A stretch of DNA of 64,000 nt, taken from NCBI GenBank assembly GCA_963682025.1, contig OY821521.1, positions 121,387,383 through 121,451,382 on the forward strand, in the 5' to 3' direction. The notes below the pieces were generated by a model that was not told the origin of the DNA, did not search any database, and saw only the letters and a program-made list of their open reading frames with translations. Numbering within the stretch: position 1 is the stretch's first letter; every line of letters begins with the position of its first letter. The position numbers and the translations under genes are program-made. Source of the DNA: Cordilura impudica (lineage: Eukaryota > Arthropoda > Insecta > Diptera > Scathophagidae). Positions 1 through 64,000 of this stretch are shown one piece after another.

Positions 1-1
1 C

Positions 2-556
2 ATTAGTTGGTCACGATTTCTAGAGCCTCGTTTACGCAGAATTGTCAATCAAGTAATTACATATAATTCATATTATGCGCATTCGGAAAATATCTTGTTG
101 TCAATGTTGTTTGATGATAGCAAAGAAAAGCGCGACTGTGCTATAAAGAAAATTCTACGCTTTCGAACCGATGTTGACGACCCAACGGAACTTAGAGTTT
201 ATAAAAAATCAGATGTAAACTTTAATTGCACAAGTAACACGGAAATGATCAATTTGCATGATTTAAGTAACGTACTTGAACCACCATTCACGTGAAGCAT
301 TCCGTACGATACATTGGAAGAATATTTAAATCAAGATGATCCACCGTTTAATGATCCAAAAGTTCCATCACACATACAAGGAACGGAACGACACGTTCAA
401 TTGCTAGCTAGCGTTTCCAAACGAGTTATATCGGAAAATGTAGAGGCTGTTATGACGACGACAGTAGAGAGCCGTGCGAAACTACCCAGACTAGAAAAAA
501 AAAGACTTCAAACAATAATATTTTTTAGTTTCTTTTCTATTACTAAGTTAAATTAA
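2..556 (+). pseudogene. Fragment of an unrecognised conserved invertebrate protein, one in-frame stop
   Basis: A single frame (frame 2) is open from the window edge to 556 except for one TGA at 293-295. The N-terminal side has a Tyr-Tyr-Ala-His-x-Glu-Asn-Ile-Leu-Leu stretch, then a basic segment. After the stop it continues with Pro-Ser-His-x-Gln-x-x-Glu-Arg and ends Ser-Arg-x-x-x-Pro. This layout resembles the C-terminal part of an uncharacterised protein I associate with many invertebrate genomes, often in repeat-rich DNA; that comparison is from memory and I know no function for it. The 5' end lies outside the window. The single stop and the clean frame on both sides suggest a young pseudogene or a copy with one mutation. 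Confidence 0.5.
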
Positions 557-1000
557 TTTTTTCATTTACATATGTTCTGACTAAATAAATTTCTAAAGAG
601 AAAAATAAACTCCAAAAAGAAAAAAAAAACACCCATTTCGCTGATTTTTTCATGTAAAGTGCCAAGTATGGTGATTTCTTGAAATGTTTGTATGGGGAAA
701 TGTTTGAAATGTTTGTATGTTTTCTGGTGGTGTGACACTGGCATGGGTGGGTCGGCCCTCCAAAGTTAGTGGGGGTCGAGCATACATTTGGACTCGATTG
801 GGGCACTCTAAATGGGTCAAAGCGAGACAGACAGACAGACAGGTCAAAAGTCGGGACATCAGAATTCGTTTTAGAGGTATGGTTCCTCGGGAAAAGCTTC
901 TTATTTTGATTCCTAGAATACGATTTTCCTTGTCACTTGGGCGATTTTTAAATCGACCCGCCCTAATAGACATGCTAGAAGCATAAATATAATAAGAACG
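557..1000. other. No gene seen; short GACA microsatellite
   Basis: No ORF here looks like a protein. A (GACA)n tract lies at about 825-842. The block around 730-985 is less AT-rich than its surroundings and may be part of a dispersed repeat that I cannot name. Confidence 0.4.
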
Positions 1001-1001
1001 G

Positions 1002-1258
1002 CACTCAAACTACATTGCAGGAGCACCCGATTTTGATGACTTTAATGAAATTTAATATAGAGAAAGAGCATTAATTGAAGCGAACGAGCAGCAAATATCT
1101 ATCAATACACAAATACAGAAACAAATTAACGAACTTACGGTTACAGTAAATAGAAATTTAAAAACGCAAAGGGAAATTGAAATTGACACAGAACACTTAT
1201 TTGAACTCATTATAGCTCGGAATACGGCAATAATAAACTTGGACAAAATTTTTTTATA
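1002..1258 (+). pseudogene. Errantivirus-type env fragment, upstream part
   Basis: After one stop near 1057, an open frame runs to a TAA at about 1258. It encodes a Glu/Gln/Ile/Asn-rich helical segment with heptad-like spacing, consistent with the coiled coil downstream of the fusion peptide in insect errantivirus-type envelope proteins. The frame ends where the A/T-rich tail of a minus-strand LINE begins. The next section of this kind of protein appears on the same strand at about 19200-19702, so this looks like one env interrupted by an insertion. The family assignment rests on overall pattern and on the matching downstream half. The fragment is broken and cannot encode a full protein. Confidence 0.5.
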
Positions 1259-4200
1259 AATTATATTTATTTATTTATTTAAATTTTGTATCCTGTTCAA
1301 CAAGACATAAAATCTTCAAAACAGAACAGGTTTAAATATGTTATTTGGAGTTTGATTTACAATACAACTTAAAATTACTGTGACAATATTAAATATGTGA
1401 CCTGCTCCGCGAAAAGGGACCTAGTGTGTCAAAAACGGGTTGTGTCAAAAACGGTGGATTCTGGTACCTAAAAGGGTGTAGGAACTTTAAATGCGTTTTT
1501 TTCCCAAAACTTAATTTTCATACACTAGGCCCCTTTTCTCGGAGAAGGTCACATATAAATAATAAAAAACAATATTGATTTATATACATACAATAGATAT
1601 TTATAAGTGGCATATAGAATTTAAAAAACAAATAAAAAGTATGTAGTAAAAAAATTTTCAATATATATTTGTTAACATTTTCTTTTTGAAAAATGAGCCA
1701 TTGCTGATTCCTTTAACTGTAGAAGGTAAACCATTCCAAAGACGTGCTGCATGTATAAAAAACTGCCATTCAGATACCAAAGTATGGTGCCGAAATTGAA
1801 TTAAATTGTTATTTCTCCGAAGCCTTCTAAAACGCAATCGGTTATAAAGATATTCGGTTTCTGGTTACTAATTATTTTGTGTAAAAAAGTAAGACATCTT
1901 ATTTTTAATAAGCCATCAAAATTGACACCGAAAATTTGCTTTGAGTAAGATGAAATGTGATCGAACCTTCTGAGCCCGTAATCGTATCTTGCGATATTGT
2001 TAAACGTTATATTTAGCCTGGACTTACTTTTAGTATCGCAACTTGCAAATATTTCACATGCATATAGTAGTGTTGGTATTAAGTATGTCTTTACACGTAG
2101 CAAGCGTATAATATTTGGTGTACAACATTGGGTAGGCCAAAGTATTCATAACGTCGAATACGTTTTACCACAGGCAGCTACGACATGGTCTGACCAGGTC
2201 AATGTTTTATTAAAGATAACTCCCAGATTTTTTGCTCGTTCAACGATTTCGATTTGTTGATCATTTATGTATATGTTTAGATTGTCTGAAATTCTTGTTA
2301 GTCTGTTACGCACCAAAATACACTTTGTTTTTTGTGGATTGAGACTCAGTCCGATTGTAGCTGCCCAACGAAAAACACGTTTTAAGTCATCATTCAATTT
2401 TCTACTGCAATCTTCGATTTTTTTTTCTTGCTGCTAATATATAACTGTACGTCATCGGCATACATTCTTATATTGCAGTGAATTAACTGTTTAGGTAGAT
2501 CCGAAGCATAACAGGAAGGAACGTCGACGCAATTTTATTGGTTTCTACGCATTGCGAAGATTTACTAGGTAAGACGTCATAAGTGCAACAGAACTTGGTG
2601 AGAAGTGCATCATGTTCTTAAGCTTTTGTAGCAAAACTGTGTGATCCACCGTATCGAAAGCTTTTGAATGGTCTATCAGCACTAATATTACCACACAGTC
2701 ATCATCAATTTTTCTCCTTATATCTTCTGTTACATTAGCTAGAGCTGTAATACAGCTGTGTTTGGCACGAAACCCAGATTGACGGTTAGTAAGCAGGTTA
2801 TTATCATTTATGTAGGGCGTTATTTGACAATGAAGAAGCCGTTCAAATGCCTACGACATATATGATAATATAGATATGGGCCGATATTCAGTTGCCGACT
2901 TTGGTACAGGTAAGATCTTAGCTTGTTTCCATCGTTGGAGAAAAACACTCACTGTAATTATTTTGTTAAAAATGTGCGTGATATACGGCAAAATAAAGGG
3001 AAGTAGCATTTTTAGAAAAGTAGGGTGAATACCATCAATTCTTATTGCATTAGACTTTATAGGTTGACAGCTCTTAAGAACATCGAAGGGACTAACGCAG
3101 TCAAATAAAAAAAGGATTTGTGGGGCATAATTAGGGGTATAGTTGTCATAATATGAGTGATCAGCTTGAGGCATTGGAATATTAATAAAATTCTCATTAA
3201 TTTTAAAAGGGTTTGATATGAAATTTTCTTCTCTTTCCAACCCCAATTTCTCTAATAGTTTTCCATGCTTTTTTGCATCAATTGATATTGAAAACTTTTC
3301 AGCATAGTATGTGGCCTTAGCTTTCCTTATACTTTCATTGACAATTCTGGTTGTGCGATAAAGTTCATGAAGTGCATTTGTTTTAAACTGCTTCCATCGG
3401 AAAAAGGCTTTATCACGATTTTCCATAAGGTTTTTCATTTCCGCTGTAAACAATGGTGTTTGTCGTTTGCTTGTTGTTTTTACTTTGACCAGAACAATAA
3501 TATTATATAAAGCTGAGACATGGTGTTCCAAGAAGGCCAGCTGATCATCTACCGAGAACATAAAGTATATCGAGTTCCCATCGATTTGGCAACACGCTTC
3601 CTCCAATTGAGTGAAATTTATGTTTTTGAAGTCTCTAAATTCTATTGCTTTGCTGGGAACTTGTAAAGGAATATCATAGGTTATAAAGATTAGGTCGTGT
3701 TTAGAAAAACCAGGTGCAGACAGTTGGTCAAACATCAGTGTGTTTGCTTCATCAGAGACAAAGAATAAATCTAGTAATGAGTTGTTAGTGATATTGAAGT
3801 GTGTTGGTATATGCGTGTTCACGAAAGTAAGACCAAGAGATTTCATATACTACAGTTTTCCAGCAGGTTTGAATTATAGTCCCCAGTTAATATAATATTA
3901 TCATAAAAAGGTATAAAATCTTCCGTCAACATTTCATAGAAACACCCAAGCTCTATATTACGATTTGGTCTATAAACACTACCAATAAGAATCTTACCTC
4001 CAGCAGCACACAATTCTAAAAATAAGTGTTCCACTTTATCAATTTCATTATCAATTCTGCGTTCAACTTTGCTAATTAATCCACTTCTGACATAAATGCC
4101 TACTCCTCCGTACCCATCTGCTCTGTCAGTTCTGTAAAGATTGTAGCCGTCTACTGGTACCAAAGTATCTGTGATAGATTCGTCAAACCAGGTTTCAGAT

Positions 4201-4310
4201 ACACATACAATATCCACACCAGAATTTTCAAAAATGTGTCGAAACTCGTCAATTTTCCTTGCGAGACTCTGTGCGTTTATGTGGGAAATTTTAAGACCAT
4301 ATTTTGCTTA
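1259..4310 (-). pseudogene. CR1/Jockey-like LINE, ORF2 remnant (endonuclease + reverse transcriptase)
   Basis: Minus-strand pieces run in order. First is an apurinic-type endonuclease from about 4308 to 3843, with SETWF, the GGVGIYVR block and LTGDYN. Next is the endonuclease end plus RT entry at 3846-2851 (SLLDLFF, the DGIHP region, YRPIS). An FDTVDH-type segment lies near 2640-2700 and a YADD motif near 2450-2465. RT thumb and C-terminal pieces are at 2397-2146 and 2103-1801. The frames change at 3846/3843, between 2851 and 2397, and at 2146/2103, so this is a pseudogene. The 3' end lies near 1259-1285, where the minus strand ends in TAAA-type repeats. ORF1 is probably the remnant at 9060-9952, with another LINE inserted between the two. 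Confidence 0.75.
1394..1555. mobile_element. MITE with ~34-bp terminal inverted repeats and TA flanks
   Basis: The left end begins TGTGACCTGCTCCG and the right end, read on the other strand, begins TGTGACCTTCTCCG. The match continues for about 34 bases with a few mismatches. TA flanks both ends (1394-1395 and 1554-1555), as in Tc1/mariner-type insertions. The interior has two GTGTCAAAAACGG-like copies and no ORF. It sits in the 3' untranslated part of the surrounding LINE. Confidence 0.8.
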
Positions 4311-4737
4311 GCCAGTATTTTAACCATATATGCATATTTAATAAGAAAATAGTTTAATCATATAAGTTAAGTTTAATTAAACATATGTTTAAATTAAAAA
4401 TTAAATAATTTAGAAAATATAATTAATTGAAACGAAGCACAAATTAATAGAAACAATTATATAAATAAATGGTAAAAAAATTAGGATTGCAGCAAGATAG
4501 TAATGTTAAAGTATACATCATTTGGTTAACGAAAATGCTGGTTTAGTTGTTCAATAAATTCAATTATAAAAAATCTTTACTTTCTATTTCATTAATAATT
4601 TCAGTTACATTTTCATATTAAATTATATGAACTCGTGCTGAAATAAAGATTATACAGCTATGACAAAGTGTCGTCAGCTGGATGTACTAAATAAAAAAAT
4701 TTACAATGAGGTTTTTAAATTATTTTTGGTTTAGTAA
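4311..4737. other. AT-rich LINE flanks, no gene
   Basis: Very AT-rich sequence between the 5' end of the ORF2 remnant at 4308 and the 3' end of the next LINE. It probably holds the 3' untranslated region and tail of that second LINE. No ORF is credible, and I could not fix the exact element boundary or a target-site duplication. Confidence 0.4.
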
Positions 4738-7700
4738 TTAATTATATTCTCTTATTATTAATTTTCTATAATTTAAAGAGGATTTTAGATATCCAATCAG
4801 ATTTTTCCAATCAGTGCTGAGTCTTCCATCAAGAATTCTTATGATTTCTTCTTCCGATAAAGTAGGTGTTCCAAAAAAGTTGCGTCTGAAGGTATTCAAG
4901 ATTGGGCATATACCTAAAAAATGTTGTAGAGTTTCCTTTTCTCGAGGGTTGCATAATGTACATATTAGATCATTTTCGTTGTTAGTAAACTTATTGCCAT
5001 TAAGGTAAAATAGATCACAACGTGCTTTAAATATTCGATTAACGTCATTTTGGTTATAGTTTCCTTGAAAGTATTTAGCTCCCACTGTATAGTCTAGATG
5101 TTTGTATATTCGTGCGCTACTCTGCATCGCTCTTTGCGTTTTATTTCTTAGGTTTAAAGATTTAAGACCCTGTATTAATATGAAGTTGTTGTAATTCCAT
5201 TCGTGTTCCGGAGTATTTATTTCAATCCACTGTATGTGAAGATTACTTGCCAAAACATTTAAAGCTTTAGCCCAAAATATTTTCTTTCTTAGATTAATTT
5301 TTGTAAGGTAGTGGGGTAGTCTGTCTTCAGCAGAACATTGTTTTTGTTATGTACTGTAAATGAAGTTGTAAAGTATAAATATGTTCATCCTCAATTCCGG
5401 TTTCCATCTTAAGGGCGTAGTTTGGTGTGTTTGATGGAAGTTTTAGTACTCTTTTCAGAAAGAAACGTTGTAATTTATCTACGTCTTCAAAAAGACCATA
5501 ACCCCACACTTGTGCGGCATATACCTGAACCGATCTACATGCTGCCAAAAATAGTTTCCATTTCATTTGCAGGGATACATTATTATTTTTAAGAAAATTT
5601 TGCCATGTGGCATTTATTGCACTTTTCGACTGGGTATTTCTGTTTTGTAATTGCTTGGAAAACGTCATTTTCGGAGTTAGAACTACTCCAAGGTAGTTAC
5701 ATTCAGAGACTATATCTATTTCTTCTCCTCTGAATCTCCATCTTTCTCTTTGACTTACTCGTCCCCCATTTCTAAAAACCATCATCTTTTCCACATTCAC
5801 TTCTAAATTCCATAGATCACAATAATTTTCTAGGTCTTGTATCATATTCTCCATAGTTGTTATATTCTCAGCCATTATTACAATATCGTCTGCGTAATTT
5901 TCTTATGTTTTTCCCTTCAATATCTAAACCACCACCTAAGTATTCATGCAGATCATTGATGTAGAGGGCGAAAAGTAGTGGTGAAAGCAATCACCCTTGT
6001 TTTACTCCAGAGATTGTATCAAAGTATTCTGACAGCTCCACTCCAGTCCATACTACTGAATGTGTGTGCTCATATAAGTGTTCTATCATTTTAACAAACT
6101 TATATGATACTCCCATTGTATATAACTTGTATGTCATAGATTTTCTAGAGACCTTATCGAACGCTGCCTTAAAATCTACGAAAAAAGCATACACTTTTTT
6201 CTTTTCAGACAGCTTGATGTTAACGATTGAAGCTAAATTGTAAATATTATCCGCAGTAGAGTATTTCCTTCGGAAGCCAGCTTGATATTCAACCATAATG
6301 TTCTTATCTTCAATCCATGTAACAAGTCTATCGTTAAGGATTCCCATTAAGATCTTTGCTACAGAGTTCATAAACGATATTCCTCTAAAGTTGGATGGCT
6401 CATTTACGCTTCCTTTTTTATGTATAGGAAAAATTGTTGATTTAGTCAGAGATTCATCTGTATTATAATTATTGAACAGTTTATTGTACATGCGAGCCAA
6501 CTCTTCAAGAAATTCATCCGTAGCGTTAATAACAAATTCGTAAGGTACTCTGTCCTCCCCAGGTGCTTTGTTTAGCTTTACATTTTTTAACATATGTTTA
6601 ATATCAGCCATAGTTATATCTTTATCTAAAGTTTCATCTCGTAAAAATATTGGAGCATAATGAATATCTTGTGAAACCTGTGCTGGATTGAGCAATTTCA
6701 TAAAATAATTTTTAAAAACAGCAGAAGATATAGCTGTACCAATTTGAAAATTTTGGTTTCTTATTTCTTTGACTAGGCTCCACCATTCCTTGCCATTGGT
6801 AACATTATTAATTTTTTCACATACACTCTTAAGGTAATTTTTTTGACTTGTTTTGCATACATCCTTATATTTACTCTTCGCCATCAAATATCTTTCCTTT
6901 TCACTTTCACGTTTTGAAGTTCTATATTTGTTCAATAAATCAAAAACCTTTTTTCGTGCCCAGTAACATCGGTTGTCAAACCATTTGTTTTTAGGGGTGA
7001 ATGGTTGTGTTTTGCTCTTTTTTGTTGTTGAAATGACTATTATATCAGTTAAATCTTTAATATTTGTTACAGCATCTCGTTGTGTGAGCCTTTGTAGATT
7101 TAAATTGAGTTCTGTTTTATACTGATCTTTTTGTGAGACTTTCCACAATATCTTTGGTACAAGGCTGAGTTTATTCGATGTAGTTGCTCTCATTTCTACG
7201 TTCATTGATAAAACTATTGGTAAATGATCTGACCATATCATTCCTTCAACTGTAAAGCTTTCAACATACGCTAACAAATCCTGTGCTACCGAACATATGT
7301 CATTGACTGACTCCCCTAAATTGCTAATATATGTAAAATTACCTTCCTCGTCACCAACAACCTGCCCATTTAAAACGATAAGGTTATAATCGTTGCAAAA
7401 TTCTAAAAAAGTTCTCCCTTTTGCATTCACCACTTTATCTCTAGATCGTCGTACCTCTGTGCCAGCCGGAAAAAGATTTCTGTATAAATCAACTATCTCT
7501 TGTTGCATTTCGCCAAATCTCCAATAATTATGGGGTTAGCTATTTCATTTTCGACTACCGCTCGTTTTACTAGTTCAAACTCGTTGTACCAATCTGCGCT
7601 CCTAATATACAAAGGTATTAATGTTAGTTGTGTATTATGTATCATTAATTGTATTTGTTTTAACATTCCTCCTGTAATAAAATCATGCCTTATACCTTTT

Positions 7701-7990
7701 TCATGTAAGGTCTTGCTAACTGCAAACAGACACCCACATATATCTCTACCATAACGACTTATTCTTGTGGCAGGAACCCAATATATATCAAAGCCAGGAA
7801 AATATTTTTCCGCTTGCTTAGTTTTTTCAACAGTAATGTGTGTTTCTATTAATATAAGTATTTCAAAAGAAAGTATGTAATTGAAAAAATATGGAAATAA
7901 ATATTTATTTTCTAATCCATTTATATTGTATGATAAAATTCTTAGCTTAGGTTTTTCTATTTTATTAATTTTATTATTTTTTAATGTATT
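4738..7990 (-). pseudogene. Second LINE, ORF2 remnant (endonuclease, RT, C-terminal CCHC)
   Basis: The minus strand carries the endonuclease N-terminal half at about 7990-7508, ending in an IIIGD motif. The remainder, plus RT, runs 7508-5991 with SDHLPIVLS, FRGISFMNSVAKIL, a VDFKAAFDKV block and GVKQG. A TGA then replaces the residue after GVKQG and the frame continues LLSPLLF. A shift precedes NYADDIVIMAE near 5880-5900. The RT C-terminus runs 5875-5327, and the last piece, 5253-4738, carries a Cys-x2-Cys...His...Cys module typical of I/R1/L1-like ORF2 C-termini. At least three frame breaks and one nonsense change are visible. The clade is unresolved. ORF1 lies immediately upstream (8014-8813), so the copy is close to full length. 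Confidence 0.8.
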
Positions 7991-8013
7991 AGTGTGCTTT
8001 TTAGATATGTTTA

Positions 8014-8813
8014 CTAGTTTTTTGGATCCATTTCCTCCAAGATATTGTAATTAAAGGTTCTTAAAGAATCACCATTAACTAATTTCAATACTTGCTCTTC
8101 AGTTTGTTTGCCACATACTAGTTCATTCCTTTTATTCCAAACAAACCATTTATCTCTTACTATTAACTTATCATCTCTTACAATAATTTTGTGCATTTTG
8201 TTTTCCGCTAGAATTCGTTTCCTTACAATTAACAAAGCTCTTTTATTTCGTTGTCTTCTAGGATTTAAATCTCTTTCAATAGATACTGATGTTCCGGCCA
8301 TGTTCTTTGTTGATTTCAATATTTTAGTTACAGACGCTTCATTATCGAATTCAGCGATTACTGTTTGGGTGCCATTTTGTTCAAAAAGTTTGTGAGCTGA
8401 AATAATAACTGGCTCGATCTTCAGTTTTTCCATACATACTTGGTAGACAGATTCCGTAGTATCAAAATTAGCTTCGAACTTTTAATTTGATGCTCTAGCC
8501 ATCTTATATTAGTCAGGTCATCACGTCTCATATCCTTCAGCTGTTCAATTTCTTCTTTCAGTTTTTTATTTTCAGTGCGAAGTGCACCTATTTCAGCAGC
8601 AGCAAGAGTAATTTCAGATTTTAGTTCTTCTAAATCAGATTTTGTTGGAAGATTTTGAAGCTTTTCCTCTAGAAGCGTATTCATTGTGGTTTTCACCAAA
8701 TTCATTAGATCGGTAACATCCATGTTTCCTACTGGTTTCTTTGCCATATTTTGCTCAGGGGATGTTTCAATAATTTTGCGTTTTGCTATATTCGGTGTAG
8801 AATTGTTTGACAT
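8014..8813 (-). pseudogene. Second LINE, ORF1 (coiled coil + nucleic-acid-binding domain), one frameshift
   Basis: Two overlapping minus-strand frames, 8813-8421 and 8433-8014, make up one ORF1 broken by a single frameshift. The first starts MSNNSTPNIAKRK, then has a Leu/Glu/Lys-rich segment at residues ~55-100 with clear heptad spacing (coiled coil) and the start of an RRM-like strand. The second continues as a basic domain rich in Arg/Lys pairs. This order of coiled coil then RNA-binding domain matches L1-like ORF1 proteins, which bind the element RNA. It ends just upstream of the endonuclease of the same LINE, on the same strand. Confidence 0.7.
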
Positions 8814-9059
8814 TTGGGAACTACTGTCTTATGTGATGTTGTTACGATATTTGTTTATTTTAATATAAGTTTTAGTATACCTTAGGGCGGCGCTGTTTGT
8901 GTTGGGTTAAAATTTATGAAAAGATGTACTGTATTAAGCTAATGTATAATATAGATTGTAAGCGTGGTATACTTTTAGGCGATATCAGTACTGTTGATTT
9001 TGATCGTCTTACAACTGTGTTTAATCAGATTTGCTTAATCTTGTATTTTATTTTACAGC
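8814..9059. other. LINE junction region, no gene
   Basis: This short stretch should contain the 5' end of the second LINE and the point where it entered the older LINE whose ORF1 starts further right. No ORF is credible. Confidence 0.35.
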
Positions 9060-9952
9060 TGTTTGTTATTCTGGTTTGTTAGTACTGGTTCCTCCGAATC
9101 AAACTTCCTTACGAGTACGAGTCCACGTTCAGTAAATGTAGTTTTAATCTGGTTTCTTTTTTTAGTTCAAGGCAGATTGTAGTATTTTTTGATTATAAAG
9201 GGTTAAATTTTCATTTACATATATCGGATCATCACAATCGAAACCAGCATGTTTTTGGCACAACGTAGTTTTATTTTCTCGTCTAAACTTAGCAATTGTT
9301 CTTAGAAGAAAGTTTTTTTTCGTACGGAGAATGTAATTTAGCAACTATAACTTCCTGACTAGGTGAGTACGGTTTATTTTCTCTATATATTTTTTTTTAG
9401 TCTATATATATTTTCTAGTTGAGGTGTATCGATTTTTAAATTATCACATTTGGAACTAAAAATGTCAATAAGATTTTCATTATCATACTAGGGTACACCA
9501 CGAATTCATATACCGCCGGCCACTACCGAGTTCTCTTGTTTTAATATTTTTCGTTTTAAATCAAATATATCGTCTTTCATATGTTTTATTTCAGCGCTCT
9601 CTGTTTCAAGTTTATTTACTCTACTTCTAATTACATTTAAATCACTTTTTATTTCATCAAATCTCTTATCGAGCTCACATAAGAGTTGGTTTTATATTCC
9701 ACAAATTTTGTTTGCATTATTGTTTGTATTTGTTCTGTTAATTTATCAAATCGCTTGTCCATTATTGTTATGAATTTAAGTGGTGATTCTGTATCGGTGA
9801 GTCTTGGTGTTTTTGTTACATTACCAAGAAGAGGGGATTGTAGAACATCTCTCATTCTCTTTTGCGCAGGAGTAGTAATATTTGGTAAAGTTGTTGTTGA
9901 TATATTATTTTGATCAAGAATACCCTGAGCTGTTTTGTTCTTTTGTATTCAT
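9060..9952 (-). pseudogene. ORF1 of the older CR1/Jockey-like LINE
   Basis: An ATG at 9952 (minus) opens a frame that needs a shift almost at once. The remnant then reads through an MDKRFDKLTEQI coiled-coil start (9855-9649), a heptad-rich segment with stops near 9490-9520, and a C-terminal block at 9344-9162. The last part, in another frame, contains RGLVLVRKFDS. The C-terminal block (LRTIAKFRRENK... IYVNENLTLYN) matches the C-terminal domain of CR1/L2/Jockey-type ORF1 proteins, which bind nucleic acid and share a fold with baculovirus FP. It is on the same strand as the ORF2 at 1.8-4.3 kb, and I infer the two belong to one element. Confidence 0.65.
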
Positions 9953-10201
9953 TATGCTGATTTTATTTTGGTTTGTTTTGTTTGATTTTGCTTTGGATTT
10001 TGTTTTGTATGTAGGCTTTAGTTTATTCGTTTATTCAAATCTTTTAAAGATATTGTGGTTTCTCGTTTGTTTTGATGTTCAAGTTCGTATTTATTTGGTA
10101 TATTATTGTTTGATATAAGTTCAATAAATGTAAATTTGGCAATACTAATAAGTTTATTTGTGTGTTTCAATTACTATATTGCTTCCTTTGTTTATATGTG
10201 C
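9953..10201. other. Probable 5' UTR of the older LINE, left of the LTR element
   Basis: AT-rich DNA with no convincing ORF. It lies between LINE ORF1 and the 4-bp target duplication of the LTR retrotransposon. I infer that it continues beyond that element at 19070-19180. Confidence 0.4.
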
Positions 10202-10205
10202 AGAT
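10202..10205. repeat. Target-site duplication AGAT, left copy
   Basis: AGAT directly precedes the left LTR and recurs directly after the right LTR (19066-19069). A 4-bp duplication is usual for Ty3-gypsy integration. Confidence 0.85.
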
Positions 10206-10681
10206 TATAAATGAAAAATGTCTTTATATTAAATGAAAATTCAACCAACGTTAAAGTAAAACCACCACTATTGTTGAATGTTTATTAATTATTGATCGTT
10301 CTTTATTATTTCATTTCTTTATATTATTAATTTGTTTACATAGCTTGATTGGATAGTGTATAAAAAATACCTACTAACAAACACACATAATGACATACAT
10401 ATGATTTCTGTGTGTTATACTCCGAATTCATAGCACAGCAGAAATCAAGAAAACACGCAACAACAATTGCGTGGTATGGCATGAGTTGTCATTGCACAAT
10501 ACCTTCGCTGTATCGACAATTGTTTATACATTAACAGTTCATAGTACAGCGTATGGCCAATGAACTTAAATGTACTTTTATCGTGTCAGCGAATGTTTGT
10601 GATTGCACATATTTTGGACAATAATATTTATTAGTGACTAAATAAAGTTATCGTCCAATTTATGAATGCAATTATCCTACA
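10206..10681 (-). repeat. 412-like element, 3' LTR
   Basis: A ~476-bp direct repeat of 18592-19065. Read on the minus strand it starts TGTAGGATAATTGC and ends CATTTATA, so the start follows the TG rule but the end is not CA. Confidence 0.95.
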
Positions 10682-10692
10682 CCTCCCTTTTC
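10682..10692 (-). promoter_or_regulatory. Polypurine tract (plus-strand primer site)
   Basis: Minus-strand GAAAAGGGAGG lies directly against the TGT start of the 3' LTR, which is where plus-strand DNA synthesis is primed in LTR elements. Confidence 0.85.
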
Positions 10693-11786
10693 AATTTGAA
10701 TGATCTTGTCATTCGTAAGATTAGTTGTCGTGTTTTCTGGATTTCTGTACTTAAGACATTCCGGAGTTACACATATTTTAAAATTGATAATGATATATAA
10801 ATTTACATGCTTGTGAATTTTTTTTTTTAATTGTTACTAAAATTAAATAGATATTAAAATTAGAATTGAGTAATTTAATTTAAATCTAGTCGGTGATTAT
10901 TGGCATGTCTGGTTCCTTTTATTGGTTTTCAATTAAAATTTAACTTTATGTAGTAGAATAACAAGATTGTTTAGTGAACATATATTTGAAATTTAAATTG
11001 ACGTAGTAAAATTGAATTATTTTAATTATTATTTATGTTATTGTATATTTCAGGATTATTTAATTAAAATATGTTTGAAATTATTTAAACTATAAATAAT
11101 TGATTATATTATATTTCAAAATTACAAATAAATGATTTAATTATTTTTCAATGGGGTGGCTATGCCACCTCCCTTTTCAATTAGAATGATCTTGTCATTC
11201 TGTTTAATAAATTACATAAATTATATGGTTAATATTCATTATTTAAAAAAATTAAGTTAATTTAGTTTTGTTTAAAGTTATAGTTTACGATGTTATTATT
11301 TAAAATTATGCAGTTTTAAATTTTTCATAAATTTTTTTTTGTCAAATTAAAATTATAATAATATAGTAATTGATGTATATGTATATACTCGTACATATTT
11401 GAGTTTATTAGTTATAATTAAATATTTTATTTAGAAAATAATTTTATCTTAGTTCTAATCAAATTGATTTGGATAGAAAAAAAAATTAAAAATTAAAATT
11501 AAACAATTCACAACACACAATTTTTCTTTTTTTAAATTTTCATTATTGTTATTTGGAGATTTAAAATATTTTATATAAATTTAGTTAAACATCATTATTA
11601 TTTATATTTATAAGATTCTCGTATATATAAAAAAATGTTATTGTAATAGTTTATTAAATAATACGTATATATGTGATTTTATTAACTAATTGGAGATTTT
11701 ATTTTGTGTTCAATTAGATTCTGGAGATAGTTAGAAATGATTAGATATTACATGACTTTTTCCTGTTTTTTTTTTTTTTTTTAATT
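10693..11786. other. 3' noncoding region of the 412-like element
   Basis: About 1.1 kb of very AT-rich DNA between the pol stop and the polypurine tract, with no credible ORF. It contains a second copy of the tract sequence near 11169 and a poly-T run at about 11768-11782. Confidence 0.7.
11168..11201 (-). repeat. Internal duplicate of the polypurine-tract region
   Basis: CCTCCCTTTTCAATT followed by GAATGATCTTGTCATTC recurs here with one difference from 10682-10716. The minus strand therefore carries a second GAAAAGGGAGG about 480 bases upstream of the functional one. Confidence 0.8.
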
Positions 11787-14700
11787 TTAGGAATATAATT
11801 TTAATCTGTTTTTGTGTACTAATTGTTTTTTGTTGTCCTTTTGTGATCTTATTATTATATTTCCGTTATTTTCTAAACTTTTTACTGTATAAGGTCCTAT
11901 ATATTTACTTTAAAGTTTATGTCCTGTTTCTTTTCTAAGTAATACCTTATATCCTATTTTTATATCTAATTCCTGTATATTCTTATCATAATAATTCTTA
12001 TTGTTTTGCTTATTCCTAATGAGTTTATCTCTAGCTCTCTTACGTGCTACTTCTAACCTATATTTTATTTCCTTACTACAGTCTTCTATATTATATATAG
12101 GATCTATTCTATCTTTTTTGTTAATTCTATTGAATCCATATGGGATTCTTCCGAACACTAATTCAAAAGGGCAGTATCCGTGGGCCTCTGAAGGTGTTGT
12201 TTTAAAACAGTACGTAAAGTACTTTAGCCATTCATCCCAATCATCTCTTTCAACAGATATGTAGGAACGTACATATTCGTTGAAAGTTCTATGGCTTCTT
12301 TCCACCGTTCCTAGCGTTTGATGGTGGTGTGCCGTAGAAGTTACCTTCTTAATTTTCATATATTTGCATATCTCATTCAAAATACTGTTCTTGTATTCTG
12401 TACCCATGTCCGTAATGAGCGTCCTCATAGGGCCATAAGCCAAGATAAATGAATCAAATATAGCTTTGGATACTGTTTTCGCCCTTTTATCGCGTACTGG
12501 CACTGTTACCAGATATTTTGTCATGTCACATATAATGATGACTGCATATTAAAAACCATCCTCCGTCCTTGGGAGTGGTCCAATCGTATCTACCAAGACC
12601 GTATCGAAAGCATCGATCGGAGTATCCGTTATAGTCATTGGTATTTTTGTATGTCTAATAGTTTTGGATTCTTGACATTTCCCACAAGATCTTATGTAAT
12701 CAGAAACCGACTTGATCATTTTCGGCCAGTAGAAATATCGTCTAATCTTTCCAATTGTCCTTGTTATGCCTGAATGACCTCCTTGTATGGGATCATCATG
12801 ATATTGCTTCAATATCTTATTTATTTCATTTTTATCATTCAGCTTGGTCGCCTTTGGGTGTAGCGCTACTCTTAATTTATCCAAAAATATATTGCCCTTG
12901 GCCTTAAAATCTTGCATTGAGACAAATTCGAAAATTTTCTCATTAGGTTCCATTCGTACTTTATTTACTTTATATTTGCCGGTTAGTGATTCTAACCTGG
13001 AGAATAATTGTCCGAAGTCAATTTTCTCTTTAGAAAATAAATCATTTATTAATATTTTTCCTATTTTCATTTTGCCATGTTTCAATAAACAATGGTCGGA
13101 AGTCATCTCGAGCTTATGGTATCGCCTGACGTCAGATGGGCTTATGACTTCAAATATATTGGGCTTTTTGTACGTTAATTGCTGATTATTTTCATTTTCA
13201 TTATTAATTTTGTCTAAGTTAATTTTTTCTGTAGCCGATCTCGTTGTTACTTTGAGAACGGCTTTGTTCACATTTATATTTCTCAGATCATCTATCGTTA
13301 TTCGTGATAAAGCATCTGCTACATAATTATCTTTGCCTCTGAGGTATTCGACTGTAAAGTCGTATTCCTCTAAATCCAGCCTCATTCTAGTTAGTTTTGA
13401 GCTGGGGTTTTTCATAGAAAACAAGTATGTTAGTGGCCGATGGTCTGTTTTACCAAAAAATGCTTACCATATATATATGGTCGAAAATATTGAATTGCCC
13501 AGTGAATCGCAGTGAGTTCCTGTTCAATTGTCGATTTATTGCTTTCGCCTTTTGTAAAAGATTTAGAAGCATATGATATCGGTAGCTGTCTACCTTATAC
13601 TTTTGCGTCAAAACTGCACCGCATGCATGTTTACTGGCATCCGTTGTTATACAAAATTCCTTAGTGAAGTCTGGATATTGTAATATCTGTGGACTTAGTA
13701 GAGCGGTTTTCAAATATTCAAAAGCCTGTTGGCATTCGGCCGTCCAACGGAATTCTGCACCTTTTCTCGTAAGTCCTGTTATATGACGGGAGTAATCAGC
13801 GAAATTGCTAAAAAACCTTCTGTAATAGTTACAGAAAGCAATGAATCTTCTAGCTTCATCCGCATTCGATGGTACTGGGTAATGTTTAATTGCTGAATAC
13901 TTTCCATCATCCGGTAGAATGCCCTCATTGGTGCACTTATGCCCTAGGTAAGTAACCTCGTGCATGAAAAACGTAAATTTTTCAGGATGCAACTTTAGAT
14001 TGTGTTTTCGGCAAAGATTGAAAACGTCCGTTAAGTTGTTCAACATGTGTTTCGCAGAGCAGCCTAACACAACTAAATCATGCATATATAGAAACGCCTG
14101 GGATGGCCTTAAACCAGTGAATGCTAGTCATCATACGCTGAAACGAATTCGGAGCTATCTTTAGCCCGTATGGAAGTCGTTTGAAGCGATATGAGCCATT
14201 TTCAGTTGAAAATGATGTAATGTCTCTTGAATTCTCATGTAACTCAATTTGATGGAAGCCTGACATTAAGTCAAGGCACGAAAAGTACTTTGCTCTACCC
14301 AATTGGTCAAGAATGTCCTCTATCAGCTAATAATTTTTTATTTACCTGGCGGTAATCTACGACCAATCTCCACCTTTTCTCCGTTGAATTTGGGAGTGCC
14401 TTTTTTGGTACAATTAGCAATGGGCTGTTGTACTCTGACGTTGATGGTTCTATAATATCATCGTCTATTAACTTTCCTACTTGTTTTTCTACTTCTAATT
14501 TTTGTGAATATGGGATTCTATAATTTTTTATATATGTTGGTGTGTTATCACCCAGTCTTAAATGTTGTTTGTAAAAATTCTTTGTGGTTATCATTTCTGT
14601 TTCTAAAGTAAATATATCAGAATAATCCGAGCATAATGTTGTCAGTTATCATTCGAATTCCTTAGGGAAATTTTTCGATAATTTTTCCAAAATTTTATCC

Positions 14701-15386
14701 GTCCTATTGTCTCTCTTTTGGTCAGTAACAGGATATATAACATCATACTCGTTTAAATTCTCCGTTTGGATGTTATTAATATTTATCGTCATGTTTTCTT
14801 TGTTAGTATTAAGAATTCTGACATATGCGTTATTGCCTTGAGCCAACGTATTTGCAATGTATACGCCTGGTTTTATTTCTTTGTTCAACACCAGTAGTTC
14901 CTCATGCTGTGTATTAAATTGTATCTTGCGTATTACCTGAGCCCTTGCTGGTATAACGACGTAATCATTATCGTATGTGTGGTGTATCGGAATTGTTAGG
15001 GTTCGAAAATTTTTAGGTCTCATAACAAGACACTCTTTGTTCTCCATGAAATCAATGCTACAATTAAAAGTTTTCAAATAATCCATCCCTATGATTCCGC
15101 TACATGGTATTGGGAAGTCATTGTGTACCACATGAAATTCATGAGGTATTATGAAATCCTCCCTGCAAATTTCCAGATCGGTTGAACCTATTGACTTAAT
15201 GGTTCCTTCGCCTATGCCACTAATCGTTGTTATTTCCCGTTTGTTGATAAAATTATTTTCTCCAAGATTTTCTTTTTTCATCAGACATATGTCTGCTCCT
15301 GTATCCACAAGTAAAACAAGAATTTGTTTTGTATGATAATTGTAAAATTTTACAAACACACCAAAGCTTAAGTTTAATTTATACAT
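11787..15386 (-). pseudogene. pol: 412-like pol (protease, RT, RNase H, integrase), disabled
   Basis: Minus-strand pieces in order: protease at 15386-14649 with VDTGAD (catalytic Asp at residue 28); RT N-terminus at 14594-14307; RT fingers/palm at 14302-14078; RT catalytic region, thumb and RNase H start at 14085-13450; RNase H end plus HHCC zinc finger (GGHSG... CGKCQ) at 13424-12549; and integrase core and C-terminus at 12524-11787, with VDTIGPLP, TDMGTEYKN and VERSHRTFNEY supplying D, D and E and a GPY module at the end. Lesions include adjacent TGA-TAA near 14645, a short deletion and frame change near 14305, further shifts near 14090 and 13450-13560, TAA at about 12549 and TAA at 11910. 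The RT box reads YMHD instead of YMDD. Overall similarity is closest to 412 of Drosophila. Confidence 0.92.
14077..14088 (-). other. Mutated RT active site YMHD
   Basis: The codons TAT ATG CAT GAT encode Tyr-Met-His-Asp where Ty3-gypsy RTs have Tyr-x-Asp-Asp. The first Asp of the pair, which binds catalytic metal, is His (a GAT to CAT change). Confidence 0.85.
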
Positions 15387-15412
15387 ATATATTTTTCTTT
15401 TTCCCCCAGAGT

Positions 15413-16711
15413 CTATTCCTGGTTTTCCGAACCCGTATTGATTGTACTCTCTATTGGTCGGACTTGACGGTCCCGACCTCTATAGTGGTTCGTAAATTGA
15501 TAGTTATGTTCTGTATTTTCCTGTTGTCTTCGATTTCCATTGTTCATATAGTTGTGTCTATTTCTACCTCTGGAATCGTTATTTCCCTTATAGGTACCTT
15601 GGCGTCTTTGGTGCCAATTATTGTCATTATTTCGGAAATTTTTGTTGCCATTGCCATTATATGATCTGTTCTGTTGTCTATAGTACAACACAGTATCTTT
15701 GCTTCCCGTTGTTTCGGTGCATGTTTCAATAAATTTTTGAATAGCTTGGTCTAATGAAGAAAACTGACCCGCTTTCATGATGAGTTTGACATTATCATTG
15801 TTACAATTTGCCACTATAGCATTTACTGCTGCTTTTGTGGTATATTCTTTGGCTGCTGCTGGTGGTACTCCGTCCGAAATGTAGGCATTATGAATCCTTT
15901 TCGCCAAATCTTCTACTTCACTAGTGTATGCGTTGGCCGTTTTATTCCTTTGCTGTATGTTCATAAGCTTGGCAATTAGTCCACCAACAGGTTCGCCTTT
16001 TATTGATCTTTGTAATTTTTCTTTAATTTGTACTATAGTTGTTTCATCTGTGATCCATTGTCGGGCAGTTCCCTTTAGCTTTGTCTTAATAAGTGAAATA
16101 GCTATAATTTCGTGGGCTCCTTTTAGTTGGTCAATCATTATCAGACCATCGATGAAGCTCTGTAGGTTTTTCACGTCTCCATCGTAGTCCGAAATGAATT
16201 TGGACGCAGTATCCACGAATTGTTCCACTGTTTGGGCCATATTTAGTTCCTCTTTTGCTATTACTTTATTGATTACTTCTTCTATAAAATCCTTAACTTG
16301 TTCTCCTTCCGTTTCTGTGTCGCCCTTATCATTTGAATCTTCTTCCTCAATTGTTTCGGGACCTAGTTTAGTACTTATTACGATTATCTTATCTATATTC
16401 AATTTAATATGTTCCGTATAATCGTGCGGTATATTCTCTCTTATACCATATTTGTCATATATTTTCACTAATCTATCTCTTACGTCCCAATATATGTCAA
16501 CTACTATTTTCAAATGCTCTTTCGTATAATCTAGTTTATATTTTGAAACTAGTCTTGCTATGTTATTATAATTTTCTATTAATGTTTTCAAATGTGTCTT
16601 TATGGTATCATCCTTTATATAAGTATTCTTATTGATACATTTATATGACTTCTTGAAGTCTTCATGAAAAAATTTTATGTTGCCTATAACTAGTTCATAT
16701 TTGTCAGTCAT
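15413..16711 (-). CDS. gag: 412-like Gag, intact 432-codon ORF
   Basis: An uninterrupted ORF starts MTDKYELVIGNI and ends with an Asn/Arg/Gly-rich basic tail (RGRNRH, RGRDRQ) that probably binds RNA. No CCHC zinc knuckle is present, as expected for the 412/mdg1 lineage. The middle (residues ~165-330) is helical and includes a PxGGLIAKLM stretch, consistent with the capsid domain. It forms the particle shell and packages element RNA. Pol begins 27 bases past the gag stop in another frame, so pol expression would need frameshifting or reinitiation. It is the longest intact ORF in the element, although partner functions are broken. Confidence 0.85.
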   Translation of the reverse strand: MTDKYELVIGNIKFFHEDFKKSYKCINKNTYIKDDTIKTHLKTLIENYNNIARLVSKYKLDYTKEHLKIVVDIYWDVRDRLVKIYDKYGIRENIPHDYTEHIKLNIDKIIVISTKLGPETIEEEDSNDKGDTETEGEQVKDFIEEVINKVIAKEELNMAQTVEQFVDTASKFISDYDGDVKNLQSFIDGLIMIDQLKGAHEIIAISLIKTKLKGTARQWITDETTIVQIKEKLQRSIKGEPVGGLIAKLMNIQQRNKTANAYTSEVEDLAKRIHNAYISDGVPPAAAKEYTTKAAVNAIVANCNNDNVKLIMKAGQFSSLDQAIQKFIETCTETTGSKDTVLYYRQQNRSYNGNGNKNFRNNDNNWHQRRQGTYKGNNDSRGRNRHNYMNNGNRRQQENTEHNYQFTNHYRGRDRQVRPIESTINTGSENQE

Positions 16712-16852
16712 AATCCCCTATTATCGGTTTTAATGACACTTTACTCGTAATTCTAGGGCCTATATATTTAGTTAGTTTTTGTTGAAAGTATAAAATGCCT
16801 TTTATTCATAAAATATGAAAGCATAAATTTAAATGTAGTGTTAAGAGATTTA

Positions 16853-17092
16853 TTAATTGTCTTCCATTGACTCCGCTCCTTTTGACCTATATCTTTCGGG
16901 TCTATATTCCGGTGGTTTAAAATCTTCCATCCCGTTGGTGAAATATCCCTCTTGGGCTAATCTTAATATTTCTTTATCTACTATATCTAATATTCTTGAA
17001 TGGTTGTCATGTTGTTCCTTAGTAAATGGCGTAAATTCTGGATAGGCTCTGTTCAATTTGGCTTCTATATATTTTCTTGTCCGTCTAGGCAT
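16853..17092 (-). CDS. Leader ORF 2 of the 412-like element (79 aa, unknown role)
   Basis: A small basic/acidic ORF starts MPRRTRKYIEAKLNRAYPEF and ends GAESMEDN. Its ATG overlaps the stop of the preceding leader ORF by 8 bases (17085-17092), an arrangement that fits translation reinitiation. It precedes gag on the same strand. Small ORFs ahead of gag are a known feature of 412; their function is not established. I see no domain in it. Confidence 0.6.
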   Translation of the reverse strand: MPRRTRKYIEAKLNRAYPEFTPFTKEQHDNHSRILDIVDKEILRLAQEGYFTNGMEDFKPPEYRPERYRSKGAESMEDN

Positions 17093-17582
17093 TTTCTTTA
17101 CTCTTTCTTATCTCCTTAATAGTTTTCAATTTTATATTAAGTAATAGGTGTTCTTCCTGTACTTTTGCGTATTCAGGAGTTCCCACTTTGAGTAAATCAA
17201 TTTGTCGCCTCAGGTTCTTCGACTCGCCTCTCATGCGTTTTATAATACCCCCTCTTTTATTTTTCTTTTTTCTAATTTTCGCGTCCTCTGCTATAGGTGT
17301 AATTTTGTCCGCAGTTGAATCCTTAGCAACTTTAATTGTCGGACTACTTATGTTGATATCTATAAAGTCTCGGGGTATAACCTCACAAAAGGTGTCCTCT
17401 CTATGTTCATTTAATTCTTTATTTGAGCCTATGCTGTTAATAATTTTCTTTATAGTCGGAAAACCTATTTTTGGAATAGTTGTCAGTTTGTCCTCTGCTT
17501 TAAGTAATTTTCTATACTCAGGTTGTCTTTTTCTGTATTCCGATATTGTTAGTTTCTTCGGCCCAGATTTATCCTGATCCAT
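17085..17582 (-). CDS. Leader ORF 1 of the 412-like element (~165 aa, unknown role)
   Basis: The frame is open from 17657, but I prefer the internal ATG at 17582 (MDQDKSGPKKL). The upstream extension is a hydrophobic stretch encoded by repeated AT-rich leader DNA. The protein is very basic, with KIRKKKNKRG near residue 100 and a helical C-terminus with Leu/Lys/Glu heptads (possible coiled coil). It is the first ORF of the element and ends overlapping the next small ORF. The role is unknown; nucleic-acid binding is a guess from charge. Confidence 0.6.
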   Translation of the reverse strand: MDQDKSGPKKLTISEYRKRQPEYRKLLKAEDKLTTIPKIGFPTIKKIINSIGSNKELNEHREDTFCEVIPRDFIDINISSPTIKVAKDSTADKITPIAEDAKIRKKKNKRGGIIKRMRGESKNLRRQIDLLKVGTPEYAKVQEEHLLLNIKLKTIKEIRKSKENA

Positions 17583-17599
17583 ATTATTGAATTTTAATT

Positions 17600-17857
17600 G
17601 AAAAAAAAAAGGAAAAACAAACAACCTCACATAAATAACCGAAATTAAAATATTCAAAATATTTAAATAAAATTCTCCTTTAATTAACGATTATTAATAT
17701 TAACAATTATTAATTATTAATGAGTACACAAAAAAGGAAAAACAAAATACCTCATATAAATAACCGAAATTAAAATATTCAAAATATTTAAATAAAATTC
17801 TCATTTAATTAACAATTATTAATATTAACAATTATTAATTATTAATGAGTACACTTT
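17600..17857. repeat. Two ~127-bp tandem copies in the LTR element's leader
   Basis: The block GGAAAAACAAA...CCTCA...ATAAATAACCGAAATT...TTAATGAGTACAC occurs twice in direct order with minor differences, in the 5' untranslated leader. Confidence 0.85.
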
Positions 17858-17867
17858 AAAATAATAT

Positions 17868-18020
17868 GGTTGATTGCAGCGCCTGTGGCCGCGATCTTCC
17901 TTTAAATAAAAAAGATAAATTTAGGTTGATTGCAGCGCTTGTGGCCGCGATCTTCTTTTAATAAAAAAGATAAATTTAGGTTGATTGCAGCGCTTGTGGC
18001 CGCGATCTTCCTTGTTTACA
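17868..18020. repeat. Three ~57-bp tandem copies in the LTR element's leader
   Basis: GGTTGATTGCAGCGC, then TGTGGCCGCGATCTTC and an AT-rich spacer, repeats three times. Each copy contains GGCCGCGATC, a GC-rich palindrome-like core in otherwise AT-rich DNA. Confidence 0.85.
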
Positions 18021-18573
18021 AATTATAAAAACTTTAAAACTAAAACTATAAATACTTATTTATGAGGATGTTGATATTGTTTCGGCATGCTGTGGGCGCC
18101 GTTGTTGTATAGTTGTTGGCATAGTTGTGTCCGCTGTTGTGGTTGCAGGATAATACACTTAATTTTGTTGCTGCTGTTTTCTCTGCTACTGTTGCAGGTA
18201 TTTTGGCCACACCTGTTTCCTCTGTTCACTATTCATTGATATATTGATATTTTTACGAAATATTTTGTTTTTCTTTAAAAGTCTTTTTGTAAATATTACA
18301 CATTTATAGATAATTTATTTATTTTGCAGTTTTTTTTTTAATGTTTATATTAAATTTTCTTTCTCACTGATTCAAATTTTATGTCTGTATTAACAATAAT
18401 CTTTTAATTTTTATTTTATCACGGAACTTTTTAAATGGTGAAATTTTTGTAGTTTTATGAATATCGACACTTTAGTTCATTAAACGTTTCCAATAATAAT
18501 TAATTTAGTATTAAATTATTCTGATTTTTTTTTGCGTCTATTATACGTCATGGGAACAGGACCTTGTGACGTG

Positions 18574-18591
18574 CTCCTGGCAGGATCGCCA
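18574..18591 (-). promoter_or_regulatory. Primer-binding site, tRNA-Arg type
   Basis: The minus strand reads TGGCGATCCTGCCAGGAG directly after the 5' LTR. From memory this is complementary to the 3' 18 bases of an insect tRNA-Arg including CCA, the primer used by 412/mdg1-like elements. Confidence 0.8.
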
Positions 18592-19065
18592 TATAAATGA
18601 AAAATGTCTATATTAAATGAAAATTCAACCAACGTTAAAGTAAAACCACCACTATTGTTGAATGTTTATTAATTATTGATCGTTCTTTATTATTTCATTT
18701 CTTTATATTATTCATTTGTTTACATAGCTTGTTTGGATAGTGTATAAAAAATACCTACTAACAAATACACATAATGACATACATATGATTTCTGTGTGTT
18801 ATACTCTTAATTCATAACACAGCAGAAATCAAGAAAACACGCAACAACAATTGCGTGGTATGGCATGAGTTGTCATTGCACAATACCTTCGCTGTATCGA
18901 CAATTGTTTATACATTAACAGTTCATAGTACAGCGTATGGCCAATGAACTCAAATGTACTTTTATCGTGTCAGCGAATGTTTGTGATTGCACGTATTTTG
19001 GACAATAATATTTATTAGTGACTAAATAAAGTTATCGTCCAATTTATGAATGCAATTATGCTACA
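18592..19065 (-). repeat. 412-like element, 5' LTR
   Basis: Direct repeat of 10206-10681 at about 98% identity by eye. It abuts the primer-binding site on its inner side and AGAT (19066-19069) on its outer side. Confidence 0.95.
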
Positions 19066-19069
19066 AGAT
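19066..19069. repeat. Target-site duplication AGAT, right copy
   Basis: Matches 10202-10205 and fixes the outer boundary of the LTR element. Confidence 0.85.
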
Positions 19070-19185
19070 AATAAGAAATTGCAATTAATTAAGTTTTTAT
19101 TATTTATTTCCACTTTAAATTACTAAATTTTTTGTTTTTAATAGAGAACAACAATTACACGTCCGTACGCAGAGAGAGAGAGAGA
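19070..19185. other. Probable 5' end of the older LINE
   Basis: AT-rich sequence ending with a GC-richer block (ACACGTCCGTACGC) and an (AG)n tract at about 19171-19185. I infer this is the 5' end of the minus-strand LINE whose ORF1 lies beyond the LTR element. There is no ORF. Confidence 0.35.
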
Positions 19186-19199
19186 AATTTATTTATTTT

Positions 19200-19702
19200 T
19201 ATTCTATAATTTTGGCAAAATTAAATATTGCAAACCCGGTTATTCTTGACTCGGAAGAAATCTCGAAAATATTGATCAGCGAATGTATTTCCAATGTTAG
19301 TATAAGTGATATTATAAGTAATTCTAAGATAAAAATTTTACAAAATAAAGATTTAATTTACTTTATAATTAAGTTTCCTAAAATTATATAAGTTAGGGTA
19401 TTTCCAGAAGCACACTACGAGAACACAATATTTTTGGAAACCAATACTGTTGCAGACTGTGGCGACTCAACGATTCCCGTGACTAATTGTACAACGGCAC
19501 TAACTGCTAACTTTTGTAAAATACACACAGATGCTGCATGCGTAAAACAACTATTCAACCATCGCAAAGCGACTTGTAAAACAGTGTTCAATAAACTCGA
19601 GCCAATCAACAGAGTTGACAGTGGATTTATCATTATAAATGAAAACATGGCAGAGATTGATGAAGCAAATGATTCGCTCGTCACAATAAACGGCACATTC
19701 TA
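19200..19702 (+). pseudogene. Errantivirus-type env fragment, downstream part
   Basis: Open frames with one or two stops (near 19392) encode an ectodomain-like region. It has a Leu-Ala-Lys-Leu start, a long Ile/Ser-rich section, then a cysteine-spaced part (ADCGDS, TNCTTA, NFCKIH, ACVKQL, TCKT) ending in two NxT sequons (one Ile-Asn-Gly-Thr) before a stop at about 19702. Regular cysteines, sequons and position relative to the coiled-coil fragment at 1002-1258 all suit an errantivirus-type fusion glycoprotein. The membrane anchor is not visible. It is the distal half of the split env. Confidence 0.55.
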
Positions 19703-20410
19703 ATAACTTTTTTGATAATAGGTTCATGGCGTTAGAACGACGATTATTAAAAAATGAAGAGGTGCGAAGTCAATCAGCCCGATTACGCATATTCTCAAGG
19801 AATTTCTTTCTCACGGAAAATACGTTTCTCGAGAAAAATCCTTCAATTATAAATTCCGCGTGAACAAAAAATTTAATAAGTGGCATCATCAAAATTCGAA
19901 GCCAGTTGTTTTGCTTATTGACAATTAATTTTCTATTTTTTTTTTGTGTGTGCAAACGAAAATAAATTTATTTAAAAGAAAAATTAAATAAAAAATGAAT
20001 AGCATAGCTATGATACGAGCACTCGTGGAGGAACTTGGTGTTGTAGAACAACAACAACGAAATAGCTAAAGGATTGCTAGAAGTCAATTGCGGGCTGAAT
20101 CTATGGAAAACGCAATCAATCCGTAAATTGACTCTCATTAAAGTTAACAAAAGTTGAAGTTTGGCTTTATTTGTGGTCTTCAGCCACAAGATTAATAAAA
20201 TATTAATTTTTTTATTTAAATTTTGTTTTATCAAAATACTTCTTACATTTTTATGTAAATTCCCGTCTGTTTTGCAAAGGAAATTTTTTGAGGGAAAAAA
20301 TCCAAATTCAAGTCCATTGAGAATAATTACCTTTTTCCCATCGAATTTTTTTCGAAGGAATTTTTATTTGTTTTGTTTAGAATTTGACTGAATATATTCA
20401 ATTTATGCAG
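19703..20410. other. No identifiable gene
   Basis: Several short open stretches but no recognisable protein. It probably contains the end of the env-bearing element and the unknown join to the BEL/Pao copy that begins near 20411. Confidence 0.4.
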
Positions 20411-22850
20411 GAATAAGAAAAACTGGGACACATGCAGCAGATTTACATTGATACAGTATTGAGTCCTAAATACTTCATCCCTCATCACTGATACAGTATT
20501 GAGTCCTAAATACTTCATCCCTCATCACTGTATCCTCAAACCTGACAGCACCACGATGAAACTAAGAGTAGTATTCGACGCATTGGCAAAAACATCAACA
20601 GGTTACTCCTTGAACGACTTAATGTTCACCGGTCCAATCGTCCAAAGTGAACTATATTCGTTTCTGCTCCGTTTTCGTTTGCCGTTTTCGTTTGTATTCA
20701 CCATAGATATTGAGAAGATGTATCGAAAACTACTAGTTCACCCAGAAGATCAGCAACATCAACTAATCATATGGAGAGAGGACCCAAAGACACCTATAAA
20801 ACACTATAACCACAACACAGTTACATATGGGACACATTCAGCACCTAATCTGTCCACAAAATGCTTACAAAAAATCGCTGATGGAAATAGTGAAAGGTAC
20901 CCACTCGGCTCTCAGATGCTAAAAGACAACTTTTATGTGGATGATGGGCTAGGAGGATCGGATAATTTTAATATAGCGATTAAAACTCTAAAGGAACTCA
21001 TAAAATCCTAAAGAAACATGGCTCCAACTTAAAAAAAAATGGTGTGCCAATCATCCGAAACTCCTTGGTAATATCCCACTCGGAAATCAAGAAGTAAATT
21101 TGGACTTTAACGATCAGAATGTCAATAACATAAAAATATTGGGGTTATATTGACAACCGGAAACTGATCACCTGTGCATCAGGGCAAACCTAAACCCAAT
21201 GCAAATCGTGTTAAAGCGTACAGCCACTTCCGATCTAGCGAGGTTGTTCGATCCTCTTGGTTTACTAGCACCTGTGGTTGTCAAGGCAAAGATATTCATT
21301 CAACAATTATGGGAATTAAAATTGGATTGGGATGAAACACTTCCTGCGGATCCTTATTCTACTTGGAATACCTTTAGGAATGACTTGCACAATCTGAATA
21401 ATATGAAAAACCCACGACACATCTTCAAAGGGGAAATTCCAGCTGCTACACAACTTCACATATTTGCAGATGCATCTGAAAAGGCTTTTGGCGCAGTTAC
21501 ATACATCCGTGCCAGGCTTAGAGACGGACGAATCATCATACAATTGCTGTACGCAAATAAACGGGTCGCTCCATTGAAACGACAGACGTTGCCTCGTCTT
21601 GAATTATATGCCGCAGTACTAGCCGCTAAACTTGCACATAAAATAAAAACTGATATGCAAGTAAAAAATCAACCAATGTTTTTATGGACTGATTCTGAAA
21701 TTGTGCTATCTTGGATAAACACACAATCAAGTCTGTATCAAACCTTTGTGGTCAATCGAGTTGCCTTAATCCAGTCACTAACATTAACTGACCAATGGCA
21801 TCATGTCGGCTCAAAACACAATCTGGCTGACGTACTATCTAGAGGTCTATCAGCATCCCAACTTTTCGAATGTAATCTATGGTTTTATGGACATCGAAAA
21901 AAGGAAGGTAACTCTTATCGTAGCGACTACCGTGTTCACTGATGACTTCATATACGAAATCTTACATCAAAACTCCTTCAACAAATTGCAAAGGATAATG
22001 GGATATATCATCAGATTCATCAATAATGCAAGGTTACCGAAACATCAACGTCCATCACACAAGGCACTAATATAAAACGAGTTGGATCAAGCACTTTTCG
22101 CAATCATGAAAACGATTCAGTTATCCGACTTCTCATCAGAACTCAAACAAATGACGAAACATAATTTCGTCGGCGCCAAGAATCACTTGTCGGAACTACT
22201 TCAGACCATATATTTAGAGAAAGGACAAGATGAGATCATTTCCGCTTCCAGCTCCAAGGGAATAAACTTTCACTTCATTCCTCCCAGAGCACCACACTTC
22301 GGAGGGTTATGGGAAGCTGCTTTAAAATCAGCAAACATCTGCTACTTCGGAGCGTTGCTACAGCATCATTAACATATGAAGAGCTTGAAACAGTCATCGT
22401 GGAGGTTGAGGCAATACTGAATTCACGTCATTTAACTCCAATGTCGAGTGATCCTTCTGACCTAACAGCATTAACGCCAGGACATTTCCTAATAGGAAAA
22501 GCGCTGACTTCCCAAAACAGTCAAGCAGACTCGTCAAGACTTACACTGTCATCGCGCTGGGAACAAGTCTCCAATTTAAGACACAAATTTTGGAAACAAT
22601 GGTCAAATGAATACCTGAACGAGCTCCAACAACGACACAAATAGAAAACTCAGTGCGTCAATCTCAAGGCAGGAGACATGGTTATCGTAAAAGAAGATAA
22701 CGTTCCAGTGATGCAACGGCCATTAGGCCGAATCGTTAACGTACACCAAAGATCAGATAAGTCCACTCGCGTCGTTGATGTAAAAACCTCCAAGGGAATC
22801 TTTAAACGTGCGATACACCGACTCGCACGCACACCCATTGATACGAGTTC
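20411..22850 (+). pseudogene. pol: BEL/Pao pol remnant (RT, RNase H, integrase)
   Basis: The copy starts inside RT, so gag and protease are missing. RT at 20430-21011 has KLRVVFDA, a TIDIEKMYRK palm motif and FYVDD. After shifts (21011-21199), 21199-21942 has the RT connection and RNase H (HIFADASEKAFGA, LPRLELYAAV, LWTDSEIVLSW, NLADVLSRG). At 21942-22155 comes the linker before integrase, then a deletion joins it to NFVGAKNHL and GGLWEAALKS, removing the integrase zinc finger and the first two catalytic Asp residues. The integrase C-terminus runs 22309-22850 (DLTALTPGHFL, GRIVNV). These motifs are diagnostic of BEL/Pao. Multiple frameshifts make it non-functional. Confidence 0.92.
20449..20528 (+). 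repeat. 40-bp direct tandem duplication in the BEL RT
   Basis: TGATACAGTATTGAGTCC and the following 22 bases occur twice back to back, at the start of the preserved RT coding sequence. Confidence 0.9.
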
Positions 22851-22953
22851 AGAATTAACTACGGTTCCTGATGATGGAATCTACTGGTATGCTACGAAGG
22901 CTAACAGTCCTGACTCAATTAATGAGCCCAATGTTAAGAGAAAGAAATTGTCA

Positions 22954-23888
22954 ATGAATCATCCCTGCCTAACATTACTCGCATTAATACTTCTACTACC
23001 GATAATTTGTGGAAGTTCAGTCGAAAATAAAAAATTTGGATCAAAACTTGGAATCCATTTCGAGGAAGTGGGTGCAGTCTCTATTTCAACTACTGAATGG
23101 AATCTACTGGTATACTACGAATTGACTACCTACTGGTCAGAAACATCAATTCTTGCCAATGGGACAAATTCGTTAAAAACTCTTTGCACCATGATGACTA
23201 TTAATGAATCTTGTCGCAGCATAATCGATCATTGTGAAAAAATGGAGCCAGATATGCAACTAGACAACCGATTGCTTCGAACTAAAAAAGGAGCATTAGA
23301 TGAAGTCGGCAACGTTGCTCATTCACTCTTTGGCATATTGGATGCTGATTATGCTAACCAAATGTTCAATAAAATAAGTGAAGTCAAGGAAAACGAGACA
23401 TATTTATTGAGATTACTTAAAAACCAAACTACAATTGTTAATTCAACCATTAATATCATGCGACGGTCTCAAACCGCATCATTTCAGCACAAATGGGCAA
23501 CATCGACCAATTGGTATTTCAAATACATCTTAATCAACTATTAACCTCTGGAGTCTTACAACTAAATCTAATTGCAAACAATCTACAGAAAATACAAATT
23601 TCAATCCTTGATACTCCCACGGATCACCATCACTCAACTTCAAAGGGTCTAGAAGATGCATATGCTAAAAATATAAAAGATCTGACACTTCTACAAAAAT
23701 CACTGGAAGACCACAAAATCATTGAACTTCCAAATAAAGCGAAGTCCCATCAGGAGCGCAGCTACGCAATCGGATATCTAGCACTGTCGTTCAGCCTTGT
23801 CACATTAATCGTTATTTGTCTCAACTACAAGGCCCAATGGACCAAACAAAAACACAACAATGCCCACCAGAGAAACCAACGAGGATAA
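22954..23888 (+). pseudogene. env: BEL/Pao env-like glycoprotein fused in frame to pol, one frameshift
   Basis: The frame that carries the integrase tail (from 22678) continues without a stop into a signal-peptide-like segment at Met 22954 (TLLALILLLPIICG). It is followed by NGT and NES sequons and a dibasic RTKK at 23278-23289, then Gly-Ala-Leu and a VGNVAHSLFGILD stretch. A cleavage site followed by this type of segment is the hallmark of F-type (roo/baculovirus-F-like) fusion proteins. A frameshift near 23500-23544 separates the rest (23493-23888), which has a helical region and a transmembrane segment at about 23763-23828 with a short basic tail. The pol-env single frame resembles roo. 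It is broken and is described here only as a remnant. Confidence 0.8.
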
Positions 23889-24049
23889 CTCAGTTGGGTC
23901 TGAAACTCTGAACATGACACCCAACCGATGCCCTGCCAACAACTTCATCAACTCACAATAGATGTCACAGATGTCTAATAACATTTCTCCATGACAACAA
24001 CCAACTACAATACATCATATTGTTGAACAGCCGTTCAACGCGGGGCAGA

Positions 24050-24330
24050 ATGTTTATACACAGCACTGTTCAATGATTCACCGTCTGCTTTACTCTTTTA
24101 CAAAAAATTATTGTTTCCAAACACACCACATTTTACATACATTGCAATTTTATTCATATGTTTGTTTACATTTACACTGCATTTTGACTCATATAATTAC
24201 ACTGTGGAATAAATTCAGGTTAGCAAAAGTTAGGTCGATTCTGAGAGTGACGGGTGAAAATAGAGGCTAAATTAGAAGACCCGTTTATGTTGGAAACCAA
24301 AACACAACAACAAAATACACTTTTAGCTTA
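24050..24330 (+). repeat. BEL/Pao 3' LTR, left part (split by a DNA transposon)
   Basis: A purine-rich GGGGCAGAA precedes TGTTTATACACAGCACTG, which looks like a polypurine tract and LTR start. Env ends about 160 bases upstream. The LTR continues to the CTTA target site of the DNA transposon and, I infer, resumes at 31236. Confidence 0.6.
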
Positions 24331-24990
24331 GGGTCATTCCATGTTAAATCACCCAATATTAGATTTTTTTAAAAATTACCACTGGAACTTATGGTGATGA
24401 AACCAGATATGAATCTGAATTTGTAATTAATTTTGCCCATTTTTGGCCGAGATATGGACATTTGCAAAATGCTCTTTTTTAACTAATATTGACCATCTTG
24501 GAGCTGGCACTACTGTGAAAAGCTGCAATAACTTGAGTAATTATGATTATGATAATTTGGTATCAATTTGAAGCCATTTATATGAGGAATACAAATCCAG
24601 TGTTTAAGTAAAATTAAATATATGTTTTACTATATTTTTATGTGGAAAATAACAAAAATCATCTTCAGAATTTACCCAAATTTAATGAGCTGTAAAAACA
24701 ATGGCCCCTTATATTTTTTCTGAAACTCAGTGGAATCACTAAGTATACAAAAAATTGGAAAGGTAATATTTCTTAACAATTAAAAAAAAATTTTTTTTAT
24801 ACCGTGACATCGAGGTAGAAATCTCCTGTGAAAAGGTTTCTAAAAAATAATGCTAGTGAAAAGGTTTCTAATAAATAATGTTCTTATTTTTATATTTAAC
24901 TAATTTAATTTTAAAAAGCATTTTTCTAAACTAAAAAAATATATTCATAGCAATATCATGAAAAATTGCATCATCTATAGCAAGCTTTCC
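24331..24990 (+). repeat. Left terminal inverted repeat of the DNA transposon
   Basis: The reverse complement of this stretch is found, with mismatches and gaps, in 28030-28270 plus 30824-31235. It ends near the GCAATTTTTCATGATATTG segment at about 24950. Confidence 0.8.
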
Positions 24991-25318
24991 TTCCTGTTGC
25001 AATTTGTGAAATAATTTCGTGTATTGCGACATCTGTTTTTCTGACCAAAGCATGATGTAATATTACATCATCCTAGACACTAACTCATCTTTTTCAGATC
25101 TTTAAATGTTAGCATACTGTTATGGTTTCAGCAGTATGATTTATATACTTTACCAAAAACACTGTAGAATTTAAACAAAATTAAAAAAAAACAATAGTTT
25201 TCATAGATTTATTAATATTTGTCATATAACTTTCTGTATAATTTTTTCATTATTCTTTTAAAATAAACGATGAAAGCAACAACAGTAACTTTCAAAGAGT
25301 TGTGCTTATAGTGAAGTT

Positions 25319-27685
25319 GTGTTTCAAGCAGTAGTGATGGAATGTTTTATATGCAATAAGCTTGGTGAATCGGTAGATAATGAAACTGTTTCTGTGGTAA
25401 GCCTGTCTGCAACAGATTTGGAATTATTAAAAAGGAGATTATCTAATCTAATTACCGATAAGACTGTTTTTGGTTGTGGAAGTATCTGTAAAGTCCACAA
25501 AGATAAATATTTAAAATGGTACCATTTAAGGCAGAAAACATGTTGTGATACATTTAATAAACATCCCAATAAAATCAGAGCCAAGTCACTAAAATCAATT
25601 TCCCTAATTTGGCTATGAGAAATCCAGTACGTATTCCAGGGAAAAAGCTGTGTGTTTATTGTTATTCTTCATTGCATTCACCAGTTATTGAGGCAGAGTC
25701 ACATACTCCTACTCCTGAAAAGGAAATTGAAAATGATGAAGATTACTGTGAATCTACAGTATTGATTGATCAATTGAATAAAAGCTGTGAAGCTTTGGAT
25801 ATATCACCAATAAAGGTCAGAAAACCCGATTACTTACAAATTAAAGTTAAGCAAATATGAAAGTCTGTTACTACTAAAGCATCTGCATTAGTAGGGGTTG
25901 ATAACATCAGTAAACCATCAATAACAAAAGGCATGGCTTGTTCAGATTGTATGTCTATTGTGCAAAAGTTATTTAATAAGTTAATGAATGCTTCAGTGAA
26001 AGAAAAGATCCAAATCCTAACATTAGTTCCAGATTCATGGACAATTCAGCAATAAATAATTTTTTTTAATACTACTTAGTATTTAGTTAAAAAATCAAGA
26101 AATTTAAAAGCAACAGAAGGGGTGTTATCAGTGCCATGTGACAAAAAAATGAGCTCAATTAAGTTGTGAAACTGTTGAGAAAGTTATTACATTTTATTAC
26201 AATAATGATAATAGTCATATTTGTCTAGGAAAAAAAGATTGTGTATCTGTTGCTAGTGAAAATGGGAGAGTATTAAAACAAAAGAGATTGATTTTGTACA
26301 ATTTAAATGAATTATATGTTGCATTTAAAGAACGACATAAAGGTCTAAAAATTGGACTATCTAAAGTTTGCTCATTACGTCCAAGAGAATGTGTGACTGC
26401 TGGAAGTAAAGGTATTCATGCTGTGTGTGTTTGCCTATATCATCAGAATATTAAACTCATGCTTCATGCACTTCATATTCGTTTAGAAAATTAGTTTGCT
26501 CCACTGAATCTGAAAAGTGCATGGTACACAGATGTGATAATTGTCCATCTGCAGAAAGGCTGAAAGAAGAATTAATGCTTTCCAATGAATTAGAAATGAC
26601 TAATGAAATTTCTTACAACAATGGGTAAAAAGTGATGGTGCAAAACTGAAAACAATTATTACATCAGTTGACGAATTTGAAAATTTGGTTGCAAACTGTC
26701 TGCATTATGTACTTTAACAAAGCAAAGGATGAATTGAGTAAAGATACTGCAATTATTTTAGCAGATTTTTCTGAAAACTATACTTGCATCATGCAGGATG
26801 CTATACAAAATGCCAATTCATCCATTTCTAGCATATATAAAGGACACTGCTAATGATAATTGAAGTCTATTCCTATGTGTGTAATTAGTAACCATTTGAT
26901 CCGTGACAACATCATTTTCGACTTTTCAAAAAGGATTTAATTAAAGAAGTGCCACAAATTAAATATATAAAGTATTTCAGTGATGGATCATCAGCTCAGT
27001 ATAAAAATTTTAAAAACTTTATCAATCACTGCCACCATGAAAAAGATCATGGTGTGAAAGCCGAATGGCATTTTTTTTCATCTTGCCATGGAAAAGGAGC
27101 TTGTGATGGTATAGGTGGTACTATAAAACGCATGGCAACCAAAGCAAACCTTCAGCGACCATACGAAGACCAAATACCAAATGCATCGGATTTGCATAAA
27201 TTTACGAAGGATCCTGTTGTTGGAATAACAACTTTTTTGTAGAAAAATCGGAAATTGAGATTTCCCACCATCTATTAGCGGTGAGGTATCAAATCGCAGA
27301 TACAATTAAAGGAACAAGATCAAATCACAGCTTTTTTACAATAAACGAAACAAAATTATTGGTACCCAGGGTATCAAATTCTACCACAAAATTCACTGCT
27401 ACTTTAGGAAGCAAGACCAGACCATTGACACTCAAGAATAAACAATATGTTGCCTGTACATATGGAATTAACTGGTGGATTGGAAAAATCGTGGAGTGCT
27501 GTGATGAATATAATGATTATAAAATTATGTTTATGCTTCCTCGTGGACCAAGTGCATCGTATATGTGGCCTAAACGTTTGGATGTCTGTTGGATTCCGTA
27601 CGAACATATAATCAAAATTGTGTCTTCTCCCTCAACTAACACAGAAAGAACTTTTACAATAACACATGCAAAAAATAACTATTGA
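25319..27685 (+). pseudogene. Transposase-like gene of the long-TIR transposon, decayed
   Basis: Consecutive + strand pieces form one intronless gene. 25319-25618 has a cysteine-rich start (CFICNKLGE... CGSICKVH). Then come 25609-25860 with CVYCY; a continuation past a TGA to about 26054 (GMACSDCMS); 26288-26494 (GLKIGLSKVCSLRP); 26668-26853 (ILADFSENYTC); 26949-27242 (FSDGSSAQYKN, AEWHFFSSCHGKGACDGIGG); and 27281-27685. Acidic residues in ADFSENY, FSDGSSAQYK and AEWHFF could form a DDE/D-type triad. From memory this motif set recurs in uncharacterised invertebrate proteins, but I cannot name the superfamily. Five or more stops or shifts disable it. Confidence 0.7.
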
Positions 27686-28019
27686 ACTATTGTTCAAAAA
27701 TTTCAAGGTGAATTAAACTCATTTATTTGTGGTGGATGATACAAATACTATGGATTTCAATTTTTTTTAAATTAGTTTATGTCCATTTAAACTTATTATG
27801 TATATATATATATTCAATGTATTTTTGAAGATATAATTATCATTCGTACATTTTTTATATTTGAAACAAGCAAATCAACATAACATTTATTTGTCAATTT
27901 CTTAGCAGATATTTTTTCACTTATTTAATAAACATATTAATTTAATATTGTTTTATCATATAATTCATTATAATTGGTTTAACTTAAAGCAGAGGAAAAA
28001 CAAAAGTACAATACAAGAT
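27686..28019. other. 3' noncoding part of the DNA transposon
   Basis: AT-rich, without a credible ORF; lies between the transposase remnant and the right inverted repeat. Confidence 0.5.
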
Positions 28020-28270
28020 ATCATATGGCAAATAGCATAGTTTAGAGCTAGAGATGATGCAATTTTTCAAGGTATTGCTATGAATATTTTTTTTATTACA
28101 GAAAAAGGATTTTAAAAACTAAAACAGTTAAATGTAAAAAAAACATTATGTTTTAGAAACCTTTTCACTAGCAGATTCCAGCAACGAGGATATTTCTACC
28201 TCGATGTCATGGTTTAAAAAAAATTTTTTTTAATTGTTAAGATATATTACCTTTCCAATTTTTTGTATAC
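28020..28270 (-). repeat. Right terminal inverted repeat, inner part
   Basis: Inverse of 24735-24990 (for example CCTCGATGTCA versus TGACATCGAGG). Similarity stops abruptly after GTATACT at about 28270, where inserted DNA begins. Confidence 0.8.
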
Positions 28271-28283
28271 TTTTTATATTTAT

Positions 28284-28356
28284 TCATTTTCAGTATATTC
28301 ATTTTGTACAATATTTCTTAAAGCTAGACCCGCGAAGCCATTTGGCTTGTCTGCAG
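28284..28356 (-). repeat. 73-bp exact copy of a LOA-like LINE RNase H segment
   Basis: Identical over 73 bases to 34498-34570, which lies inside the LOA-like ORF. It is isolated here, outside any element of that family. Confidence 0.9.
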
Positions 28357-28749
28357 GAATTAAAATTTGGTTTAGATATATCATTAGTTTTCTGTTTAAG
28401 GTTTTTAAAGGATGTTTCGATTTTGTTTATTAAATAAAATATTAATTCAAGTAAAAAAAAATTGAAATTCATTGCGAACTTATGAAATAATTTTTTTAAA
28501 TTTTTTTTATTTTGTATATGTTGGTAATGTTTAATAAATTCACTGGTAGTTCATTGAAGATGTAGGGTAAAGTAACGGCCAGGGTGTTCTTTCCGTACAT
28601 ATTTCGGAAGGGTTCGTTCTTAAATCGTCCTTCCGCACGTCGTCTGGTGTTGTATACGTGATCAATCGGTTTTAGAATCCTTTGATCGTTGTAGAACTCA
28701 CTTGCAAGTGTTGTGAAGTAAATGCTTTTGCCGCTAAGTATGTTTAAAT

Positions 28750-29110
28750 ACTTGGTGATGTTGTTGTTGTAAATTTGGTGGTCGACGTTGTTGATGTTGA
28801 TATTGTTGTTGTTGACGTTGACGTAGTTGTTGTTGGCGTTGTTGTTGACATTGCTGTTGGTGTTGATCGTGCTGATGTTGTTGATGTGGGTATTGCTGAT
28901 GTTGACGCTGTTGATATTGCTGTTGTTTATGTTGACTTAGTTGTTGTTAAAGTTGTTGTTGACATAGTTGTTGACGTTGTTATTGCTCATATTATTGTTA
29001 TTGGTGTTGTTGTGGAAATTGCTGTTGATATTGATCGTGCTGATGTTGATGTGGGTATTGTTGATGTTGTTTAAATTGTTGTTCAGATTGTTGTTACTAT
29101 TGTTGTTTGA
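28750..29110 (-). repeat. Imperfect (AAC)n tract encoding poly-Asn in a LINE ORF
   Basis: About 360 bases of GTT-rich repeats on the + strand. On the minus strand part of it is read in frame with the LINE C-terminal domain as Asn-rich protein with interspersed Ile, Ser and Thr. Confidence 0.85.
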
Positions 29111-29293
29111 TTGGGAGAAACGATAATTTTTCATGAGTATTTTTAGTAGACGATTTTGTGTATTTTGTAACAATCTGCAGTGCGTTGCACTTCCCCATGC
29201 TGCAATCCTATGTCTAATATAGGATTCAGCTAGTGAGAAGTATGCCTGTCTCAGTACGCTGTATGTGGAGCAGTTACTTAGATGATAGAGCAT

Positions 29294-29537
29294 GGGTGCG
29301 TTCCAAAACGTCAAAGTCATGTATTCCTAAACGCAACCGTGTAAACGTTGACAATGTCATACATCCCTAAATGTATAATAAAAGTTATCGATGCGTAACA
29401 AAAAGCAAACATTGTATCACTAATTTTGTTGATGCTGTGCTTTTATTACAGAGTAAACAACACACTTGTTTGCTTTGTTTCGAAACAGAAGTAAAAACGC
29501 ATCACTGCAATGTGTTTTGACGTTTTGGAACTCACCC
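29294..29537. mobile_element. 244-bp MITE with 22-bp inverted ends, flanked by CAT
   Basis: The ends read GGGTGCGTTCCAAAACGTCAAA and, reversed, GGGTGAGTTCCAAAACGTCAAA (one mismatch). CAT occurs on both sides (29291-29293, 29538-29540), suggesting a 3-bp target duplication as in PIF/Harbinger-type elements, though CAT is not their usual target. It interrupts LINE coding sequence. Confidence 0.8.
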
Positions 29538-30823
29538 CATGTAAGCAGATCTTCGAAGTTTCTTTTGTATTTTTTCAATATGTATATTCCACTTAAATTT
29601 ATTATCAACATATACGCCTACATATTTATAAGATGTCACAGGTTCAATGTATCGTTGTTGTTGGTACTGATAGTATTATGTAGGCAGTTTGAATCGTGAA
29701 ACTTGAGTGATATGACGCTATTTTTGTAGGTGTGGTGGTTTTATATGTAGTATTTTAGTTTTGTTCGCGTTTATGAGTAGTCCATTGTCATGGCACCATT
29801 TGGTTGCGACGTTCAGTTGTTTCTGCATTATTTCCGTTGCACTGCGTATATTTTTGTTTGTTACAATTATAGCAGTATCATCGGCATATGCGAAAGTAGC
29901 ACTTTCCTGTAGAGAACTTATCATGGTATTTGCATATATAACATAAAGGATTGGTCCTAGTTTTGATCCCTGAGGTACTCCGTATTCAGTTGACTCTTCA
30001 TTGCTTAGGCTGTTGTTGATTTTAACTCGATACGTTCTGCAATCTAAGTAATTTTTGAACCATTTTAATGTGTTTCCTCTTATCCCAGTTTTGTATAATA
30101 TTTCGATTAGCCTATTATCCGACAAAGTATCAAATGCTTTGCTAAAATCGATGAATAAAACTAGGCAATGCATATTTTGACTTAGACAGCTGTTGATGTG
30201 GTTTGCAAAGTTTCTTAAAAGTTTGTTAATATTTTTTCCCTTTTGGAAGCCATATTGGTTTTTATTATGATTTTATATTTTTCTAAATAATCATTTAATC
30301 TTCTGACTACGATTTCTTCGAGTATTTTTTCAATTACGGGTAAGATTGAAATTGGCCTATAGTTGTTATAGTCGGATTTGGTTCCGTTTTTAAATACTGG
30401 TCTTACTAGTGACGTTTTTAACATTTTTGGTACAATTCCGTTATCTAGACTTGAGTTAACGAGCCTTGTAATTATGGGTGTGACAAATTTTGCGTTGTTT
30501 TTTAAGTCTTTCCATCAAATCCTGCCCCTTTCTTAATGTTTAATTTGTTTAAAATGTTATAAATTTCAGCTTCATTTGTATTTTCAAGGTAGATTGAGTT
30601 TTGTGAAGTTGTCTCGATCTCGTTAATTGTTTTTATATTACAGATATGCATTATTTGTTTAACATTTTCTTTAATGTAAAAGTTTTTTATTATGGTTGCA
30701 TCGATATTATTTGATTTTTTCCCTATAATTTAATTTATAATTTGCCATGTACCGCGTATATTATTTCTGTGTTCGATAAATTCGCTTCTATAATAATTAT
30801 TTTTAGCATAATTAACTTGTTTG

Positions 30824-31235
30824 TTTCAGAAAAAATATGCGGGGCCATTTTTTTTAAGCCCATTAAATTTGGGTAAATTCTGAAGATGATTTTTTTATTT
30901 TCCATGTAAAAATATAGTAAAACATATATTTAATTTTATTTAAACACTGCATTTGTATTCCTCATATAAATAGCTTCAAATTGATACCAAAATTGTTTAT
31001 TTTGAACCATAATTTCTCAAGTTATTGCAGTTTTTCACAGTAGTGCCAAATCCAAGATGCCCAAAATTTTTTAAAGAAAGACCTTTTTCAAATTTCCATA
31101 TCGGCCAAAAATGGGCTAAATGAATTACAAATTCAGATATGAGGGTTTCATTACCATAAGTTTCAGTGGTAATTTAAAAAAAAAATCTATTACTATGGAG
31201 CAACACTCACTGGGTGATTTGATATGAAATGACCC
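30824..31235 (-). repeat. Right terminal inverted repeat, outer part
   Basis: Inverse of 24331-24720, resuming at GTTTCAGAAAAAATAT. About 15 bases of the repeat are missing at the insertion point when compared with the left arm. Confidence 0.8.
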
Positions 31236-31239
31236 CTTA

Positions 31240-31400
31240 TAATTATTTTTCGGCATTTTTTAGTTGGAAACAAAAAAACAATAACAAATGCACTTTTTAA
31301 TTTATTTTAGTATTAAGCACTTTGATCATTTTTGGGTATAAAAACCCCAGCAAAATAAAGAATAAAACTAGAAATAGAGCATAACTGGGTGTTTTTATTA
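31240..31400 (+). repeat. Probable right part of the BEL/Pao 3' LTR
   Basis: Directly beyond the CTTA duplication lies DNA with a TATAAAAA box at 31337-31344 and two AATAAA signals at 31354-31366, as expected in an LTR. A GTTGGAAAC...AACAATAACAAA block resembles 24278-24310 in the left part. The right boundary is not fixed. Confidence 0.45.
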
Positions 31401-31527
31401 CTATCATCACCTTTCAAGGTCAAGTGCTTGAAGGAATCAAGGGAATAAAGACTTATGTCAGTACGGATTCATGTGTTCGGGCTGGTCAACATTATCTTAA
31501 TTTCTTCATCAACACAAACATATATTA

Positions 31528-31716
31528 TCATAACATTGGTAATATACAATCAATTTTGATCTTATAACCATTTTGTGTATTGACACAATGTCCACCCATT
31601 TTGTATTTAAATTCACAACAAATTCTGCTTACTGTTGGATGATGCAAACTGCCATAGGTTTCGAAAAATTCGTACTGGTCGAGCCTCATCTGAATGTATT
31701 CCTTATATGTCATCAA
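31528..31716 (-). pseudogene. Unidentified minus-strand ORF fragment beside Polinton DNA
   Basis: A short, clean frame (KEYIQMRLDQYEFFETYGSL...) with ordinary protein composition. It lies next to a Polinton polymerase fragment, and Polintons carry genes on both strands, so it may be another Polinton gene. I do not recognise it. Confidence 0.3.
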
Positions 31717-31767
31717 AAGAAACTATTCTTCTCTTCTTTGTACCATGAATCCAAAGGAGAGATCTAA

Positions 31768-32215
31768 ACTTATCTCATTTATTTAGATGTTAACAATTTA
31801 TATGGTTATGCTATGTCTCAATAACTTTGAATGGGAGGAATATTCTGAAAATTTCAATTTAAATGATGTGGAAGATGATTCACCAATTGATTACATATTG
31901 GAACTAGATTTAGAATATCCATCTTCTTTGCATGACTATCACAGCGACAATAATCAATTTATTCAACAATGTATTCAACATGGGGTTATTTTGAAGAAAA
32001 TACATAGAATTATTAAATTTAATCAATCGAATTGGTTGCAAAAGTATACTGGTTTGAATAACTATCATAGAACATTAGCTAAGAATTCGTTTGAACAAAA
32101 TTTTTTCAAGTTGTTAAACAATGTTGTCTATGGTAAGACTATGGAAAATGTCGATAAGAGAAAATATAATAAAATCGTATGTGAATGGGAGAGTAAAGGT
32201 ACGACATTGGGGGGC
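31768..32215 (+). pseudogene. polB: Polinton/Maverick-type protein-primed DNA polymerase B fragment
   Basis: The frame first gives YLDVNNLYGYAM (polymerase motif A, Asp plus NNLYG) near 31775-31815. After a frame change comes an FEWEEYSENFNLND segment, a shortened linker, then KNSFEQNFFKLLNNVVYGKTMENV (split here: KNSFEQNFF, then the motif B KLLNNVVYGK). This order matches type B polymerases of Polintons and related viruses. Motif C and the exonuclease domain are absent, so it is a small remnant, and an internal deletion lies near 31950. Confidence 0.75.
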
Positions 32216-32399
32216 TAGAGCTCGTATTTTTTTCATGCATTTATATATTGGATCATCTCATAGTGAACTAACAATAATTATTCAAATCTTAGAACTAATA
32301 CTTATCTTATTAAATCCGGCCAGTGCCAGAAAAAGTTTAATGTTTCTACAAAATGCGAAGTAAATAAATATTCATTGGCGCAGATAACCGCAAGCATTT

Positions 32400-33723
32400 A
32401 TTATGAGATCTGCAGTCACCTTCTTAGGCGTTGGTAGATGCGATTGTTGAGAAGGTCACGTGCTAAGAGATTCGGGTGAGTTTCTAGCTTTTTCAAGTAG
32501 CTTGAACAGTTTTTCATAATTTCGACTTTAACTAGGGGTACGTTTAATTTTCTATGAAATTGTGAGTTTCTCACATACCATGCGGCGCTGGTAATCAACT
32601 TTAGGATCTTATTTTGGCATCTTTGTATTTTCTCTATATTAGAAGCTGAAGCGGTTCCCCATATCTGTATACCGTAGCACCAAATCTGTTTCATGATTGA
32701 ATTATATATCAATAACTTGCACTCAAGACTTAGCTTTGAATTTCTGCTAATACGTTGAATTAGTTTTAATTTTATTTGTGTTAATTTTGAGTCTACGTGT
32801 TTGTTCCAAGACGGCGGTCAAGATGAAGTCCCAAATATTTTACATCAGAATGTTTGCGGTGTTTGCTGATGGTTTATTCGGATTTGAGTGCATGTTTCTC
32901 TTCTGAGCGTAAAAGTAACGTGGATACATATTTGTTCATTTATTCTTATTTTCCACCTGTGTAACCAGTACTCCAATTGTAAAACATGTTGTTGTAAAAG
33001 TGTTGATGCTGTTGAGGTGTCCTCATGAGTACTCAAAACTGCCGTGTCACCTGCAAAGGTTGAAGTAATCGTGTTTTCATTAGTTGGCATGTCCGCTGTA
33101 TAAAGAATGTATAGGAGCGGACCCAGAATACTGCCCCGTGGAACACCAGCTTTTATATCCGAAGGATATTGAGAATTTCCTGATTATTATATAGCTTTCC
33201 ATTAGTTTATGAACGTTTGAGGGCAACAACGTTTTAATTTAATAGAGTACACCCTCGTGCCAAACCTTATCGAAAGCTTACGAAACGTCAATAAAGGGAG
33301 CAGAGCGGTACTTTTTTTCTTCAAAGGCTTTTCTTGTAGCGCTTACTAACCTCTGGACTTGCTCAATGGTGCTGTGTCTTCGCTCAAATCCGAATTGATG
33401 TGCTGGGATGACGTTATTTTGATCTACAGGTGAAGGAAGCTTATTTACTAGTATTTTTCGAACAATTTTGGCAATAAACTGATTGGCCTGTAGGAATCGA
33501 CCTTTGTGTAACGAGCGAAACTTTCCATTCTGAGGGAAATATTCAAGGCGTAATATAGCGTTAAATATAAAAAGAATTATTCTCAATGCTATTCGGGGTA
33601 ACTCCAAAAGCATTTTATTACTGATCCCATCGATCCCCGATGCTTTTTTAGGGTTAAGATCAGAAATGGCCTTTTCAACCTCTTTAATCTCAAATCGAAG
33701 TGACACTGCACTGTGCTGGTTTA
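32400..33723 (-). pseudogene. Jockey LINE, ORF2 RT and C-terminus (outer element, 3' part)
   Basis: The minus strand shows RT entry at 33706-33278 (KKASGIDGISNKMLLELP, QFGFERRHSTIEQVQRL), an FAGD box at 33046-33057 (33090-32845) and a C-terminal domain at 32712-32416 (CYGIQIWGTAS, AAWYVRN, LNVP), as in Jockey/F/Doc elements. Frame breaks lie near 33278 and 32845. The same element continues upstream at 35951 after a LOA-like insertion, with target duplication TTACTGGTGGTA at 33724-33735. Confidence 0.85.
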
Positions 33724-33735
33724 TTACTGGTGGTA

Positions 33736-35938
33736 GGTTAGCTTAGGTTGAAAAAAGAGGAGCCATGCATACACATAGCTCATATCCGTTTTTACCCGGA
33801 TATACACTTAAGCCAGAAAGTCGGCTTGTGCGCTCTAGATCCTGGTGCTCATCCGGTTATCTACCCCTTATTTTACTTAGTTATTCGGTCTCGACAGCAA
33901 ATTTTCTTAGTGTTTTCCAGCGTATGCCCTAAGAGCGTATCCCCTAAGATGTCGTTGGATAAATGTCTGACCCTTGTTCCCGCAAATGCAGGACAGTAAC
34001 AAAGGTAGTGTTCTGGGGTCTCGTCATCCTCTCCACAAGCTCTGCATGTGCCCGATTCTGCCCGTCCTATACGGTATAGATGAGCCCTCAGTTCAGAGTG
34101 CCCAGTGAGGATGCCAATAATCCTACTCAGTTCCTTTCTATTTAGACTAAGAATTTCCTTAGTCTTCGAAGTGTTTGGAGAGCCCCATAATATCTTCGTA
34201 GCCCTACCCATGTCCGTTTCCTCCCAAATTGAAGTATGTGAACTGGTTGCCCACTCCGATAGTTTCAATTTGAGAGACTGGAAAGGTATTGGGTGTTTCA
34301 AATTGACTCCCTCCAGGAAAGAACCCTTCCTGGCCAGTTCGTCTGCAATCTCGTTTCCCATTATACTACTGTGTCCTGGGATCCAAACGATTTCAAGTCT
34401 ACCTCTTGTAGTGAAGTTTGTAATATCTTCCTTACATCTGAGGACAGTCCTTGATCTAGTTTTGTCCGAAGATATCGCCCTGATAGCCGCTAGACTGTCA
34501 TTTTCAGTATATTCATTTTGTACAATATTTCTTAAAGCTAGACCCGCGAAGCCATTTGGCTTGTCTGCAGAAAATATTTTCACGTCTCCGGGGCTTGGGA
34601 TTGCCCATGCGTCAATAGATGTTATGCATTCCGTTATCGCGACCACTTCGGCCTGAAAGACAGAGTTGTGGTCCGGAATGCGTAGGTATATGCCATTGGA
34701 ACGGTCTTCATCATAGGAACCTGTGCCCGTCCTACCATGCAGACTAGATCCGTCTGTGTAATAGTGTGACCCTGGAAGGTTTTGTAGAATATTTCCGTTC
34801 AACCAGCTTTCCCTCTCAGGTATCCTTATACTGCAGGGTGTGTTTGTCGACACTTCCGCGATTTTATGACAGTTAAAATCCACTGTGTTGAATTCCGGTA
34901 TCTGGTCCAATATTGGTTGGTGTCTGGTCATATGGTCGGTGATGTATTCCCCTGTTACCCTAAGTCGTAACATGGCCAGAGCTGCCTCACATTTAATTCT
35001 AATCTCGATCGGGTGTAGAGATAGAATCGTCTCTAAAGCCCTCGTAGATGTAGAGGCGTTGTATCTTTTAGAATGGTTTAATATAGCATTTCCTGTTCAT
35101 TGATGTCCATATGACTACGGATACGTAAGTTAGAATTGGTCTAACGACGCTTGTGTATAGCCAATGCGTCATCCTCGGGTTTAAACCCCATTTTGAACTT
35201 ATAGCTCTTCTACAAATGGCCCATATTCGGTGAGCTTTCGCGACTCTGCTCTCAATATGTCCTTCCAAGTGAAATTTTTGTCGAAAATCACCTCAAGGTA
35301 TTTCACCGTTTGTGTGATTCTAATCGTTTTGTCCTGGAAGCGGGGTTCATCAAATTCGACTATTCTCGTCTTCATAGTAAAGAGGCATATTTCAGTCTTT
35401 TCCGGGTTCACGTTTAATCCCCTCGATTGTGCCCAATCATATGCTATTTCGAGTGCATCCGATGCCCTCCTACATAAATTTCTAGGATCTTCCCCCTTAA
35501 CAGTATCGCTACATCGTCTGCGTAGCAGACAGGTTGGAAACCTTTATTGGCTAGAATCCTTAGAAGACTGTTTATACTGGTCACCCCGAGAAGGGGGGAT
35601 AAAATTCCCCCTTGAAGTGTCCCACAACAAACCCTGTCTCTTATATTAATGCCACCAACCTCGCAACTTATCCATCTATTCCCTAGAATGTGACTGATCC
35701 AGGCTTTGATATCCCGGTCGATGTCGGATCGTTCTAGGGATGGGAGTAGCGTATTGGTTGATACATTGTTGAAAGCTCCTTCTATATCAATGAATATAGC
35801 TAGAGTGAAGATTTTTAGATCAAAAGATCTTTCGATGTGGTTAAATACTTCATGAAGCGCAGTTTCCACTGAGCGTCCCTATAAATAAGCGTGTTGTTTG
35901 AACATCAATAGCTCATTTGGGATTTGAGATTTAACCTT
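33736..35938 (-). pseudogene. LOA-like LINE insertion (RT, RNase H, C-terminal CCHC), 5'-truncated
   Basis: RT at 35869-35444 has FIDIEGAFNNV, GTLQGGILSPLL and CYADDVAILL. Thumb pieces follow at 35411-35199 and 35268-35068. The frame at 34973-33873 is 366 codons long and holds RNase H (YYTDGSSLHG, FQAEVVAITEC, IADELAR) and then CRACGEDDETPEHYLCYC, a CCHC module. An RNase H domain after RT is typical of the I/LOA group. The 5' end is truncated inside RT at 35938, and stop and frame changes break the RT part. Identical 12-bp flanks (33724-33735 and 35939-35950) prove insertion into the Jockey element. Confidence 0.88.
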
Positions 35939-35950
35939 TTACTGGTGGTA

Positions 35951-36810
35951 ACTCATTTATTGAACTAGTAGTTATATTTGGAGTAGAAACTTTGTTCAAA
36001 TTTTTTACAAATAGATCGCCTTTTTCTATATCATTTCTAGACCAACCTCCATTTTGCATTCTTAATGGCGGTTTACGTCCACGGGTCTTTTAAGATTTTT
36101 TGTAGCTCGCCATAACGGGTAATCAGTTCTTGAAGTCGGATCTAATTTTTCGAGATATCAGTTTAAGTTATCATGTCTCTGGGTTTTAATCAACTTTCTT
36201 AAAATTGATGTACATACAGTTGCTACTCTCTTCGAATTCTTTTTTCATTTAGTAGCCGCTCGACATCTACCGAACAAGTTCTATACTCTCTTGTGTGTCG
36301 GGGGGTAACCTATCCGTACAATGGGTACTGAGTAACTTTCTATACTCTAACCAATCTATAATACTTGTTGGCGCTAAACTACCATTCGGGGGCACAATTT
36401 CTCGGGGGTTAGAAATAGTAACAATAACTGGAGTTCCAATGAGAATTCAGCATTTATAAGTTCTCTCGCAATGTTTTTCGTTACTCCAAAATCGATTAAG
36501 TTGGGAATCTTTTGTCTAACTGTCGGCCTGTATGTTGGTTCTCCGGTTGATATAACATCTATGCCCGTATTAGAAATTGTGCCAAACAAAACACGGCCTT
36601 TCGGGGAAATTAAACGTGACCCCCAGAATTTATACTTGGCATTGTAATCGCGGGCAGCAAGAAAACGAGGGCCAAGTGATTCAAAAAATCTGCATTGACC
36701 TTCCGTTATAGAAAATCTTGATGGAGAATATATTGACGAGATAACTAAATTGTTATCAAATTCCTCAAAGCAGATTGTAGTAGCTTGAAGGTGTTGTGAG
36801 ATTTATATTA
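35951..36810 (-). pseudogene. Jockey LINE, endonuclease C-terminal part and RT linker
   Basis: The minus strand continues the outer Jockey element. The linker lies at about 36310-35951 (LDPTSRTDYPLWRATKNL, NGGWSRNDIEKGDLF). The endonuclease at 36810-36374 includes FESLGPRFLAARDYNAKY and STGEPTYRPTVRQKIPNLIDF. Several stops and shifts are present. Part of the linker recurs at 61520-61830 as a separate Jockey fragment. Confidence 0.8.
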
Positions 36811-36889
36811 AAATTATAACACAAGTTTATTTTTTATATTTTAAAAGTCAAATACCGAATGATTTTTATTTTACAAATTTTCTTATATC

Positions 36890-37680
36890 AAACAAGTAAG
36901 AAAATTATAGTCGGTCGAGACCGACTATACGATACCCTATACCATGCGTTTAGAGACCCTATCTCTTAGGCCCAACTAACTGGTCATAGAAAATAAGCTA
37001 AAACCAAATTTGAGTGGGATTTTTATTAATTTTTTTGGCTGCAGATATGAAAAAGTTCATATCGGATGCTATATCTATATAGGGACTTGGTCCAAAAATG
37101 GACCGATCCTGATCATGTTTGGTAAAGTCTCTTGTATTTTGCAAAAATATATACAAACAAAATTTGAGAAGAATCAGTGCAATATTTTTGTTTTTTAATA
37201 GATTTAAGTGAAGATCGGGAAGCAGCTCTATATGGGGTCAAAGGGATCATTTTTAGACTACTCATTAATGGATGTAATGAACGCATATAAACCCAATTTG
37301 AGTAAGATCTATATGACAATTTGGATCTTATGGCAATTTATGTCCATTTCATATGGGTAATTTGTACGGGGGCTAGGTCTGAACATGGACCGATTCTCAC
37401 AAATTTCAATAGCGTTCATCCCATGGCCGATAAAAGCTTATATACCAAATTTCATCAAAATATATTCATATTTGCGACCTGCAGTTTGATTACAAGGTTT
37501 ACATGGACACACAGACGGACGGACGGACGGACATTGTTAAATCAACTCAGAAAGTGATTCTGATTCGATCGGTATAATTAAAGATGGGTCTAGGTCAAAT
37601 ATTTTTGGTTGTTACAAACAGCAGCACAAAGTCATTATACCCAAACCACATAGTGGTATAGGGTATAAAAACTAAAAGGT
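36890..37680. mobile_element. ~790-bp dispersed repeat with inverted GATACCCTATACCA ends
   Basis: The left end has GATACCCTATACCAT and the right end GTGGTATAGGGTAT, an inverted match. The interior has an (ACGG)n tract at about 37511-37530 (CAGACGGACGG) and no convincing ORF. It lies between two halves of the Jockey endonuclease. I recognise this kind of repeat as abundant in muscoid flies, but have no formal family name. Confidence 0.65.
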
Positions 37681-37689
37681 CTAAGGAAA

Positions 37690-38022
37690 TTTATAAATTT
37701 AATTAAATAATTTCTTTTTTTTTTAACAAGTGTTTTAAATGCAAAGTGTTCTCTGATAGCTACAAAGGTAATCTGCACAATGATCACACATTAGATGATG
37801 CTTCAGTCAAGATTTAATAATAATGGCTGAGCCACCACATGCTCTGCCTCTGGATCCTTTGTATCATACAAAATATATCCACGCAATGAGAATTGTCTCC
37901 TAGAAGTCAAATGAGTTTCAGAGACAAGCAATATATCGATTTGCTTGTCTTTTAGGAAACAGGCCAGTTTTTCTTTATTGTGGCTTAAGCCGTTTGCGTT
38001 CCAGTAAAATTTTTTTAAACAG
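37690..38022 (-). pseudogene. Jockey LINE, endonuclease N-terminal part
   Basis: The minus strand begins FYWNANGLSHNKEKLACFL, then IDILLVSETHLTSRRQF and a YDTKDPEAEH segment, followed after a shift by ACGGSAIIIKS. These are the first motifs of the Jockey apurinic-type endonuclease (Asn of WNANGL, Glu of SETH). The coding continues beyond the dispersed repeat at 36810. Confidence 0.8.
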
Positions 38023-38099
38023 TTAATTGTTTATGATTCGAGGGATCGTTTCGTGGATTTAAAACATTGGGAGGCTGACTCTGAGAGCGTAGTACATTT

Positions 38100-38378
38100 G
38101 AGTATGATTTCAAATGCTGCGATTGAACTGGATTCTGTGGTGGTTTTGGGAGGCTTCTACGTTAGCTTATGATTGCGCGTTAGTAGTTACATGTACGGGT
38201 GAGACATATTTTTTGACTTTAATTTCGTTATAAATTGCCGAATAAACTGGGCACCCCCGGTAGTTTGCTGTACAACACTTACTGATGGAAGCTTACAGTA
38301 TGCCCTTGTATGCCCGAACTCCTGGCAGTTCAAACACTGAACCGGGCCTTTCCTCTTGTGCGAACAACCGCATAACAG
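38100..38378 (-). pseudogene. Jockey LINE, ORF1 (Gag) C-terminal zinc knuckle
   Basis: The minus strand has PVQCLNCQEFGHTRAYCKLP, a CCHC knuckle (Cys-x2-Cys-x4-His-x4-Cys) as in Jockey ORF1. The tail is Gln/Asn/Ser-rich with frame changes. Upstream the ORF is cut by a PLE fragment at 38379, so the Gag N-terminus is absent. Confidence 0.75.
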
Positions 38379-38640
38379 TGATTTTTCATATCTTTCAGAC
38401 AATTCCGGAATATAGGTCAATGATTTAAATATTTTAGAATTTACAGCGCGTTTTAAATTAACTTATTTTTCTTTTTTATATTCACATATTAAGATATTCG
38501 TTATCTTTGGAAAATTATTACCGGACAGTATATTTTTAATTTTATTAATATTTTCCATGTGGAATTCAACGTCACTAATGTTTAAACCCCTTTTTATAAG
38601 GTATTTATAATCATAATCTTCGGGTGTTTTGAGTAATAAT
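38379..38640 (-). pseudogene. PLE fragment, inverted: RT thumb and linker
   Basis: The minus strand reads HPKIMIINT, then LNISDVEFHMENINKIKNIL, LSGNNFPKITN and, after one stop, SKIFKSLTYIPELSERYEKS. This suits the RT thumb and RT-to-endonuclease linker of PLEs. Bases 38379-38441 are an inverted near-identical copy of about 38672-38735 in the + strand PLE piece next door, so two PLE fragments lie head to head. Confidence 0.65.
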
Positions 38641-38654
38641 TGATGATTCTGTTG

Positions 38655-39196
38655 TTTTCCCGAATGACTGTTGTAAATCCTAAAATATTTAAATCATTGA
38701 CCTATATTCCGGAATTGTCTGAAAGATTTGAAAAATCAAAATTATCTAATGAAGAAAATTGGAAAATAGCTAATAAAACTAACAACACCCTAACAAAACT
38801 ATACGGAAGCCCTAAAGATAAATTAGATAAATTTGAAAAATCTAACGTAATATATAAAATACCGTGTAATGGCAACGGGCAGGATGATTGCAACAAGTTT
38901 TACGTAGGTACCACAAAAAATAAACTTAAAACTAGAATAGCACAACATCTCTTCAAAGATTGAAAACCACTACATCTACACAGAAAACAGCGTTAGTGAA
39001 CCACTGCATATATGGAAAACATACACCAGATTTTGCTAACGCACAAGTATTACAAAGCGAGAATAATTATAAACGACGTTTCTTACTAGAGATGCTGCAT
39101 ATTATCAATATTCCAACAAACAAGAGAGTAAATTTTAAAGCCGATGTAGAAAGCTGTGCTCAATCGTATCGACATCTTGTTAACCAACGATCATAG
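38655..39196 (+). pseudogene. PLE copy 1, linker and GIY-YIG endonuclease domain
   Basis: PKIFKSLTYIPELSERFEK is followed by NVIYKIPC and NKFYVGTTKNKLKTRIAQH. These supply the GIY-YIG-type motifs (Ile-Tyr, Tyr-Val-Gly) plus the conserved Arg and His. Then come KTALVNHCIYGKHTPDF and RRFLLEMLHI with the conserved Glu. A 4-base deletion near 38948 breaks the frame. GIY-YIG endonucleases nick target DNA for PLE insertion. The RT core is missing. Confidence 0.85.
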
Positions 39197-39414
39197 TGCA
39201 ATACACATTTTTAACTCACTGCAATATTAGACGTTGATGGAGACATAGCTAGTAGGTTTAAGCATTATGTTTATTAGATATTAATGCAAGAATTTAGTGT
39301 GGTTTTTACTTTTTACTGTGTGGTTATTTTGCCTATTGTATATTTTTGTTGTTTTCTAAAATAATGATGTTTGTACTTACTTCTTTATTTACATTGTGCA
39401 TTTCAGAATTATTC

Positions 39415-39443
39415 CTGATGATGCATTTCAAGGAAAAGCGAAA
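39415..39443 (+). ncRNA. Degenerate hammerhead-like core in PLE 3' region
   Basis: CTGATGA at 39415-39421 and GAAA at 39440-39443 enclose a weak stem. Flanking stems are poor. The same core occurs in copies 2 and 3. By position it parallels the strong hammerheads in the 496-bp repeats. Confidence 0.3.
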
Positions 39444-39506
39444 TATTGAATAAATAAAGAATATTTATACAAAACAACTTAGACTTCGAGCCTGAACATT
39501 TTATTT

Positions 39507-40860
39507 TGAATAATAAATAATAAATAATAAATATTTAATAATAAATAATAAATAATAAATAATAAATAATAAATAATAAATAATAAATAATAAATAATAA
39601 ATAATAAATAATAAATAATAATAAATAATAAATAATAAATAATAATAAATAATAAATAATAAATAATAAATAATAAATAATAAATAATAAATAATAAATA
39701 ATAAATAATAAATAATAAATAATAAATAATAAATAATAAATAATAAATAATAAATAATAAATAATAAATAATAAATAATAAATAATAAATAATAAATAAT
39801 AAATAATAAATAATAAATAATAAATAATAAATAATAAATAATAAATAATAAATAATAAATAATAAATAATAAATAATAAATAATAAATAATAAATAATAA
39901 ATAATAAATAATAAATAATAAATAATAAATAATAAATAATAAATAATAAATAATAAATAATAAATAATAAATAATAAATAATAAATAATAAATAATAAAT
40001 AATAAATAATAAATAATAAATAATAAATAATAAATAATAAATAATAAATAATAAATAATAAATAATAAATAATAAATAATAAATAATAAATAATAAATAA
40101 TAAATAATAAATAATAAATAATAAATAATAAATAATAAATAATAAATAATAAATAATAAATAATAAATAATAAATAATAAATAATAAATAATAAATAATA
40201 AATAATAAATAATAAATAATAAATAATAAATAATAAATAATAAATAATAAATAATAAATAATAAATAATAAATAATAAATAATAAATAATAAATAATAAA
40301 TAATAAATAATAAATAATAAATAATAAATAATAAGTAATAAATAATAAATAATAAATAATAAATAATAAATAATAAAAAATAATAAATAATAAATAATAA
40401 ATAATAAATAATAAATAATAAATAATAAATAATAAATAATAAATAATAAATAATAAAAAATAAATAATAAATAATAAATAATAAATAATAAATAATAAAT
40501 AATAAATAATAAATAATAATAAATAATAAATAATAAATAATAAATAATAAATAATAAATAATAAATAAATAATAAATAATAAATAATAAATAATAAATAA
40601 TAAATAATAAATAATAAATAATAAATAATAAATAATAAATAATAAATAATAAATAATTAATAAATAATAAATAATAAATAATAAATAAATAATAAATAAA
40701 TAATAAATAAATAATAAATTATAATAAATAATAAATCAATAATTAATAAATAATAAATAAATAAATAATAAATTTATTATTTAAATGTTTATTATTAAAA
40801 TAAATAATAAATAAATAAATAGTAAATAATAAATCATAAATAATAAATAAATAATAAGTA
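39507..40860. repeat. (TAATAAA)n heptamer array 1, ~1.35 kb
   Basis: An almost uninterrupted 7-base repeat begins right after the PLE end (GAGCCTGAACATTTTATTTTGAATAA, quoted as position about 39488-39512) and degenerates near 40740. It runs into the 5' end of the I-like LINE. Confidence 0.97.
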
Positions 40861-40970
40861 TATTCAGTTGTGTTTTTATAAAACGGCGCGTTTAAAAATG
40901 TGATATTTTCCTCTTTTATTATATTTTTGTTTTTACCTGCACGCATTGCATATATAAACAAGTATCGACA

Positions 40971-41251
40971 ATGAGCAGGGCCCCGCCACCAGGTGGGGGC
41001 AACAAATTTGATGCTTCCCCCCAAGGAAAAAAGATAATGCCGGAAAAATACGATGGATTCCAATTTTTCACCAAATTTTTCACTAGTGAACAACAAAGAA
41101 AATCCAAAATTCGTTATTATGAAGTGCACAAATCCAGAACAACCTTTTAATTCACTAAACATTTTTTTTATTTAGCAAAGCCCTAAATGGAATGATCTCA
41201 GAAAGCTAAAGAAAAATGACAGAATTCACACCAGATGTTAATCTTTTAATA
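40971..41251 (+). pseudogene. I-like LINE unit 1, ORF1 N-terminal part
   Basis: ATG at 40971 opens MSRAPPPGGGNKFDAS, continuing PEKYDGFQ. Unit 1 keeps about 70 bases here that are absent in units 2 and 3. The frame breaks and continues to the hAT insertion at 41260. Confidence 0.6.
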
Positions 41252-41259
41252 CTTACAAC

Positions 41260-43087
41260 TAAGGATGAAGCAAAACCATCGATGCTACGAAAACATCGAC
41301 CCAAAACCATCGAAAAAAAATAAGCATCAAATTTTTGTTAATTTTATGTCTGTAATATAAACGATTATATTAAACACAAAATTTTTTAATCATTATACCA
41401 AAGTTTCGTTAGCAAAGAGCTCAAAAATATTAGTTTTGATGCAAATTTTCCATCCAATTTATTTCTTGCGTTGCAAGTTATTAGACCGACTTTTGAAAAG
41501 AACCGCTCGGAAGGCGCCGACGTTGCTGTCGTTGATAAATATATAAGTGCAACTTTAGACAGTAATGGATAGGTTGAGGCCATTTCAGTCCAAAACACCA
41601 GCGGCTTTTGCCCCATTTTTTCAGCAGGTGCTTCTGAAATTAAAGTAATTTGTAAAAAAAAAATAGTTGAATTGAATGTGGATCATTTATACTTAAGGAA
41701 ACTTCGGAATGGTTGCTTCTTAATTCGTGTTCTGTTGAAGAAGTAGTATTTCTATGCCATATCTTTTAAATCACTTTGTTGTCATTCTGGCTCTGATTCT
41801 TATCTCCAGAATCCGATTCGGAAAAAGTTGCTGAACATGATATGTTCAATGCTTCGTTTTGTTTCACAATCCGATCAATCATTTACAAAGTTTCTGGAGT
41901 TGAAGGGGATCTTTGAAGTAAATTGTTTTGAACCGAGGGTCCAAAATTGTTGCCATACTCAACAGTGAAGAATGTTCAATCCCAACAATTTTTTTTTCCA
42001 ATTCAACTAATGGTTGCTTTTAAAACTTTAGGCATATATCTTCTTTGGGGTAATTTTTGCATTTTGTCTTTCAGAATATGAGCAATGGCAATTGGTAGAA
42101 TACTTGTTAAGTATTGGTCTCCACATATTTCTGTTGTAGCTGTATCCAATGGCTGTAAAATGTTTACATTAATGGCGCTGATGAATATTAATTTAAAATA
42201 ATGTTGACAAATGGCCGCAAAGTTCCATCTCGTCAGGCATACTCTGAATCAGCTTTTTGTCAATATTTTTTCTTAGTTGATCACTTGTCACCACACTATG
42301 CTTAAACCATTTAACGATTTTCTTTACACGATCAAGGGCGTTCTAAGGCTCGCTGAGCAACTAAATTAAGATTGTGCGCAAAGCAGTGTATGTGTTTTTT
42401 TTGGTCGAATGCTAAACGTGCTGCTTTCACTATATTTGCTGCCCCATCGGTGAATATCACAACAAGGTCTTGTGGATCTAATTCCCAATCTGCGCACAGG
42501 TTTCTTAATTTATAGGCGAGATATTCAGCCGTGTGCTGATGAAATGAACGGTTGCACTCAAATAACTGTGCATCTGGATGTCAGTCCAAGCAACAGTAGT
42601 AATTGTAAAATTTTTTTCCCTAAACTTTTCCTTTAAAACATGTTGCATTGCATCCAATTTCTCGTTGATCATTCTTTTTATAGTGCAACGGCTTGCCACT
42701 AAATAGTGAGGCGCATAAACTTTCATAACTCTAAAAAAAACCCTTTCTTTCCACCGTTCTTATGGGTTGCATAACTTGGCATATCATAAAAACAATTGCC
42801 TGGATTTTTTTTCGTTTCCTTTGCCTCCATCCTTAAAGTCTTTTATACGAAATGAAATGCCGACGTTATAGACTGTTGAGAAGGAAATGATGGCAGCTGA
42901 AAGGGGTGTTATTTTTTTTTAATATAACATAACTTCAAAGAGTTAAAATATATATTTTTGAATAATATCAATCAAAATCGTCGATGTTAGAAAAAACATC
43001 AGACAAAACCATCGATGGCAAAAATATCGAACATCGAATGCAAACCATCGATGTTATGAAAACATCGAACATCGATGCTCACTACTA
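41260..43087 (-). mobile_element. hAT transposon relic, copy 1
   Basis: Flanked by the 8-bp duplication CTTACAAC (41252-41259 and 43088-43095), the size produced by hAT elements. Imperfect inverted ends are rich in CATCGATG/AACATCGA. The minus strand keeps a hAT C-terminal dimerisation piece at 41616-41386 (TSAPSERFFSKVGLI, RNKL) and an N-terminal-side piece at 42726-42505 (RCTIKRMINEK, TTVAWTDIQMHSYLSATVHFI). It is inserted in the ORF1 of the I-like LINE. The transposase is heavily decayed. Confidence 0.85.
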
Positions 43088-43856
43088 CTTACAACTACCA
43101 AAAGGCAAGCCGAACTAATTATAACAGCAAAAAAACTGTCCAACATATGCGACATCGCATGCTCGTACCATGATAAATTAAATACCGTCAAAGGTGTAAT
43201 CTATTGTCCTGAATTAAAAAGTTTAACAGAAGCAGCAATAACCACCGGAATAAGGAAACTCGTAGATGGTAAGGTAGAAAATACTCCTTTACACATATTA
43301 TCTTTTGATTTGTATACGCTGCCAAACGAAACTAAAATAGGCTTCCAAAACGTTAAAGTAGATTATTACATACCCAAACCAATGCAATGCACATTATGTC
43401 ATCGTAATGGACATAAAAAAAAAAAAATGCAGAGGTGTTCCCTTGTATAGCACGTGCTCAATGCCAATCCATACCGAAGAATCACCATGTGAATCAAAAA
43501 AATGTATAAACTCCAATTATCAGCACAGATCGACAAACAAACAGTGTCCTACGATTTTAAAGAAACAAGAAATCATTAAACATTCTACTGTAAACAGAAC
43601 ATCAATAGCAGACTCAACAAAACATGTAAGCACAACTTATTCTTCAGGTCATTTCACAAAAAATATACCAATTGAGCATTCTTCAAAATATAATACAACA
43701 AATAATTTACAAAAAGAAAAATAAATTGAAACAACTGAAATAGCAATTATTCAAAACAAGAACGTAAATGAAAACAATAAGAACAAAAAACTAAATCAAA
43801 ACAACAATCAACAAAACACTCTTGATAAACCAACAAACTTATCTCCCACTAATTGA
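43088..43856 (+). pseudogene. I-like LINE unit 1, ORF1 with CCHC zinc knuckles
   Basis: It continues ORF1 after the hAT: KRQAELIITAKKLSNICDIA, PMQCTLCHRNGHKKKKMQ and, in the next frame, cysteine pairs and a QHRSTNKQCP ending, giving three knuckle-like motifs as in I-type ORF1. Unit 1 has a frameshift inside the A-run at about 43418-43430 and a TAA at 43722. The tail is Asn/Gln-rich. Confidence 0.75.
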
Positions 43857-44029
43857 CCTCTCTCAACACCAAAATTCAAATGTACTCATCAATAATTTGC
43901 AGACAGAACTTCAAGCAGTTCTGAGCAAAACAAACAATAGCTACAATATAAATATGGATATTTAAAATGAAATAACCCAAGCTAACTGCAGTAAAGATCA
44001 AACCCTTATTTTCTTTTCATCCAAATGAA

Positions 44030-44642
44030 AATCTTACAATGGAATATAAATGGTTATAAAAACAATTTTGCAAACTTGCAATTATTAAATTCAAAGTATA
44101 ATTTTGACATAATCATACTGTAGGAAACATATTTCAGCCGATAATAAAGAAAAATCTTTAAGACATACTTTCACAATACGCAGTATTCAGACAAACAAGG
44201 GATAGCTCTTTTCATCAAAAACAATATCCCACATAAATACTCCCTTACAAGCGATTCTGGTAATTTATAAATAGCATTACTGGAAATTAAACTAAATACC
44301 AAATTTCTTATACAAAACGTTTATATTCTACCTTGTGGAAAAATGACAAGATCAGTTCTGGAAAAAAATATTAATATATCAGCACCCAACATCTTAATTC
44401 TCGGAGACTTCAATGGTTGGGGTCCGTTATGGGGTTCATCCACAACAAACTGTAGAGGAAAGATCTTAGAAAACTTTATAAATAACAAAAATTTTTGTAT
44501 ACTGAATACTTTCACAACGGTGGATATTTCCTTTCGCAGTCCAAACTTGCTATCTAAACTCCAATGGAATGTAGATGATGACCAACATGGCACTGATCAC
44601 AATCCAATTACAATTGAACTGAATAGTTTTAATAATATATGA
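44030..44642 (+). pseudogene. I-like LINE unit 1, endonuclease fragment
   Basis: After a region with stops (ILQWNINGYKNNFAN near 44030), the frame 44343-44642 reads NILILGDFNGWGPLWGSST, then FTTVDISFRSPNLLSKLQW and GTDHNPITIEL. These are the GDFN, D and DHNP motifs of LINE apurinic-type endonucleases. Coding ends at the tandem-unit junction near 44725. Confidence 0.8.
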
Positions 44643-44917
44643 AAATGTACACCAAAGTTTAAAACAAACAGGGCTAAACTGGCCCTTAAAGTTAAAAAAT
44701 CTTAAAAAAGACAATCTACATTAAATAAACTTATTTTTCTTTTTTATATTCACATATTAAGATATTCGTTATCTTTGGAAAATTATTACCGGACAGTATA
44801 TTTTTAATTTTATTAATATTTTCCATGTGGAATTCAACGTCACTAATGTTTAAAACCCTTTTTATAAGGTTAATAGCAGTATTTATAATCATAATCTTCG
44901 GGTGTTTTGAGTAATAA

Positions 44918-45475
44918 TTGATGATTCTGTTGTTTTCCCGAATGACTATTGTAAATCCTAAAATATTTAAATCATTGACCTATATTCCGGAATTGTCTGA
45001 AAGATTTGAAAAATCAAAATTATTTAATGAAGAAAATTGGAAAATAGCTAATAAAACTAACAACACCCTAACAAAACTATACGGAAGCCCTAAAGATAAA
45101 TTAGATAAATTTGTAACGTCATATATAAAATACCGTGTAATGGCAACGGGCAGGATGATTGCAACAAGTTTTACGTAGGTACCACAAAAAATAAACTTAA
45201 AACTAGAATAGCACAACACAAATCTCTTCAAAGATTGAAAACCACTACATCTACACAGAAAACAGCGTTAGTGAACCACTGCATATATGGAAAACATACA
45301 CCAGATTTTGCTAACGCACAAGTATTACAAAGCGAGAATAATTAATTATAAACGACGTTTCTCACTAGAGATGCTGCATATTATCAATATTCCAACAAAC
45401 AAGAGAGTAAATTTTATAGCCGATGTAGAAAGCTGTGCTCAATCGTATCGCCATCTTGTTAACCAACGATCATAG
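44918..45475 (+). pseudogene. PLE copy 2, linker and GIY-YIG domain
   Basis: Same domain as copy 1, but a short deletion near 45112 shifts the frame before the GIY motif and an AATT duplication near 45343 introduces a stop. The downstream frame 45287-45475 retains RRFSLEMLHI and the end of the domain. Confidence 0.85.
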
Positions 45476-45786
45476 TGCAATACACATTTTTAACTCACTG
45501 CAATATTAGACGTTGATGGAGACATAGCTAGTAGGTTTAAGCACTATGTTTATTAGATATTAATGCAAGAATTTAGTGTGGTTTTTACTTTTTACTGTGT
45601 GGTTATTTTGCCTATTGTATATTTTTGTTGTTTTCTAAAATAATGATGTTTGTACTTACTTCTTTATTTACATTGTGCATTTCAGAATTATTCCTGATGA
45701 TGCATTTCAAGGAAAAGCGAAATATTGAATAAATAAAGAATATTTATACAAAACAACTTAGACTTCGAGCCTGAACATTTTATTTT

Positions 45787-47570
45787 GAATAATAAATAGT
45801 AAATAATAAATAATAAATATTTAATAATAAATAATAAATAATAAATAATAAATAATAAATAATAAATAATAAATAATAAATAATAAATAATAAATAATAA
45901 ATAATAAATAATAAATAATAAATAATAAATAATAAATAATAAATAATAAATAATAAATAATAAATAATAAATAATAAATAATAAATAATAAATAATAAAT
46001 AATAAATAATAAATAATAAATAATAAATAATAAATAATAAATAATAAATAATAAATAATAAATAATAAATAATAAATAATAAATAATAAATAATAAATAA
46101 TAAATAATAAATAATAAATAATAAATAATAAATAGTAAATAATAAATAATAAATAATAAATAATAATAAATAATAAATAATAAATAATAAATAATAAATA
46201 ATAAATAATAAATAATAAATAATAAATAATAAATAATAAATAATAAATAATAAATAATAAATAATAAATAATAAATAATAAATAATAAATAATAAATAAT
46301 AAATAATAAATAATAAATAATAAATAATAAATAATAAATAATAAATAATAAATAATAAATAATAAATAATAAATAATAAATAATAAATAATAAATAATAA
46401 ATAATAAATAATAAATAATAAATAATAAATAATAAATAATAAATAATAAATAATAAATAATAAATAATAAATAATAAATAATAAATAATAAATAATAAAT
46501 AATAAATAATAAATAATAAATAATAAATAATAAATAATAAATAATAAATAATAAATAATAAATAATAAATAATAAATAATAAATAATAAATAATAAATAA
46601 TAAATAATAAATAATAAATAATAAATAATAAATAATAAATAATAAATAATAAATAATAAATAATAAATAATAAATAATAAATAATAAATAATAAATAATA
46701 AATAATAAATAATAAATAATAAATAATAAATAATAAATAATAAATAATAAATAATAAATAATAAATAATAAATTATAAATAATAAATAATAAATAATAAA
46801 TAATAAATAATAAATAATAAATAATAAATAATAAATAATAAATAATAAATAATAAATAATAAATAATAAATAATAAATAATAAATAATAAATAATAAATA
46901 ATAAATAATAAATAATAAATAATAAATAATAAATAATAAATAATAAATAATAAATAATAAATAATAAATAATAAATAATAAATAATAAATAATAAATAAT
47001 AAATAATAAATAATAAATAATAAATAATAAATAATAAATAATAAATAATAAATAATAAATAATAAATAATAAATAATAAATAATAAATAATAAATAATAA
47101 ATAATAAATAATAAATAATAAATAATAAATTATAAATAATAAATAATAAATAATAAATAATAAATAATAAATAATAAATAATAAATAAATAATAAATAAT
47201 AAATAATAAATAATAAATAATATATAATAAATAATAAATAATAAATTGTAAATAATAAATAATAAATAATAAATAATAAATAATAAATAATAAATAATAA
47301 GTAATAAATAATAAATAATAAATAATAAATAATAAAAAATAATAAATAATAAATAATAAATAATAAATAATAAATAATAAATAATAAATAATAAATAATA
47401 AATAATAAATAATAAATAATTAATAATTAATAAATAATAAATAATAAATAATAAATAATAAATAATAAATAAATAATAATAAATAATAAATCAATAATTA
47501 ATAAATAATAAATAATAAATAAATAAATAGTAAATAATAAATCATAAATAATAAATAAATAATAAGTATA
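45787..47570. repeat. (TAATAAA)n heptamer array 2, ~1.78 kb
   Basis: The longest heptamer array, directly after PLE copy 2 and before the I-like LINE 5' end. Very few units deviate. Confidence 0.97.
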
Positions 47571-47678
47571 TTCAGTTGTGTTTTTATAAAACAGCGCGTT
47601 TAAAAATGTGATATATTCCTCTTTTATTATATTTTTGTTTTTACCTGCACGCATTGCATATATAAACAAGTATCGACA

Positions 47679-47888
47679 ATGAGCAGGGCCCCGCCACCAG
47701 GTGGGGGCAACAAATTTGATGCTTTCCCCCAAGGAAAAAAGATAATGCCGGAAAAATACGATGGATTCCAACCAGGACAACCTTTTAATTCACTAAACAT
47801 TTTTTTATTTAGCAAAGCCCTAAATGGAATGATCTCAGAAAGCTAAAGAAAAATGACAGAATTCACACGAGATGTTAATCTTTTAATA
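47679..47888 (+). pseudogene. I-like LINE unit 2, ORF1 N-terminal part
   Basis: Starts MSRAPPPGGGNKFDAF and continues through PFNSLNIFLFSKALNGMISES to a TAA, then reads on to the hAT target site. Confidence 0.6.
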
Positions 47889-47896
47889 CTTACAAC

Positions 47897-49724
47897 TAAG
47901 GATGAAGCAAAACCATCGATGCTACGAAAACATCGACCCAAAACCATCGAAAAAAATAAGCATCAAATTTTTGTTAATTTTATGTCTGTAATATAAACGA
48001 TTATATTAAACACAAAATTTTTTAATCATTATACCAAAGTTTCGTTAGCAAAGAGCTCAAAAATATTAGTTTTGATGCAAATTTTCCATCCAATTTATTT
48101 CTTGCGTTGCAAATTATTAGACCGACTTTTGAAAAGAACCGCTCGGAAGGCGCCGACGTTGCTGTCGTTGATAAATATATAAGTGCAACTTTAGACAGTA
48201 ATGGATAGGTTGAGGCCATTTCAGTCCAAAACACCAGCGGCTTTTGCCCCATTTTTTCAGCAGGTGCTTCTGAAATTAAAGTAATTTGTAAAAAAAAATA
48301 GTTGAATTGAATGTGGATCATTTATACTTAAGGAAACTTCGGAATGGTTGCTTCTTAATTCATGTTCTGTTGAAGAAGTAGTATTTCTATGCCATATCTT
48401 TTAAATCACTTTGTTGTCATTCTGGCTCTGATTCTTATCTCCAGAATCCGATTCGGAAAAAGTTGCTGAACATGATATGTTCAATGCTTCGTTTTGTTTC
48501 ACAATCCGATCAATCATTTACAAAGTTTCTGTGAGTTGAAGGGGATCTTTGAAGTAAATTGTTTTGAACCGAGGGTCCAAAATTGTTGCCATACTCAACA
48601 GTGAAGAATGTTCAATCCCAACAACTTTTTTTTCCAATTCAACTAATGGTTGCTTTTAAAACTTTAGGCATATATCTTCTTTGGGGTAATTTTTGCATTT
48701 TGTCTTTCAGAATATGAGCAATGGCAATTGGTAGAATACTTGTTAAGTATTGGTCTCCACATATTTCTGTTGTAGCTGTATCCAATGGCTGTAAAATGTT
48801 TACATTTACGGCGCTGATGAATATTCATTTAAAATAATGTTGACAAATGGCCGCAAAGTTCCATCTCGTCAGGCATACTCTGAATCAGCTTTTTGTCAAT
48901 ATTTTTTCTTAGTTGATCACTTGTCACCACACTATGCTTAAACCATTTAACGATTTTCTTTACACGATCAAGGGCGTTCTAAGGCTCGCTGAGCAACTAA
49001 ATTAAGATTGTGCGCAAAGCAGTGTATGTGTTTTTTTTTGGTCGAATGCTAAACGTGCTGCTTTCACTATATTTGCTGCCCCATCGGTGAATATCGCAAC
49101 AAGGTCTTGTGGATCTAATTCCCAATCTGCGCACAGGTTTCTTAATTTATAGGCGAGATATTCAGCCGTGTGCTGATGAAATGAACGGTTGCACTTAAAT
49201 AACTGTGCATCTGGATGTCAGTCCAAGCAACAGTAGTAATTGTAAAATTTTTTTCCCTAAACTTTTCCTTTAAAACATGTTGCATTGCATCAAATTTCTC
49301 GTTGATCATTCTTTTTATAGTGCAACGGCTTGCCACAAAATAGTGAGGCGCATAAACTTTCATAACTCTAAAAAAAGCCCTTTCTTTCCACCGTTCTTAT
49401 GGGTTGCATAACTTGGCATATCATAAAAACAATTGCCTGGATTTTTTTTCGTTTCCTTTGCCTCCATCCTTAAAGTCTTTTATACGAAATGAAATGCCGA
49501 CGTTATAGACTATTGAGAAGGAAATGATGGCAGCTGAAAGGGGTGTTATTTTTTTTTAATATAACGTAACTTCAAAGAGTTAAAATATATATTTTTGAAT
49601 AATATCAATCAAAATCGTCGATGTTAGAAAAAACATCAGACAAAACCATCGATGGCAAAAATATCGAACATCGAATGCAAACCATCGATGTTATGAAAAC
49701 ATCGAACATCGATGCTCACTACTA
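47897..49724 (-). mobile_element. hAT transposon relic, copy 2
   Basis: Same insertion as copy 1, with CTTACAAC at 47889-47896 and 49725-49732. The shared target site shows it was duplicated with the unit rather than inserted anew. Dimerisation piece at about 48321-48022, N-terminal-side piece at 49363-49142. Confidence 0.85.
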
Positions 49725-50491
49725 CTTACAACTACCAAAAGGCAAGCCGAACTAATTATAACAGCAAAAAAACTGTCCAACATATGCGACATCGCATGCT
49801 CGTACCATGATAAATTAAATACCGTCAAAGGTGTAATCTATTGTCCTGAATTAAAAAGTTTAACAGAAGCAGCAATAACCACCGGAATAAGGAAACTCGT
49901 AGATGGTAAGGTAGAAAATACTCCTTTACACATATTATCTTTTGATTTGTATACGCTGCCAAACGAAACTAAAATAGGCTTCCAAAACGTTAAAGTAGAT
50001 TATTACATACCCAAACCAATGCAATGCACATTATGTCATCGTAATGGACATACAAAAAAAAATGCAGAGGTGTTCCCTTGTATAGCACGTGCTCAATGCC
50101 AATCCATACCGAAGAATCACCATGTGAATCAATAAAATGTATAAACTCCAATTATCAGCACAGATCGACAAACAAACAGTGTCCTACGATTTTAAAGAAA
50201 CAAGAAATCATTAAACATTCTACTGTAAACAGAACATCAATAGCAGACTCAACAAAACATGTAAGCACAACTTATTCTTCAGGTCATTTCACAAAAAATA
50301 TACCAATTGAGCATTCTTCAAAATATAATACAACAAATAATTTACAAAAAGAAAAAGAAATTGAAACAACTGAAATAGCAATTATTCAAAACAACAACGT
50401 AAATGAAAACAATAAGAACAAAAAATTAAATCAAAACAACAATCAACAAAACACTCTTGATAAACCAACAAACTTATCTCCCACTAATTGA
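49725..50491 (+). pseudogene. I-like LINE unit 2, ORF1 with CCHC knuckles
   Basis: Frame 49947-50135 has MQCTLCHRNGHTKKN and shifts in the A-run near 50055. Frame 50078-50491 holds the remaining knuckles and the Asn/Gln-rich C-terminus, intact to its stop. Confidence 0.75.
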
Positions 50492-50664
50492 CCTCTCTCA
50501 ACACCAAAATTCAAATGTACTCATCAATAATTTGCAGACAGAACTTCAAGCAGTTCTGAGCAAAACAAACAATAGCTACAATATAAATATGGATATTTAA
50601 AATGAAATAACCCAAGCTAACTGCAGTAAAGATCAAACTCTTATTTTCTTTTCATCCAAATGAA

Positions 50665-51277
50665 AATCTTACAACGGAATATAAATGGTTATAAAAACAA
50701 TTTTGCAAACTTGCAATTATTAAATTCAAAGTATAATTTTGACATAATCATACTGTAGGAAACATATTTCAGCCGATAATAAAGAAAAATCTTTAAGACA
50801 TACTTTCACAATACGCAGTATTCAGACAAACAAGGGATAGCTCTTTTCATCAAAAGCAATATCCCACATAAATACTCCCTTACAAGCGATTCTGGTAATT
50901 TATAAATAGCATTACTGGAAATTAAACTAAATACCAAATTTCTTATACAAAACGTTTATATTCTACCTTGTGGAAAAATGACAAGATCAGTTCTGGAAAA
51001 AAATATTAATATATCAGCACCCAACATCTTAATTCTCGGAGACTTCAATGGTTGGGGTCCGTTATGGGGTTCATCCACAACAAACTGTAGAGGAAAGATC
51101 TTAGAAAACTTTATAAATAACAACAATTTTTGTATACTGAATACTTTCACAACGGTGGATATTTCCTTTCGCAGTCCAAACTTGCTATCTAAACTCCAAT
51201 GGAATGTAGATGATGACCAACATGGCACTGATCACAATCCAATTACAATTGAACTGAATAGTTTTAATAATATATGA
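50665..51277 (+). pseudogene. I-like LINE unit 2, endonuclease fragment
   Basis: As in unit 1: stops in the N-terminal part, then an open frame at 50978-51277 with ILGDFNGWGPLWGS and TDHNPITIE. Confidence 0.8.
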
Positions 51278-51552
51278 AAATGTACACCAAAGTTTAAAAC
51301 AAACAGGGCTAAACTGGCCCTTAAAGTTAAAGAATCTTAAAAAAGACAATCTACATTAAATAAACTTATTTTTCTTTTTTATATTCACATATTAAGATAT
51401 TCGTTATCTTTGGAAAATTATTACCGGACAGTATATTTTTAATTTTATTAATATTTTCCATGTGGAATTCAACGTCACTAATGTTTAAAACCCTTTTTAT
51501 AAGGTTAATAGCAGTATTTATAATCATAATCTTCGGGTGTTTTGAGTAATAA

Positions 51553-52117
51553 TTGATGATTCTGTTGTTTTCCCGAATGACTATTGTAAATCCTAAAATA
51601 TTTAAATCATTGACCTATATTCCGGAATTGTCTGAAAGATTTGAAAAATCAAAATTATTTAATGAAGAAAATTGGAAAATAGCTAATAAAACTAACAACA
51701 CCCTAACAAAACTATACGGAAGCCCTAAAGATAAATTAGATAAATTTGAAAAATCTAACGTCATATATAAAATACCGTGTAATGGCAACGGGCAGGATGA
51801 TTGCAACAAGTTTTACGTAGGTACCACAAAAAATAAACTTAAAACTAGAATAGCACAACACAAATCTCTTCAAAGATTGAAAACCACTACATCTACACAG
51901 AAAACAGCGTTAGTGAACCACTGCATATATGGAAAACATACACCAGATTTTGCTAACGCACAAGTATTACAAAGCGAGAATAATTAATTATAAACGACGT
52001 TTCTCACTAGAGATGCTGCATATTATCAATATTCCAACAAACAAGAGAGTAAATTTTATAGCCGATGTAGAAAGCTGTGCTCAATCGTATCGCCATCTTG
52101 TTAACCAACGATCATAG
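51553..52117 (+). pseudogene. PLE copy 3, linker and GIY-YIG domain
   Basis: The best-preserved copy: one open frame from 51553 to 51987 covers linker, IYKIPC, FYVGTT, RIAQHKSL and VNHCIYGKH. Only the AATT duplication at about 51984 (also in copy 2) causes a stop, after which 51929-52117 completes the domain with SLEMLHI. It lacks the RT, so it could not act alone. Confidence 0.88.
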
Positions 52118-52436
52118 TGCAATACACATTTTTAACTCACTGCAATATTAGACGTGATGGAGACATAGCTAGTAGGTTTAAGCACTATGTTTATTAGATA
52201 TTAATGCAAGAATTTAGTGTGGTTTTTACTTTTTACTGTGTGGTTATTTTGCCTATTGTATATTTTTGTTGTTTTCTAAAATAATGATGTTTGTACTTAC
52301 TTCTTTATTTACATTGTGCATTTCAGAATTATTCCTGATGATGCATTTCAAGGAAAAGCGAAATATTGAATAAATAAAGAATATTTATACAAAACAACTT
52401 AGACTTCGAGCCTGAACATTTTATTTTGAATAATAA

Positions 52437-52811
52437 ATAGTAAATAATAAATAATAAATATTTAATAATAAATAATAAATAATAAATAATAAATAATAAA
52501 TAATAAATAATAAATAATAAATAATAAATAATAAATAATAAATAATAAATAATAAATAATAAATAATAAATAATAAATAATAAATAATAAATAATAAATA
52601 ATTAATAAATAATAAATAATAAATAATAAATAATAAATAATAAATAATAAATAATAAATAATAAATAGTAAATAATAAATAATAAATAATAAATAATAAT
52701 AAATAATAAATAATAAATAATAATAAATAATAAATAATAAATAATAAATAATAAATAATAAATAATAAATAATAAATAATAAATAATAAATAATAAATAA
52801 TAAATAATAAA
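52437..52811. repeat. (TAATAAA)n heptamer array 3a
   Basis: About 375 bases of heptamer repeat, ending where the 496-bp repeat block begins. Confidence 0.95.
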
Positions 52812-52916
52812 TTTTATTATTTTTTATAAAAATAAAAAATCTTATTTTCGATCTTTATCAATTTAATGATTGAGTTTGAAATTGTTCAGGCTCAAGATCA
52901 AATGTTTTTACTTTAA
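52812..52916 (-). repeat. Inverted copy of the 496-bp repeat's end
   Basis: About 85-95 bases are the reverse complement of the segment that joins successive 496-bp units (for example 53327-53412). The array therefore starts with an inverted end, a structure often seen at PLE insertions. Confidence 0.85.
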
Positions 52917-53215
52917 ATAATTTTTATAAAAAATAATAAAATTAAAAATACGGAGGGCACGCCGTTAACGCTAAATGTAAGTTTAGCAAAAACAAATTGT
53001 TTTTCTTGTTTTTTTTTTTTTTCAAGACAAAAACAAACATGTATATTGTAGTATGCAATGTGTACTCGTATACAATCATATTTGTTTCAAAGTTGTTCTA
53101 TTTTTAGTTTGTTATATTGGAAGAGGCTTAAATAGTATAACTTTTGCTTGAATTCTCATTTGGTTGTTTTCAGCAAATATATATGAATTTAACTTTTTAC
53201 CAAACAAACTATCTA

Positions 53216-53280
53216 CTGCTTTTGGTTACTGATGAGGGTTGGTGACTCTTCCCGAAACAGCTGTATAACCTGTCATGCAG
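53216..53280 (+). ncRNA. Hammerhead ribozyme motif, repeat 1
   Basis: All invariant parts are present: stem I GGTTA (53224-53228) with TAACC (53266-53270), extended by CTGC/GCAG; core CTGATGA (53229-53235); stem II GGG...CCC; GAAA (53254-53257); stem III ACAG/CTGT without a loop; cleavage expected after A at 53265. Such tiny stem III forms are known from PLE-associated hammerheads and may work as dimers. Confidence 0.8.
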
Positions 53281-53711
53281 AATATACATAGATCAATTTT
53301 TTGAAACAAATGTGCTAATGCTTTTACTTTATTTAAAGTAAAAACATTTGATCTTGAGCCTGAACAATTTCAAACTCAATCATTAAATTGATAAAGATCG
53401 AAAATAAGATTTTTTATTTTTATAAAAAATAATAAAATTAAAAATACGGAGGGCACGCCGTTAACGCTAAATGTAAGTTTAGCAAAAACAAATTGTTTTT
53501 CTTGTTTTTTTTTTTTTTCAAGACAAAAACAAACATGTATATTGTAGTATGCAATGTGTACTCGTATACAATCATATTTGTTTCAAAGTTGTTCTATTTT
53601 TAGTTTGTTATATTGGAAGAGGCTTAAATAGTATAACTTTTGCTTGAATTCTCATTTGGTTGTTTTCAGCAAATATATATGAATTTAACTTTTTACCAAA
53701 CAAACTATCTA

Positions 53712-53776
53712 CTGCTTTTGGTTACTGATGAGGGTTGGTGACTCTTCCCGAAACAGCTGTATAACCTGTCATGCAG
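53712..53776 (+). ncRNA. Hammerhead ribozyme motif, repeat 2
   Basis: Same 65 bases as in repeat 1, 496 bases downstream; all core residues unchanged. Confidence 0.8.
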
Positions 53777-54205
53777 AATATACATAGATCAATTTTTTGA
53801 AACAAATGTGCTAATGCTTTTACTTTATTTAAAGTAAAAACATTTGATCTTGAGCCTGAACAATTTCAAACTCAATCATTAAATTGATAAAGATCGAAAA
53901 TAAGATTTTTTATTTTTATAAAAAATAATAAAATTAAAAATACGGAGGGCACGCCGTTAACGCTAAATGTAAGTTTAGCAAAAACAAATTGTTTTTCTTG
54001 TTTTTTTTTTTTCAAGACAAAAACAAACATGTATATTGTAGTATGCAATGTGTACTCGTATACAATCATATTTGTTTCAAAGTTGTTCTATTTTTAGTTT
54101 GTTATATTGGAAGAGGCTTAAATAGTATAACTTTTGCTTGAATTCTCATTTGGTTGTTTTCAGCAAATATATATGAATTTAACTTTTTACCAAACAAACT
54201 ATCTA

Positions 54206-54270
54206 CTGCTTTTGGTTACTGATGAGGGTTGGTGACTCTTCCCGAAACAGCTGTATAACCTGTCATGCAG
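54206..54270 (+). ncRNA. Hammerhead ribozyme motif, repeat 3
   Basis: Same 65 bases, 494 bases downstream of the previous motif; core unchanged. Confidence 0.8.
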
Positions 54271-54701
54271 AATATACATAGATCAATTTTTTGAAACAAA
54301 TGTGCTAATGCTTTTACTTTATTTAAAGTAAAAACATTTGATCTTGAGCCTGAACAATTTCAAACTCAATCATTAAATTGATAAAGATCGAAAATAAGAT
54401 TTTTTATTTTTATAAAAAATAATAAAATTAAAAATACGGAGGGCACGCCGTTAACGCTAAATGTAAGTTTAGCAAAAACAAATTGTTTTTCTTGTTTTTT
54501 TTTTTTTTCAAGACAAAAACAAACATGTATATTGTAGTATGCAATGTGTACTCGTATACAATCATATTTGTTTCAAAGTTGTTCTATTTTTAGTTTGTTA
54601 TATTGGAAGAGGCTTAAATAGTATAACTTTTGCTTGAATTCTCATTTGGTTGTTTTCAGCAAATATATATGAATTTAACTTTTTACCAAACAAACTATCT
54701 A

Positions 54702-54766
54702 CTGCTTTTGGTTACTGATGAGGGTTGGTGACTCTTCCCGAAACAGCTGTATAACCTGTCATGCAG
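54702..54766 (+). ncRNA. Hammerhead ribozyme motif, repeat 4
   Basis: Same 65 bases, 496 bases downstream of the previous motif; core unchanged. Confidence 0.8.
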
Positions 54767-55198
54767 AATATACATAGATCAATTTTTTGAAACAAATGTG
54801 CTAATGCTTTTACTTTATTTAAAGTATAAACATTTGATCTTGAGCCTGAACAATTTCAAACTCAATCATTAAATTGATAAAGATCGAAAATAAGATTTTT
54901 TATTTTTATAAAAAATAATAAAATTAAAAATACGGAGGGCACGCCGTTAACGCTAAATGTAAGTTTAGCAAAAACAAATTGTTTTTCTTGTTTTTTTTTT
55001 TTTTTCAAGACAAAAACAAACATGTATATTGTAGTATGCAATGTGTACTCGTATACAATCATATTTGTTTCAAAGTTGTTCTATTTTTAGTTTGTTATAT
55101 TGGAAGAGGCTTAAATAGTATAACTTTTGCTTGAATTCTCATTTGGTTGTTTTCAGCAAATATATATGAATTTAACTTTTTACCAAACAAACTATCTA

Positions 55199-55263
55199 CT
55201 GCTTTTGGTTACTGATGAGGGTTGGTGACTCTTCCCGAAACAGCTGTATAACCTGTCATGCAG
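55199..55263 (+). ncRNA. Hammerhead ribozyme motif, repeat 5
   Basis: Same 65 bases, 497 bases downstream of the previous motif; core unchanged. About 100 bases later the unit ends directly in the heptamer array. Confidence 0.8.
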
Positions 55264-55362
55264 AATATACATAGATCAATTTTTTGAAACAAATGTGCTA
55301 ATGCTTTTACTTTATTTAAAGTAAAAACATTTGATCTTGAGCCTGAACAATTTCAAACTCAA

Positions 55363-56905
55363 TAAATAATAAATAATAAATAATAAATAATAAATAATAA
55401 ATAATAAATAATAAATAATAAATAATAAATAATAAATAATAAATAATAAATAATAAATAATAAATAATAAATAATAAATAATAAATAATAAATAATAAAT
55501 AATAAATAATAAATAATAAATAATAAATAATAAATAATAAATAATAAATAATAAATAATAAATAATAAATAATAAATAATAAATAATAAATAATAAATAA
55601 TAAATAATAAATAATAAATAATAAATAATAAATAATAAATAATAAATAATAAATAATAAATAATAAATAATAAATAATAAATAATAAATAATAAATAATA
55701 AATAATAAATAATAAATAATAAATAATAAATAATAAATAATAAATAATAAATAATAAATAATAAATAATAAATAATAAATAATAAATAATAAATAATAAA
55801 TAATAAATAATAAATAATAAATAATAAATAATAAATAATAAATAATAAATAATAAATAATAAATAATAAATAATAAATAATAAATAATAAATAATAAATA
55901 ATAAATAATAAATAATAAATAATAAATAATAAATAATAAATAATAAATAATAAATAATAAATAATAAATAATAAATAATAAATAATAAATAATAAATAAT
56001 AAATAATAAATAATAAATAATAAATAATAAATAATAAATAATAAATAATAAATAATAAATAATAAATAATAAATAATAAATAATAAATAATAAATAATAA
56101 ATAATAAATAATAAATAATAAATAATAAATAATAAATAATAAATAATAAATAATAAATAATAAATAATAAATAATAAATAATAAATAATAAATAATAAAT
56201 AATAAATAATAAATAATAAATAATAAATAATAAATAATAAATAATAAATAATAAATAATAAATAATAAATAATAAATAATAAATAATAAATAATAAATAA
56301 TAAATAATAAATAATAAATAATAAATAATAAATAATAAATAATAAATAATAAATAATAAATAATAAATAATAAATAATAAATAATAAATAATAAATAATA
56401 AATAATAAATAATAAATAATAAATAATAAATAATAAATAATAAATAATAAATAATAAATAATAAATAATAAATAATAAATAATAAATAATAAATAATAAA
56501 TAATAAATAATAAATAATAAATAATAAATAATAAATAATAAATAATAAATAATAAATAATAAATAATAAATAATAAATAATAAATAATAAATAATAAATA
56601 ATAAATAATAAATAATAAATAATAAATAATAAATAATAAATAATAAATAATAAATAATAAATAATAAATAATAAATAATAAATAATAAATAATAAATAAT
56701 AAATAATAAATAATAAATAATAAATAATAAATAATAAATAATAAATAATAAATAATAAATAATAAATAATAAATAATAAATAATAAATAAAAAATAATAA
56801 ATAATAAATAATAAATAATAAATAAATAATAAATAATAAATCAATAATTAATAAATAATAAATAAATAAATAGTAAATAATAAATCATAAATAATAAATA
56901 AATAA
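55363..56905. repeat. (TAATAAA)n heptamer array 3b, ~1.54 kb
   Basis: Starts at CTCAATAAATAATAAA, directly joined to the fifth 496-bp unit. A 510-codon minus-strand frame through it is only a by-product of the 7-base period. Confidence 0.97.
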
Positions 56906-57021
56906 TAAGTATATTCAGTTGTGTTTTTATAAAACAGCGCGTTTAAAAATGTGATATATTCCTCTTTTATTATATTTTTGTTTTTACCTGCACGCATTGC
57001 ATATATAAACAAGTATCGACA

Positions 57022-57231
57022 ATGAGCAGGGCCCCGCCACCAGGCGGGGGCAACAAATTTGATGCTTTCCCCCAAGGAAAAAAGATAATGCCGGAAAAAT
57101 ACGATGGATTCCAACCAGAACAACCTTTTAATTCACTAAACATTTTTTTATTTAGCAAAGCCCTAAATGGAATGATCTCAGAAAGCTAAAGAAAAATGAC
57201 AGAATTCACACGAGATGTTAATCTTTTAATA
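57022..57231 (+). pseudogene. I-like LINE unit 3, ORF1 N-terminal part
   Basis: As in unit 2: starts MSRAPPPGGGNKFDAF, has a TAA after GMISES, and runs up to the hAT target site. Confidence 0.6.
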
Positions 57232-57239
57232 CTTACAAC

Positions 57240-59051
57240 TAAGGATGAAGCAAAACCATCGATGCTACGAAAACATCGACCCAAAACCATCGAAAAAAAT
57301 AAGCATCAAATTTTTGTTAATTTTATGTCTGTAATATAAACGATTATATTAAACACAAAATTTTTTAATCATTATACCAAAGTTTCGTTAGCAAAGAGCT
57401 CAAAAATATTAGTTTTGATGCAAATTTTCCGTCCAATTTATTTCTTGCGTTGCAAATTATTAGACCGACTTTTGAAAAGAACCGCCGGAAGGCGCCGACG
57501 TTGCTGTCGTTGATAAATATATAAGTGCAACTTTAGACAGTAATGGATAGGTTGAGGCCATTTCAGTCCAAAACACCAGCGGCTTTTGCCCCATTTTTTC
57601 AGCAGGTGCTTCTGAAATTAAAGTAATTTGTAAAAAAAAAATAGTTGAATTGAATGTGGATCATTTATACTTAAGGAAACTTCGGAATGGTTGCTTCTTA
57701 ATTCGTGTTCTGTTGAAGAAGTAGTATTTCTATGCCATATCTTTTAAATCACTTTGTTGTCATTCTGGCTCTGATTCTTATCTCCAGAATCCGATTCGGA
57801 AAAAGTTGCTGAACATGATATGTTCAATGCTTCGTTTTGTTTCACAATCCGATCAATCATTTACAAAGTTTCTGTGAGTTGAAGGGGATCTTTGAAGTAA
57901 ATTGTTTTGAACCGAGGGTCCAAAATTGTTGCCATACTCAACAGTGAAGAATGTTCAATCCCAACAATTTTTTTTTCCAATTCAACTAATGGTTGCTTTT
58001 AAAACTTTAGGCATATATCTTCTTTGGGGTAATTTTTGCATTTTGTCTTTCAGAATATGAGCAATGGCAATTGGTAGAATACTTGTTAAGTATTGGTCTC
58101 CACATATTTCTGTTGTAGCTGTATCCAATGGCTGTAAAATGTTTACATTTATGGCGCTGATGAATATTCATTTAAAATAATGTTGACAAATGGCCGCAAA
58201 GTTCCATCTCGTCAGGCATACTCTGAATCAGCTTTTTGTCAATATTTTTTCTTAGTTGATCACTTGTCACCATTTAACGATTTTCTTTACACGATCAAGG
58301 GCGTTCTAAGGCTCGCTCAGCAACTAAATTAAGATTGTGCGCAAAGCAGTGTATGTGTTTTTTTTGGTCGAATGCTAAACGTGCTGCTTTCACTATATTT
58401 GCTGCCCCATCGGTGAATATCGCAACAAGGTCTTGTGGATCTAATTCCCAATCTGCGCACAGGTTTCTTAATTTATAGGCGAGATATTCAGCCGTGTGCT
58501 GATGAAATGAACGGTTGCACTCAAATAACTGTGCATCTGGATGTCAGTCCAAGCAACAGTAGTAATTGTAAAATTTTTTTCCCTAAACTTTTCCTTTAAA
58601 ACATGTTGCATTGCATCAAATTTCTCGTTGATCATTCTTTTTATAGTGCAACGGCTTGCCACAAAATAGTGAGGCGCATAAACTTTCATAACTCTAAAAA
58701 AAACCCTTTCTTTCCACCGTTCTTATGGGTTGCATAACTTGGCATATCATAAAAACAATTGTCTGGATTTTTTTTTCGTTTCCTTTGCCTCCATCCTTAA
58801 AGTCTTTTATACGAAATGAAATGCCGACGTTATAGACTGTTGAGAAGGAAATGATGGCAGCTGAAAGGGGTGTTATTTTTTTTTAATATAACGTAACTTC
58901 AAAGAGTTAAAATATATATTTTTGAATAATATCAATCAAAATCGTCGATGTTAGAAAAAACATCAGACAAAACCATCGATGGCAAAAATATCGAACATCG
59001 AATGCAAACCATCGATGTTATGAAAACATCGAACATAGATGCTCACTACTA
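57240..59051 (-). mobile_element. hAT transposon relic, copy 3
   Basis: CTTACAAC at 57232-57239 and 59052-59059. It differs from copies 1 and 2 by small deletions (for example near 57484 and 58270). N-terminal-side piece at 58689-58468. Confidence 0.85.
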
Positions 59052-59819
59052 CTTACAACTACCAAAAGGCAAGCCGAACTAATTATAACAGCAAAAAAAC
59101 TGTCCAACATATGCGACATCGCATGCTCGTACCATGATAAATTAGATACCGTCAAAGGTGTAATCTATTGTCCTGAATTAAAAAGTTTAACAGAAGCAGC
59201 AATAACCACCGGAATAAGGAAACTCGTAGATGGTAAGGTAGAAAATACTCCTTTACACATATTATCTTTTGATTTGTATACGCTGCCAAACGAAACTAAA
59301 ATAGGCTTCCAAAACGTTAAAGTAGATTATTACATACCCAAACCAATGCAATGCACATTATGTCATCGTAATGGACATACAAAAAAAAAATGCAGAGGTG
59401 TTCCCTTGTATAGCACGTGCTCAATGCCAATCCATACCGAAGAATCACCATGTGAATCAATAAAATGTATAAACTCCAATTATCAGCACAGATCGACAAA
59501 CAAACAGTGTCCTACGATTTTAAAGAAACAAGAAATCATTAAACATTCTACTGTAAACAGAACATCAATAGCAGACTCAACAAAACATGTAAGCACAACT
59601 TATTCTTCAGGTCATTTCACAAAAAATATACCAATTGAGCATTCTTCAAAATATAATACAACAAATAATTTACAAAAAGAAAAAGAAATTGAAACAACTG
59701 AAATAGCAATTATTCAAAACAACAACGTAAATGAAAACAATAAGAACAAACAACTAAATCAAAACAACAATCAACAAAACACTCTTGATAAACCAACAAA
59801 CTTATCTCCCACTAATTGA
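59052..59819 (+). pseudogene. I-like LINE unit 3, ORF1 with three CCHC-type knuckles, longest open copy
   Basis: Frame 59274-59819 is open for 181 codons. It contains CTLCHRNGHTKKKC, a CSMPIHTEESPC-type second finger and CINSNYQHRSTNKQC, followed by an Asn/Gln-rich tail. The preceding part (59070-59273) is in the same frame and lacks a start because of the hAT insertion. This Gag-like protein would bind LINE RNA. Confidence 0.78.
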
Positions 59820-59989
59820 CCTCTCTCAACACCAAAATTCAAATGTACTCATCAATAATTTGCAGACAGAACTTCAAGCAGTTCTGAGCAAAACAAACAA
59901 TAGCTACAATATAAATATGGATATTTAAAATGAAATAACCCAAGCTAACTGCAGTAAAGATCAAACCCTTATTTTCTTTTCATCCAAAT

Positions 59990-60605
59990 GAAAATCTTAC
60001 AATGGAATATAAATGGTTATAAAAACAATTTTGCGAACTTGCAATTATTAAATTCAAAGTATAATTTTGACATAATCGTACTGTAGGAAACATATTTCAG
60101 CCGATAATAAAGAAAAATCTTTAAGACATACTTTCACAATACGCAGTATTCAGACAAACAAGGGATAGCTCTTTTCATCAAAAGCAATATCCCACATAAA
60201 TACTCCCTTACAAGCGATTCTGGTAATTTATAAATAGCATTACTGGAAATTAAACTAAATACCAAATTTCTTATACAAAACGTTTATATTCTACCTTGTG
60301 GAAAAATGACAAGATCAGTTCTGGAAAAAAATATTAATATATCAGCACCCAACATCTTAATACTCGGAGACTTCAATGGTTGGGGTCCGTTATGGGGTTC
60401 ATCCGCAACAAACTGTAGAGGAAAGATCTTAGAAAACTTTATAAATAACAACAATTTTTGTATACTGAATACTTTCACAACGGTGGATATTTCCTTTCGC
60501 AGTCCAAACTTGCTATCTAAACTCCAATGGAATGTAGATGATGACCAACATGGCACTGATCACAATCCAATTACAATTGAACTGAATAGTTTTAATAATA
60601 TATGA
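59990..60605 (+). pseudogene. I-like LINE unit 3, endonuclease fragment
   Basis: As in units 1 and 2: stops in the N-terminal part, open frame 60306-60605 with ILGDFNGWGPLWGS and TDHNPITIE. Confidence 0.8.
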
Positions 60606-61520
60606 AAATGTACACCAAAGTTTAAAACAAACAGGGCTAAACTGGCCCTTAAAGTTAAAGAATCTTAAAAAAGACAATCTACATCAAATATTAATAAAGA
60701 AGCTGCACTAGTAACAAAATCAATATTGACGGCTACAAATAAAATCATTCCAGTTAGTCCTCAACATAAAAAAACATGCAATACCTATTAGTGGAATAAA
60801 GATTTGAGTGAATTACGAACAAAAAAATGTTATTATGGAAATATAGTAAGTCCGATTTATTCTGGCCAATATTATCCAATACAAGAAACTTAATGCTCTT
60901 TTCAGGAAGAAGATAAAAGAAGCCAAGTTCCAAGCATACAAAGAATTAACTTTCAGCAACAACTCAAATTCAAAAAATATGACAAACTGATAAACCATCA
61001 ACCTTACAATATATCCGGGCTCTGAAGAAATAGATCAATCACAACTGATTCCCAAGCTATTGTCAATTTACTTACCGAAAATTTTGCTAGTACATCATCA
61101 AACGCTAACTTCGAAACACATTTTCTCAATTGCAAGCATCTTGCAATAAATTCCGAATACAAACCGACAAAACTAACCAAATCCGACAGGGAAATATAAA
61201 AACCTTTATTCGAATTTGAACTCACACTTAAAAAACAAAGGATAGTAGCCCATGTTGCGACAAAATATCTTACTCAATGATAAAAAATTCATCAAATGTT
61301 TTTAAATCGCGTTTACTGAAACTGCTTAATGAAATATTTTTTAGCGGTGTTATACCACATAATTGGAAAAATGCCGATGTTATCTGCATACTAAAACCAA
61401 ACAAAAAGAAAGAGCATATTAGTTCATATCGACCGATATCCTTAATATCATGTTTAAGTAAAATGTTAGAGAAAATGGTAGCTGAAAGGTTATCGTGGTT
61501 TATCTCTCCAAATATCGTTT
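60606..61520 (+). pseudogene. I-like LINE, continuation into reverse transcriptase
   Basis: Only unit 3 keeps this part. Linker sequence with shifts (60690-61270) leads to 61277-61520, which reads LLKLLNEIFFSGVIPHNWK, ADVICILKPNK and SSYRPISLISCLSKMLEKM, the first RT motifs of I-type LINEs. It stops at about 61520, where a minus-strand Jockey fragment begins. Confidence 0.78.
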
Positions 61521-61835
61521 CTAGCCCAACCTCAATTTTGCATTCTTAATGGTGGTTTACGTCCAACGGGTCTTTAAAGATTTTTTGTAGCTCACCATAA
61601 CGAGTAATCAGTTCTTGAAGTCGGATCTAATTTTTCGAGATATCAGTTATCATATCTCTGGGTTTCAATCAACTTTCTTAAATTTTATACATGCTTTCAA
61701 TTGTTGCTTAAGTTGAGGAGATCTGTACAGTTGGCATTCGAATTCTTTTTTCATTTAATAGCCGCTCGGCATCTACCGTACAAGTTCTATACTGCCTTCT
61801 GTGTTGGGGGGTTCGCATAAAGTTGAGAAGGTGTA
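61521..61835 (-). pseudogene. Jockey linker fragment, second copy
   Basis: Closely matches 36035-36310 in the same orientation (ACCTCAATTTTGCATTCTTA at the left end, AGCCGCTCGGCATCTACC near the right), with several indels. The minus strand has the TSRTDYPLW-type linker of Jockey ORF2. It is a truncated copy of the same family. Confidence 0.75.
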
Positions 61836-62247
61836 TTATTCCGGGTTGAATAATATTAGAGTCTCTTTGGGTTGGAGATGTTATACTCGTAGTTAACGCG
61901 GTCCCAATCTATAAAGAGATTTAATCATAATTACTTTGCTGGAATTGCCTTTTTTTAAATTAGAAGTTGAGATTTGTTTTATTAAATAGTTCAACGTTTT
62001 ATTTTCCGTGATGTGTATTGTTACAATTCAAAATGTTAAGTGATCAAATGAAATTGCCATTCAATTTTATTATGCTTCGGTTCAACAAATTTGAAACGGC
62101 TGAATGTGAATTTCGAAATTTACATGTTGCGATTTTTCTTAAACTAATATCAGAAGTGATATTAAAAATAATAAATATTATGAATTCATTTTTGTTTTAT
62201 TATTTTTTGGTGTCCAAAGTTGTTTGGACATGGTGCCGGCTTTGCCT
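61836..62247. other. No identifiable gene
   Basis: AT-rich DNA with short frames only; perhaps more Jockey remnant, not provable by eye. Confidence 0.35.
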
Positions 62248-62719
62248 TCAGGCAATATCCTTTGAGCACAAAACATTTGCCTCTGAGCGTATCGCCTCTA
62301 CTAAAATTTGAGTGTTAGATGATGGTATAGGTTGGTGGTTTGGTTGCTGAACCACATGTTGTTGAGGTGATGGTTGATGCCGTTGAGTTAGATGGTTGGC
62401 GCAAATACCTTTTGGCCTTCTAAACCGTTGTTGGTTGTGGTGTAATAGAGTGTGGTGAAACCCATCGCATGTTCGGCACGTATCTAGCGACGTGCAGCCT
62501 CTCAGATCATGGCTTCTTGCCAAACAATTAACACACATTCGGTATTTATCCACAACTTCTTCTCTCCTTTTGACCGTCATCTTCAGAAACCGTTTACAAA
62601 AACGTAGTGCGTGGAAATTTTGGTATAGTACGCACTTATGGATATCGGCATCTTGACGTCTAGACCGAACTGGGCGTTGATCTTGGTTTGGACGAGTTCG
62701 AACACGTTGTCGATTGGGC
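62248..62719 (-). pseudogene. gag: BEL/Pao Gag zinc-finger fragment
   Basis: The minus frame includes FCKRFLKMTVKRREEVVDKY, CVNCLARSHDLRGC and CRTCDGFHHTLLH, the paired knuckles of BEL/Pao Gag, followed by a Gln/His/Pro-rich tail. The open frame extends upstream of the Met at 62580 to about 62719, where the minus strand has a pyrimidine-rich stretch ending in CAG. Only about 220 bases separate it from the end of a BEL pol, too few for a normal LTR plus leader, so a deletion or rearrangement is likely. Confidence 0.75.
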
Positions 62720-62937
62720 CTGGATTTAAGGAAATAAAAGACAAATTAGAAAAATTCAAATATGTGTGTAGTGCAATTAGCGAGTAATGTGTGTTAGAGG
62801 ATTCTAGTGTAGTATAGAGATAATGTTAACGAGTATGTTATAGAGGGTATTATTTTCCTGAAATTAACACAATGCACTGCATTTCTAGGGGGCATCCCCT
62901 GAGTGTTGGTTAATATAAAAAAAAATAAAAGAATTAA
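62720..62937. other. Spacer between BEL pol end and BEL gag fragment
   Basis: Noncoding. It may retain part of an LTR. The minus strand has CAGGGGATGCCCCC, a GGGG...CCCC palindrome, near 62890-62905. Confidence 0.4.
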
Positions 62938-64000
62938 GCTTCATCAGAGGATTCACTGTCCAGGAAGGAAAGAAAACATAGTTTGACAATAGGACAAATT
63001 ATTCTCGTAGATATACGTACATCGGCAGTGCGTGCATTATCATCTGAACCGTGATATGGTTTTACGATTCTTCCTAATCGCCACTCGTACGGTGGCTGTA
63101 GTCATCCATCACTACTACAAGATCTCCCACTTTTAGATTTGGAGTTGAATTTTTCCATTTGTAGCGCTTATGTAAGGCTTTGAGGTAGTGTTCTTTCCAC
63201 CGAATAGCAAATTGACGATGGATTACTTTCATTTTTCCCATCTATTAATGAGAGACATGTTTTTCGCATTTTGCTCTGGAAACGCTAGAATAGGAGCACC
63301 TCTTAGAAAGTGGCCAGGAGTTAATGCAGTCAAATCTGCTGGATCCTCTGATAAGGCGGATATTGGTCGGGAATTCAGTATGCCTTCAATTGTAGCTAGA
63401 ATGGTGGAAAATACTTCGAATGTGAATTTCTGAGAACCTGCGATTCGTTTGAAATGGATCTTAAAACTTTTAACGGCGGCTTCCCATAAGCCGCCCATGT
63501 GAGGTGCATAGGGAGGTATAAATTTCCATTCAAAGCCATTTGCGACATATTTCTGATCAATAACTTGAGCGGCGTTTTTTATGACGGTGCTAAATTCGAT
63601 TTCAAGTATTCTGCTGCAACCTAATAAGTTCCTGCCGTTATCCGTGATTACCCTTTGGGGGAGCCCCCGCCTCCCGATGAATCGCGTGAATGCTGCTTAA
63701 AAAGCTGCTGAGGACAAATCAAAGCATGACTCTAGGTGAATGGCTTTTGTGCTAAAGCAAACGAAAATACTGACGTAACATTTCACGTATATCGATTTTC
63801 GTAAGAGTGACGTTTTTATTTCGAAGGGACCAGCGAAATCTATACCGGTTATTTGAGAGGGAAGAGACAGATTACATCTTTCTGGTGGTAGTGGAGCCAT
63901 AATTTGTAGACATGGTTGTTGTTTGAAGATGATGCACGTTTTGCAGTTGCGTATTATCTTCTTCACTCGAGGTTTGAGTCTGAATATGTGAAATTCGGTC
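62938..64000 (-). pseudogene. pol: BEL/Pao integrase remnant, continues past the window
   Basis: The minus strand has an integrase zinc-finger end (CKTCIIFKQQPC) and core start GIDFAGPFEIK (first catalytic Asp) at 63966-63697. A shifted stretch follows with the DNGRN-type second Asp near 63640 and APHMGGLWEAAVKS (third acidic residue) near 63490. ILNSRPISALSEDPADLTALTPG runs to 63229, and a C-terminal barrel region with GDLVVVMDD ends in SDEA and a stop near 62938. Frame breaks make it non-functional. The motifs are diagnostic of BEL/Pao, and it is a different copy from the one at 20.4-24 kb. Confidence 0.88.

Follow-up and report, generated by a model that had tools for sequence, protein, structure and literature searches.

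A five-unit tandem hammerhead repeat in the fly Cordilura impudica and its probable origin as a retrozyme-type insertion

A stretch of 64,000 nucleotides of genomic DNA from the fly Cordilura impudica (contig OY821521.1, positions 121,387,383–121,451,382 of the forward strand; hereafter the window) contains a tandem array of five units of about 496 bp, each of which carries a type I hammerhead core. The hammerhead repeat is real. We read it as a non-autonomous element of the metazoan retrozyme type that a reverse transcriptase acting in trans, plausibly a Penelope-like one, copied once from RNA in circular or multimeric form, and we give this reading a probability of about two in three. The element adds to a kind already known: insect repeats with hammerheads of the dimer type, mosquito included, are already in print. 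Among the literature matches listed, there is no description of this array nor of any muscid repeat with a type I hammerhead.

Tandem units and hammerhead cores

TRF delimits a tandem array at 52920–55363 (period 496, 4.9 copies, matches 99%), which TRF and BLAST together resolve into plus-strand units in a plain head-to-tail layout. Units 1 (52920–53415) and 2 (53416–53911) are 496 bp long and identical in sequence. Comparison of the units shows that unit 3 (53912–54405) is 494 bp long with a T tract shorter by 2, and that unit 4 (54406–54901) is 496 bp long with a single A-to-T substitution. Unit 5 (54902–55363) has a T tract longer by 1 and, as read at the junction, is truncated at the right, 115 nt past its own predicted ribozyme cut. 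The differences between units thus comprise one substitution and T-tract length only, and each is private to one unit.

An ORF search with a minimum of 30 aa found ATG ORFs of at most 32 aa on the plus strand and 66 aa on the minus strand of the element. The ATG within CTGATGA opens 19 codons as counted by eye, a frame that lies below the 30-aa minimum and is too short to test. Tandem non-coding units that each bear a type I hammerhead are a trait of metazoan non-LTR retrozymes, and here five such units carry five cores.

All five units share the same 47-nt block (GGTTA-CTGATGA-GGG(12)CCC-GAAACAGCTGTA-TAACC), which occurs on the plus strand only. A motif scan places the cores at 53224–53270, 53720–53766, 54214–54260, 54710–54756 and 55207–55253, with predicted cuts after A53265, A53761, A54255, A54751 and A55248, respectively, i.e. 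at spacings of 496, 494, 496 and 497 nt. We then scanned for the full motif, defined as the core CTGANGA/GAAA/TH together with Watson–Crick stems I (5 bp), II (3 bp) and III (2 bp). In the window this motif has exactly five sites, all on the plus strand and none on the minus strand; in 300 simulated first-order Markov windows of equal size, scanned on both strands, it has none. The five sites count as one independent occurrence because all are copies of one unit.

The invariant core and the paired stems I, II and III of a type I hammerhead are present in five of five units, and the hand criteria reported in PMC3088659 (core-adjacent pairs and H17) also hold for the five cores. A preliminary description of this DNA had claimed five tandem repeats of about 496 bp with a hammerhead in each, and all invariant hammerhead bases in all five; the first claim is borne out by TRF, BLAST and the motif scan, and the second by the identical 47-nt cores and the full-motif scan. 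The loop-free 4-bp ACAG/CTGT stem III that it had drawn is impossible within one molecule. In cis, stem III has at most 2 bp (A–U and C–G), closed by a loop of AGCU; its palindrome of 8 nt, ACAGCUGU, reaches full 8-bp pairing only between two copies. A stem I extension (CUGC/GCAG and AUCUA/UAGAU) is also seen in folding; it may be due to chance and we make no claim on it.

A block in one of three heptamer arrays

The array lies in a triplicated locus: by BLAST, 41134–45787 matches 47772–52428, and 47559–51362 matches 56902–60690. Three head-to-tail copies of a 6–9 kb segment, roughly 97–99% identical, occupy 38453–60690, each with an AATAATA heptamer array. Over the longest alignment of each copy pair, substitution rates are 0.54% (first versus second copy), 0.58% (second versus third) and 0.73% (first versus third), and two shorter flank alignments have 0.85–0.86% substitutions.

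Every segment copy also contains a CCHC-knuckle LINE ORF1 remnant (at 42962, 49599 and 58926), and the third copy, to which the scan was limited, contains the start of an endonuclease domain as well as a hAT transposase remnant on the other strand. We considered a telomeric LINE array, which we presumed to be comparable to HeT-A, for the three 6–9 kb repeats and set it aside; the LINE ORF1, the endonuclease start and the hAT remnant of the third copy fit ordinary duplication. The LINE ORF at 58926–59819 has its best named match, fourth of five, in Haematobia, and another LINE ORF at 5991–7535 is best matched in Haematobia irritans (56% identity), with Stomoxys calcitrans as the next named source. 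Two further repeat features lie elsewhere in the window. At 10206–19065, two direct repeats of 476 bp with 97.7% identity flank minus-strand ORFs with an integrase zinc-binding domain; this looks like an LTR retrotransposon, which we take to be of the Gypsy kind. At 28787–29071, TRF finds degenerate repeats of 12–24 bases, GTTGTTGAT in type, which show a higher-order period of 114 bases.

The direct units are adjoined on their left by an inverted arm. A repeat search finds 111 nt at 52810–52920, on the minus strand, that are the reverse complement of the unit region 53329–53439, with 100% complementarity to units 1–3 and 99% to unit 4. Because this arm adjoins the direct array, we treat the element as one block of ~2.55 kb, at about 52810–55363, with the arm as its left end; such an inverted left terminus is a trait of Penelope-like elements (PLEs). 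Neither end of the block coincides with a ribozyme cut. Measured as distance past the cut position, the left arm begins at 174 and descends to 64, and the first direct unit starts at about 151; the start of the left arm and that of the right end (at 115) are 59 nt apart.

TRF and variant parsing place the heptamer array that received the block at 52429–52812 (left part) and 55361–56901 (right part). Both parts are in the same 7-base phase, i.e. the phase is unbroken across the block, and a 3-nt AAT is common to element and target at both block ends. Since the phase is continuous and the AAT is shared at both ends, the target is offset by a net 0 nt or by some multiple of 7; since the target is itself a heptamer repeat, a target-site duplication is not recognizable.

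The sister arrays A (39509–40850, first copy) and B (45788–47558, second copy) lack the block, and BLAST finds no unit match in either of the two. Their variant strings can be aligned with that of the third copy, which reads ...[4]ATA[3]ATA[12] up to the block; array A reads ATA[3]ATA[98] and array B reads [4]ATA[86]. At the variant-matched run, 98 and 86 heptamers are therefore uninterrupted in A and B, respectively. This matching of runs rests on few shared variants because heptamer arrays change length fast. From these alignments, the block appears to be an insertion into the third copy, with an empty site, as expected of a mobile element, in both of the two sister arrays; clean loss from both other copies would be a less simple alternative. 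The preliminary description had placed the feature at 52917–55362. This agrees with the direct array, and its cores and tandem units stand, but the element also takes in the inverted arm, which was overlooked, as were the insertion of the block among heptamers and the lack of a block at both sister sites.

About seven substitutions would be expected in the element since the duplication that separates the second and third copies (by our own arithmetic, which applies one half of the 0.58% rate to ~2.55 kb), versus one seen. The block thus looks younger than the duplication on sequence divergence, and homogenization could also explain the few differences.

Proposed mechanism and relation to known elements

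From the observed features (i.e. five near-identical units with the motif, an inverted arm, two sister arrays that lack the block, and ends away from the cut) we infer a mechanism in six steps: (i) the array would be transcribed along the plus strand; (ii) the hammerheads of neighbouring units would pair via ACAGCUGU, and their cleavage of the RNA would release 496-nt units; (iii) a host ligase would circularize these units; (iv) a reverse transcriptase supplied in trans, plausibly Penelope-like, would nick AT-rich DNA and start inside the RNA instead of at its 3' end; (v) the circle would be copied about five times (or an uncut multimer would be copied), and a short second cDNA primed on the other strand would yield the inverted arm; and (vi) both cDNAs would be joined to give the ~2.55-kb block in the heptamer array. 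A trans-acting enzyme would be needed because the element has no ATG ORF above 66 aa. No PLE reverse transcriptase was recognized in 10 ORFs of the window and in the six frames of 56902–60690, and a LINE could be the mobilizer instead.

The template would be a circle or an uncut multimer and not a cut linear monomer, because neither end is at the cut site and the block joins 4.9 units, unless recombination added units later. For the PLE of Anolis, PMC11167929 describes hammerhead mutants that left insertion unaffected, uncut RNA as the seemingly main substrate in vitro and 0 RNA-seq reads starting or ending at the cut. By analogy, these results would favour an uncut multimer over a circle as the template here, if a PLE was responsible.

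Several PLE traits appear to match the block in kind. According to section 3 of PMC11167929, both strands are cut at AT-rich ATT motifs and extended, and reverse transcription starts internally, in a stem-loop past the hammerhead; PMC3846280 describes inverted 5' pseudo-LTRs (pLTRs) and palindromes at the inverted junction. The block resembles the pLTRs of these two sources in having a hammerhead in repeated termini, an inverted left terminal piece and an AT-rich target, and its end positions suggest that reverse transcription likewise started inside the RNA past the cut (cf. PMC11167929). The exact offsets do not match: the PLE 'tail' measures 30–40 bp (PMC11167929 and PMC3846280) versus 59 nt between the two starts here. 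In its most specific form, our reading would make the block the record of a single transposition, in which a Penelope-type enzyme nicked both strands of the heptamer array, two cDNAs were begun in one 496-nt hammerhead circle, about five rounds were completed on one strand and the products were joined at a hairpin, with the two paralogous sites left empty. We propose this version only tentatively, as it seems to us rather less probable than its negation.

A PLE could alternatively be the direct source of the units, each unit being the pLTR of an autonomous PLE whose ORF is missing here and whose own hammerhead is retained. We consider this unlikely. PLE hammerheads are of type I with a minimal helix III (PMC7761336, section 8), an inverted 5' pLTR is possible in PLE inserts (PMC3846280), and the right end, ~115 nt past the cut, is near the roughly 85–92 nt of the Anolis PLE (our arithmetic, 111–118 minus 26, from PMC11167929); the ATG in CTGATGA with its 19 open codons would also fit. 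However, an autonomous element would hardly be expected to leave five consecutive copies without an ORF, and the 32-aa and 66-aa limits hold for the whole element, which in contrast to a PLE has no RT/GIY-YIG ORF.

Tandem arrays often expand by unequal exchange or replication slippage, and the locus could be a plain satellite in which one unit or a dimer was inserted and then amplified to five by these processes, the hammerhead being incidental. The near-identity of the units also fits recent amplification or homogenization, and hammerhead repeats of newts and cave crickets have been termed satellites (PMC6155905 and PMC2837043). The count of just 4.9 copies, the unit-private differences, the inverted arm at one end only and the truncated last unit argue against such a history and, while not decisive, lead us to regard it as improbable.

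The cave-cricket repeat, the pDo500 satellite of Dolichopoda (PMC2837043), is similar in being an insect tandem repeat with a unit of roughly 500 bp and one hammerhead each, and both single and double hammerhead forms have been proposed for it. By contrast, it is described as making up about 5% of the D. schiavazzii genome versus the five units seen here, and in its double form it is stems I and II that pair across copies, whereas stems III and I would do so here.

The comparison with retrozymes made in the preliminary description also holds up. The metazoan non-LTR retrozymes described by Cervera and de la Pena (2020, PMC7229834) share with our element a type I hammerhead in AT-rich tandem units and a predicted circle that is highly self-paired; insects are listed among their hosts, and PLEs are proposed as their mobilizers. 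Our element differs in its 8-nt palindromic stem III, the visible empty sister sites and the inverted arm. Its 496-bp unit also falls outside the 150–450 bp given in the Results of that paper, the Discussion of which mentions circles of 150 to over 1000 nt; we hence treat the 496 bp as a difference in size.

Within Diptera, the repeat-type hammerheads of Aedes aegypti (Perreault et al. 2011, PMC3088659) are similar as repeat-associated motifs with a palindromic stem/loop III and a proposed dimer action. They are described as interspersed repeats, a difference that we draw from the descriptions only, and the RNA did not cleave when assayed (PMC3088659). More generally, metazoan repeats often carry a weak helix III, which works in dimers (PMC7761336, section 8). 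Hammerheads are also described from other dipteran genomes, including a muscid one (Musca domestica; PMC7936874), but those are of type III and of the kind found in HDV-like agents, whereas the core here opens via stem I (type I).

Predicted folding, ribozyme activity and implications

Fold energies, which exclude tertiary contacts, place the hammerhead well above the minimum free energy (MFE): −9.5 versus −18.8 kcal/mol for the cis fold and −33.9 versus −44.0 kcal/mol for the two-copy fold. The region 53195–53305 folds no better than its shuffles (z = −0.85; 34 of 200 equally good). The preliminary description had envisaged that transcripts of such an array would yield unit-length RNAs able to circularize. 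The fold energies argue against easy cleavage of a monomer, and because of both results cleavage may be weak or protein-dependent. According to section 3 of PMC11167929, the hammerhead of the Anolis PLE cuts only with its own protein present.

In the RNA of a unit, an alternative hairpin, GGUUACUGAU/GUUGGUGACU (e.g. at 53224–53247), overlies the hammerhead core, and it recurs, whole or in part, in the best predicted folds of the single, paired and circular RNA. On these models, the hairpin could keep the ribozyme off in the circle.

The circular 496-nt unit has a predicted energy of −116 kcal/mol (z = −6.7, 0 of 60 shuffles as low). A rerun with 30 shuffles gave z = −6.9, and 30 other windows, some of them overlapping, had a mean of −0.9 and a lowest value of −5.75, none being as low. 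This strong predicted fold is no more than compatible with expression as linear and circular RNA. In the predicted circle, a small 4-bp hairpin (AUCA/UGAU) has the right end of the element in its 5' strand, and 2 nt separate the inner end of the inverted arm from the loop of another hairpin, of 9 bp.

The preliminary description had set a covariance match to the Rfam hammerhead models as its test and had named the absence of one as a refutation. Rfam returned no hammerhead family at the gathering threshold, nor any hammerhead at E up to 10 on either 3401 nt or 111 nt; the weak matches, all below gathering, were PreQ1 (3401 nt) and SNORD112, JPX_2, SNORD48 and SNORD65 (111 nt). We do not take this as a refutation, because the manual criteria hold for the cores and because a palindrome in stem III, here ACAGCUGU, is a feature of the known dimer class. 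The miss is perhaps due to the palindromic, weak stem III of this dimer-prone class.

Both the Rfam result and the alternative hairpin over the core in the best folds would also fit a dead fossil, i.e. a mobile repeat with a ribozyme that no longer works. With five identical cores, all invariant bases intact and a block that appears younger than the duplication, we judge this quite improbable.

A bare string match, for its part, is no proof of a ribozyme, because 13 loci in viral contigs, several of them mutual copies, hold the exact CTGATGA...GAAACAGCTGTA string without ribozyme stems (prokaryote genome contigs have 0 matches for the 37-base string). It is nevertheless very improbable that our element is an unrelated repeat that resembles the hammerhead core by chance, given its stems I of 5 bp and II of 3 bp versus none of the 13 loci with a stem I of at least 2 bp and a longest stem II of 2 bp, and given the absence of sites from the 300 simulated windows.

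Circles of metazoan retrozymes are known, and PLEs are only proposed as their helper in the Discussion of PMC7229834 and in section 8 of PMC7761336. With a retrozyme-type origin as our preferred reading, a seemingly young insert that retains its two junctions and an inverted arm, and whose sister sites are both empty, makes the insertion event unusually readable. It offers predictions for such elements, namely that copying starts at positions beyond the cut, that the nicks are at ATT/AAT and that multimers derive from one circle. If the block does record a single transposition, it would tie metazoan retrozymes to the PLE machinery, a connection that has hitherto been a hypothesis in the literature.
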